Below are positions 1-64,000 of a DNA stretch of 64,000 nucleotides, piece by piece. The DNA lies in the NCBI GenBank assembly GCA_028641055.1, contig CM054062.1, forward strand, positions 170,569,715 to 170,633,714. Reading direction: 5' to 3'. A program made the position numbers and the translations under genes. Numbering within the stretch: the stretch's first letter is position 1; the number at the start of each line of letters is the position of its first letter. Source of the DNA: Alopecurus myosuroides (Eukaryota > Streptophyta > Magnoliopsida > Poales > Poaceae). The notes under the pieces are model-generated. The model ran no database searches, had not been told where the DNA came from, and worked only from the letters and a program-made list of their open reading frames with translations.

Positions 1-2
1 CT

Positions 3-2711
3 GGCGCAACCTATCAACGGTGTATCCAGAAGTGCTTTGAGGACCAAATTGGTCGCAATGTTCACGCATACGTGGATGATGTGGTGATCAAGACCAGGAA
101 AGCGGAGACATTTATTGATGATCTAAAGGAAACGTTCAAGAACCTGAGAAGGTACCAGATGAAACTTAACCCAACAAAGTGTGTCTTTGGAGTCCCAGCC
201 GGGAAATTACTCGGCTTTATCGTTTCTGAGAGAGGAATTGAGGCAAATCCGGATAAAATCAAAGCTATCCAAAGTCTGAAAAAGCCGGAAAATTTGAAGC
301 ATGTTCAGAAGCTCACAGGGTACGTAGCAGCGCTCAGCCGATTTATATCCAGACTCGGAGAAAAGGCAATACCCTTATACCGGCTCTTGAAGAAATCTGA
401 CAAATTCGTATGGGATCATGAGGCGGACGAAGCGTTCGAAGCACTAAAGAAGCAGTTATCTGAGGCACCAGTCCTAGCAGCCCCGGGTCCTAAAGAGCCC
501 ATGCTATTATACGTTGCAGCCGGGACCCGGGCGGTTAGCGCAGTGGTGGTCGTCGAGCGTAAGGAGGATGAGAAAGATCACCCGGTCCAGAGGCCGGTTT
601 ATTATGTCAGCGAGGTATTATCAGAGGCAAAACAGCGCTACCCACATTGGCAAAAGCTGGTTTTCGGGGTCTTCATGGCAAGCCGGAAACTCAAGCCGTA
701 TTTTCAGGAACACCCCATAACAGTGGTTAGCTCTATACCAATGTCGGATATCATCAGAAACTCGGACGCAACAGGTAGAATAGCCAAGTGGGCGATCGAG
801 ATGGGAGATTATCACATCAACTACGAGCCCAGATCAGCAATCAAATCTCAAGCTCTGGTAGATTTCATTAACGATTGGACTCACACAGGCATGCCCACCA
901 TGGCTCCAAATTCCGAGTCTTGTATAACGCACTTTGACGGTTCCAAGCAGTACGAGGGATCAGGGGCTGGAGTGGTGCTAACATCACCCAAAGGAGACAA
1001 GTTAAGCTACGTGTTGCAGATTCATTTTGATTGCTCCAATAACGTGGCCGAGTATGAGGCCCTATTGCATGGCTTAAAGGTAGCCAAGGAGATGAACATT
1101 AAGAGGATACGATGCTTTGGAGATTCGGACCTTGTGGTACAGCAGGTCTCAGGAACTTGGGATAGAAAAGATGCAACTATGGCAGCATACCGCAGAGAGG
1201 TGGACAGGGTTGCCGGATGTTTTTCCGGGTATGAGGTGGAGCACATAGACAGAAGAAAAAACGAGGCAGCAGACGCACTCGCCAGACTCGGCTCGCGCAG
1301 AGAGCCGGTTCCACCTAATGTTTTCCTGGACGAGCTATGGCGACCATCAGTCAAAACCGAGTCTGAGGAAGACCTGGCAAATCAAGACCCGGATTTGGAG
1401 CTCGTGGCCATAGTACGTGTTGTTCCCGAGTGGACAGAGCCGTTCCTGGCCTACCTATCACGGGGCGAGTTACCACAGCAGGAGGTATGAGCAAGACAAA
1501 TTCTGAGACGAGCAAAAGGATATTCTATCATCAATGGGGAGTTGTACAAAAGAAGTGCAGCAGGAGTCTTTTTGCGCTGTGTAGCACCAGAAGAAGGCCG
1601 ACAGATCCTCAAGGAGATCCATGAAGGTGATTGTGGGCATCATGCATCCACAAGATCCCTTGTGGCCAAAGCTTATCGACATGGTTTCTTATGGCTCACG
1701 GCCCTAGCAGACGCGGAGCGCTTGGTGGCAAGGTGTGACGGATGTCAAAGGTACGCTCGCCAAACCCATGTGCCGGCTATGGAATTGCGGACTATCCCGC
1801 TAACTTGGCCGTTTGCGGTTTGGGGTATGGATATGGTTGGTCCCTTCCACATGTCACCTTGCAAAAAGACACATCTCTTAGTGGCTGTTGATAAGTTTAC
1901 AAAGTGGGTTGAGGTCATGCCAGTCACCAATTGTGAGGCAATTACAGCAGTCAAGTTCCTGAAAAGGATTATCTATCGGTTCGGATATCCCCACAGCATA
2001 ATTACCGACAATGGAACCAACATGTCGCTTGGCGAGATGGAGAAGTTTTGTGGAAACAACGACATCCGTTTGGACATAGCCTCAGTGGCCCACCCACAGG
2101 CTAATGGACAAGTGGAAAGAGCGAATCAGGAATTGCTTCGTGGGTTAAAACCACGGTTGCGAGTCCCGTGTATCAGAGCTGCTGGTGCATGGGTCGAGGA
2201 GTTACCTTCAGTGGTTTGGGGTATCAATACCACACCCAACAGATCTACTCAGATGACACCGTTTTTCATGGTTTATGGCGCAGAAGTAGTGTTGCCGAGT
2301 GATATTATCCACGACTCGCCTCGAGTATCGGCTTATGTCGAGGTGGAGAACGAGAAGACCCGGAAAGACGCCGTGGATATGCTAGAAGAAGAAAGGGAAC
2401 AAGCTTTGGAGAGATCAGCCATATATTAGCAGGATCTGCGAAGGTATCATAGCCGGCGCGTGAAAACCCGGGTCTTCCAGGAAGGAGATCTGGTTCTGCG
2501 CCTGGTGTAATCAAAGGAGGGAAAACACAAATTATCACCGCCATGGGAAGGACCGTTCATCATAAGCCGGAATCTGCACAATGGATCATATTACTTGATA
2601 GATGCAAGGGAAGAGTCGGCTACGGTTAATGACACCGCTCATACCACTTCATCTATGCAAGAGAAAGAAAGACCATGGAACGTGGCTCAGCTGCGTCCCT
2701 ACTATACTTAG
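3..2711 (+). pseudogene. pol: Tat pol: reverse transcriptase end, RNase H, second (archaeal-type) RNase H, integrase
   Basis: One reading frame runs from the window edge to the TAG at 2709. It begins inside RT just before the YVDD catalytic motif (about 81-92). A first RNase H follows with its acidic residues gone (for example LLYVAAGT where an active domain has an Asp). The second RNase H (about 925-1300) keeps FDGS, AEYEALL, GDSDLVVQQ and NEAADALA, the expected Asp/Glu/Asp/Asp set. Integrase follows, with an HHCC finger (GHHAST...CDGC), a catalytic Asp in WGMDMVGPF, an Asp in ITDNGT and a Glu in NGQVERANQE. Three in-frame stops break it: TGA at 1488, TAG at 2427 and TAA at 2508. No frameshift is needed. 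The paired RNase H domains are the known hallmark of Tat elements. It is inactive as it stands. Confidence 0.93.
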
Positions 2712-3827
2712 TATATCCTAGATTCATAAAGTGGAATTGCACGATGTAACAGGCAGCAGGTTTCAGACGCACTCTTTTCCTGTCCAGGGTACCTAAGGGG
2801 ACTGGAAGGTTTTTAATGAGGCGGCCTGCTGACCTAACTTTTCTCATATCAATAAAGAGATGGTTGAACAATATATTATTTCCTTTGCATGAGTCTTTAT
2901 CACTTTTTATTCCTGTTATGCTTTTTTATCTTTCTTCCAGGTAAGCATTGTCTACTGTTTTTTAGTACATTAGCTTCTTTAGTAGGTTGCGTATATTTAG
3001 GTCTTGGGGGCTGATAGCTTGAATAGCACAGTTACAAACTCAAAGACCCGGCCATGATGCCTATGAGTTATAAGGGCCGATTACTCGCAAACGAGTACGG
3101 CCGCAAGCTTATAACCGGACAAAGGAGCCAAACTTTCTTGACTTTTCTTACTTAAGCTCGATGTGACTCGCACTAAAGTGGCATGATTTGCTCGCATATG
3201 ATCACAATCAGTCATGATGCCCAATGGGACTTGCCTGACCCTGTCTTCGTATAGATGTAGCAACATGAGTATCCACGCGAAAGCCGGCTTACAGTACAAG
3301 AGAGCCAAAAGGGTCATCTAAACCACAAGTTATGCAGAGTATAGGGTTAATAACCGGAAACTCACTGTTTATTAAGCATAACTTCAAAACCTATGCGAAA
3401 CGGCTCTAGGTTTTGGGCTTTGGCAAAGACAATTTGTTCTATTTGAAAGACCTAACACCCTAGACTCGGAAATCCGGGCCTTGGGGACTGGGGATTTTGA
3501 AAAAAGAAACAAATTATCTAGCTATTAAGCTCAAAAACCCAAAAATCCGAGTCTTGGGGACTTAGAGAAAAGTCCACCTATCAAAACCCACGAGACCCGG
3601 AAACCCAGTCTCACAAAAGGAACCTTAAAGTAAGTCGGAATATCAAGAATAAACGAATTCAAAAGAAGATAGACATCAAATTCATTCAAAGGCCAAAAGG
3701 GCCACGAAAGCCATTAAGTTTCAAAATGTATTACAAACCATAATAGTAGTATCAAAGGTGCACAGGCGCACCATCAAAAATAATTGTTTAAAAAGCCCAT
3801 TGGCCGAATGACGTATCTGATGACAGT
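2712..3827 (+). other. Post-pol region of the outer Tat element and 3' flank of its opposite-strand gene
   Basis: No credible coding sequence. The block at about 2755-2835 is repeated, in the opposite orientation, at about 12872-12950 in the nested Tat element, which ties the two together. CCGG/ACCCGG words are frequent. The right end holds the 3' flank of the opposite-strand gene, including a hairpin (GGTGC/GCACC stem, 3757-3772). Bases 3823-3827 (ACAGT) are the target duplication of the chromovirus. Confidence 0.6.
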
Positions 3828-6797
3828 TGTCGCACCCGGCCTTCTAGAGGATACTCGCAGTTCCATTGAACAGTAGTTGATTGGATTACGGGGCTTACCG
3901 GCACCCGCAGCTCTTACGAGTAGGCCAACACACGTATGTGTGACAACCAACCCCTACTGTTCATCGTCTTACGTAAACCATCCCATAGAAATCAGGATAC
4001 TACCATTGACGTACTTCATACCATACACACATGGTACGTCAACGGCGTTTAACAGAATGATAACACAACATATCTCTAGGACACAAAAGATGGAAATAAG
4101 TTGCAAATAGCTCTCACTAGAGCAGAGATAGCAAATACAATCATCCAGAGGACACATGTCCCAACATAACATCATTACATCTCAGCGGAAGCATTCAAAG
4201 GGTCTGAGTACAGACAAATCGAAATAGGCTTAAGAAGCCGGGAATGAAAGGAAAACGGAGCCCATCCACGATGTCTCGGATCCTGCCCGGGTCCGCTAAC
4301 TACTCGTCAACAGTCTCGTCAAACTCCACGTAGTAGCCGTCACGGGGATCCTCGTAAGCGTAGTCTGCGGAAACCACAGCCCCAAAGGGGTCAGTACATA
4401 GACGTACTGGCAAGCAAGACTCACAGTTCACCAAATTGTAACCCGTCAACACCCAGCACCGATGCTTTGGGTTCAACGGAAGAAAAAGGGATATCAAAGA
4501 TGCTGCAACTGGCTGCTCTAACCAACTACAGAGTTACTACCACTTCCGGCTAACAGAAGGGGGATGAGATAGCGTATCGTAACCAACTATAACTAACTCC
4601 AAACAAACCCATCCTGGATCTCTCCCCTTATCCAAAGAAGCAATCCGAGGATAACTCACACAGTTGGATTAATGATGGATCAAGTTATTGTGGCAGTAAA
4701 GCTATTACTAGTCAAGTTATCATTAGTTAGGTGTAAGTTGTTCTGAGTACTTGTTAGCCAGTACTTTCACCAAGTTAACCATAACCGCGGAAAACACGGC
4801 TTCTCGAGAAGATTTATCCCTGCAGGGGTGCACCAATTTAGCCGTACACGTAAGAATAACCCGCCAGATGGAAGGGCCCTTCCACCAAGCGGGGCACTCA
4901 ACACAACTCAACTCTTCTTCGCATCAAGCCCAAAGCACCACGTGGTGTGCGTGCGCGGCTAATCGAGCCCCACGAAGAAAAGGGGACCCTCATAGCACTG
5001 GAAGACCACGCCGCCCTAAATGCCGACTACAAAAGTTCCACCCTGCCCTCGGGTTCGTACCTGCATATGCGTGCATCAAATGGAAAGCCCGAACTAAGTG
5101 TGGTGATTTGGACGAGATGCGAATCGAATCAAATTGAGGGGGGCGCCCATACACGCTTCCCACATGCGGATAATGCGCTCATCATGGATCAGTAGACAAG
5201 ACCCTTTTCCTAATTAGGGTCGACACTAGCAGGCCTCAAAACCACGCCGGGCCTCCTGCCGGTGCCTTATCAGCAATTTATTATTACCTCAAAATTAACA
5301 GGTTGTTGTTTAACATCGAGCCCCAGAACAGTATAGAATATGATAACAGAAAGTAACGGGTAACAGACTCGAGCAAAACAACCCTAAGCATGCTAGTAAG
5401 ACACGGGCAACAAGCCAAGGGTTTTAGGTGTGGAGGTGAGGCAATATCATGGTTAAGGGATAACATGTGATAGGTTCGTAACAGAAACAACTATTCATAG
5501 GGCTAGCAGAAATAGACAACGGAAAGTATCGGTAACCAATGTTGAAAGGAACACACTGGTTCATGTGAGTGATAACTTGCCTGCAAACTCAGCAGCCTGG
5601 TACTGAGCTAGATCCTCAGAAGGGGTGTCGTAAGTATCGTCTGTCTCAACGTCGCCGTCTATCCGAGAAGAAGCAAACAAACAATGCAGAAAGATAAACA
5701 ATCAATAACATGGCATAGTGCACAATCATGGGATGATGCATGTCAATTTAATGGATGCATCAAAATAAACTAGTTGACATGGTAACACAATTTAAATGGA
5801 CCCATTTGCAATTTTGGATTGCATATGAAAAGCCCATGCAATAAGGTTGGAATATTTGTTTTTCAACTAATCAACAGGTGAAAGTGGATTAGTATGATGC
5901 ATGGATGAGGAAAACAGAAAAATAACAACAATAGAATCAATTTAAGATAAGGGTTACCAAGTTTAGGAATTTATTTATTAAATTAAGAAATTTTGGTTCC
6001 TTAAAGGTGTTACACAAGCATTTGTTGTTTTTAGCAATTTAAATTGTTCAAAACAAATAAAAAATTCATATTTGGAAAGAACATCAAATTTTGGGTGGAT
6101 TACATGTTTCAAATATTGAAAAAGGAAATAGGATGAATTTATTATGAACTAAACAAGATTAAACAAGTTTTAAATGAGTTTAAAACAAGTTTGAATATTA
6201 TTTGAATTTTATTTGTTCCAAACATAAATTCAAATTCATATTTGAAAAGTTTATACTTTTCTAGTTTGAAAACATATTTCATAAGTTCAAAAATAATTTA
6301 ATTTGAGCAAGTTATGAATTTAGCAATTTTAAATGGTTTAAATAAGGTTTAAATTATTTAAGCAATTTTAATTATTCAAATCATGAAACAAAATTTATAT
6401 TTGAAAAGAGGGTTCAAAATGGCATGGAAAACATATTTTATTTGCATTATTTGGATTAAGTATGAATTAATTATGCAATTATTCAAATTACCAATGAATT
6501 GTTTGAATTCAAATTTGGAATGCATTTAAAATGTTCAAAACAGATTACAATTGGTTTAAATAGATAGATAATTTAATTTGGTGCAGCAAACATATTTTGT
6601 TTATATTATTTGGAGTTTGGAAATGAAATTTATTAGCAAATTAAGTTTAAGGACCATTCTGTAATTAAAAGGACCTAAACTGAAAAGAAAAGGTTGAAAT
6701 TCTTTTTACACCGCACAGCTATCTACCCCAGGGCACTGCCAACGGGCCCTGGGCCAGCGTGGCACTGCAAAATTGGGGTTTTTCCCTGCGGCGAGGG

Positions 6798-6852
6798 GGA
6801 ATCGAACCCTGGCCCTCGCACTCGCGCGCACTGCACTGCTACCACTGCGCTG
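6798..6852 (-). promoter_or_regulatory. tRNA-like box A / box B pair inside the chromovirus 3' LTR
   Basis: On the - strand, CAGCGCAGTGG (6842-6852) matches the Pol III box A consensus except at its first base. GGTTCGATTCC (6798-6808) is a perfect box B. The gap is tRNA-sized. The T run that follows in the other LTR is shortened to four here by the 52-bp deletion. The acceptor stem does not pair, so this is a tRNA-like relic or SINE head, not a tRNA gene. Confidence 0.5.
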
Positions 6853-7080
6853 CGAATCGTTTCTTATTAGTATAAGGGACGCGAACAGGTTAAGGTTCAG
6901 TTCGCTGCTTAACTGAATTTCTGCGCGCGCGCTTAACTGAACCTTGACAGGGAACGACGCCGGCGGCGAGCTGCCGTGGTTGCTGTCGTGCTTGGTGCGC
7001 GTGGATGTGCTGCGGTGGGCGAGGTGGTGCATGTGCTCGTGCCAGAGAGGAAGGAGGAGAAGGATACGGTGATCACCTCC

Positions 7081-7534
7081 TGTCGTGGGATAATCACGGC
7101 AGATGTTACCGGGGGTAACTGATCTAGGGGCAAGTCGACACAGGTATTTGGGAGAGGGTTTAGCTCGAAGGAAGACATGGCGAAAAGCAATCTAAGAGCC
7201 GGAAAACAACTCGCCGGATCTCGATATGATTATACTGGATACTCGATAATAGGTGTTACAGTTATGACTTGAATCTCTCTCAGGCGAAGCCTAGGGGTTG
7301 GTTTATATAGTACTCATACCCCCTTTGGCTCGCCATACAAAGCGCTCCTTGAGTCCTACTCGAACTCTACATACGTATCCTAGCTTTCCTTATCGTAACC
7401 CACAATCCGGGTTACGATCCTTACAAGCCCTGGGCCTTCCAGAAGCTTCTGCGTCCTTAGCCGGATTTGGTCCATACGCCGTTTGGGCCGGATTACACCT
7501 GGGGTTGGCATACCGAGTTACTATCCCCTCATCA
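7081..7534 (-). repeat. 3' LTR of the non-autonomous Tat element
   Basis: On the + strand it starts TGTCGTGGGATAATC and ends CCCCTCATCA. It appears identical to 15542-15995. It is homologous, in reverse orientation, to the 489-bp LTR at 36803-37291. Confidence 0.95.
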
Positions 7535-8685
7535 GTAGTCCCCAGAATAGCTTGGGCTTCCAAGATTTACTCTTCGAAGCGCTGGCTATTCCCTACAGAA
7601 ATATCAGATGCAAACACGCAGCGCGTCTATGAATAGCCGAGACTGGCGCCAAGGAAGCCAGGTAAAAACCCGGCTCTTCTTTTTAGGTTCTTCCTTAATC
7701 TCTCAAACTTAAATCTCAACAGGAAACTCCCTGACTCCACATCCTTCTTGATAACTACCGCTGATACAGGGAAGGCAATTTCCCCTTCCTTTTTCTCTGG
7801 ATCATATTGGCCTGCGCATAAAATGTGCCTTTCAAATTTCGAAATCACCAATTACTCCGCATTCCCCGGGTCTCGACCGTTAGGCCAAGCCTTTCCACCC
7901 GGACGGTTATAAATAAAGACCAATGAGCAAATCCAACTCTTAACGGCTCATTTCCCCCATTCCACTTCTTCCCAAGCTCGAGCTCGCAGAGTGCCACCAC
8001 GGGAACCCCACGCATCTCGCCGGAGCCCATCCGACTTCGTTTGCGCTCCGCCACCGCACGAACCGCTCCAGCTCCCGAATCCGCCGCCAAGCCTCCGATT
8101 CGCCGGCCAACGGTCACGAAAGGGCACGAATCTTGCGCTATCTGTCTCCGCAAGGCCTTACTCCAATCCTCTTCGGTAAGTTCCTTACACCCTCCAGCTT
8201 ATTCTCGCAATTTCTTAGTTCTTCCTCAGATTGGATCTGAATCGAGCGGTCCGCGATTTCTCGGGCTGCGCCAAATTAACTCACCGATTTCCACTATAAT
8301 CACTCCCATAGATAGGATTTATAGCTTGTATTGCTCCCCTAACTCCAGTAATCACTAATTTGGTCACAAATTTAGAAATAAGATCCCCAATCTAGGCTCG
8401 GGCCATCTAGAGTTTCCGCCTTTGCTCTCCCTCCTCAGAAAATCTTACTTCTCCGGCTCATTCGCAGATAGTATGCGTATAAGTATCCCCCTAGCTTCTC
8501 CAAACATTTGCTTTTGCGGAAAGCTCTTTGGGTTTTGTAAAGTCACTTGATACCCGGACGAACCATACTTAACCCGGCGAGGCAATAGCCGGATTACGTT
8601 TAAATTGCCGATAGCTACTTACCTGCTAACTTCCAAGTTTTTGTTTCTTACGTCCTTTTCTTCAATGTTTCACCAGGTCAATCCC
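7535..8685 (+). other. Promoter, 5' UTR exon and 5' UTR intron of the opposite-strand gene
   Basis: No coding ORF belongs here. The stretch next to the LTR is the purine-tract side of the element. A TATA box lies at 7908. A CT-rich leader exon (about 7938-8175) ends in the donor TTCG|GTAAGTTCC. The acceptor TTTCACCAG is at 8668-8676, nine bases before the start codon. The older copy has the matching pair (donor ACACCG|GTAAGTTTC near 36141, acceptor CTTTTGCAG before 35657), so the 5' UTR intron is ancestral. The exact transcription start is inferred. Confidence 0.6.
7908..7915 (+). promoter_or_regulatory. TATA box of the opposite-strand gene
   Basis: TATAAATA lies about 30 bases before a CT-rich leader and about 260 bases before a conserved 5' UTR splice donor. 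The older gene copy has a TATATATA at the equivalent place (36412-36419, - strand). Confidence 0.6.
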
Positions 8686-11600
8686 ATGGCGCCCAAGAGG
8701 CAGGGGAAACAGCCGGCTAAGGCTAAATCCACAAACGCCATTTCAGCCAACTGGGGGAAGTCCTCCATCACCAAGACCAAACTGGAGGAATTGGTAGAGC
8801 TTGGAATCCTACCTCCACAGGAATCCATCCGCTGGAGAGCACCTGGCAACGAAACCCGGCCTTCTCCAGCCACGGATGAGGTAATATGCTTCGTTGAACA
8901 CGTGACCCGGGGCTTCAGGCCTCCGGGTCATCCCTTCTTCCGTGACGTCTTAGACCACTACAAACTCCGTATCTTTGATATAGGCCCGAACTCCATTTTA
9001 AACATCTCCCATTTTATCGTTCTTTCCGAGTCTTACTTGTGCACTCCGCCAAGTCTGGCTCTTTTTGTCGAACTTTTCCAGTGCAAGCCGTGTCGCGAAA
9101 GCGGCGACGGCGCACTTCTTACTTGCGGCGGGGTTTCTATCCAGCGCCGCAAGAACTCCCTTATGCCTCCCATTTCTCTCAATTCTCACGTAAAACACTG
9201 GCAGCTTTCTTACTTCTACTGCCAGGATACCTCTCCACCCGGCGAAAAAAAGTTGCCGGGTTACTCGGAGGGTCAACTTGACATCTCCGAGAAATTCAAC
9301 GCCTTCGCCCCTGACTCAGACAGGGAGGCGATCTTGCCTTTGTTAGCTAGGATCTCCATCTTGTCCGCCCGAGGCCTCATCGGACTAAACCTGGTGAAGA
9401 CCTGGGTTAGCTTCCGCATTCAGCCAAACTCCCTTCGTGAGAAGCTGATGTGCGAATACTCGGGTCAAACCACGGACCCAATCCGCTTCTCTACCAGCAC
9501 CCTTGCTCCGGGTGACATCAACAAAACGATTAAGGGTTTCCTGACAGAGAAACTCGAGGTAATCCGGGGCATAGCCGGATTAGAACCTTTTACCCTCGAG
9601 AATCCAGCCCCCGCAGTAAGTTCCCTGCCTTTTGATTTTGACTTCTGACAGCTTACTTTTATCCGCTTCTCTTGTCTTGATATTAACCATTACTCTGGCA
9701 TTCTCTCCTCAGGCCGATGACGCCTTCTGGAAGGTCGACACCTCTCCTAGTTCCGAAGACGCGGAGGAGGAAGACGATGTCATTGACTCGAATGAAGGTA
9801 CACACTTGATTCCCTTGCACACGTTATATCCTGCCACTTCTTCTTCTTTATGCGGGAACTCGGATATTTTTCAGAGCGAGAGGACCAAAGCGAAGAAGAA
9901 GAAACAGACAGTAGGGGCGGGTCCACCAGCGAGGAGGAAGAGCCGGAGCCGGCCACCAAAGCCGGAACAAAGAGGAAATCCCAGAGGATAGCCCTCCAGG
10001 TTTTTACTTCATCTCCTCACACTTTGGTTTTCTGTTTCCATAACGTCACTCCGGGGCTAACCCCATCTCCACCCCTTTTGATCGTAACTGAAGGAGCCGC
10101 CCGCGACTAGGCGCCGAGTAACCCGGAATCATCCGGGCAACGAGACCCCTAACCCGGTCGCTTCGCCGCCCCCGGTTCAACACCCTGGTATTTGTTGTAA
10201 ACAAAATTTCTTTCCGATCGTTCCTTTGTAACATAATCCCAGGTCTTTCTTGCCATTTTCCAGTCTCTTCCGGGTCTAGTGACGGCTTTCCCTCGGACTT
10301 CCCGGTGAACACCGGGTAAGCGCCTTTTCCTGATATTACACCGAACTTTCATCCTTTTTTTTTTTTTAAAATCAAAGACTAATTGCGCCCTTGCGCCTTC
10401 TTCAGAGCCACGGTTATTAGTAGCGACCAGGAGGACTCCGGGGCTAGGGTCCGGGTCGAGAGCGAGCCGGCTGATGATGCCTTCACCACGACTGGCGACG
10501 AGCAAGTGTCGCCACCGGAGCCAGCTAGGCATGACGCCGAGTATCCAACTGCTTCGCACGCAAGCGAGAAGGAGAAGGGAGCAGCTTCAAGCGCGGGAGG
10601 GGGACCAGACTCCGACATTCGGATGACCCGGGTGCCACCTCCTGTTACAAGAAATGCTCCTTTTCCCACTTTCCAGGTACCCGAGCCATCTAACCCGGAT
10701 AACGCTGACTTTAACCAGCTTATGAGCGCTCTTCTCGCCATGAAAGCTTCAGAAGGGACTGTCTTAGAACGTATGGCTGCAGCACATCAGGTAACTTTCA
10801 CGTGATACTCCTTATTATACGTCCAGTCCCCAAGTCCCGAGTATAATTTTCTTTAATTATCCTCGGTACTTCGCATAGTACTTTCCGGTACTCATTTCCT
10901 CAGATGAAACACTCTCATGATATCCGGCTCACAGCTTTACCCGGCCTTTGCAGGCAGAGATTACTCAGTCAGATGAAGCGTTACTTAAAGCTGAGCAGCT
11001 CTTGCTGGCTGAAGTTAAGCGTAGGGAGGCCCTTGAAGCGGAGATAAAGACATTGAAAAAAGATGTCTCCATTTACAAGAAGAAGTACAATACTGCCCAG
11101 TCTTCGCTGAATAACCTGTCGACTCAGCTTACGGACACTTACCGTATCTTGCTAAGTAAGTTTGCTATTTGCGATTAATTTGCGTATCTCTATCTTGCTG
11201 CTGTAATAACCAACATTACTGATATGCTCTTGCATGTTTCGATTGCAGGTGCTAACCTTGCTGCTCCGGAGGAGAATGCCATTACTCAAGTTAAAACTCT
11301 GAAGACTATGCTCCGGACGTTTTTTGCCGGCACGAAACTTTTGCTGGATGCTATCAAGTGGCCTTCTGAGGTATACCCGGGAGAAGATAATCTTATGCAG
11401 GCCTTCTCAACGGTGCCTGGATGGATTGAGATAATGAAGCGCTCAGCTTGCCGGATTGGAATGACCCGGGCCCTTACACTGGCGAAGGCTTATTTTCCTA
11501 AGCTTGACCCGGCCAAGGTAACATCCGGGTTTCCAGAATTCAAAGCTGACGGGTCCAAGTTTGAGCCCAAGGACTTCAAAGATATTCAACGTGCTGTACG

Positions 11601-11916
11601 CCCCTCAGCCACTACCTTGGCCGACAAAATGGAGCTGGACCAGATCATGAGTTCATATGACGCTGAGGGCAAAGTTATTTTGGTGGATGCACCTCCTCCT
11701 TTTGATATGGTGGAAAGATGGTCGACTGACCTGGCCAGGAGGAAAGAAGAGGCCGCAAAGAGAGAAGCAGAGCTAGGCGCAAAGCCGTCCACCTCTACAC
11801 CGGCCGTGCCTCCGCCTGTCCGTCCAGATGTGAAGAGCCCGAGCAAAACTGCTGGCAAGGCCAAGGAGCAAGTCCAAGATCTAGACCCGGAGGGCCGCTC
11901 TCAGGATGCCGAGTAG
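8686..11916 (+). CDS. Spliced 846-residue protein gene antisense to gag-pol in a Tat retrotransposon (putative-gypsy-type-transposon family)
   Basis: Eight coding exons with GT-AG introns and matching phases: 8686-9615, 9713-9797, 9875-9999, 10094-10187, 10264-10315, 10406-10790, 10954-11155 and 11249-11916 (TAG). No internal stop. Residues about 63-181 (for example CFVEHVTRGFRPPGHPFF, SHFIVLSESYL, FQCKPCRESGDGALL) resemble the grass 'putative gypsy type transposon' family (PF04195, from memory). Residues 311-557 are acidic and Ser/Pro-rich with KRK-type basic patches; about 540-625 form a long coiled coil; a mixed C-terminal part ends in QDAE. Basic runs at the N-terminus (MAPKRQGKQ) and in exon 4 (TKRKSQR) suggest nuclear location. 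The start is the first ATG after the 5' UTR intron and is conserved in the second copy. Antisense extra genes are reported for related elements (for example maize Grande). Function unknown. Confidence 0.85.
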
Positions 11917-12960
11917 GATGCTACCTTGTGCTTTTCGTTTCTCGATACTGATATGATTTTTGTAGTGCGCCTGTGCGCCATTGATGCTGATACTATGACT
12001 GTATGCTTTGTTAATTCATGATAACTCTTTGCCTTCCCTGGCTTTTGATAATATCCATCCTTGTGTTACTTATGAGCTTATTCTCGATACTTCGAACTCT
12101 TGCTTTCAATTTCCTTTTGAGACTCGGTTAACCGAGTATCGTAGGTTTTGATAGATGGACTTTTCTTTAAGTCCCCAATACTCGGCAACTAAGGTTTACA
12201 GACCTTGGTAGTTAAATAGTTTGTTTCTGTTTCGAAGTCCCCAGTCCCCATGACCCAAAGTACGAGCTATGGGGGCGTGGGCTTTCTCAGATGACATACT
12301 GCTGTTTACCAAGCTGAAGACCAATAGCTGTTCTCATAAATACTGAAGTCATGCTTAATATTTGTTGAGTTTCCGGCTATGTTAGCCTTATACTCTGCAT
12401 GGACTTGTGGTTTAGATGACCCTTTTGATTACCTTGTACTATAAGCCGGCTTTCGCGTGGATACCATGTCGTTGCATCTATACGAAAAACAAAATCAAGC
12501 ACGCTCCATTGGGCTGCATAGTTTGATTGTAATCGTAAGTGAACAGATCATGCCACTTTGGTGCGAGTCACATCGAGCTTAAGTAAGAATAATCAAGAAA
12601 ATTGGCTCCTTCGTCCAGTTATAGGATTGTAGCCGCACCCGTTTGTACGAGTAACCAGCCCCCATAACTTATAGGCATCATGGCCGGGTCTCCGGGTTTG
12701 TGATTACTTATTGAAGTAGATCAACCCTCCGGAGACCTATATTCACGTAATGTATTTCGATGATATTGATGTATTGATAATAACAATGTTACTTACTTGT
12801 AACTGAAGCAAGGATCATGATAAGACTCGAAACCATCTTCTTTTATTGATAAAAATTTCTTATTTGAATCAGCAGGCCGCCTCATTAAAAACCTTCCAGT
12901 CCCCTTAGGTACCCTGGATAGGAAAAGAGTGCGTATGAAACCTGCCGCCCATTACACTGC
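11917..12960 (+). other. 3' flank of the opposite-strand gene and residual post-pol sequence
   Basis: Non-coding. It includes a hairpin-forming block (11964-11979, GCGC/GCGC around CTGT) shared with the older gene copy. At 12872-12950 there is a stretch matching the post-pol block of the outer element (2755-2835) in reverse. The two transcription units, gag-pol on the - strand and this gene on the + strand, converge here. Confidence 0.55.
11964..11979 (+). other. Conserved hairpin downstream of the opposite-strand gene
   Basis: GTGCGCCTGTGCGCC can form a short stem around CTGT. The older copy has GGTGC...GCACC at 3757-3772 at the matching distance from its stop codon. Possibly part of the 3' UTR or 3'-end formation; role inferred only. 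Confidence 0.35.
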
Positions 12961-12961
12961 T

Positions 12962-15639
12962 TTAGTTATTCTCTAGAATCGGCCTCGCGTTGGTACGGCC
13001 GATACACATTCTCCACTTGCTATACCCTTTCGTAATGAGTACCGGATTTGCTAGCCATTCCGGGTATATCGCCCTTGACACGTGATCAGCTGCGGATGGT
13101 GGTACGTCTTCTTCTTCCCTACTGAGAGTTTTGAAAATATCGTTCCCGATGAAGCCTACCATCTTAGGGTTTTGTTCTGCCCTAACTTTTGCTTTGTCCC
13201 CCTCAGGAGTTGGCTTTTTTGACGTTGCTCTCTCTTCTAGGTCCACCTGAGAACGGTAATGTTTGAGCTCTTCCTTCCTACAGGCTTGCTCGGCCATTGC
13301 CGCGTCTCCTTCATCACACTCAGCTGCTATATCTCGGTTTCCGTGTACGGTGATGGTCTTTTTAGGACCCGGGATCTTCAGCTGTAGGTACACATAACAT
13401 GGTCTTGCCATGAACTTGGCATAAGCCGGCCTTCCAAACAATGCATGATAAGGGCTGCGCAACTTTACTACCTCAAAGGTAAGCCACTCGATTCGATAAT
13501 TGTCCTTTGACTCCCCGAAAGCTACCTCCAATGCCACTTTTCCTTCGGGGCATGCCGAATGACCCGGCACTATCCCGTGAAAAACTGTTGTACTTTTTTG
13601 CAACTGTGATTCCTTTAAGCCCATGCGCAGAAAAGTTTCCCAGTATAGGATATTGATACTACTCCCTCCATCCATCAAGACTTTCTTCAGCTCGTAACCA
13701 TTGACCTGTGGCGCCACTACCAAAGCCAGGACTCCCGGGTGATCAATCCTATCCGGGTGATCTCTTCTGCTCCATGTTACCTCTTGCTCTGACCACCTCA
13801 AATATCTTGGAACGGCGGAGGAGACTGAATTAACTGCTTGTTTCAGTATCTTCTTGTCCTTGCTAGAACCTCCAGTAGTGTGCACATGATACTGACCCAG
13901 CTGTTTGGGGTTAGCTTGAAATCCTCCCGCTCCCCCTTGATTGTTACCTTGATTTCCAACTGGCGGATTGCCGGCTGGGGGCGGCCCGTTGCCCGAATTT
14001 CCACCTAGACCCGGACCTCCTCCTCGGCCCGCACCTCGCATGGCCCTGTTCACTTCCTCGTTCTTCCACCTTTGTAAGTCGGCACACTGCTCCAATGAAT
14101 GATTGGCCGGCTTGCCATTCCTGCTATGCTTCGGGCACGCCATCCTAAATATGTCCCAACTGTTGCTTGGTCTTGGGGGTACTTGGTAGTGTCCCCCATT
14201 GTGATTTCCGGTATTAAAATTCCCTTCGGATCTAGGTCTCGAAGACCCGGCCTCTGTATTGGCCACAAACTCGGAACTCCCCTCAAACGGGCGCTTGTTC
14301 TGGCTATTTCCATTGTTGTTTGGTGCCGATCCATTGCCGGTCTTCCCACTGCTACTTGCGTTTGCTTTTGCCTTCTTGTCATCAACTTCCTCTTCTGTAG
14401 TATCCGTTGCAGCGTGTTTGTTGCATGCATCCATTAACTCTCCCATCGTAACCTCCGCTGCATTTCTGCTGGATTTCATGCGGGTTAGCTTTTATACTAA
14501 AGGAACATACTTACATGTTTTCGCCATAGCTTGTAGTGCGTCCTTTGGTTGGATATCTGTAGATGAGTGGAGTATCTCCATAACCCGGCGTACCCAGCTT
14601 CGTGCTGACTCTCCTTTCTTCTGGACGCACCTTTCTAAGTCATCAATAGTAAATAACTTCCTACAGGTCCCATGGAAGTGCTTGATAAATGCGGTTTTTA
14701 GCTCCTCCCACGACTTGATCGACTTTTCCGGTAAATTGGTGAACCATAACTTTGCTGCTCCAATGCATGACGAGCCACGTCCAGATCTCTTACACGCTCT
14801 GCTGCGTTTTCTGGGGTGATAACTGTAGCTAGGACTGTGGGATCCAAGATCAAATTATTATCAAACAGAGCTGGGTGACGCGGATTCGAGGGGCCCGCCC
14901 CCGGTGTCCGGTTTGCTTGGAACCCAAACATATTTGCGTGTCGCTCCTCCTCCGCTGGGCGACTGGTGACTGATGCCGATTCTCCATCGACCTGGGCCAA
15001 GATCGGGCCAGCCGTACCTTGTTGCTGAGCCAGCACCTGCGCCGCCCCGACTGGCGCCGCGGCTGCGTTTCCTTGATTGGTATTGATTGCGGGGGCCGCA
15101 TAAACTGCAACCCGGCGCATAATGCTTGGCGTAGATTCGTACCGTTCTTCCTCTTCGCTATTTTCCTTCTCGTATCGGTCCTCCGATAAATCCCGTATAG
15201 ACTCGGCACCTTCCTCCCTCTCTGTCGGACCCGTTGTTCCGATCGATTCTTCTTTTTCCGATTGAACACGCGTGTCCTCCCCTGACACAGAATCAGATTC
15301 AAGATTATCACGGCTTGAATTGGAAGCACATACCATACCGATGAAGACGTTGATGCGGCCGACTGTCACGACGGATCCGGTTTCGAGGTGATCCGACTCT
15401 GGCCCCCAGCCAGAATCGTCTACCATCTTCTCTCCTTGGTTGTTGACGTAGATTTCTCCGACGACGAGGTTCCTCATGTTCTTCCGAGCTTCTCCCGTGA
15501 TGTAAACACCTTTGGACGCAGGCCCCACGGTGGGCGCCAACTGTCGTGGGATAATCACGGCAGATGTTACCGGGGGTAACTGATCTAGGGGCAAGTCGAC
15601 ACAGGTATTTGGGAGAGGGTTTAGCTCGAAGGAAGACAT
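12962..15639 (-). pseudogene. gag: Broken gag-protease of the non-autonomous Tat element
   Basis: Reading right to left, the frame starts at ATG 15639 inside the LTR (MSSFELNPLPNT...), passes through the PBS and continues to about 14770. There an internal deletion joins ARHA to the middle of gag (KLWFTNLPEKSI) out of frame. A stop (TAA, 14492-14494) precedes the next open stretch (14479-12962). That stretch has a Gln/Gly/Asn-rich linker, an aspartic protease (MDGGSSINIL, the Tat-style active site) and the RT-entry motif KWRMC at 13004-13018. Immediately after KWRMC the frame enters post-pol sequence and ends at 12962. So gag and protease are damaged, and RT, RNase H and integrase are missing. 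A conserved LTR-encoded start (compare 37194) supports 15639 over the upstream in-frame ATG at 15651. Confidence 0.88.
15521..15539 (-). promoter_or_regulatory. Primer-binding site of the non-autonomous Tat element
   Basis: TGGCGCCCACCGTGGGGCC on the - strand, two bases inside the 5' LTR border. It is translated as part of the gag frame. Confidence 0.85.
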
Positions 15640-15995
15640 GGCGAAAAGCAATCTAAGAGCCGGAAAACAACTCGCCGGATCTCGATATGATTATACTGGA
15701 TACTCGATAATAGGTGTTACAGTTATGACTTGAATCTCTCTCAGGCGAAGCCTAGGGGTTGGTTTATATAGTACTCATACCCCCTTTGGCTCGCCATACA
15801 AAGCGCTCCTTGAGTCCTACTCGAACTCTACATACGTATCCTAGCTTTCCTTATCGTAACCCACAATCCGGGTTACGATCCTTACAAGCCCTGGGCCTTC
15901 CAGAAGCTTCTGCGTCCTTAGCCGGATTTGGTCCATACGCCGTTTGGGCCGGATTACACCTGGGGTTGGCATACCGAGTTACTATCCCCTCATCA
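15542..15995 (-). repeat. 5' LTR of the non-autonomous Tat element
   Basis: 454 bp, apparently identical to 7081-7534. It contains the first 32 codons of gag (from ATG 15639). CCTCC follows at 15996-16000 as the target duplication. Confidence 0.95.
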
Positions 15996-17126
15996 CCTCC
16001 CGTGTAGTCGAGCAGAGGCTCGGGGAAGCAACTCCGGCGGCGACGTGGAAGATGGCGGCGACGTTGTGGTGGATGTCAAGCACAGCGGCGGTGTCGATGA
16101 TGTCGAGGAAGGTGAGGGGGACTCGTTCCCGTGGTCAGCGTGGACGGAGGAGGGCTGCAGCGACGGCAGCGTCCATGGATTCAGAGGCGGAGCTCCGGTG
16201 AGGTGGTTGCAGAGAGGGAGAAGGAGGTGGCAGAGAGGTGGAGGCGACGGCGCAGCTCGAGAGGGAGGAGGGCGGTAGGGTTAGGGCAGCGCAGGGGCCT
16301 AGGGGTAGGTCTTATAGGAGCTACAGGGCGCTGCTGGCCGTCGGAGCGCAACGGCGTCGACGTGGCGCCGCGGATCTGCTGCCGTACTGCGGGAAGAAAG
16401 AGAGAGAGGGGGCGAACCGGTATCGGGCCAGGGAAAAGGTAAGGGGTGGGCTCGGCTCGCGGGGGTACAGCCCACTGCCTCTCTCCCCCTCGTTTTCCTT
16501 TTAAAATTTCTGTTTTCTTTTTTTTTTTGCTGAAAAGTAATAGGAAGAAAAAGATGAGATTTTGGGCTAGGAAAAATCTAGAAAAAATTTGGGTGAGTTA
16601 GTTATTACAATAGCAACTAAATGCCAACTTTGTTTTCCAAAAGTTTCAATTTTAAATTGTTGTTTGTGATTTAACTCAAATTTGAAAGAATTTGCTTATT
16701 AAATGATTATTATTGAAAACAAACTTTTTAATAGGGTGAACCCTATTGTTTAATTAGAACAAATGATTAGAGTTGTTTTGGTAATTTCCATAATTTGAAA
16801 TTGGGTGCTGTTTGTGGTTTGATTTGAATTTTGAATAACATTGGAAATAATTGATTGATTAAAAGCCACCATTTTTAAATAGTTGAACCTTATGGATTGA
16901 AATGGAACAAATAAGGTTTTGATTTGAACTTTTTATTTGAAAAGATTGTAACATGACAAGTCTGAAACAAAGGTTGAATATTGTTTGAATTTCCATTATG
17001 AGAACAAATAAAAACAGATGCAAACAAATAGGAAACAAATGCAATGAGTATGATGCCATGATGCAAAAACAATAATTAAACAAAAACAAACATGCTAGGG
17101 TGGTTTTTCATACTTGGGATGTTACA

Positions 17127-17140
17127 AAACGCCCCCCTTG
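17127..17140 (-). promoter_or_regulatory. Polypurine tract of the chromovirus
   Basis: On the - strand AAGGGGGGCGTTT directly abuts the LTR start TGTAACATCC. This is the usual plus-strand priming site position. Confidence 0.75.
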
Positions 17141-17163
17141 AAGGAATCGCGCCCCGAGATTCC

Positions 17164-20100
17164 TTACTGAGAAGAGAAAAGGTCCGGATACTTCTTGCGA
17201 AGATCCTCTTCGGTCTCCCACGTTGCCTCTTTATCGGAATGATGCGACCATTGCACTTTCAAGAACTTGGTGCTCTTGTTGCGAGTCTTACGCTCGGTCT
17301 CATCAAGAATACGAACAAGATGCTCCTCATAAGATAGATCATCTTGCAGTTCAATGGAATCATGATCAACTGCACGATCTGGATCTTTGAAACACTTCTT
17401 GAGTTGTGACACGTGAAACACATCGTGCACCTTGGATAGTTTTTCTGGAAGTTCAAGACGATAGGCATTTTCCGCACGCCTTGAGAGAATGTTGAAAGGA
17501 CCAATGTATCTTGGTGCAAGCTTTCCTTTCACACCAAAACGATGAGTGCCTCTGAGGGGAGTTACACGGAGATATGCCTTGTCACCAGGTGCATAGATCA
17601 TATCCCTGTGCTTGCTGTCATAGTAGCTTTTCTGACGAGACTGAGCAATCTTGAGATTGTCACGAATGATACGAACTTTCTCCTCGGCTTCCTTAACAAT
17701 GTCAGGGCCTAAGAGTGAACGTTCACCAGCTCCGGACCAATTGATTGGACTCCTGCATCTGCGACCATAGAGAGCTTCAAATGGTGCCATGTATAGGCTT
17801 GCCTGGAAGCTGTTGTTGTAGGAGAATTCAGCATATGGAAGGCATTCCTCCCATTTCATGCCAAAAGAGATACCACATGCTCTGAGCATATCCTCGAGAA
17901 TCTGATTGACTCTTTCGACTTGCCCCTGAGACTGAGGGTGATAGGCTGTGCTGAACAGGAGTTTGGTGCCCAAAGCTTCTTGAAAGCTTTTCCAGAAATG
18001 AGAAGTGAATATGCTTCCACGATCTGAGCTTATTTCCAATGGAACACCATGAAGAGGAACAATCTTTGCTGTGTAGAGCTCTGCTAACTGGCTCGCTGAG
18101 ATTGTTTCTTTGACAGCAAAGAAGTGAGCTACCTTAGTGAGACAATCAATAACAACGAAGATTGCATCGTTGCCCTTGTTGGACTTTGGAAAACAAGTGA
18201 CGAAGTCCATTCAATCATGTCCCACTTCCACTCAGGGATTTTCAGTGGTTGGAGTAGGCCGGCTGTTTTCTGATGGACTGCCTTAACACGTTGACAAACG
18301 TCGCATTCAGAAACGTATTGAGCAATTTCACGTTTCATGCCAGGCCACCAATACAGTGTCTTAAGATCCTCGTACATCTTTGTACTTCCAGGGTGGATGG
18401 AGAGAGGAGTTTCATGAGCCTCCTTGAGAATGATATCTTTGAGACTTTGAACTTGAGGAACTGCAATGCGTCCTTCGAAGAGCACAGTTCCCTTGTCATC
18501 AATTGAGAAGGACTTAAATTTCTCCTTGCCTTCTTTGATGTGTTCTACCATCTTCTTGATTTCAGCATCACGAAGTTGTTCAGAACAAATCTTGTCCTCG
18601 AGAGTTGGACTGGCTGTCAAGCTAGCAAGATACCCTTGAGGAACAAGACCAAGGTTCAGCTTCTGGAATTCTTCATGAAGTGGAAGTTGGCTTTCCATGA
18701 TCATGAGATTATTGCAATATGACTTGCGACCGAGAGCATCGGCCATAACATTAGCCTTGCCTGGAGTGTAAGAAATGGTGAGATCAAAGTCTTTAATCTT
18801 TTCAATCCATCTCCTTTGCCTGAGGTTTAGATCTGGTTGAGTGAAGATGTATTTCAGACTCTTGTGATCGGAAAAGATTTCAGTGCGGTTACCCAACAAG
18901 TATTGTCTCCATTTCTTGAGGGCAAACACAACTGCTGCAAGTTCAAGATCATGTGTGGGATAATTTTGCTCATGTGCATTCAACTGACGTGAAGCATAAG
19001 CCACAACTTGACGTTCTTGCATAAGAACTGCACCTAGACCTTGGAGAGAAGCATCACAGAATATCTGGAAAGGTTTGGTAGTATCTGGGCCAACCAGAAC
19101 TGGGGTAGAAGTGAGTTTAGTCTTCAGGAGATTGAAACTTTCATCACACTGTGGAGACCAAACGAACTTCTTGTCCTTCTTTGTGAGATCACTGAGAGGT
19201 TTGGCAATCTTGGAGAAGTTTTGGACGAAACGACGGCAATAGCTAGCCAAACCAAGAAAACTTCTTACTTGCTTTACCGTATTAGGAGGTTTCCAATCAA
19301 CAATTGCCTTAACCTTTTCTGGATCAATGGCTATGCCCTTGGCTGAGATGACATGACCAAGGTAAGCAACTTCTGGAATCCAGAACTCACATTTGGAGAA
19401 CTTGGCATACAGACGATGCTCGCGAAGTTTCATGAGAGTGAGACGAAGGTGCTCTTCATGCTCTTTCTCGGACTTTGAGTAGACCAGAATGTCATCGAGG
19501 TATACCACAACGAACTTGTCGAGGTATTCATGGAAGACAGAATTCATGAGTCTAGAGAATGTCGCCGGTGCATTGGTGAGACCAAAGGACATGACGGTGT
19601 ATTGATATAGACCGTACCGAGTGGTGAAAGCTGTTTTTGGAATATCTTCCTTTCTGATCTTTATTTGATGGTAACCCATCCTCAAGTCCAACTTTGAGAA
19701 TATTGAGGCCCCAGCAAGTTGATCAAAAAGATCATCGATACGAGGAATTGGATACTTGTTTTTGATGGTTTTCTCGTTAAGAGGACGATAGTCAACAACG
19801 AGTCTCTTTGTTTGATCCTTCTTCGCAACGAACAGAGTTGGGCAACCCCAAGCCGAGGAACTAGGTTGAATGTAACCTTTTTCCATGTACATATCGATTT
19901 GCTCCTTCAACAATTTCAGTTCAGGAGGAGCTATCTTGTATGGATGCTTAGAGATTGGAGCAGTACCTGGTTCAAGCTCGATCACGATCTCAACTGCTCT
20001 GTCCGGGGGCATCCCTGGCAACTCTTCTGGAAAGACGTCAGGGAATTCACAAACCACCGGAACATCTTCAAGTAGAGGTAGAGTTTTAGCATCGAGGGTT

Positions 20101-21554
20101 TATAGCTAAACAGAACTTGATTCATTTGGAGAATAGGCTATCTGGCCAGAAGGGTGGAACAGAGTTATTGACTTCTGGGCACAATCAATCGTAGCTTTAT
20201 TGGCCTTCAACCAATCCATGCCAAGAATGACATCAATGTCAGAATTGCCAAGCAGTATGAGGGAAGCAAGGAATATGTGACCTCCAATTAGTATCTGATT
20301 TTCATGACTGATCTTGGAAGTTTGCATAGTTGCTCCAGGGGAGTTTACTACTAGCGGGGAACCCAAACCAACAAAAGGTAGTTTAACTGTTGTCGCAAAG
20401 ATCTTTGACACGAAAGAATGCGATGCTCCGGTATCAAACAACACTTTAGCTGGAAAAGAGTTTACGGGGAATGTACCGAGAACGACGTCAGGAGCTTCCT
20501 CAGCTTTGTCGACCTTGACATGATTCACCCTCGCGGTCCTCCCGACAGGCCTGTTGTTGGAGTTGAAGGCTTTAGCCGGGGGAGCACGCACCATTGCCTG
20601 GTTTGTGTTGGGACGAGGTGGTGGTGGAGGTAGCTGCCTCTGAGTGCACTTGTCAGCGTAGTGCCCCGTCTGCTTGCATTTGTAGCAAGTGACGACACGA
20701 GGAGTATCTGGCCTTGGCTGCCCCATTGAAAACCTCTGAGCCTGCATCTGAGCTGGGTTGGGTGGGCGGGGAGCGAAACCTGGAGAAGCTTGGGCATATG
20801 GAGCCCGAGTGACAGCACCATTTGGCACCCAGATGCGGCGCTTCTGCGGAGGGGTGGTCATGTTGGAGGAGGAACCACCCTCACGCGAGTGCTTCCGAGA
20901 CTCCTCGAACGCCTTGCGCCCATTTTCCTCATTGAGCGCGGTGTTCACGAGCTCCTCGAAGTCTTTGGCCTTGATGTTGGTGAGGGCGTACTTGAGTTCC
21001 GGGTTAAAACCTCTGCGGAACCTTGCCATCTTCTTAGCCTCAGTGGACACCTCATCACCAGCGTATCGAGCGAGGCGATTGAACTCACTCTGATAGCCAA
21101 TGACGTCCTGCTTGCCCTGCTTGAGAGAGCAAAACTCTTCACGCATCCTTTCCATGAGACCATCTGGGATGTGGTGCTTCAGGAAAGCTTCCTTGAAACA
21201 GCCCCAGGTGATTGGGTAACCAGCTCTCATGGTCTGGTAGTTCTCCCACCAAGTAGCTGCCTGACCCTTCAGTAGGTAGGAGGCATACTTGACCTTGTCT
21301 TCCTCAGCAACGTGAGCAATGTCCAGAGCCTTGGCCATCTCACGGATCCAGTCATCAGCATCCAGAGGCTCGCGTGTTGCCACGAAAGCTCTCGGCCCCA
21401 GACTCAGAAACTCCTTGATACTGACTCGTGGAGCGTTCTGGTTGTTGTGCTGATTAGCCTAGAACTGGGCCATCTGCGTCACGACCTGAGTCATCTGAGT
21501 CAACAGCTCCGTGATTGGCGGTGGCTCAGGCGGGTTGTTCCTTGTTGGCGGCAT
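17164..21554 (-). pseudogene. gag-pol: Chromovirus gag-pol: gag, protease, RT, RNase H, integrase, chromodomain
   Basis: Gag starts at ATG 21554 and has a capsid region, then a CCHC knuckle (CYKCKQTGHYADKC). Protease has LFDTGASHSFVS, RT has YLDDILVYS, and RNase H begins [13 protein letters not shown]. Integrase has an HHCC finger (HPGS...CDVCQRV), a catalytic Asp in the MDFVTCFP region, an Asp in SSDRGS and a Glu in GQVERVNQ. The C-terminus (VHDVFHVSQLKKCF ... VQWSHHSDKEATWE) is chromodomain-like. Gag and pol share one frame, as in Tekay elements. Defects are a stop at 21459-21461 early in gag, two stops in the protease-RT linker (20106-20108 and 20100-20102) and a frameshift near 18210 at the start of the integrase core. 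The gag-pol product cannot be made from this copy without readthrough and a frameshift. Confidence 0.95.
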
Positions 21555-21763
21555 CCTAAATGGAAATGCATTTTAGCACAACAATAGAAAAGGATAGACT
21601 TGGAAACCGAAAGAGAGATTATTCCGACGCATGAATAGATAACCAACAGGTACATCATCACATGTTCAAATACATCAGAATATCCAACACACCACAAATG
21701 GTTCGAAAGCCAAAGGATAACTAAACATAGCTAAGAATGGATACATCGGTACTCCCATGCTCA

Positions 21764-22645
21764 TCACGCAGGACGGCGGTGAGTAGTACGATGAGAGGTA
21801 CGGTGAGGAGCACGCCCACGAAAGTCGGTAGAACGACGATCCACATAGATCTGACGTGGTCTGAGAGCGACTCTAGGTGTGGTGAAGTACGTAGCGTCGA
21901 CTCCCTGTGCTCCAAAGCGTGGAATCCCAGTGTAACCAGCACCGAGGTTGAGGAGTGGACCTCTGATCGGCTCGTAACCTCCAGCATCTGGCAGACGACG
22001 ACCAACTGGCTGATCGAAACGTGCAAAGCGCTCATCTCCAACAAAGTCCGTGGTGTACGTCGCCAGACGAGTCAAAGCAAGGTAGAGCTGCTCTCTGACT
22101 GAAGCCAACTCCTGAGATAGTGTGCTGGCAACTGCGTCACTGTGCCTCACAAACTGAGCGGTGGTGTGCAGTCTGGAGTTATCATGCTCATAAACATCCA
22201 AGTTGTCGTAGAGAGTGAAGTGAGCTCCCTCCGAGGTGATGTAACCACGGGGGATGTGGCGATAGATAGAATCGTCAAATCCCCAGTAGTCAGCATGAAG
22301 GACGGTGAGACTCACATAAGCTGCCTGCTGCACAGCCATATCCACTGTGGAACCTACTGCCTCGTAGCGGTGGACAACGCTCATGCCATCATCTGACAGA
22401 ATGTAGACGATAGCCTGGTAGTAGGTCTGGTCAAACTCTCGCTGCTGCTCGTAGACCTGGTACTCTGGTGCCCAACGGAACCCCAGATAAGTGACCATGT
22501 CTCTCAACATCTCCGGATAACCGGCAGTGCTCTCGCAACGAGTCATCCGAACCACCTGCGGGTAGAACCTGAGATCCATCTGCAGATGATCGGGGAAGTT
22601 TTTGATTAGACGCCGGTAGAGAACTGAAGTGGAAAGCAACAACAA
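21764..22645 (-). CDS. Extra ORF between PBS and gag of the chromovirus; dsRBD-like N-terminal half
   Basis: A 293-residue uninterrupted ORF, sense with gag-pol and about 210 bp upstream of gag. Residues about 43-118 follow the alpha-beta-beta-beta-alpha spacing of a double-stranded-RNA-binding domain: a helix starting YPEMLRDM, then PEYQVYEQQ, then YYQAIVYIL, then an AVG turn, then a helix STVDMAVQQAAYVSLTVL. The Lys-rich KKxAK contact of canonical dsRBDs is absent. The C-terminal 35 residues are Arg/His-rich (DRRSTDFRGRAPHRTSH). Intactness contrasts with the broken gag-pol next to it. It could be translated from a genomic or spliced RNA. The start could lie slightly downstream, or the ORF could be a spliced exon (CCACTTCAG at 22630-22638 resembles an acceptor). 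The dsRBD assignment is pattern recognition, not a search result. Confidence 0.65.
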   Translation of the reverse strand: MLLLSTSVLYRRLIKNFPDHLQMDLRFYPQVVRMTRCESTAGYPEMLRDMVTYLGFRWAPEYQVYEQQREFDQTYYQAIVYILSDDGMSVVHRYEAVGSTVDMAVQQAAYVSLTVLHADYWGFDDSIYRHIPRGYITSEGAHFTLYDNLDVYEHDNSRLHTTAQFVRHSDAVASTLSQELASVREQLYLALTRLATYTTDFVGDERFARFDQPVGRRLPDAGGYEPIRGPLLNLGAGYTGIPRFGAQGVDATYFTTPRVALRPRQIYVDRRSTDFRGRAPHRTSHRTTHRRPA

Positions 22646-23105
22646 GGTTTCAACGGACGAAAAGGATGTTGAGAAGAACAGGATATCGAAGCAACAACGG
22701 GAAACACGAGACTAAAACTCCTGAGGTACTACGGAAAACCCATCCGGGCTTCTAAAGGATCAATATCTACTGCTTAAGAAATAGAGGATTTGCTTCCGGG
22801 GCTTACACGCCTCCGTTCTCAATCATGAGTAGGCAACATGATAAATCATGTCACAACCACCTCCATTCCTATGGTCTAGTAGATATAACTATCCTAGAGA
22901 AACCAGGATTCGTGAAAACCTAACTTGAAAGTTTAGGTGAGAAGAGAAAACATCGTTGCACTTCCTTACCAGAAAAGGGTGGGTGGGTGGGGAAAGAAAT
23001 AAAATGGCAGAATTCCTACTCTCACGTTTCATTTTTCCCTATATAGCTACAAAATAGTTTCTAGACTCAACTGCGACCAGTAAAAGGGATCCTACAGGCA
23101 AACAA
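22646..23105 (-). other. Untranslated leader of the chromovirus
   Basis: Between PBS and the extra ORF. No long ORF. It contains a GGTGGGTGGGTGGGG-like tract on the + strand (22979-22995) and several possible splice signals. Nothing else recognised. Confidence 0.5.
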
Positions 23106-23117
23106 GCTCTGATACCA
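23106..23117 (-). promoter_or_regulatory. Primer-binding site of the chromovirus
   Basis: TGGTATCAGAGC on the - strand, two bases from the LTR end. It is complementary to the 3' end of initiator tRNA-Met. Confidence 0.92.
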
Positions 23118-26074
23118 TCTGTCGCACCCGGACTTCTAGAGGATACTCGCAGTTCCGTTGAACAGTAGTTGATTGGATTACGGGGCTTACCGGCACCCGC
23201 ATCTCTTACGAGTAGGCCAACACACGTATGTGTGACAACCAACCCCTACTGTTCATCGTCTTACGTAAACCATCCCATAGAAATCAGGATACTACCATTG
23301 ACGTACTTCATACCATACACACATGGTACGTCAACGACGTTTAACAGAATGATAACACAACATATCTCTAGGACACAAAAGATGGAAATAAGTTGCAAAT
23401 AGCTCTCACTAGAGCAGAGATAGCAAATACAATCATCCAGAGGACACATGTCCCAACATAACATCATTACATCTCAGCGGAAGCATTCAAAGGGTCTGAG
23501 TACAGACAAATCCAAATAGGCTTAAGAAGCCGGGAATGAAAGGAAAACGGAGCCCATCCACGATGTCTCGGATCCTGCCCGGGTCCGCTAACTACTCGTC
23601 AGCAGCCTCGTCAAACTCCACGTTGTAGCCGTCACGGGGATCCTCGTAAGCGTAGTCTGCGGAAACCACAGCCCCAAAGGGGTCAGTACATAGACGTACT
23701 AGCAAGAAAGACTCACAGTTCACCAAAGTGTAACCCGTCAACACCCAGCACAGATGCTTTGGGTTCAACGGAAGAAAAAGGGATATAAAAGATGCTGCAA
23801 CTGGTTGCTCTAACCAATTACAGAGTTACTACCACTTCCGGCTAACAGAAGGGTGATGAGATAGCGTATCGTAACCAACTATAACTAACTCCAAACAAAC
23901 CCATCCTGGATCTCGCCCCTTATCCAAAGAAGCAATCGAAGGATAACTCACACAGTTGGATTAATGATGGATCAAGTTATTGTGGCAGTAAAGCTATTAC
24001 TAGTCAAGTTATCATTAGTTAGGTGTAAGTTGTTCTGAGTACTTGTTAGCCAGTACTTTCACCAAGTTAACCATAACCGCGGAAAACACGGCTTCTCGAG
24101 AAGATTTATCCCTGCAGGGGTGCACCAATTTAGCCGTACACGTAAGAATAACCCGCCAGATGGAAGGGCCCTTCCACCAAGCGTGGCACTCAACACAACT
24201 CAACTCTTCTTCGCATCAAGCCCAAAGCACCACGTGCTGTGCGTGCGCGGCTAATCGAGCCCCACGAAGAAAAGGGGACCCTCATAGCACTGGAAGACCA
24301 CGCCGCCCTAAATGCCGACTACAAAAGTTCCACCCTGGCCTCGGGTTCGTACCTGCATATGCGTGCATCAAATGGAAAGCCCGAACTAAGTGTGGTGATT
24401 TGGACGAGATACGAATCGAATCAAATTGAGGGGGCGCCCATACACGCTTCCCACATGCGGATAGTGCGCTCATCATGGATCAGTAGACAAGACCCTTTTC
24501 CTAATTAGGGTCGACACTAGCAGGCCTCAAAACCACGCCGGGCCTCCTGCCGGTGCCTTATCAGCAATTTAATATTACCTCAAAATTAACAGGTTGTTGT
24601 TTAACATTGAGCCCTAGAACAGTATAGAATATGATAACAGAAAGTAACGGGTAACAGACTCGAGCAAAACAACCCTAAGCATGCTAGTAAGACACGGGCA
24701 ACAAGCCAAGGGTTTTAGGTGTGGAGGTGAGGCAATATCATGGTTAAGGGATAACATGTGATAGGTTCATAACAGAAACAACTATTCATAGGGCTAGCAG
24801 AAATAGACAACGGAAAGTATCGGTAACCAATGTTGAAAGGAACACACTGGTTCATGTGAGTGATAACTTGCGTGCAAACTCAGCATCCTGGTACTGAGCT
24901 AGATCCTCAGAAGGGGTGTCGTAAGTATCGTCTGTCTCAACGTCGTCGTCTATCCGAGAAGAAGCAAACAAACAATGTAGAAAGATAAACAATCAATAAC
25001 ATGGCATAGTGCACAATCATGGGATGATGCATGTCAATTTAATGGATGCATCAAAATAAACTAGTTGACATGGTAACACAATTTAAATGGACCCATTTGC
25101 AATTTTGGATTGCATATGAAAAGCCCATGCAATAAGGTTGGAATATTTGTTTTTCAACTAATCAACAGGTGAAAGTGGATTAGTATGATGCATGGATGAG
25201 GAAAACAGAAAAATAACAACAATAGAATCAATTTAAGATAAGGGTTACCAAGTTTAGGAATTTATTTATTAAATTAAGAAATTTTGGTTCCTTAAAGGTG
25301 TTACACAAGCATTTGTTGTTTTCAGCAATTTAAATTGTTCAAAACAAATAACAAAATTCATATTTGGAAAGAACATCAAATTTTGGGTGGATTACATGTT
25401 TCAAATATTGAAAAAGGAAATAGGATGAATTTATTATGAACTAAACAAGATTAAACAAGTTTTAAATGAGTTTAAAACAAGTTTGAATATTATTTGAATT
25501 TTATTTGTTCCAAACATAAATTCAAATTCATATTTGAAAAGTTTATACTTTTCTAGTTTGAAAACATATTTCATAAGTTCAAAAATAATTTAATTTGAGC
25601 AAGTTATGAATTTAGCAATTTTAAATGATTTAAACAAGGTTTAAATTATTTAAGAAATTTTAATTATTCAAATCATGAAACAAAATTTATATTTGAAAAG
25701 AGGGTTCAAAATGGCATGGAAAACATATTTTATTTGCATTATTTGGATTAAGTATGAATTAATTATGCAATTATTCAAATTACCAATGAATTGTTTGAAT
25801 TCAAATTTGGAATGCATTTAAAATATTCAAAACAGATTACAATTGGTTTAAATAGATAGATAATTTAATTTGGTGCAGCAAACATATTTTGTTTATATTA
25901 TTTGCAGTTTGGAAATGAAAGTTATTAGCAAATTAAGTTTAAGGACCATTCTATAATTAAAAGGACCTAAACTGAAAAGAAAAGGTTGAAATTCTTTTTA
26001 CACCGCACAGTTATCTACCCCAGGGCACTGCCAACGGGCCCTGGGCCAGCGTGGCACTGCGGGCGCACACAGCA

Positions 26075-26101
26075 GCTGACAGGGGGGGCCACCCTGTCAG
26101 C
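26075..26101. repeat. 10-bp perfect inverted repeat, deleted in the partner LTR
   Basis: GCTGACAGGG and CCCTGTCAGC with a 7-base loop. The 52 bp containing it (26061-26112) are absent from the 3' LTR. Confidence 0.8.
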
Positions 26102-26110
26102 GCACCGTGT

Positions 26111-26196
26111 AAAAAATTGCGGTTTTTCCCTGCGGCGAGGGGGAATCGAACCCTGGCCCTCGCACTCGCGCGCACTGCACTGCTACCACTGCGCTG
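26111..26196 (-). promoter_or_regulatory. tRNA-like Pol III cassette in the LTR: box A, box B and T6
   Basis: Reading the - strand: CAGCGCAGTGG (26186-26196, box A with one mismatch), GGTTCGATTCC (26142-26152, perfect box B), then TTTTTT (26111-26116), the usual Pol III terminator. The predicted transcript is about 90-100 nt. Acceptor pairing is absent, so it is not a functional tRNA. Confidence 0.5.
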
Positions 26197-27560
26197 CGAA
26201 TCGTTTCTTATCAGTATAAGGGACGCGAACAGGTTAAGGTTTAGTTCGCTGCTTAACTGAATTTCTGCGCGCGCGCTTAACTGAACCTTGACAGGGAACG
26301 ACGTCGGCGGCGAGCTGCCGTGGTTGCTGCCGTGCTTGGTGCGCGTGGATGTGCTGCGGTGGGCGAGGTGGTGCATGTGCTCGTGCCAGAGAGGAAGGAG
26401 GAGAAGGATACGGTGATCACCTCCCGTGTAGTCGAGCAGAGGCTCGGGGAAGCAACTCCGGCGGCGACGTGGAAGATGGCGGCGATGTTGTGGTGGATGT
26501 CAAGCACAGCGGTGGTGTCGATGATGTCGAGGAAGGTGAGGGGGACTCGTTCCCGTGGTCAGCATGGACGAAGGAGGGCTGCAGCGACGGCGGCGTCCAT
26601 GGATTCAGAGGCGGAGCTCCGGTGAGGTGGTTGCAGAGAGGGAGAAGGAGGTGGCAGAGAGGTGGAGGCGACGGCGCAGCTCGAGAGGGAGGAGGGCGGT
26701 AGGGTTAGGGCAGCGCAGGGGCCTAGGGGTAGGTCTTATAGGCGCTACAGGGCGCTGCTGGCCGTCGGAGCGCAACGGCGTCGACGTGGCGCCGCGGATC
26801 TGCTGCCGTACTGCGGGAAGAAAGAGAGAGAGGGGGCGAACCGGTATCGGGCCAGGGAAAAGGTAAGGGGTGGGCTGGGCTCGCGGGGGCACAGCCCACT
26901 GCCTCTCTCCCCCTCGTTTTCCTTTTAAAATTTCTGTTTTTTTTTTGCTGAAAAGTAATAGGAAGAATAAGATGAGATTTTGGGCTAGGAAAAATCTAGA
27001 AAAAATTTGGGTGAGTTAGTTATTACAATAGCAACTAAATGCCAACTTTGTTTTCCAAAAGTTTCAATTTTAAATTGCTGTTTGTGATTTAACTCAAATT
27101 TGAAAGAATTTGCTTATTAAATGATTATTATTGAAAACAAACTTTTTAATAGGGTGAACCCTATTGTTTAATTAGAACAAATGATTAGAGTTGTTTTTGT
27201 AATTTCCATAATTTGAAATTGGGTGCTGTTTGTGGTTTGATTTGAATTTTCAATAAAATTGGAAATAATTGATTGATTAAAAGCCACCATTTTTAAATAG
27301 TTGAACCTTATGGATTGAAATGGAACAAATAAGGTTTTGGTTTGAACTTTTTATTTGAAAAGATTGTAACATGACAAGTCTGAAACAAAGGTTGAATATT
27401 GTTTGAATTTCCATTATGAGAACAAATAAAAACAGATGCAAACAAATAGGAAACAAATGCAATGAGTATGATGCCATGATGCAAAACAATAATTAAACAA
27501 AAACAAACATGCTAGGGTGGTTTTTCATACTTGGGATGTTACAACAGTGGATAGCAAATA

Positions 27561-30500
27561 TCACTCGGCATCTTGGGCTGAGGCATCCATCTTCTCCTTG
27601 CCCTTGCCAGCCGGGTCCTGTCCCTTGACTTGCTCTTCAGCACTCTTGGTAGCAGCAGTACCCGGATCAGCAGTAGTGTCGGCCCGTGCGGGAGGAGGGA
27701 CGATTGGCGTGGAGGTAGCAGGCGCAGAATCGGCCTCAGCCTTCTTCTTCGCGGACTCCTCTCTCAACTGGGCAGCCTCCGCCTTCCATCGGGCCAGCAT
27801 GTCGTATGGCTGGGGAAGATCCGACTTGATAGCCTTGTCATCAGAATCATATACTGGGATTATGACACTAAGGTCCAAACCATCGGCAATCATGCTGGCT
27901 GGGTGACGGACTTCCTTCTAGATGGCCTTGAAATTCTTCACGGAGAACTTGGACCCGTCGTGGTTAAACTCGGGAAACCCGCCTATAAGCTTGGCTGGCT
28001 CGAGTTTGGGAAGATACGCCTTAGCCAGCGCAAGACCCCGGGTTACCCCAACCCGGCAGGACGATCGTTTCCAGTGCCTAATCCACTCGGGGACGGTGGA
28101 GCAAGCATCCAGCAGCATCTTCAGGTTGCCATGCCCGGAACCCGGCCACCTCAGCTCCTGAAGGATCCATTTGGTTCCGGCGCACAGCTGCCGGATAGTG
28201 CTCTTGATGGTCTTCAACTTGGCAATGTCATCTTCGTCCGGGATTACTTCATCCGGACCTGCAGAAAGTAGCAAAAAACAACGAGTAAGGAAATCCGACT
28301 ATTTATCAGAATGAGAATCCGGATCATAATTATCGAGTTAGAAATCGTACCAGCCAAAGCACGATACGTATCGGCAATTTGAACAGAAAGCTTTGTCAGC
28401 TCATCTTCTGCTGCATGAGCCCTCCTCCTATACTTCCTCGTGATCTTCCCACTCCTCCTAGCTTCAGCTTCAGCCGACTCACGCAGAGCCGCCTCCTTCT
28501 CAACGAGCTTGGTGGCCTTCGCCAATTTTTTCTTGGATTGGGTCACGAACGCCTGAGTGGAGACACAAGGAAGGATTAGTCGGATATACTACGAAGTCCC
28601 AAGCAAATTATCAATAAATTCACTCGGAACTTGGGGACTAGATAAGGATACAGGCAATATTATTCGGATTTACCTCATGTTTAGCTATCAAAGCTTCTAA
28701 GATATTTTCTTCATCGGCCCTCAAGGTATGCAGGGCATCAAGCATCTGGGAGAACGTCATGTCTTCGGGCCTGACGCCAGAAGAGCCGGCAGCTTGATCG
28801 CCTGGCGGGTGAACTTTCCCCGACTTTGGGGTCGAGACCCAGACTGTCTGAGTGTCCGGGTTTGGAGAACCCGTCTTTGTTTCCAGGATCTCAACCTCCT
28901 CGTCCTCAGCCTCTTCAGATGGCTTCGGAGACCCGGCTTCCTGGCGAGCCGGGTCACCCAAGGGGCCTTGTTCCTGGTTATCTTTAACATCATCGCCAGT
29001 CGCGGCGTCCATATCATCAGTCGGCCCCTCCGTCTCCCGGTTATCTGTCTCCATGTTCTCCGGGTCACTAAGTGTGACTTGGGCGCTAAGGAAAAAAGAG
29101 AGAAATAGTTAATGACAATGGATGAAAATTATCAAGTATACAAGGATATCATATAACAAAGACTCACCCGGTGTTCACAGCGTAATCTGGTGGGAGCTCG
29201 CTGCTGGAAGCGGATGAAGCTGTCACGGGAACCGATAGCAGAACCCGGAACTGCCCGGCCAGTGGATGGTTGGGGGAGGGGTGACGTTGAGGAGAGTTGG
29301 AAGGGTGAGGTGGAGGAGTACCGGCACGGTGGACTGGTGAGGTCGTCACCCGGGGAACTCCGGGTCACCCTGCGCTTGGCCGGAAGAGATTCCTTCAAGT
29401 GTGATGAGTTGGATAGTTGTTGGTTAATTTTGTGCATGTGTAGCATACCAACTTTTAATAAAGATGGAATACCTGTGTTATTGTGCTAGTCCCTGGATCA
29501 ATTGCTAGCACCACAGTACAAAATGAAATATCATGCAAATGCATCAAATTCTATTACATCGCATGATCCAGTCTTTACAAAATAGGATTACAACTTGCAT
29601 AGTCTTAGAAGACTAGCAGAAAAGAAAGAAATACAGCGGAAAACATAGAACAACATTGAGCCCATCTTCTTCATGTGCCACAGGAAAAACATGTTGGCGA
29701 TAGTCTCGAGATCCTAAACGAAATCCTCACTCGTCTTCAGAAATATCTGCAATATGGAATATGCAGCCACAAGGGAGTCAATACAATTTAATGTATTGGC
29801 AAGTAACACTATGGTGGATATAAATGGCAAGACTAATACTACATGCTTATTTGGCTGAGTGGAGTTTTGGCTAAGTTTGCATAAAGCTAGTTTTCTCCTA
29901 TCACTTTTCTAAAACAAACTTTTCTTTTCAAAAGGGTGGCAACATTGGAATAAGATCCAAGCACCACAATACTGTTCACTTGGTCAAAATTTTACTTATT
30001 GAAAATGGTGATGTGATTCTTCCGTCCTTCCTTGTCCAGCTGCTCATAGTTGTCCATAATGGGGGACACGGCTAAGATCTTAGTTTGTTGACTCTGCAGA
30101 GTGTGTGCACTTTCACCTTCAGACTCAGATCAGCCCAAACATCCTATACACCCTGAGTGCATTAAGGAAAGGAGAAGATTGAGACGAGATCTTTCAGAAG
30201 AAATTCCACCACCGTTTGGCTTACCCGTGCCACCTATAATTATGCTACATCTGCTGGTAAGCCTAGTGAGTTCATTCAACTTAATTGATCAAGACAGAGC
30301 CCATATGACTAAAGGCTGCACGGGAAGCTACTAGATTTAGAGGGACATAGTAATCTCTTTGTTCCTGGGTGGCCATCCGCAAGTGACAACCTCAAGTGGA
30401 ATAACCCTTAGAAAAGGGCCCTGAGGCAACACTCAACATAAACCAGTCTTACCACTTCCACCCAGGTGGTTCATTCATTAGTTATACTTAGAATTTTTCC

Positions 30501-33500
30501 TCAACATCTAGTAAAACAATTTGTAATATTGCATAGCATCTACTAAGTTCAAAGGATATCAAAATAACAAGGTATAAGGGATGTCTACACACTACTAGGA
30601 TAATAGCATAGCATAATATAACTTATTAAAAATCCCTACCATGCATACTACTCAAAATCAACTAATGCATATAGAAAATAATGGGTAGTTGATGATGTGT
30701 TACTTGCCTTGTTGAAGTTGGTGAAGATATCACACTCTCTTCACAAAAGATCGTTGCTCTCCGTACAATCTATTCATTGACAACACAAAACTAAATAAAC
30801 AAGCTTCCTAACAAACAAACATACAAGTGTAGAAAACATACATAGCAACTAACATATCAAAAGGGGCTTAACTAAGTTTGTTAGGACAAGGTTTAGGTTT
30901 GAAATATTTATTCTTTCTTGGTTCCATACTTGTTAAGGGATTTCCAAGAGTTTACTTGGGATGGACTAGGTTGATTTTGATGTGATCTAACTTTATTATA
31001 ACCATACTTGTCGAGGAAGTTCCAAGAGTTCACTAAGAATAAACATATTACTTCTTCAACTAAAGTAATACATTGTAAACACTTGGTCATATTCACCTTC
31101 AAAAGTATTAAAGTGACTATGTTAGTATTTTCCATTGTGGTTAGGGTAGGTCTACTAACTTCATCATCAAAGGGAAAATATTACTAAGTCTTTGGTTTTC
31201 CATTTGGGTCAATGGTTGGACAAAAACAACTTGTTATTCTTCAACTTGTATGGATTGCTTCTAGTCTTCACATGCTTGTCTTCTTGAAGATCATCACCAT
31301 GCCATCTAAGTTGTTTCCTTCCTTGGTGTGGTGCTTCTCTTGGTATTGATAGTCTTCATGGTTTTCACTTCACTAATTGGTTTGGGTATGGGATGGGCAC
31401 AAATACCACTAAGTCAATTTGAAAAGAAAGAAATGGAAGGGATATGAAGAGAGAGGAAAATGTCTTCTCCTTGATTTTCTTCATACTCCTGTACTTCATT
31501 GAGTTTCTTCTTGTTGCTGTGGAGTCTATGTCCTTCCTTCAATTTCTTCAATGATATTCCTCATAGCTCTTCATGTTGCCACCAAGTTGATATTGAAGTT
31601 TTATTCTTGTGCTTGAGTCTTGATCTCCACTTTGCTGACTTGGTGAATTCTTGAAGCAAGAATGGGGGAGTGGAGAAGATAGAAAACTAAAGTTCACTAC
31701 TTGGTACTATATGTGATTGGCACATTCTAAGGACATGGCTTGGCTCCAAATAGACATAACATCAAGGAATAACAGTTGAAAACAATTCCTAAGACATGGT
31801 AAAGATGGATGAATCTTTGTTGGGTTTTTGGTCAAAACACATGGTCATGGTCCAAGGGTGTCCAAAATGGTTGGGCATAATGTCTATGGTTCAAGGTTAC
31901 CAAAAGGATCAATTTTGCCAAAGGAACTATATTGAAATTATTTACAGAATTAAATCTATGTCAAAATTACTCAAATACTCCAATTAATTCTAAATTCAAT
32001 TTTAATTTGATCAAAAATTATTTTGGGACAGGGGATATGAAAGTACACATCCTAAGGTTTCCAAATATATTTTATTTACAATTTTTGGATTTGTAGAATT
32101 TGAATTATGCCAAATTTCATCAAACAAGCATATTTGAATTTGAACAGTTTTAACTTTGTCAAATTTGAATTTGGCTAGTGCTAAAAGTTTCTAGATGTCA
32201 AGGGCTTTTCAAAAAGTCAAAGATTGCTAAATTTGGCGGAGTGGTTGAAAAGATATGATGGTTCAAAGTTCTAGGGGCTTTTCTGCAAAAACTACTTTTT
32301 ATTTCTATTCGGAATTAAATCCAGAGAAAGGCTGGGCCGAGAAGTGCTTATCTGCCGCGCGGGGCGATGGGTAGGAACTGGGCCTGGGCCGGTTTCACGC
32401 TGCACCGAGCGACGAATAACTAAATAATACGCATGCTGACGCGGCGCAATTCTACTGGTCGATACCTCTTCGCATGAGTGATTTAATCATGGCCACCGGA
32501 TCAAGATCTAAAGGCCAGGGATGGTTCGGGATCTCACCTCGCCGGCGAGCTACCGGGAATGGTCGATGCGGCGGCGCGGTTGCTCGGAAAATGACGGCGC
32601 CGCTCCTCCGGTGGTCCTTCGGGCTCTGGATGATGACAGGGACGCGCGGCGCAGCACGGCGGAGATGGTGGTGATGGCGGCACGCTCCGAGGGGCCCTCG
32701 GTGGACGGTGACGAGCGGTTGCAGACGCGCGGGCTCCGGCGGGTTTGTTTGGTCGATTCGCTGTGAGAAAAGAAACGAGGAGGGAGTTAGCGGATGCACG
32801 AGAGGAAGGAAGGTAGGTGAGGGGGAAGAACGGGGTCGATGACCTCCTGTAACGGCCGCAACGATGAAAAACAGCGGCGGACTCGAGCCACTCCGGTGAG
32901 GAATTTCTCGAGCCTCGGGGCGTGAAATAGAGGGATGACAGAGGGGAAAGAGGGAGGTCGAGGAGGGCTTTAAGGGGAAGCCAATGTCTCAGAGATTAAT
33001 GGCTTGTAACGCTCGAATTCAAGAGGATTAAACCCTCCATTATTTGGAAGAAACGGAAGAGAGGGATGTTGATGGTGACATGACGTCATCATGACGTCAT
33101 TCCTTTTTTTTCCTTTTTCTGTTTTCTCTTTTCTTTAATAACTTCTGTTTAATAATTCTAATTGACCTCATTCAAAATTCTAAAATCTTGTAATTTCAAT
33201 ACCTTTCCAACAATATCATTTTTACAAACTTTTGAACATATTACATTTTTGAATTATGAAATTTGAATAATTAATTAAAAGTGACTTAATAGCATTTTTA
33301 ATAGAAAATCAAATTTAATTTTGAGAAAGGGTTTTATAAAAATACAGAGACATTATATAAGGCAAATATCATTTTTGAAAATCATTTATACTTGTTTATC
33401 TATTTTATATTATTGAATTAGAAATGATTTCACTAATAGCACATTAATGCCATTTTAAACATATCAATTATATAAATGAAAATTATTTGTTGAATAAAAT

Positions 33501-35657
33501 ATCAGAGACATCAATGTGATAAAATAACATTTTACCAAATCATTTTTAATGGTTTTCATATTTTATGATTTTAAAATATGAAGAAACAATGATAGTCACT
33601 TAATAGAAAATATTAATTTTTTATGATTAAAACAATTTTTAGAAATATTTTCTATGGTTCAACTGTTGTTTTCTAAGACCCTTTTAGGAACTTTCATATT
33701 GTATAAATTCAACATATTAGTGAAACCACAATTAGTATCCTTTTGTTATATTTCAAACATAGAGAATTATTTAATAAATTTGGAAATGGGGTTTAGTAAA
33801 AGCAGAAAGGTTTTCCCAAATGAAAACATTGTTTTCTCAAAGTATCTTACTTGTTTTCATAAAATTTTTATTTCTATAGCACTATATTATTTTCTTGATT
33901 GTCATAACACTTGGAAAACAAGGATCCAACTTATATCTATTTGGGGGTTATCAATAATAGTGAAACCCTTTTTAGAGATAAGAAGAAATTATTAGAGATA
34001 ACAATTCTCTAGTTTTTATATATCAAAAATATTTTCAAGATCATAATTGGGTTGAAAACATGTTTGGTGTAAGGGTTTGCTTAAGAAGAAATATTTTCTT
34101 TATGTAGAAATATTTATTTTGAAATGACTTTAGGGTTTATGGAATAGAGGTATATTGGATTTTCATTTCCAAAACATTAGAACATGTATTGTTTTTTTTG
34201 TTTCTTGCATCTCATTTGGTTTTTGGTGACTTGCATAACATGAAAACAAAAAGTTTCAATTTTTAGTGATTTTTGGAATTTCCAAAAATCAGGGATGTTA
34301 CAGCATGTTATCAAAGGAATAGGGTTCGGAGGACATAAAGGAAAAGGGAACCTTGGATACCACCCCTCTGGTCTTCCTCTTGTTCCTGACCGTTACTTCT
34401 TGTTCGGATTCGCTTTTATCGGACTCGGTGGCCTCCGGGTCCTCCTCGTTCTTGTCATCCTTGTCCTCCAATCCTGTAAGCCGAGTATGTATAGTCGTGA
34501 AAAGTTAGACGTGTGAGCAAAATGATGCAAGTGAAGCTGATAGAAGACCCGGATGAATACCTTCATCATTGGCAGCCGGCTCCTCGTCTTCTTCCGGGTC
34601 TCCGGAGGAAGGGGAGGTCTCAACATTCCAAAAGACATTATCAGCCTGAGACAAAGGTGTGAAGGTAGGGGTTAATAATTGGATCAAGTGAAAGCATGAA
34701 AATGAAGGTATATGTGCCGGATCTTACCGCAGGAGCCGGATTCTCGCGAGTGAAAGGCTCCAGTCCGGCTATATTCCGGATGACGTCCAACTTTTCCTTC
34801 AAAAAGCTCTTGATGGTCTTGTTGGTGTCACCCGCCGGGTAATTCTTCGAAGAATATCGGAGAGAATCCGTAGGGTGCCCCGAATACTCGCACATCAGTT
34901 TCGAGCGAGTGGAGTTGGGTTGGATCCGGAAGTTGACCCATGTTTTAACTAGATTGAGCCCAAGGAGACCTTGGGCAGAGAGGACGGCTATCTTTGCTAA
35001 GAGGGGTTGAATGGTTTCCCTGTCCGATTCAGGGGCAAAAGCGTTGAAGGTGTCGGAAATATCTAGGAGACCCTCCGAGTAACCCGGCAGTTTCCTCTCG
35101 CCGGGTGGGGAGGTGTCTCGACAGTAGAAGAAGGACAATTGCCAATGCTTAACATGAGAGTTTAAATTAAGAGTCGGCATCGACGAGTTCTTGCGGCGCT
35201 GGATAGAAACCCCGCCGCAAGCTAAGAGCGCCCCGTCACCGCTTTCGCGGCACGGTTTGCATTGGAAGAGTTCAATGAAAAGAGCCAGATTTGGCGGAAT
35301 GCACAAATAAGACTCGCAGAGGACAATGAAATGGGTTATGTTCAACATAGAGTTAGGCTCTATGTCGAACACCCGGAGGCCATAGTGGCGGAGGACTTCA
35401 CGAAAGAAAGAGTGACCCGGGGGGCGAAACCCCCGGATCACATGTTCGACGAAGCAAATTACCTCGTACGGGTTAGGCGCGGGCCAGGTCTCGTCGCCCG
35501 GCACCCTCCAGTGGATTTCCTCCTGAGGGGGAAGGACACCTAACTCGGCCAGCTCCTCCAGCTTGGCCTTTGTCATAGAAGATCGCGCCTAGTTGGCGGA
35601 TATTGATTGGGTCATCCTTGGCTTGGCCGTCTGCTTCCCTTTGGTCTTGGGCGCCAT
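27561..35657 (-). pseudogene. Older, broken copy of the spliced opposite-strand Tat gene
   Basis: Homologous to the gene at 8686-11916, with most intron positions and phases conserved. Exons on the - strand: 35657-34728 (930 bp, same length as in the other copy), 34645-34561 (85, same), 34473-34352 (122 versus 125), one starting 29392, one ending 29168, 29085-28674, 28552-28351 (202, same) and 28258-27561. The first coding exon is roughly four-fifths identical in protein with no gaps; the C-terminal half is more diverged. It is inactivated by TAG at 35589-35591 (residue 23) and TAG at 27918-27920. A 4.9-kb solo LTR sits in the intron between the 34352 and 29392 exon ends. The C-terminus again ends QDAE. 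It lies antisense to the pol at 3-2711. Confidence 0.88.
29439..34302 (-). mobile_element. 4.9-kb solo LTR (Tekay-like) in an intron of the opposite-strand gene
   Basis: On the - strand it starts TGTAACATCCCTGATT and ends GGTATGCTACA. It is flanked by the 5-bp repeat GCATG (29434-29438 and 34303-34307). No PBS, polypurine tract, gag or pol is inside. AT-rich, with a GC-rich island at about 32330-32960, the same plan as the other Tekay-type LTRs here but a different family. It probably arose by LTR-LTR recombination of a full element. Confidence 0.8.
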
Positions 35658-36802
35658 TGGTTCAGTCTGCAAAAGCACAAGACAAAAGGACACAGAGCAT
35701 AAGACTCGGAAATCATGGATTCTCCGAGTATCGATAAACAATATGAGAATTACGAATTATCCGGGTATCGAGTATCAGTACAAAAACTATGGGGTACTTA
35801 CGTATTGGCAAGCATTTGTGGAAGAAGGTTGATTGCCCATGTATCTAGTGCAGGTAAAAGAACCGGAAGAAGTGGATTTTCCGGGTATCAATGACAGCCG
35901 CGGAAAATTTGGGCGAAATGAATCTAGATTAAAAAATTTGCGGACGATTCTGCGGAGAAATTGATGATTAACAGTGATAGGGGAGTGATGTGTGACCATC
36001 TATCAAGCTATTGGACGAGCTAGCGTGGAACTATGCGACCTAATCCGGTGCGGAACAAGAAACGGCTCGCGGCGGACCAAGATCCAATCTAGGTCAAATA
36101 ATGCAAACAAAAGCTAAATTAGTGGGAGTAAGAAACTTACCGGTGTGGATTGGAGAAGGATGCGACAGCGGCAAATGGCGCAGTCGCGGTGCCCCGGTGT
36201 GATTCCCGGCGGGCGGCTTGGAGACGCGGCGGCGGAGTTTGGCGGCGGCGCGGGTTGAGCCGTGGATGAGTGCGGACGGCGGCGGCCTTGCTCCGGCGAC
36301 GTGCGCGAGATCTCCGTGGTGGTGCTCTGAGTGCTCGAGCGGGGATGCGCTGGTGAGGAGGAAGAGAACGGAAGCAATGGACCGTTAGGGTTAGGTTACC
36401 CCCTAGGTGCCTATATATAGGTGCGGGTGGGGAAACCTAGGCCAACGGGCAGGAACCTAAATTTTCGGGATAAGTGATACCCGTCCGAGATTTTGGGGAT
36501 ATGCGTTAAGTGCCCGAGAGCGATATCCGGACAAGATAAGAAGGAAATCTTTCCGCGATATCAGGGTTAATTATCAAGTGAAGTAAGCCGGATCTTTGAC
36601 ATTCTCATCGAGGCATTGACCGGGAAAAGTAAACAATGGACTTAGAGAAAGCCGGGTTACTATATGGCCACCATGGAGTTAGGCCTGGCTGTTTATCAAA
36701 GCAATCTAACCCGGCCTCTATGAACTTGGTTTGTTATTTTTGCAGGGAATAGCGTGCGCTTCAAGGAGGATCCCGTGAAGCCCAAGCTATTGTGGGGACT
36801 AC
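35658..36802 (-). other. 5' UTR intron, leader exon and promoter of the older opposite-strand gene copy
   Basis: The acceptor CTTTTGCAG lies just upstream of ATG 35657. The donor ACACCG|GTAAGTTTC is near 36141, preceded by a GC-rich leader exon (about 36142-36385). A TATA box is at 36412-36419. The remaining sequence to the LTR (36803) is non-coding. This layout parallels 7535-8685. Confidence 0.6.
36412..36419 (-). promoter_or_regulatory. TATA box of the older opposite-strand gene copy
   Basis: TATATATA lies about 30 bases upstream of a CT-rich leader, at the position equivalent to 7908 in the intact copy. Confidence 0.55.
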
Positions 36803-37291
36803 TGATGGGGGGATGATAACCCGGTAGGCTAACGCCAAGGAGTAACTCGGCCCAAAGGACGCTGCGCAAGACCCGGCTTAAGATAAAGGAGCTTCTAGAA
36901 GGCCCAGAAGCATAAGCCTAGTAACCCGGATTGTGGGTTCCGGCATGGAAGTTTAGGGTTTTGTAAGCAGTGTCCGGGTAGGATTCAGGGTGCGCCTTGG
37001 AGAGTAAGCCAGGGGGTCCGGATATGATATAAGCCGTCCCCCTAGGCTAGGGTTAAACAAGCTTTTACGTGAGCAAGAATACGATCGCCAGATCGAGAGA
37101 TTTCGAGTATCCATTGTAACACCAGTATCGAGTTAATATATTTAGATCATAGACTCGGCGACTTGATTGCCGGCTACCAGATCGCATATCACCATGGTTT
37201 CCTTTGAGCTAAAACCTCTCCCAAACACTCGCGTCGATTTTCCCCAAGACAAGTTACCCCCGGTAACGTCTGCCGTGATTATCCCACGACA
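36803..37291 (+). repeat. 3' LTR of the outer Tat element
   Basis: Starts TGATGGGGGGATGATAACC and ends CCGTGATTATCCCACGACA. It aligns with the reverse complement of the 454-bp LTRs at 7081 and 15542. It carries ATG 37194 and 32 in-frame codons (MVSFELKPLPNT...IIPRQ) matching the LTR-encoded gag start of the nested element. Confidence 0.9.
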
Positions 37292-37522
37292 AAAACTCTC
37301 TCTTGCTTCCAACTTTCCGAGACGGTTGTCAACCTCCCGTCTTGCTAAAAACTAGAGAATTAATTGTATCGAGTGGTTGGAAAATATTAAATGAAAATGG
37401 AACAACGTGCAAATGATGATGAAATCAAGTAAACAAGGTTGTAATCCATGAGGAAAATGGGATCAGGGGATATAGTTTCACTAGTGGTGTCTCTACTAAG
37501 AACAATAAACATGATGGCTGAA
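37292..37522. other. Short spacer between the outer Tat element and the Athila-like LTR
   Basis: 231 bp, no ORF. A stretch near 37470-37500 resembles non-coding internal sequence of Athila-like elements (compare ATAGTTTCACTAG near 40966), so it is probably a fragment of an older retroelement. Confidence 0.4.
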
Positions 37523-37546
37523 TGATGACCCACCAGTATAGGGGAT

Positions 37547-38966
37547 TGATGTCTACGCACGCTTCTATTCTTGTAGACAGTGTTGGGCCTCCAAGTGCAG
37601 AGGTATGTAGAACAGCAGCAAGTTTCCCTTAAGTGGATTACCCAAGGTTTATCGAACTCAGGGAGATAGAGGTCAAAGGTATCCCTCTCAAGCAACCCTG
37701 CAATTACGATACAAGAAGTCTCTTGTGTCCCCAAGACACCTAATACAATCGTCAGTTGTATAGGTGCACTAGTTCGGCGAAGAGAGAGTAATAATATAAG
37801 TGATATGGATGATTATAAGTGATAATGGCAATCTGAAATAAAAATGGCAGCAAGCAAACATGTAGCAGAAATGATTGTAAATGGTGTTTCAATGCTTAGA
37901 AACAAGGACTAGGGATCCTACTTTCACAAGTGGACACTCTCAACAATGATAACATAGTTGAATGCATAAATATATCTCTTCACTGCGCTACTCCGAACCA
38001 CTCTCCGGTTGAATAACAAACACCAATTCATTGTGTAGGGCTGCAAAAAGCACTCCTCAAAGTCGCATTCCCATGTCTAGTTAACCCCACGCTGTCACTA
38101 TGAGCTCCCTAGAAGGTACTAGACAAACACCACAATTTCATTGGGTCATCCAACACAAGATATAAATATCATGCTAAACCACACGATGCACACACTATCA
38201 CCTTTACACCGTGATCAAAGTGTTTACGGAGATCTCAATAACAAAACCACTTGAGTAGCATAACAAATGAAGAATAACATCTACTGATTCAACTAGATTA
38301 CAAAGATCATGATCACATAAAGATCACACCATGGGAGAGATAGATGAAACACGTATCTACTGGTAGAGCCCTCAGCCCCAAGGGAGAACTAATCCCTCCT
38401 CATCATAGGAGATAGTAACGTCGATGAAGATGGCGGTGGAGTCGATGGAGATGGCTCCGGGGGCACTTCCTCGTCCGGCAGGGTGCCGGAACAGAGATTT
38501 CTGTCCCCCGAAACTTATCGGCAGTGGCGGCGGAGCTACAGATGTTTTTGGTGGAAAAGGCAGATCTCTTTAGGGTTGATGCATCGGGGGGCATATATAG
38601 GAGAAAGGGAGATGGCGGTGGGAGTCCGAGGGGCCCACACTACCCCCAGGCGTGGCCAGAGGCCCTCCCGCGCCCAGGCATGGTGTGGGTTCTCCGGGGC
38701 CCCTTCCGGGTCTCCTTTGGACTTCCTTGATCCTCCGGGACTTCAAAGACTTCTGGCTTTTGAATCGTCCAATTCCGAGAATATTTCGAGAACAACTTTT
38801 CTGAAACTAAAAACAACAGAAACAGGAACTGGCTCTGTGGCATCTTGTCAATAGGTTAGTCCCGGGAAATCGATAAAAATGACATAAAGTGTAAGGAAAA
38901 CATACAAAACATGGCATGAAAACAACATGGAACATCAGAAATTAAGGATACGTTTATGACGTATCA
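37547..38966 (-). repeat. 3' LTR of the Athila-like element
   Basis: 1420 bp. On the + strand it begins TGATGTCTACGCACGC and ends TTATGACGTATCA, followed by ACATCCCCAAGCTT (polypurine tract on the - strand). Confidence 0.88.
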
Positions 38967-41949
38967 ACATCCCCAAGCTTAGTTCCTACTCGTCGTCGAG
39001 TAGGTAAACGATAAAAACACATAATTTCTGAGTGACATGCTACCAACATAAACTTGATCATCATAGTAATCTAAATCATGTAAACTAGGATCAAATGAAT
39101 AAAGGCTGTGGTTTATAGTTGACATCAAAGAGTAATGCATAAACCATTAGGAATAACAAAGTAAAACTTTCAATGAATCAATACTAAAAGACAATCCACT
39201 ATGAAAAGTATATTAAAGATTATTTAAGTTTCAAGAACAACAATATAATCATCCAAGGCATAAAACTCTCACAACAACTCCTGTGAGGATCAAGTCAAGT
39301 GACAACAATATGCACATAGGAAAATCATTCAAATAAATGTGCACTTAAAACAAGCAAGCGTTCTGTATTGGTTCCTGGCACCAGGATGTTATGGCTAAAA
39401 GAACATTATGGGGAGTTTGGATGGTCAATGGAAGAAAGTCTCACACAACTGAAAGTGATCATTAGACAAGAGGAAGTCTTATAATCGAAGTTATGCAAGG
39501 ATTAGTGATTGCCACACAACGGATGCACATAGAGCTATAAGTGTATGAAAGCTCTCCAATGGAACTAGTGGGGGGGGTGCATCCAACCTGCTTGCTCACG
39601 AAGACCTAGAGCTCTTTTGAGGAGGCTCATCATTGGAATATACAAGCCAAGTTCTATAATGTAAGTTCCCACATAGTTATGCAAGTAATAATATGAAAAC
39701 TCTCTCCAAACTGAAGTAATGATGCTAAACAAAGCACAAGTGTGGAATAAATGATAGTAATGTTGCCCCCTCTTTATATATTTTCTCTCTTTTGCCTCTT
39801 TCTTTCCTTTTTTTATATTTTTCTCTTTTGGGCTTTTTCTCCCTTTTTATTTTTTATATATAACCTCACTGGTAGGGGCAACACTCTATTTTACAATGAA
39901 TCAACACGCTTTTAGTACTCATAACTCAAACTGAAATATCTCTGATGAATAAAACTAAATGTTCCCACCAATGTAGCAGTATGCAAAATAACAATGAAGC
40001 ATGACACGTAACATGATGATGATGGATGTTGTATGGCAATATATCTCGGAATGGATATGGAAATGCCATGGTAGGTAGGTATGGTGGCTGTTTTGAGGAA
40101 GATAAATTTTGGCTTATGTGTAGAAGAACAAAGTTATCCCACGGGGTTTGGATGTACTGGCGAAGTTTGCACCAACTCTTAATGTGAGAATGAGCAATGC
40201 ACAGTATCGAAGAGGCTAGCAAATATGGATGGTGGAAGTGCCAGAAAACTACAACATAGAACTCACAAGTTAAAAAATTCCAAATAAAATCATGATATCA
40301 TAAGGCATAATAAAAATCACTCCAGGAGGGTCTGTGGAAGTGACAATTCACTGTTAGCAACCCCGGCCGTAGCGCGTAACAAAAATCCATTACGATTGGT
40401 ATCAGCAAAGGAAGTCATATACGATTATCCTATCAACGGATTATTTGAGTGTGGCACAGTTTCAAGCTTTTAGACCAACCATTAACTTTTTTACTCTAAT
40501 AGACCAGCAAGTTTTCCATTAAGCAAATTAATATCTCAAAACAACAACAAATAATCAAGTGAACCAGTTTAATGATCTATAAGAATATGCAAGCTTTTTG
40601 TCGTTATACCATCTACCGCACGTATCATTTTCTACCAAACACCAAACAACAAAAACTCTCCAAGAGATATAGCAATGAAACAAGAGAGTACTATCACAAC
40701 TCTAATAAAACTAACAGCTCTAAATAAGAGATGCAAGAAAAACAGGAGCTAAACAAGAATTTTGCAGCAACTAGAAGAAAAACTAAGAATACGAGCATAA
40801 CGAGTTTTAAAACGAAAAAGAAGAGCGTGTCCCTCTCCCACACAAAGAATGCTAGGTTCCAACTATATTATTGCAGCAAGGAAAAACAAAAGAAAACAAA
40901 GGAAAACAAAATAAAAGCAAACAGACGCTCCAAGTAAATTTCATATGATGTGACCGAATAAAAATATAGTTTCACTAGAAGTGACCTCATAAATTGTTGA
41001 TGAAGAAGGGGATGCCTTGGGCATTCCCAAGCTTAGACGCTTGAGTATTTTTATAATTTGATGGGATGAACCACGATGTCATCCCCAAGATTTGACCTTG
41101 CACTCTTCTTGATCACATTATATCACCCTCTTCTCTTGACCCTTGAAAACTTCCTTCACACCACACTCAAAGAGCAATTCGCATTAGAGGGTTAGTGCAA
41201 CAATAAAAAATCAATGGGTTCTGCATGGGCACAAGTGCTATTGATACTTTTAAACATTAGATACAGACACTGATGTTTCGTGAAGCATAGAAATCCACTT
41301 GACATAGTAAAAGAGAAAATGTAAGAAAAATGGCGGAATATGACAAAACTAGAAAGTCAGTAAAGACGATTTTTTTCGGGCACTTACGTTGCTCAAATAA
41401 AAAAACTTAAAGAACAAAAAAGTTGCAGAATCAGCTGGGGAATAAGCACACAAAATTTCAGGTCATTCTGAGCTTTCTGTACTTTATACGATTTTTTACG
41501 GTGCACAACAGAAATCTGTTTCCTGCACAGAAATTCAAACCCAACTCCAACTCTTGTCAGAAACTTTACTTGGCACAACTAATGCATGAAAATAAATATA
41601 AAAAGGAGTTTCTACAGAAGTATACAAAACCTTGACTCAAATAAAACAGAGAAAAACAAAGAAAAAATAAATCCATGGGTTATTTCCCAAGAAGTGCTTT
41701 TCTTTAAAGCCTTTTAGCTAGGCATGATAATTTGAGAAGATGCTCACATGAGAAATATTAATTGAAGCAAAAGAGTGCATCAAGAAGAAAATCTAAAACA
41801 AATTTAATTCTAACCCACTTCCTATGAACAAGAATCTTGTAGAGAAACAAGTCATGAAAGCACAAAGTGGCTAGCATAGGAAGACAAAATAAGTGCAACT
41901 TTAAAATTTTCAACATAAAGAGGGGAAACTTGATATTGTTGAGATGCAT
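38967..41949 (-). other. Non-coding interior of the Athila-like element
   Basis: No gag or pol motif on either strand. A pyrimidine-rich tract lies at about 39768-39860. CCCCAAGCTT-like motifs recur (38970, 41030, 42320). Short ORFs show no recognisable domain. Confidence 0.55.
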
Positions 41950-42501
41950 AAGACTATGTTTCCCTCTCTCATAATAACTTTCAGTAGAATCATGAATAAA
42001 TTAACAATATAAATATCACATAAAATATTCTTATCATGAGCCACATGCATAAAAGAATTAATACTCTCCACATAAGCATAGTCATTCTTATTAATAGAAG
42101 TGGGAGAAAATTCAACAAAATAGCTATCATTATAATTCTCATCACCATAATCATCAAATATAGGAGGCATATTATAATCATAATTTACTTTCTCCTCAAT
42201 AGTAGGTGGACTGGAAATAACATATTCATCATTGTAATCATCATATTGGAGGCAAAGTATCATCAAAGAAAATTTGTTCCTCCGTGCTTGGGGGATTAAA
42301 AAGATTATAAAAACTACCTTCCCCAAGCTTAGACTTTTCCATATTATTAGAAATAATGGTATCCAAAGAATTAGTGCTAATAACATTGCTACTAGCATGA
42401 AAATAAAGCTCCATAGGTTTTTTAATTTTCTCTTCAAAAGCATCATGTCCTTATTCAAGATAAATATTATAAAACTCTCTCATATTTTTGTTGTTTTCCA
42501 T
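41950..42501 (-). pseudogene. Short ORF relic of the Athila-like element (MENNKNMREFYNIYLE type)
   Basis: From ATG 42501 the frame reads MENNKNMREFYNIYLE, meets a stop, then continues in frame (HDAFEEKIKKPMEL, SLDTIISNNMEKS) before decaying into Asp/Tyr-rich sequence. It lies right after the PBS where gag would start. A less damaged copy of the first part is at 48306-48001. The same peptide is familiar from repeated grass hypothetical proteins (from memory). No domain or function recognised. Confidence 0.55.
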
Positions 42502-42610
42502 TAAGCCTAACTAGTGAAAATAAAAACAAGAAACAAAAAGATATAATTGCAGAATCTAAAGGAAAAACTTCGAACACTCACAGAGGATGTGAGTACTTTT
42601 TACCTTACCT

Positions 42611-42627
42611 CCACGGCAACGGCACCA
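42611..42627 (-). promoter_or_regulatory. Primer-binding site of the Athila-like element
   Basis: TGGTGCCGTTGCCGTGG on the - strand, ten bases from the LTR. The copy at 48417-48433 reads TGGCGCCGTTGCCGGGG, the standard Athila-type site. Confidence 0.8.
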
Positions 42628-42637
42628 GAAAAGAGCT

Positions 42638-44048
42638 TGATGTCTACGCACGCTTCTATTCTTGTAGACAGTGTTGGGCCTACAAGTGCAGAGGTTTGTA
42701 GAACATCAACAAGTTTCCCTTAAGTGGATTACCCAAGGTTTATCGAACTCAGGGAGATAGAGGTCAAAGGTATCCCTCTCAAGCAACCCTGCATTACGAT
42801 ACAAGAAGTCTCTTGTGTCCCCAACACACCTAATACAATTTTTCAGTTGTATAGGTGCATTAGTTCGGCGAAGAGAGAGTAAATTACAAGTGATATGGAT
42901 GATTATAAGTGATAATGGCAATCTGAAATAAAAATGGCAGCAAGCAAACATGTAGCAGAAATGATTGTAAACAATGTTTCAATGCTTAGAAACAAGGCCT
43001 ATGGATCCTACTTTCACTAGTGGACACTCTAAAAAATGAAAACATAATTGAATGCATAAATATCTCTCTTCACTACTCTACTCCGAACCACTCTCCGGTT
43101 GAATAACAAACACCAATTCATTGCGTAGCGCTGCAAAAAGCACTCCTCAAAGTCGCATTCCCATGTCTAGTTAACCCCATGCCGTCACTATGAGTGCCCT
43201 ACAAGGTACTATACAAACACTACAATTTCATAGGGTCATCCAACACAAGATATAAATATCATGCTAAACCACACGGTGACAACACTGTCACCTTTACACC
43301 GTGATCAAAGTGTTTACGGAGATCTCAATAACAAAACCACTTGAGTAGCATAACAGATGAAGAATAACATCTACTAATTCAATTAGATTACAAAGGTCAT
43401 GATCACATAAAGATCAAACACTGGGAGATAGAGATGAAACACGTAGCTACCGGTAGAGACCTCCGCCCCGAGGGAGAACTACTCCCTCCTCATCATAGGA
43501 GACAACAACGATGATGAAGATGGCGGTGGAGTTGATGGAGATGGCTCCGGGGGCACTTCCCTGTTCGGTAGGGTGCCGGAACAGAGATTCTTGTCCCCCG
43601 AAACTTGTCGGCAGCGGCGACAGAGGTACGGATGTTTTTGGTGGAAAAGGCCGATCTCTTTAGGGTTGATGCATTGGGGGGCATATATATGCGAAAGGGC
43701 GATGGCGGTGGGCGCCCGAGGTCCCCACACCACCCTCAGGCGCGGCCAAGGGCCCACCCGCGCCCAGGCATGGTGTGGGGGCTCCAGAGCCCCCTCTGGG
43801 TCTCCTTTGGACTTCCTTGACCCTCTAGGACTTCTGACTTTTGAATTATCCAATTCCGAGAATATTTACAGAACAACTTTTCTGAAACTAAAAACATCAG
43901 AAAATGGGAAATGGCTCTGTGGCATCTTGTCAATAGGTTAGTCCCGGGAAATCGATAAAAATGACATAAAGTGTAAGGAAAACATATAGCATATGGCATG
44001 AAAACAACATGGAACATCAGAAATTAAGGATAAGTTTATGACGTATTA
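42638..44048 (-). repeat. 5' LTR of the Athila-like element
   Basis: 1411 bp, homologous to 37547-38966 and 48444-49856. It ends GACGTATTA instead of GACGTATCA. Confidence 0.88.
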
Positions 44049-45431
44049 GGGATCACAACAGTCTTCGACGAAAGTAAAACCCAAATTTATTGATTCGACA
44101 TAAGAGGAGCCAAATAATAAATAGAAGCCTTTACAAATGAATTGTCAGTTCAGCTGCACCTGAAAGTAAACTTACTTGGCACAATTTATCAATAGCAACA
44201 GTGATATAAAAAGAACATTAGTGAAGTAACAGTAGCAACAGTGTAACATAGACAGCAGTAATGATCTTAGTAAACATCAGGATTAAAATACTGTAGGCAG
44301 AAGAACAGGTGTACGGGCGTTGCATTCATGAGATACTTCATATAATAATCATAACACAGGGCACTTGTAGATAAACAATAATAAAGCATCCAAGTACTAA
44401 AATAAACATAGGCATATGTTCTGTATATAGTCGTACGTGCTCGCAATGAGAAACTTACACAACATCTTTGTCCTGCCAGCCCGCTGCAGCGGGGCCTCAA
44501 GGGAAACTATTGGCAATTAATTTACTCCTTTTAATAAAGTACCGAAGCAAAGCATTAACCCTTCATGAACACATGTAATCCTCACATCACAACCTTCTCC
44601 TCCGGTTATCCCAATTGTTGTCACTTTGGGGACTCGGGTTCCGGACAATGACATGTGTATACAACTTGCAGGTATGATCTAAAACAAAATTATCTTCATG
44701 ATATAATAACATGTTAAAATCTAAGATCATGACACTCGGGCCCTAGTGACAAGCATTAAGCACATCAAGTTGCAACAACGATAGATAACACTAACAACGG
44801 AAACTAGGCACCATGCCCTACCAATCTGGGAATTATTACATGAACAATCTCATCCAATCCCTACCATCCCTCTCAGCCTATAGCAGGGATTACTAACACA
44901 TGGGTGGGAAAATCATGGACGGTTGATGGAGAGGTGGTGGCGATGACGATGGCGATGATCTCCTCCGAATCCCCGTCCCGGCAGGGTGCCAGAATAGGAA
45001 CTTCTAATCCCCGAATTGAGTTTTGAGGAGGCCGCGACGCTTGGGTGTGTTTCTGTGGAATATGATGAACCCCCCGATGTTTTTAGGTCAGAAGTCTTAA
45101 GTAGTTGGAAGGGCGGCGTCAGGGGGCCACCGAGGCGACCACGCGACAGGAGGGTGCAGTCCCACCCCCTGTCGCGCCGGGATGTGGCGTGGTGGCCTGG
45201 TGCTCCAGCTGCGACTCCCCTTCTGACTCCGTAGGTCTTATGAAAAAATAGAAAGTTTGCGGCAGTTTTTGGCGATTTTCGCGAAAGTTGACTTTCTGCA
45301 CAAAAATAATAAACCAGAGCAATTTTACTAAAAACAACGTTAGTCCGTGTTAGTTCCATTCAAATCATACAAATTAGAGGTAAAACAATAACAAAAGTGT
45401 TCGGAAAAGTATATACGTTTTGGACGTATCA
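44049..45431. repeat. Main part of the Athila-like solo LTR (unit 1)
   Basis: Continuation of the LTR begun at 37523. It starts with the duplicated GGGAT and ends TTTTGGACGTATCA. Repeated at 49857-51239. Its ORFs on both strands have no domain. Confidence 0.7.
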
Positions 45432-46610
45432 GTGAACAAATTATAGTTGGGAAATCGACAAATCATGAGCGTATGACAATACTATTATGACAAAATATAG
45501 TTCACGGGTTGTAACATTGTAGGCATTAGGTCAAGGTAAATAGACTGCCGTCCGATAACATCTATTCTGAAAGTTCACCTTGAGTCAGAAACCCATCAAA
45601 TCTCGCTGGTATTAAGTTGCAGCAAAGAAGTGATTGCTTGTGTTCAATAGAAAAATGCAATAAGAACAATACGTAATGTAAGCAGTACTTTTCATCCATA
45701 GACAAGAACACCAATGTTTTCTCCCTAGTGGCAACAACACATCCCCCTCCTACTCGTTTCTGTCACTCGGGCGTTGGTTAAGGGAGGCATGAACACACTA
45801 TCTAGCATAAAAACTCTCTCTTGGAGATGCATACAATAAATTGTCCAAGGAAATCATACACGCCGGAGAGCATTGCAATACAAGATTAAAACACTCTAAA
45901 GATATAAGTGACGCACTCAAAAAGACATGACCAAAGTGATCATAATTTCAATGGTTCATCGTATCCTAGCAAACACAACATGTACCAATTACATAACGGT
46001 GATCTTGATCATGTTAGGCAGCTCAGAAGATCTAAACATGGAGGCACAAGGGAGAGAGAACATCATCTAGCTACTGCTATGTACCTGTAGTCCCGAGATG
46101 AACTATACACGCATCTGTCCGGAGGCAATCATGGCGATGGAGAGGACTCCTCTAATGATCCCCCTCTTTGGCAGGGAGCCGGAGAAGGACTCTAAAAGCC
46201 CTACATTGGACTTTCAAGGTGGCGATGCATTTGTATCTGTTTCATGGAAAATTTCTCTGTCCCCAAAGTTTTTAGGGTTAATTGGTTTTATAGGCATGTC
46301 ACGCAGTGCCCAAGGCCACCACGTGACCCCACGGTGCGGCCTAGGCCCCACCCTCGCCTGGTTGTCACCTCGTGGCTTTGGCGCCCCCTCCGGCTCTCCT
46401 TTGGACTCCATCTTTGTTATGGAGAAAAAATAAATCCCGTAAATGTTCAGAACATTTGACGAATATTTTATTTAGAGGGTTTCTGGAAAAAATAGCAGAA
46501 AACAGAAATTGTCTCTAGGCATCTTCTTAATAGGTTAGTCCATGAAATAATTCAGAAAACAAAGTAAAACATATAGAAAACATGCAATAACATAAAGAAA
46601 ACAAGCATTT
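45432..46610. other. Relic of another LTR or non-autonomous element (unit 1)
   Basis: No coding sequence. The order of short motifs (GTGGCAACAACACATCC, TGATCTTGATCATGTTAGG, AATAGGTTAGTCC) resembles a common Triticeae LTR family from memory, but clear termini and TSDs are not visible. The solo LTR at 37523 may have inserted into it. Repeated at 51240-52418. Confidence 0.4.
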
Positions 46611-46615
46611 ACTTG

Positions 46616-47510
46616 TCATGCTATGGTGTGATCGGGAGGGAGATTCTTCAAAGTACCAATGGGCATGTAGTCATCTGAACCACTGTCAGACATAAGAAAC
46701 AATTCCTCCACATCAATATCACCTTCTAAGTGACCTAATGCCTCAACTTTCTTCCTCTTCAACCCAATAATCCTCTCATTCAATTCTTCTTCTTCTAGCC
46801 TCCTTTCTTCTTCATGTTCCTGAGGCCTGTACTCCCCCCATGTCAATATCACCACATGAATCTCCTTCTTTTGAGTCTTGTCCTTCTGCATCTACTTCAA
46901 TCTCTACTTCTTGTTTTGAATCTGCATCTCCTTCTTCTGAGTCAAAAGATCTGAACATTGCATGTATCTCGTCACATGTTGCTTCCCTTTGCCAAAACAA
47001 TTGCTCTGTTGTACAGATATTCATCTCCATATTCTACAAGAACAATCCGTTTTTTGCTTCTCATTGCAGTTGTTGCTTAGTTGAGTGCACATATACATAT
47101 ATTCTAAATTAATTTCAGTCAGCTGACTCTGAAAAAGCACTCCAAAATTATCTGCCGAGTAAAGTGAAGTTTCTCCTATCTCCGAAATTGGAACCCGAGT
47201 TTCAATAATAGGTTTATTAATGTGTGCATCAAGATCACTCTTGGCCCTAATAACAATGATTGTTATGCACTTGCTGCCCTCATACTTTGCAACCATGTCA
47301 CACACACTTTCCATGCTAGTGAGAAATGCCATCACTGAAACCCATCCATCCTCCTTCTTCACATAATACATCTGGTCACTAATCATGTATCCTTATGTCT
47401 CAATTACTACTAGCAGATTCAATTAAGTTATGTCTAATCTGCCTATTTTCCTTTCAATGTTGTCAATGCCATTAAAGTTGAATCTGATGTCCCAAATCTC
47501 TTCATCCAAG
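46616..47510 (-). pseudogene. Degenerate ORF, possibly the N-terminal part of a Mutator-like transposase (unit 1)
   Basis: Read on the - strand in three overlapping frames. A segment at about 47509-47410 reads EIWDIRFNFNGIDNIERKIG, then there is a stop. Next comes a 121-codon stretch (47386-47021) with MESVCDMVAKYEGSKCITI and VPISEIGETSLYS. Acidic stretches follow (FDSEEGDADS; HEEERRLEEEEL). The pattern of a PB1-like beta-rich start followed by an acidic linker resembles the N-terminus of MuDR-type transposases. No catalytic DDE region, terminal inverted repeats or TSDs were found. It could be another repeat-derived or captured gene fragment. Confidence 0.3.
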
Positions 47511-47583
47511 CTATAATTATATACAACAAAGAAATCAAACTATGAACTAGATAATATGCTAAAGCTAAGTACCAAATCTAGAT

Positions 47584-47798
47584 TGGAAAAATGTAGAGTG
47601 GGAGCAGAAATACCCTCTTGCTACATTAAGAACTCTACCAAGCTCTAGATTCGATCATACTCCTTTGTTGTTAGACACGGGTGGTAGTGCTCATGTTGGG
47701 AATACGACAAAGTTTTCTATCGAGCTCTCATGGCTGAAACTTGAGGGTTTCTATGACATGGTAGCCGGGGAATGGAATGCTGACAGTAAGAGACAATC
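47584..47798 (+). pseudogene. LINE (L1-type) fragment: end of endonuclease and linker to RT (unit 1)
   Basis: An open stretch of about 70 codons beginning WKNVEWEQKYPLATLRTLP. It holds FDHTPLLLD, matching the conserved SDHxPL motif at the end of the APE-type endonuclease. WLKLEGFYDMVAGEWN follows, as in plant L1-type ORF2 before the RT. Both ends are truncated; the right end is cut by insertion of the Tekay-type LTR at 47799. Repeated at 53392-53606. Confidence 0.7.
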
Positions 47799-48000
47799 TG
47801 TAACATCCCAAATTTTGCTACCATAGGGTTGTGGTGTTGTGTTCATCTCATACATGCATGAAGCAAAAAAATTTAAACCAGGTTTGAAACAATTTAAATT
47901 GTGAATTTAAATGGTTTGAGAAAATTACCACAAATAGTACTTAACTTGGTTTCCAAAATTTTGTATTGACAAATAATTCAAATAATTCAAATACACCAAA
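47799..48000 (+). repeat. First 202 bp of a Tekay-type LTR, cut by the duplication junction
   Basis: Starts TGTAACATCCCAAATTTTGC and matches 53607 onward, apart from a small AATTCAAAT repeat near the junction. It stops at ATACACCAAA where unit 2 begins. Confidence 0.88.
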
Positions 48001-48306
48001 CTCAATAGTAGGTGGACTGGAAATAACATATTCATCATTGTAATCATCATATTGGAGGCAAAGTATCATCAAAAAAATTTGTTCGTCCGTGCTTGGGGGA
48101 CTAAAAAGATTATAAAAACTAGCTTCCCCAAGCTTAGACTTTTCCATATTGTTAGAAATAATGGTATCCAAAGAATTAATGCTAATAACATTGCTACTAG
48201 CATGCAAATAAAGCTCCATAGGTTTTTTAATTTTCTCTTTAAAAGCATCATGTCCTAATTCAAGATAAATATTATAAAACTCTCTCATATTTTTGTTGTT
48301 TTCCAT
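48001..48306 (-). pseudogene. Truncated Athila-like ORF relic (unit 2)
   Basis: From ATG 48306: MENNKNMREFYNIYLELGHD..., without the early stop of the unit 1 copy. It is cut at 48001 by the duplication junction, after which the frame runs 60 bases into LTR sequence. Confidence 0.55.
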
Positions 48307-48416
48307 TAAGCCTAACTAGTGAAAATAAAAACAAGAAACAAAAAGATATAATTGCAGAATCTAAAGGAAATAACTCCGAGCACTCACAAAGGATGTGAGT
48401 ACCTTTTACCTTACCT

Positions 48417-48433
48417 CCCCGGCAACGGCGCCA
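48417..48433 (-). promoter_or_regulatory. Athila-type primer-binding site (unit 2)
   Basis: TGGCGCCGTTGCCGGGG on the - strand next to the LTR at 48444. Undamaged, unlike the unit 1 copy. Confidence 0.85.
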
Positions 48434-48443
48434 GAAAAGAGCT

Positions 48444-49856
48444 TGATGTCTTCACACGCTTCTATTCTTGTAGACAGTGTTGGGCCTCCAAGTGCAGAGG
48501 TTTGTAGAACAGCAGCAAGTTTCCCTTAAGTGGATTACCCAAGGTTTATCGAACTCAGGGAGATAGAGGTCAAAGGTATCCCTCTCAAGCAACCCTGCAA
48601 TTACGATACAAGAAGTCTCTTGTGTCCCCAACACACCTAATACAATTTTTCAGTTGTATAGGTGCACTAGTTTGGCGAAGAGACAGTAAAATACAAGTGA
48701 TATGGATGATTATAAGTGATAATGGCAATCTGAAATAAAAATGGCAGCAAGTAAACATGTATAAGAAATGATTGTAAACGATGTTTCAATGCTTAGAAAC
48801 AAGGCCTATGGATCCTACTTTCACTAGTGGACACTCTCAACAATGATAACATAATTGAATGCATAAATATATCTCTTCACTACTCTACTCCGAACCACTC
48901 TCCGGTTGAATAACAAACACCAATTCATTGTGTAGCGCTGCAAAAAGCACTCCTCAAAGTCGCATTCCCCATGTCTAGTTAACCCCACGCCGTCACTATG
49001 AGTGCCCTAGAAGGTACTATAAAAACACCACAATTTCATAGGGTCATCCAACACAAGATATAAATATCATGCTAAACCACACGGTGACAACACTGTCACC
49101 TTTACACTGTGATCAAAGTGTTTACGAAGATCTCAATAACAAAACCACTTGAGTAGCATAACAGATGAAGAATAACATCTACTAATTCAATTAGATTACA
49201 AAGCTCATGATCACATAAAGATCAAACCCTGGAAGATAGAGATGAAACACGTAGCTACCGGTAGAGACCTCCGCCCCGAGGGAGAACTACTCCCTCCTCA
49301 TCATAGAAGACAGCAACATCGATGAACATGGCGGTGGAGTCGATGGAGATGGCTCCAGGGGCACTTCCCTGTTTGGTAGGGTACCGGAACAGAGATTTCT
49401 GTCCCCCGAAACTTGTCGACAGCGGCGGCAGAGCTACGGATGCTTTTGGTGGAAAAGGCCGATCTCTTTAGGGTTGATGCATTGGGGGGCATATATATGC
49501 GAAAGGGCGATGACGGTGGGCGCCCGAGGTCCCCACACCACCTTCAGGCGCGGCCAAGGGCCCACCCGCGCCCAGGCATGGTGTGGGGGCTCCAGAGCCC
49601 CCTCTGGGTCTCCTTTGGACTTCCTTGACCCTCTAGGACTTCTGGCTTTTGAATTATCCAATTCCGAGAATATTTACAGAACAACTTTTCTGAAACTAAA
49701 AACAGTAGAAAACGGGAGCTGGCTCTGTGGCATCTTGTCAATAGGTTAGTCCCGGGAAATCGATAAAAATGACATAAAGTGTAAGGAAAACATATATCAT
49801 ATGGCATGAAAACAATATGGAACATCAGAAATTAAGAATAAGTTTATGACGTATCA
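48444..49856 (-). repeat. Athila-like 5' LTR (unit 2)
   Basis: 1413 bp, homologous to 42638-44048 with scattered substitutions and small indels. It has the standard GACGTATCA end, followed by GGGAT at 49857. Confidence 0.88.
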
Positions 49857-51239
49857 GGGATCACAACAGTCTTCGACGGAAGTAAAACCCAAATTTATTG
49901 ATTCGACACAAGGGGAGCCAAATAATAAATAGAAGCCTTTACAAATGAATTGTCAGTTCAGCTGCACCTGAAAGTAAACTTACTTGGCACAATTTATCAA
50001 TAGCAACAGTGATATAAAAAGAACATTAGTGAAGTAACAGTAGCAACAGTGTAACATAGACAGCAGTAATGATCTTAGTAAACATCAGGATTAAAATACT
50101 GTAGGCAGAAGAACAGGTGTACGGGCGTTGCATTCATGAGATACTTCATATAATAATCATAACACAGGGCACTTGTAGATAAACAATAATAAAGCATCCA
50201 AGTACTAAAATAAACATAGGCATATGTTCTGTATATAGTCGTACGTGCTCGCAATGAGAAACTTACACAACATCTTTGTCCTGCCAGCCCGCTGCAGCGG
50301 GGCCTCAAGGGAAACTATTGGCAATTAATTTACTCCTTTTAATAAAGTACCGAAGCAAAGCATTAACCCTTCATGAACACATGTAATCCTCACATCACAA
50401 CCTTCTCCTCCGGTTATCCCAATTGTTGTCACTTTGGGGACTCGGGTTCCGGACAATGACATGTGTATACAACTTGCAGGTATGATCTAAAACAAAATTA
50501 TCTTCATGATATAATAACATGTTAAAATCTAAGATCATGACACTCGGGCCCTAGTGACAAGCATTAAGCACATCAAGTTGCAACAACGATAGATAACACT
50601 AACAACGGAAACTAGGCACCATGCCCTACCAATCTGGGAATTATTACATGAACAATCTCATCCAATCCCTACCATCCCTCTCAGCCTATAGCAGGGATTA
50701 CTAACACATGGGTGGGAAAATCATGGACGGTTGATGGAGAGGTGGTGGCGATGACGATGGCGATGATCTCCTCCGAATCCCCGTCCCGGCAGGGTGCCAG
50801 AATAGGAACTTCTAATCCCCGAATTGAGTTTTGAGGAGGCCGCGACGCTTGGGTGTGTTTCTGTGGAATATGATGAACCCCCCGATGTTTTTAGGTCAGA
50901 AGTCTTAAGTAGTTGGAAGGGCGGCGTCAGGGGGCCACCGAGGCGACCACGCGACAGGAGGGTGCAGTCCCACCCCCTGTCGCGCCGGGATGTGGCGTGG
51001 TGGCCTGGTGCTCCAGCTGCGACTCCCCTTCTGACTCCGTAGGTCTTATGAAAAAATAGAAAGTTTGCGGCAGTTTTTGGCGATTTTCGCGAAAGTTGAC
51101 TTTCTGCACAAAAATAATAAACCAGAGCAATTTTACTAAAAACAACGTTAGTCCGTGTTAGTTCCATTCAAATCATACAAATTAGAGGTAAAACAATAAC
51201 AAAAGTGTTCGGAAAAGTATATACGTTTTGGACGTATCA
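49857..51239. repeat. Athila-like solo LTR, main part (unit 2)
   Basis: Copy of 44049-45431. Three substitutions within the first 60 bp, then apparently identical. Confidence 0.75.
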
Positions 51240-52418
51240 GTGAACAAATTATAGTTGGGAAATCGACAAATCATGAGCGTATGACAATACTATTATGACA
51301 AAATATAGTTCACGGGTTGTAACATTGTAGGCATTAGGTCAAGGTAAATAGACTGCCGTCCGATAACATCTATTCTGAAAGTTCACCTTGAGTCAGAAAC
51401 CCATCAAATCTCGCTGGTATTAAGTTGCAGCAAAGAAGTGATTGCTTGTGTTCAATAGAAAAATGCAATAAGAACAATACGTAATGTAAGCAGTACTTTT
51501 CATCCATAGACAAGAACACCAATGTTTTCTCCCTAGTGGCAACAACACATCCCCCTCCTACTCGTTTCTGTCACTCGGGCGTTGGTTAAGGGAGGCATGA
51601 ACACACTATCTAGCATAAAAACTCTCTCTTGGAGATGCATACAATAAATTGTCCAAGGAAATCATACACGCCGGAGAGCATTGCAATACAAGATTAAAAC
51701 ACTCTAAAGATATAAGTGACGCACTCAAAAAGACATGACCAAAGTGATCATAATTTCAATGGTTCATCGTATCCTAGCAAACACAACATGTACCAATTAC
51801 ATAACGGTGATCTTGATCATGTTAGGCAGCTCAGAAGATCTAAACATGGAGGCACAAGGGAGAGAGAACATCATCTAGCTACTGCTATGTACCTGTAGTC
51901 CCGAGATGAACTATACACGCATCTGTCCGGAGGCAATCATGGCGATGGAGAGGACTCCTCTAATGATCCCCCTCTTTGGCAGGGAGCCGGAGAAGGACTC
52001 TAAAAGCCCTACATTGGACTTTCAAGGTGGCGATGCATTTGTATCTGTTTCATGGAAAATTTCTCTGTCCCCAAAGTTTTTAGGGTTAATTGGTTTTATA
52101 GGCATGTCACGCAGTGCCCAAGGCCACCACGTGACCCCACGGTGCGGCCTAGGCCCCACCCTCGCCTGGTTGTCACCTCGTGGCTTTGGCGCCCCCTCCG
52201 GCTCTCCTTTGGACTCCATCTTTGTTATGGAGAAAAAATAAATCCCGTAAATGTTCAGAACATTTGACGAATATTTTATTTAGAGGGTTTCTGGAAAAAA
52301 TAGCAGAAAACAGAAATTGTCTCTAGGCATCTTCTTAATAGGTTAGTCCATGAAATAATTCAGAAAACAAAGTAAAACATATAGAAAACATGCAATAACA
52401 TAAAGAAAACAAGCATTT
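51240..52418. other. LTR relic (unit 2)
   Basis: Copy of 45432-46610, apparently identical. No coding sequence recognised. Confidence 0.45.
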
Positions 52419-52423
52419 ACTTG

Positions 52424-53318
52424 TCATGCTATGGTGTGATCGGGAGGGAGATTCTTCAAAGTACCAATGGGCATGTAGTCATCTGAACCACTGTCAGACA
52501 TAAGAAACAATTCCTCCACATCAATATCACCTTCTAAGTGACCTAATGCCTCAACTTTCTTCCTCTTCAACCCAATAATCCTCTCATTCAATTCTTCTTC
52601 TTCTAGCCTCCTTTCTTCTTCATGTTCCTGAGGCCTGTACTCCCCCCATGTCAATATCACCACATGAATCTCCTTCTTTTGAGTCTTGTCCTTCTGCATC
52701 TACTTCAATCTCTACTTCTTGTTTTGAATCTGCATCTCCTTCTTCTGAGTCAAAAGATCTGAACATTGCATGTATCTCGTCACATGTTGCTTCCCTTTGC
52801 CAAAACAATTGCTCTGTTGTACAGATATTCATCTCCATATTCTACAAGAACAATCCGTTTTTTGCTTCTCATTGCAGTTGTTGCTTAGTTGAGTGCACAT
52901 ATACATATATTCTAAATTAATTTCAGTCAGCTGACTCTGAAAAAGCACTCCAAAATTATCTGCCGAGTAAAGTGAAGTTTCTCCTATCTCCGAAATTGGA
53001 ACCCGAGTTTCAATAATAGGTTTATTAATGTGTGCATCAAGATCACTCTTGGCCCTAATAACAATGATTGTTATGCACTTGCTGCCCTCATACTTTGCAA
53101 CCATGTCACACACACTTTCCATGCTAGTGAGAAATGCCATCACTGAAACCCATCCATCCTCCTTCTTCACATAATACATCTGGTCACTAATCATGTATCC
53201 TTATGTCTCAATTACTACTAGCAGATTCAATTAAGTTATGTCTAATCTGCCTATTTTCCTTTCAATGTTGTCAATGCCATTAAAGTTGAATCTGATGTCC
53301 CAAATCTCTTCATCCAAG
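52424..53318 (-). pseudogene. Possible Mutator-like transposase relic (unit 2)
   Basis: Copy of 46616-47510 with the same frame breaks and the same translated peptides. Confidence 0.3.
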
Positions 53319-53391
53319 CTATAATTATATACAACAAAGAAATCAAACTATGAACTAGATAATATGCTAAAGCTAAGTACCAAATCTAGAT

Positions 53392-53606
53392 TGGAAAAAT
53401 GTAGAGTGGGAGCAGAAATACCCTCTTGCTACATTAAGAACTCTACCAAGCTCTAGATTCGATCATACTCCTTTGTTGTTAGACACGGGTGGTAGTGCTC
53501 ATGTTGGGAATACGACAAAGTTTTCTATCGAGCTCTCATGGCTGAAACTTGAGGGTTTCTATGACATGGTAGCCGGGGAATGGAATGCTGACAGTAAGAG
53601 ACAATC
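53392..53606 (+). pseudogene. LINE fragment (unit 2)
   Basis: Copy of 47584-47798. Here the Tekay-type element that interrupts it (from 53607) continues in full. CAATC just before 53607 is the expected left target duplication. Confidence 0.7.
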
Positions 53607-56600
53607 TGTAACATCCCAAATTTTGCTACCATAGGGTTGTGGTGTTGTGTTCATCTCATACATGCATGAAGCAAAAAAATTTAAACCAGGTTTGAAACAA
53701 TTTAAATTGTGAATTTAAATGGTTTGAGAAAATTACCACAAATAGTACTTAACTTGGTTTCCAAAATTTTGTATTGACAAATAATTCAAATACCACACAT
53801 AGTTTTGTTGGAAATTTTATAAGCTTTCCAAAAAGTATTTTTGCTAAATTTTTTCTGTTCACAAAAGGCCCTCAAAACAGTGATTTATGTTCTATTTTTA
53901 AATAGAAAAGGGGCTTTTCTATAAATCTCAAAAGTACCAGGGGGTTATGGAGAAAATCCTTTTTCTCCCTTTCTTCAACCTTCTGCCAGAAGGACGAGGA
54001 GGACGTCGGCGCAACCCTCCCACCTCGTGCTTCCAGCGCGGCAAGGGAAAGATGAGTACACAGAGGAGCCGTCTGGATCGCTCTCAAGTTGCAGACCCCC
54101 CCCCACCTCGAGCTCTCTTTCACTCTCTGGTCCTTCACCCGAGCCGAAACCCTACCCTTCTGCCTCTCCAGCCGCCGCCTCGCCCCGCTGTCTCCGGCCA
54201 CCCCTGGACGAGATGACCACGCAGGAAGGTCCGCCTCGAGCTATTCCACCTCCCCGTCGAACCTCGGTTGCCGGGATGCCACGGAACACCTGAATCGAGC
54301 CGGCCACCACCGCCCTGGCCGCCGGCTCCCCGTGGTCACCGCCGGCGACTCTGGCTGCTCCTGCCACCTCCGAGCACTCCTCTAGCTTCCCCACGCCGTG
54401 GTGAGCTCCCCCATGCCCTTGCCTTGGCCTCCCGTGCACCGTAGCTCCTTGCCGCCGTTCGCCATGTCCGGCCGCCGTCGGACCTCGTCACCGGCGAGCT
54501 TTCCGGCGACCATTTGGTTCCCCGCCGGCACCCCTCAACTCCCCACACTCTCCTCTCCCTCATGGTATAGTTTAATTTCTGAATTGCGCGCTAATTTCGA
54601 CAAATTTGATCCCTCTCTCAAGAACAGAGGAGGATGAGGTCATCATTGCATCAGAGTGACGTCATATTCCTGTTTTTATTATTTCCAGAAAATGAGTTAA
54701 TTTTGTAAATTAAATAACTATTAAAATATTACTCAGAAAAATAAAATAAAAGTATGGAGAAAATAAGTTTTTATTCACAAAAATTAGAAAATTAAAAGTT
54801 ATATACCAAATTGCTCAAAATGACAAATGCAATCAATTTATGATGTTTTCAAACCCATTTGAGCAATTAAAATTGGACTCACTTCCAGAATCGACCGAAA
54901 CCCCCTCCTGGGTCTATTTTGGGACTTTTTCATTAAAAATGCATAACTAACATCCGAACCCTAGCAAACCATCGAACATGTATAGGGATTTATTTTAGTG
55001 CATTAACTTGCTCATGCATACATATTGCGCATTGCATATATGCCATGTTTGATTGTTGTTTCTCTTTCGGTATTTTGTTTCTGATCGGTAGAACGTGACT
55101 CCGAAGAGAAGATCGACAACGGCATGACGAATACTTGATCTTAACCGACAAGTCAAGCACTTATTCCTGAATACTTTCTCTGGTTTTCTTGAAGCAAGGC
55201 AAGCATAACCTCTTAAATACCCATATATGATTTCGAAAGACTTTTTGACTCTCGTACAATGCATTCGATTCCAATCTATCTTGTGTCAGTAGTTAGAGTT
55301 GTCCTATATTATGCATAACCTAATTATCCTGATCCACTACTCCTAGCAGCCATAGGTTTGATTGTGTTTATCGCCAAAGCCTTAAATATGATGTGCTTAG
55401 TCATACATGCTTGTTATCTCTGCTCCATCCGGTTGATGAATCAGAGTTACGAATGAATCTAGTATGATAGGATGTTGTGGAAAGTTAAGAGGACTTGATT
55501 AACATGATTTAAAGGTGTGGATGACGAGACCACAGAGGGTCTGTGGTGGTTGTCTCGTTCATGCCCCTAGGAGCGAGTTCTCGTCTTCGAGCCAAGACTG
55601 AGCGTGCATCCACACGGGGATTGGATTCCCCTCGGTCTCAACTTGCCTAGTTTGTTCCATGAGTTGCCTAGTTCGGGCTTTCCATTTGGATTTGCGGGGA
55701 TATTAAAACACTTTCAAAACTAGGACATGGGGATGTATTGGCGCTCTGCGGGTACGTAACCGTCGAGCATTACGCACAACAATAGAGACCCGGTAGGAGA
55801 TGGCCACTCCCTATTGGCGGACCATCTCTACTCGGAGCGACTCATGGAATAGGCGAAGTAAGGGAAATGTCGTGGTCAACCTCCCCCTGCCGGCACTTCC
55901 CGGACTAGTGCTACCACCGGTGGCATTAAGATTTGGTTGGTACGCGTGGTTAAAGTTGTACACCCCTGCAGGGTTAAATCTTTTCGAAAAGCCGTGTCCG
56001 CGGTTAAGGACGACTTGGTGACGAATTCTGTGATCATAGATAACTTAAACGGAATGATTAAAACTTGCTGATAACGAATGAAGGATGCCACCTCGGAGAT
56101 GCCGAGAGGGGTTACCTTGTAGCATGAGGTAGTGGAACACTTGAGGTGGTGATCTTTGAAGCACGAGGTGCTGATATGTTTTGGTGGATTAAAAATATGA
56201 TGATATCAGTAGTTGAGCAGCTTTCTCATCTGTTTTCAAAATACTCTGCGAGACGTGCTATTCCTTCCTCAACTTGGAAAACAAAGATGGATTTACGCAA
56301 AATAACCTTCATAAATCTTTCTAAAAGATAGCAGATATATAATATGTTAACTAAGCCTTGTTGAGTAACCCCCGTACTCAGGTTTACTTAATTTTGGTTC
56401 AGGTGGAGTTTCTCACATCGGTGGTGATTCAACATGGACATCGACGAGTAGTTTGGGGTTCCCAGGTAGCAGCCTGGAATCTATGGGCTGGGACGTCGCC
56501 TTATGTTGCGGCCTTTTAGGCCTTTTTGGTTCTTGTTGGTTAGCAACATAATTTGTCTTCTGTTGTCTGATGTAATGTTGGGTCGTGTGACCTCTGCTTG

Positions 56601-57083
56601 TAAGCTATACTCTAGTAACACGTGTTTAATACAACTTTCATGTCTAGAGTGCTGCTTTGATCGGTTGTTGGTTTCGAGCCCGTTGTTATACAATTTTGGC
56701 TATGCCTGCATAGTTGTCGCAGTCGAGGGGTTGTGGAGCCGATGGTCCATGTCCGAGCCCGCCTGCCGATGTGATTCGGCCTGGGGCGAGGTAACCCCAG
56801 TAACCCTTGATTGTTGTTGCACTTTTTGGACACATAGAAGCTCTGTATAACTTTGGTCCCGTTCCTTCAGTTTCATCCAACTCGTGGACGCTTGGGTATG
56901 CATAATTGGTTATGACTAGCATGGATACAAGGAGTAGTAGACCGGGGATCCGGACTACGTGACGATGAATCCGGTCTGCCTGCCGTTGTTTGTTGCGGCC
57001 GGGGCTGGTAACCCTGAAGCCCTTGTGAGTCCATGGCTAGGAGCACATAACAGTATGTATATCTCTGGGTCCGGGGTCGGACA
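53607..57083 (+). repeat. 5' LTR of the Tekay-type element
   Basis: 3477 bp, TGTAACATCCC...GGGTCGGACA. GC-rich island at about 53980-54560. It lacks 105 bp present in the 3' LTR (62007-62111), with ATGGAG at the breakpoint. Several long ORFs in the GC island, on both strands, are not supported as genes. Confidence 0.88.
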
Positions 57084-57088
57084 AGTAG

Positions 57089-57100
57089 TGGTATCAGAGC
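57089..57100 (+). promoter_or_regulatory. Primer-binding site of the Tekay-type element
   Basis: TGGTATCAGAGC, five bases after the LTR end; matches the PBS at 23106. Confidence 0.88.
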
Positions 57101-60100
57101 AGGACTGCCTGTAGGAAAACCTTACTGCTTGGTCGATGTTGAGTCTAGAGTTTGTGAAAACTATTTTGAAACCTCAAATGAGTTGTGAAAACCTACTTAG
57201 GATTCTTTTTACTCCTTATCTAGTATCGCTCTAACTCCGGGTCACCTTACCTGTTTTGATTTAAAAAGGTTCTAGTTATTCAAAACCTAGGTGCCTTCTT
57301 TGGCAAGGACGTGTTTTACCCATTTTGACCTAGTGTTGAGTTTCTAGAGTCGTGTGTGTTCCATACTCCGTTGTCTTTTGATTCAATTGGGAGATTTCCT
57401 TTCCATTCCAATCTCTCAAATCTTGTCCGGATTCCACATTTCTCCATGTTCTAAAGTCTCAAATCTCGAGATTTCCTTTTCATCTCGAATGTATCCCTTG
57501 CCATTTTCTCAAATTCTTCCGGATCTATGTTCGTGTTTTGAAAGATACTCCGGGATTGCTAATTGTAGTGTCCTTTGTGGCACTCATATAGTAGTTCCTC
57601 CTTTCTCTGTGTTTTTAACCTTGGACTTGAACCGAAGGTCCCGGGATGTGCTGAATTGCGGTGGGTTGAATCATGTGGTCATAACCATGTGGTGCTCACG
57701 CCATCAGTACAGGATGCTGACCTTTAACCCAAGTTCTATTTCTTTGGATCCCGAGGAATCTGTTCTACCTCAGGATGGCTAGGCAATTCCAACTTCAATA
57801 GCCATAGGTTTTCTCTAGGAATCAAAAGGATCACGACAAGAGTGTTCTTTATGATTTTCATATTCTTGTTCTTGACTCTGCTATATCTCTTGTCTGAGCA
57901 TGGGTTCTACAAATGAGTATGACCTCGTGCATCCAACGTGATCTCAGGATCTTCCAAGAGTACGTTCCTATTCTTTGCTTGCTTCCAAACCTTATCTATT
58001 GCTTGGAATACAAGTTGCATATGTGTGTTGGATTCTTCCAGTGCATTTGCTCTTGTTTTCCGTCAAAACATTCTACCTTGGAATGTTAGGAGAAACAAAC
58101 TCCAGTACCTCGTTCATCTCTAGGACCAGGTCAAAGTTTTGTAATCCGCAGATTAAAGAAGTTTCATTAGCTTCTGTTCTGTTCCACCTTCGAGTATCAC
58201 ATTCTTATATATCAAGAGGTTGTGTTGAATTTCATGGCCTCATCGATGAAGTGATGCTCATACATGTCTTCACTCCCCTTTTCTCCAAGTCTGAGTGCTT
58301 GAGAATGATGGGTCTGTGCATTGATGTGTGCATCAGATATTCCCAGCAACTTCTGTTGCTTTGAAAAATCTAGGAAACATCTGTATCCTTCTTAACACTA
58401 TTGGTCACCCGTTCTCTAGTTAAAGTTGGTTGTGTTACAAAATCCGTTCACCTCGGTGAACAATTTGTGGTCAAAGAGTTAGGTTCATGCCAAAGCTCTC
58501 AAGACCTTATCAGTTGCTTTGAAAAGCAAGATTCCTTTCGAATTCCGAGACATACCGGTAGGTTGTGATAATCTGGTTGTCTTTCTAGAAGTATCACCAG
58601 GTTGTTACCTAACCGTTATGTTTAAACAAGGGGTAATTTGAACTACTCCTCCCTTCAAGAAAACAGTGCTGGATATCCTGGACTAGTTGGTTGATCTTAA
58701 GCAACAACTTGGAGAGTTGAAAGACACGAACTCTTCCCAACTTGTTCCATTGTGAAGGGATGTCTATTTTCCTTTGTGCTGAAGAAGGATAGTATCTCCT
58801 TTGCGGACATGCTATCACTCTATCTCTTGATTTGATTTGGGCTATCGTCAAATCAAGTCCAGATTCAAGGATTATTTTGATGATGTTTTCACTCATGGTG
58901 TTCTTCTTGAGTACACTTTCATGTCCTTTAGTCTGGCCAATATTTTTCCCTGTTCATGTAATGTATGAATTCCTCTGCTTGGAGTGTCTTGATAAGCGTG
59001 TTGTCGAGCCCGTCGATGACATTCCTATTTCTCCAAGTTGCAAGAAACTCATTCTGAACAAATGGCAACAATGTTGGAAACTTTTGAGAACCATCTTTGT
59101 GTCATCACGAAGTTGTGTTCTGGATGTTCGAAGTAACTTACTCCATCTCATGACCTTATGGTGAAAGTTGTCGCCACAGGTTCGAGTAAAGTTTTCTTGT
59201 TCCCTCGGGAATAATCCCAAGTCGGTCATGCATGTGTGGACTACTCTTGAGATGGTAGGTTGTTACCTCCATTTAAACGAAAAAAAAATTCATCCACACC
59301 AATCCACTGATTGACTATCTGTGAAAGAGAAGAAGTCTAAGAATTTCTTTATGTTTGTATCGTCTTTCCAACAAAGACTCTGGTGTGTTCCATTGCAAGT
59401 AGTCCATGTAGGTGCAACCGTCTTCTGCAAGTTGCTAAGACGTGAGTCCTGCTATCTCGCTCATCTTCTTGAGCGTGGCATCATAGTCCATACCTTGAGA
59501 ATCTAGCATATGTATCTCGTTGGTAACTGATGCAACCTCTTTTGATCAAACATACCGAGTCTAAGATATCAACCCACTAAACAGAGCCGAATCTCAAGCA
59601 GCAACGCTGGTTGGTGTTTTCTCAAGGGTTTCAAATTAGGTCTATTTGAAAATACGGCATGGTTGATGTTGTGGTTGACACAATTAGCCGGAAGGCCTAA
59701 TGTCATATCTCTTTGAATTCATAAGAACAACCACTCCCGTGAGAATTCTGGTGTGGCTCATTCCAACAAGTTTCCTCACCATCCTTCCGAACCAAAGTTT
59801 TACTTTCACTTGATGACCTACAGAAGGCTTGTCGTGAGCCTGTTGTGTGTATCTAGAACATCAAGGAAAACTTGGAAGTTGATATTTCCAATATCTATCC
59901 ACTGAACCTCCAAAACCTTTGTTCTGGTGGAAACAAGTTCCTCATGAGAACATCTCCTGGTGTTTCGTAACCGCCATTAATCAGTTCTTTTTTTTCAAGT
60001 GGTTAGTACCTGAAGTTCTGTTCATCTCACACATTGTGTGAATTTGTCAGTCACTTTAGCCATGAGATCTTAACCATGTGATAGATGTATTGCTACGTCT

Positions 60101-60834
60101 AAACCACAATAGGAAAGAGATTCCTTATTCCTCTCGGTGTTCCAATCACCGTTGGTTACTCATATTTATGGTGTGACCAAGAATACCTTCTTCGTTACGG
60201 TGCTTCAACTTCCGTTGGTTACTCATCCTCCGTTGAGAAGTAACATCCTGATCTTTGAAAAGGATTTCAACAAACATTGATGGCCGAAAGTTCCGTTATC
60301 TTCCGTGTCCACTCCGAAGAGTGAACATGATCTTGTATCAAATTTTCTCTAACGCACGAATTACAGTGTTTTCTCGTGCCCCCCCTCGTCTACGGATATT
60401 ACGTTGTGGTATCCAAGACCATCCTCTCCATCTTGGTTTTCTGTTTGAAGAAACCTCAATGTCATAAGTTGTTCAAACATTCTCTTCCAAAAGGATTTAA
60501 AGTCCCGTGCAAATATCATATTCTAAATCCTTTTAAGACCAATCGTCCGCAAACTTGAAACCATCTTCTATTCACTCTGTTACCTTGATGTGTTTCATGC
60601 ATGTTAACTCAAAACATTCTTTATGAACATTCCTGTCATGAGTTGGCTGTGAGATACGATCTTCGTGAAGATCAAACCCTAGGAGTTTCCCTCTTACCTA
60701 AGGTGTATCCGTTCAATACTTCACGATGCTACGGGTCAACCTCTTCGATAAGAGAACCGTAAGGTTCGAGAAGATCATCCAAACCGATGTTCCGTCTTTC
60801 TTTCTCCTTCGGGAATCTCGGGACGAGATTCTTG
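57101..60834 (+). pseudogene. Heavily decayed gag-pol interior of the Tekay-type element
   Basis: No ORF over about 145 codons. RT remains at 58834-58980: DLGYRQIKSRFKDYF, then LEYTFMSFSLANIF (counterparts of SGYHQIKI and [12 protein letters not shown]). VDDIPIFSKLQETH lies at about 59015-59060 (counterpart of the IDDILIYSK region), in another frame. The end of RNase H is at about 59571-59712: PNLKQQRWLVFSQGF, a stop, then VDVVVDTISRKA (counterpart of NVVADALSRK). Gag, zinc knuckle, protease and integrase could not be placed. The closing ATCTCGGGACGAGATTC near 60815-60835 is the standard sequence before the polypurine tract in these elements. Confidence 0.7.
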
Positions 60835-60835
60835 T

Positions 60836-60857
60836 AGGAGGGGGGGGGGGGTAGATT
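60836..60857 (+). promoter_or_regulatory. Polypurine tract of the Tekay-type element
   Basis: AGGAG followed by a long G run (60840-60851), then GTAGATT, directly before the 3' LTR. The long G run may be prone to sequencing error. Confidence 0.75.
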
Positions 60858-63800
60858 TGTAACATCCCAAATTTTGCTACCATAGGGTTGTGGTGTTGTG
60901 TTCATCTCATACATGCATGAATCAAAAAAAATTAGATCAGGTTTGAAACAATTTAAATTGTAAATTTAAATGGTTTGAGAAAATTACCACAAATAGTACT
61001 TAACTTGGTTTCCAAAATTTTGTATTGAAAAATAATTCAAATACACCAAAGAAAAACATGGTTTTGTTGGAAATTTTATAAGATTTCCAAAAAGTATTTT
61101 TGCTAAATTTTCTGTTCACAAAAAGGCCCTCAAAATAGTGATTTCTGTTCTGTTTTTAAATAGAAAAGGGGCTTTTCTATAAATCCCAAAAGTACCAGGG
61201 GGTTATGGAGAAAATCCTTTTCTCCCTTTCTTCAACCTCCTGCCAGAAGGACGAGGAGGACATCGGCGCAACCCTGCCACCTCCTGCATCTAGCGCGGCA
61301 AGGGAAAGATGAGTACGCAGAGGAGCCTTCTGGATCGCTCCCAAGTTGCAGACCTCCCCCACCTCGAGCTCTCTTTCTCTCTCTAGTCCTTCACCCGAGC
61401 CGTAACCCTACCCTTCTGCCTCTCCGGCCGCCGCCTCGCCCCGCCGTCTCCGGCCACCCCTGGACGAGATGACCACGCAGGAAGGTCCGCCTCGAGCTCC
61501 CCGTCGAACCTCGCTTTTCGGGATGCCATGGAACGCCAGAATCGAGCCGGCCACCACCGCCATGGCCGCCGGCTCCCCGTGGTCGCCGCCGGCGACTCTG
61601 GCCGCTCCTGCCACCTCTGAGCACTCCTCTAGCTTCCCCACGCCGTGGTGAGCTCCCCCATGCCCTTGCCTTGGCCTTCCGTGCATCGTAGCTCCTTGCC
61701 GTTGTTCGCCATGTCCGGTCGCCGTCGGACCTCGTCACCGGCGAGCTTTCCAGCGACCATTTGGTTCCCCGTCGGCACCCCTCAACTCCCCACACTCTCC
61801 TCTACCTCATGGTATAGTTTAATTTCTGAATTGCGCGCTAATTTTGACAAATTTGATCCCTCTCTGAAGAACAAAGGAGGATGAGGTCATCATTGCGTCA
61901 CAGTGACGTCATATTCCTGGTTTTATTATTTCCAGAAAATGAGTTAATTTTGTAAATTAAATAACTATTAAAATATTACTCAGAAAAATAAAATAAAAGC
62001 ATGGAGTTGATCATAAAAATATTCTCTACCCAAATATGTAATTTTCACACATGTTTGAGAAATTCCAAAAATGAGTAGTTATTTAATTTTGTTTAATCAT
62101 TTAAAATGGAGAAAATAAGTTTTTATTCACAAAAATTAGAAAATTAAAAGTTATATACCAAATTGCTCAAAATGACAAATGCAATCCATTTATGATATTT
62201 TCAAACCCATTTGAGCAATTAAAATTGATTCACTTCCAGAATCGCCCGAAACCCCCTCCGGGGTCTATTTCGGGACTTTTTGGTTAAAAATGCATAACTA
62301 ACATCCGAACCCTAGCAAACCATCGAACATGTACAGGGATTTATTTTAGTGCATTAACTTGCTCATGCATACATATTGCGCATTGCATCGATGCCATGTT
62401 TGATTGTTGTTTCTCTTTCGGTGTTTTGCTTCTGATCGGTAGAACGTGACTCCGAAGAGAAGATCGACAACGGCATGACGAATACTTGATCTTAACCGAC
62501 AAGTCAGGCACTTATTCCTGAAGACTTTCTCTGGTTTTCTTGAAGTAAGGCAAGCATAACCTCTTATCTTCCCATATATGGTTTCAAAAGACTTTTTGAC
62601 TCTCGTACAATGCATTCGATTCTAATCTATCTTGTGTCAGTAGTTAGAGTTGTCCTATATTATGCATAACCTAATTATCCTGATCCACTACTCCTAGCAG
62701 CCATAGGTCTGATTGTGTTCATCGCCAAAGCCTTAAATATGATGTGCTTCGTCATACATGCTTGTTATCTCTGCTCCATCCGGTTGATGAATCAGAGTTA
62801 CGAATGAATCTAGTATGATAGGATGTTGTGGAAAGTTAAGAGAACTTGATTAACATGATTTAAAGGTGTGGATTACGAGACCACAGAGGGTCTGTGGTGG
62901 TTGTCTCGTTCATGCCCCTAGGAGCGAGTTCTCGTCTTCGAGCCAAGACTGAGCGTGCATCCACACGGGGATTGGATTCCCCTCGGTCTCAACTTGTCTA
63001 GTTTGTTCCATGAGTTGCCTAGTTCGGGCTTTCCATTTGGATTTGCGGGGATATTAAGACACTTTCAAAACTAGGACGTGGGGATGTATCGGCGCTCTGC
63101 GGGTAGGTAACCGTCGAGCATTGCGCACAACGATAGAGACCCGGCAGGAGATGGCCACTCCCTATTGGCGGACCATCTCTACTCGGAGTGACTCATGGAA
63201 TAGGCGAAGTAAGGGAAAGGTCGTGGTCAACCTCCCTCTGCTGGCACTTCCCGGACTAGTGCTACCACCGGTGGCATTAAGAGTTGGTTGGTACGTGTGG
63301 TTAAAGTTGTACACCCCTGCAGGGTTAAATCTTTTTGAAAATCCGTGTCCGCGGTTAAGGACGACTTGGTGACGGATTCTGTGATCATAGATAACTTAAA
63401 CGGAATGATTAAAACTTGCTGATAACGAATGAAGGATGCCTCCTCGGAGATGCCGAGAGGGGTTACCTTGTAGCATGAGGTAGTGGAACACTTGAGGTGG
63501 TGATCTTTGAAGTACGAGGTGCTGATATGTTTTGGTGGATTAAAAAGATGATGATATCAGTAGTTGAGCAGCTTTCTCATCTGTTTTCAAAATACTCTGC
63601 GAGACGTGCTATTCCTTCCTCAACTTGGAAAACAAAGATGGCTTTACGCAAAATAACCTTCACAACTCTTTCTAAAAGATAGCAGATATATGATAGGTTA
63701 ACTAAGCATTGTTGAGTACCTCCCGTACTCAGGTTTTTTTTAATTTTGGTTCAGGTGGAGTTTCTCACATCGGTGGTGATTCAACATGGACATCGACGAG

Positions 63801-64000
63801 TAGTTTGGGGTTCCTAGGTAGCAGCCTGGAATCTATGGGCTGGGACGTCGCCTTATGTTGCGGCCTCTTAGGCCTTTTTGGTTCTTGTTGGTTAGCAACA
63901 TAATTTGTCTTATGTTGTATGATGTAATGTTGGGTCGTGTGAACTCTTCTTGTAAGCTATACTCTAGTAACACCTGTTTAATACAACTTTCATGTCTAGA
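60858..64000 (+). repeat. 3' LTR of the Tekay-type element (truncated by window end)
   Basis: Aligns with 53607 to about 56650, with a few percent substitutions and small indels plus the extra 105 bp at about 62007-62111. The window ends about 440 bp before the expected LTR end. Confidence 0.88.

Follow-up and report, generated by a model that had tools for sequence, protein, structure and literature searches.

The window, by which we mean the whole stretch of 64,000 nucleotides of Alopecurus myosuroides DNA analyzed here, contains two diverged copies of an LTR retrotransposon, called A and B below. Element B lies in minus orientation between a 3' LTR at 7081-7534 and a 5' LTR at 15542-15995, which are both 454 bp long and identical, and it is flanked by the target-site duplication CCTCC (7076-7080, second copy at 15996-16000). 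It is inserted within an LTR of a chromovirus, identified by a chromodomain match, whose interrupted LTR occupies 3816-7080 and 15992-17127 and whose partner LTR occupies 23108-27544. Element A has the opposite orientation and is split by this nested chromovirus into two parts, one from position 1 to about 3.8 kb and the other at 27.5-37.3 kb.

The minus strand of B carries two sense ORFs, for which a Pfam search returned no match. Judging by characteristic motifs, we take the 317-aa ORF at 14698-15651 to be a gag remnant; its frame opens at an ATG at 15639 in the 5' LTR and crosses what is presumably the primer-binding site. The 505-aa ORF at 12962-14479 would, on the same kind of motifs, comprise the presumed end of gag, a protease-like segment and an RT-like start before running into the post-pol region, and the presumed gag is split over frames. 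A tblastn comparison using the pol ORFs of element A found no RT, RNase H or integrase in B (best E 0.14). Without these three domains, whose loss the initial annotation had overlooked, and without the intact gag and pol of an autonomous element, B is a non-autonomous derivative. Between the pol remnant and the antisense gene described below lies a noncoding stretch of 1 kb (11953-12956) that aligns with positions 2745-3784 of element A at about 72% identity. Judged from these features, B is a recently inserted, non-autonomous element whose antisense gene is still intact.

This gene occupies the plus strand of B. Eight exons join through GT-AG introns into 2541 nt, corresponding to 846 codons and a stop codon, with no internal stop; the seven coding introns are all GT-AG and their phases are compatible. 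Exon 1 (8686-9615, 930 nt) holds the TRP28/PF04195 region and is followed by exon 2 (9713-9797, 85 nt). A putative bipartite nuclear signal has its first half in exon 3 (9875-9999, 125 nt) and its second in exon 4 (10094-10187), which is followed by exon 5 (10264-10315). Exon 6 (10406-10790) measures 385 nt, exon 7 (10954-11155, 202 nt) encodes a possible coiled coil according to a crude heptad score, and exon 8 (11249-11916, 668 nt) encodes a conserved C-terminal region ending at a TAG stop. The acceptor 5' of exon 4 (GTAACTGAAG) is poor. Upstream of the coding region, a TATA box (TATAAA, 7908-7913) is the sole TATAWA from the LTR end to the ATG, a single such match not being rare per se, and a 5' UTR intron (8176-8676, GTAAGT...CAG) ends 9 nt before the ATG. 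The initial annotation had proposed the same eight exons, with coordinates that proved exact, and had endowed the gene with its own TATA box and 5' UTR intron; both signals find a counterpart in element A, the first at a similar position and the second with the same donor (GTAAGTT) and the same acceptor spacing. An intact multi-exon gene of the Pol II type on the antisense strand of B is thus supported at the level of its predicted structure.

Stops can be bypassed when GT-AG introns are picked at will, and a chance control was therefore run on the region 8601-12100, using 24 dinucleotide shuffles and the opposite strand. Under strict settings, which allowed up to seven introns of 70-300 nt and required splice sites no worse than the poorest one in the gene, the longest joined ORF reached 2562 nt, compared with a maximum of 1056 nt and a mean of 665 nt in the 24 shuffles and with 981 nt on the other strand. 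Laxer splice sites gave 2676 nt versus a maximum of 1911 nt in the shuffles, and removing the splice thresholds altogether gave 2688 nt versus 2001 nt. Since the optimum of the control exceeds the 846-codon chain by 21 nt, this result supports a long spliced ORF rather than each individual junction.

Element A, whose RT is cut off by the window start, carries an orthologous antisense gene that can be followed from TATA to stop on the minus strand (27561-36419). It is decayed: codons 23 and 733 are in-frame stops, and intron 3 has received an insertion of about 5 kb. The splice sites of A were located by eye from motifs. Exons 1, 2 and 7 have the same length as in B (930, 85 and 202 nt), and exons 3, 6 and 8 measure 122, 412 and 698 nt in A versus 125, 385 and 668 nt in B; for these six exons the remainder modulo 3 is equal in the two elements and GT/AG is found at the flanking sites. 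Exons 4 and 5 are also present, with an ambiguous shared junction for which the pair that keeps the frame was chosen; every unambiguous junction of A is GT-AG. A TATA-like box (TATATA at 36419, minus strand) stands 279 nt 5' of the 5' UTR donor, versus 268 nt in B. Exons 3, 6 and 7 do not surpass the introns in nucleotide conservation between A and B, and the case for a spliced gene rests on exon lengths, phases and frame, not on introns that cannot be aligned. The same predicted structure in a diverged element supports the B gene model independently.

The exons could alternatively be separate antisense ORFs that are not spliced together, as the PF04195 region lies wholly in exon 1 and a survey of Retand elements describes separate antisense ORFs obtained with ORF Finder (Vicient 2025, PMC11963269). 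We consider this highly improbable in view of the equal lengths of exons 2 and 7 and the equal phases of exons 3, 6 and 8 in A. Protein databases also provide a junction. The whole 846-aa product had at least five protein matches among the 7994 scored candidates sharing most words with it, and a query with exon 1 had ten; PF04195 was found in 14 of these 15 proteins, alone in 13 and with other domains in P0004, P0013 being unlabelled. The wheat gene model P0001, which may be a prediction only, reads NPAPAANDQFWK, passing from NPAPA directly into ANDQFWK, exactly as at the exon 1-2 junction of B. The ORFs P0007, P0009 and P0013 continue instead as NPAPA-VS, as if the ORF caller had read into the GT donor, and P0006 (NPAPPVRTS) and P0010 (NRAPQVPYF) differ.

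The initial annotation had proposed dN/dS between element copies as a check, and the values obtained from these two elements are well below 1. The NG86 method, applied to the single pair A and B over 830 codons, gave dN 0.375 and dS 2.48 for the whole gene (ratio 0.15), and for exon 1 pN 0.144 and pS 0.718 (ratio 0.067). Differences in the 309 codons of exon 1 fall 56, 38 and 165 times on the first, second and third codon position, respectively. Ratios were 0.29 for exon 2, 0.23 for exon 4, 0.45 for exon 6 and 0.19 for exon 8, with no finite value for exons 3, 5 and 7. As dS is near saturation, these ratios indicate that exon 1 is strongly constrained and the other exons more weakly where a finite value was obtained, and they cover the time since A and B split rather than the time since B lost pol. 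On this comparison, the gene appears to be under purifying selection, strongest in exon 1. The same data bear on the idea that the antisense transcript itself is functional, through double-stranded RNA or interference, the protein being incidental. The layout is convergent with the genomic RNA, noncoding stretches of the element are conserved as well, and a double-stranded RNA role is considered possible in a 2020 review that also calls for antisense and spliced transcripts to be examined (PMC7264820). The predominance of third-position differences in exon 1, its ratio of 0.067 and the frame and phases kept across exons all argue for the protein, and make a function of the transcript alone improbable.

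The product of B matches PF04195 at residues 67-134 (E 1.6e-21, 76.7 bits for a Pfam cutoff of 26.2), which bears out an initial likening of the first exon to this family; exon 1 of A scores 77.8 bits. The nuclear location and coiled coil suggested at the same time agree with crude scans: a putative bipartite signal, KRK-x12-RRR (residues 371-388), spans the exon 3/4 junction and has a counterpart, KRK-x12-KRR, at the same place in A, where the two basic clusters are conserved, and the heptad score peaks at residues 582-630. From these motifs, the protein may be nuclear and may form a coiled coil. The predicted model of exon 1 is of fair quality (pLDDT 78.6, pTM 0.80); a structure search with it found no match in PDB or BFVD, so that DNA binding gains no support. 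A database search with exon 8 found no homologue. Six exon 1 peptides used as patterns against IMG/VR and GTDB contigs matched 7 and 38 stretches, respectively, with no confirmed relative among them, a result of little weight in viral and prokaryotic collections, and no exact copy of a conserved noncoding word of 33 bases was present in the viral collection IMG/VR.

Antisense ORFs in Retand-type elements have been cited since the late 1990s and are abundant in several plant genomes (PMC7264820, PMC11963269). In the survey of Vicient, 97% of the recently active Retand clusters have antisense TRP28 ORFs, with only two of 63 lacking them, and nothing similar to TRP28 is reported outside transposable elements; the survey also notes non-autonomous clusters and proposes a regulatory role (PMC11963269). 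Element B resembles these elements in several respects: like the published TRP28 ORFs, its antisense PF04195 ORF lies between pol and the 3' LTR, like some published clusters it is non-autonomous, and its LTRs are as long (454 bp) as those of the Alopecurus myosuroides clusters 7i and 7j (PMC11963269). Its LTR length and pol-3' LTR region of about 5.4 kb (5427 bp from the pol remnant) are inside the published Retand ranges (PMC11963269), the latter being 2.9-6.6 kb and not exclusive to Retand, and it carries the LTRs and CCTCC duplication described above. The PF04195 match, position and orientation together place the gene with the known Retand TRP28 accessory genes. It differs from them in that TRP28 is published as ORFs, the words intron and splicing being absent from the main text of the survey and 'spliced' occurring in its references only (PMC11963269). 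The survey moreover began from RT domains, so that an RT-less element such as B could not be found by it (PMC11963269). Among the literature matches listed, judged by title and abstract, none describes a multi-exon TRP28 gene, the original Grande paper lying outside this scope. What is new at this locus is the predicted arrangement in eight exons, which a second element shares, and the intact state of the gene in an element devoid of RT, RNase H and integrase.

The TATA box, 5' UTR intron and GT-AG introns give the gene a host-like anatomy, and the initial annotation saw in it a host-style gene carried as cargo. This view does not hold up well: the same gene is present in element A, and antisense TRP28 ORFs occur in nearly all recently active flowering-plant Retand clusters and were reported in none but transposable elements (PMC11963269), which makes capture of a host gene by this element very unlikely. 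An ancient capture, before the lineage spread, would still be compatible with these observations.

Other LTR elements provide precedents. The maize Grande gene23, like the B gene, is antisense and downstream of pol; it has its own upstream promoter and a nuclear product (PMC7264820), to which would correspond in B the TATA box and the predicted nuclear signal. The hbz gene of HTLV-1 and APH-2 of HTLV-2 are spliced antisense genes with nuclear regulatory products and thus a precedent for a spliced antisense gene in an LTR retroelement, although their promoter is in the 3' LTR whereas that of B would be internal, and HBZ is a bZIP, another type of protein (PMC10186651). If eight coding exons have indeed been retained in antisense while the element multiplied via RNA, this would be a striking example from nature of how introns can outlast retrotransposition. 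The HTLV antisense genes have fewer exons than the B gene. In retrotransposition reporter cassettes with an antisense intron, strand placement likewise causes one of two transcripts to be spliced; these cassettes are artificial and designed so that retrotransposition removes the intron, contrary to the B case. In B, the introns would survive since the RNA that is retrotransposed derives from the opposite strand, where their splice sites do not exist, an argument put forward at the outset that agrees with the intron positions shared by the two diverged elements.

We consider it likely that the B gene is an intact antisense accessory gene of the Retand type (Tat group, Ty3/gypsy), spliced and encoding an 846-aa nuclear regulator in a non-autonomous carrier. 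Pol II would transcribe it from the internal promoter, and the spliced mRNA would yield the 846-aa protein, which may enter the nucleus by means of the bipartite signal. There it could act as a regulator of the element, most likely at the level of chromatin or transcription, by way of the TRP28 domain, the coiled coil and the C-terminal region. Element B itself would have had to borrow RT and integrase from relatives. If the product is indeed one spliced protein, what ORF-based surveys have reported are pieces of it, and the protein can now be expressed as a whole and put to the test.

The gene may also be a passive passenger in B, whose pol would have been deleted too recently for the gene to decay. 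The LTRs are identical and a single deletion could account for the absence of the pol domains, so that we regard this as a substantial possibility, somewhat short of an even one. Published Retand clusters, defined by identical LTRs, weigh on the other side: by our count of Table 1, all 15 clusters lacking at least one gag-pol domain keep TRP28, one of them as a short ORF (the text gives ten defective clusters), and the two TRP28-less clusters have all four listed gag-pol domains (PMC11963269). Recent passengers would, however, look alike. Retention of TRP28 in defective clusters may point to a function that, unlike gag and pol, has to be provided by the element itself. The antisense gene might then license movement copy by copy, its transcription or protein favoring the copy that encodes it, for example by opening the chromatin there, which would explain an intact gene in defective elements dependent on gag and pol supplied in trans. 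We advance this only tentatively and think it rather unlikely, given that the survey required RT and its text is silent on selection (PMC11963269). Such a licence would predict that antisense ORFs listed as separate in Retand elements (TRP28, 'Smc', 'TolA' and others) are often exons of one long spliced gene. Because element B keeps the gene without having RT, RNase H or integrase, a cis-acting role can be tested.

The polypurine-like word TGGGGACT, which adjoins the 3′ LTR, is repeated on the genomic-RNA strand of both related LTR elements. The young minus-strand element B carries it five times (at 7537, 10825, 12170, 12236 and 12243), against approximately 0.16 occurrences expected from base composition, and its diverged, oppositely oriented relative A carries it at 28632, 36793, 3482 and 3555. 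The word also lies within intron 6 of the predicted antisense gene, in A as well as in B. These recurrences are possible candidates for additional plus-strand primers. Intron 3 of the antisense gene of A is occupied by an insertion of about 5 kb (29392-34352).

The first coding exon of this gene in B (8686-9615), which contains the PF04195 family domain TRP28, is predicted with fair confidence to encode a fold of about 290 residues, of which the Pfam model spans only 69 positions. A structure search with this predicted fold returned no match among solved or viral structures.

On the minus strand of B, the presumed gag frame (15639-15400) starts at an ATG internal to the LTR and stays open across the presumed primer-binding site; a comparable ATG-led stretch is found within an LTR of A (36803-37291).

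Elsewhere in the window, a 5.8-kb direct duplication (42195-47984 and 48001-53792) comprises copies 98.7% identical and separated by 16 bases, and two more direct repeat pairs, of 93% and 97% identity, are found at 53604-56648 and 60855-64000.
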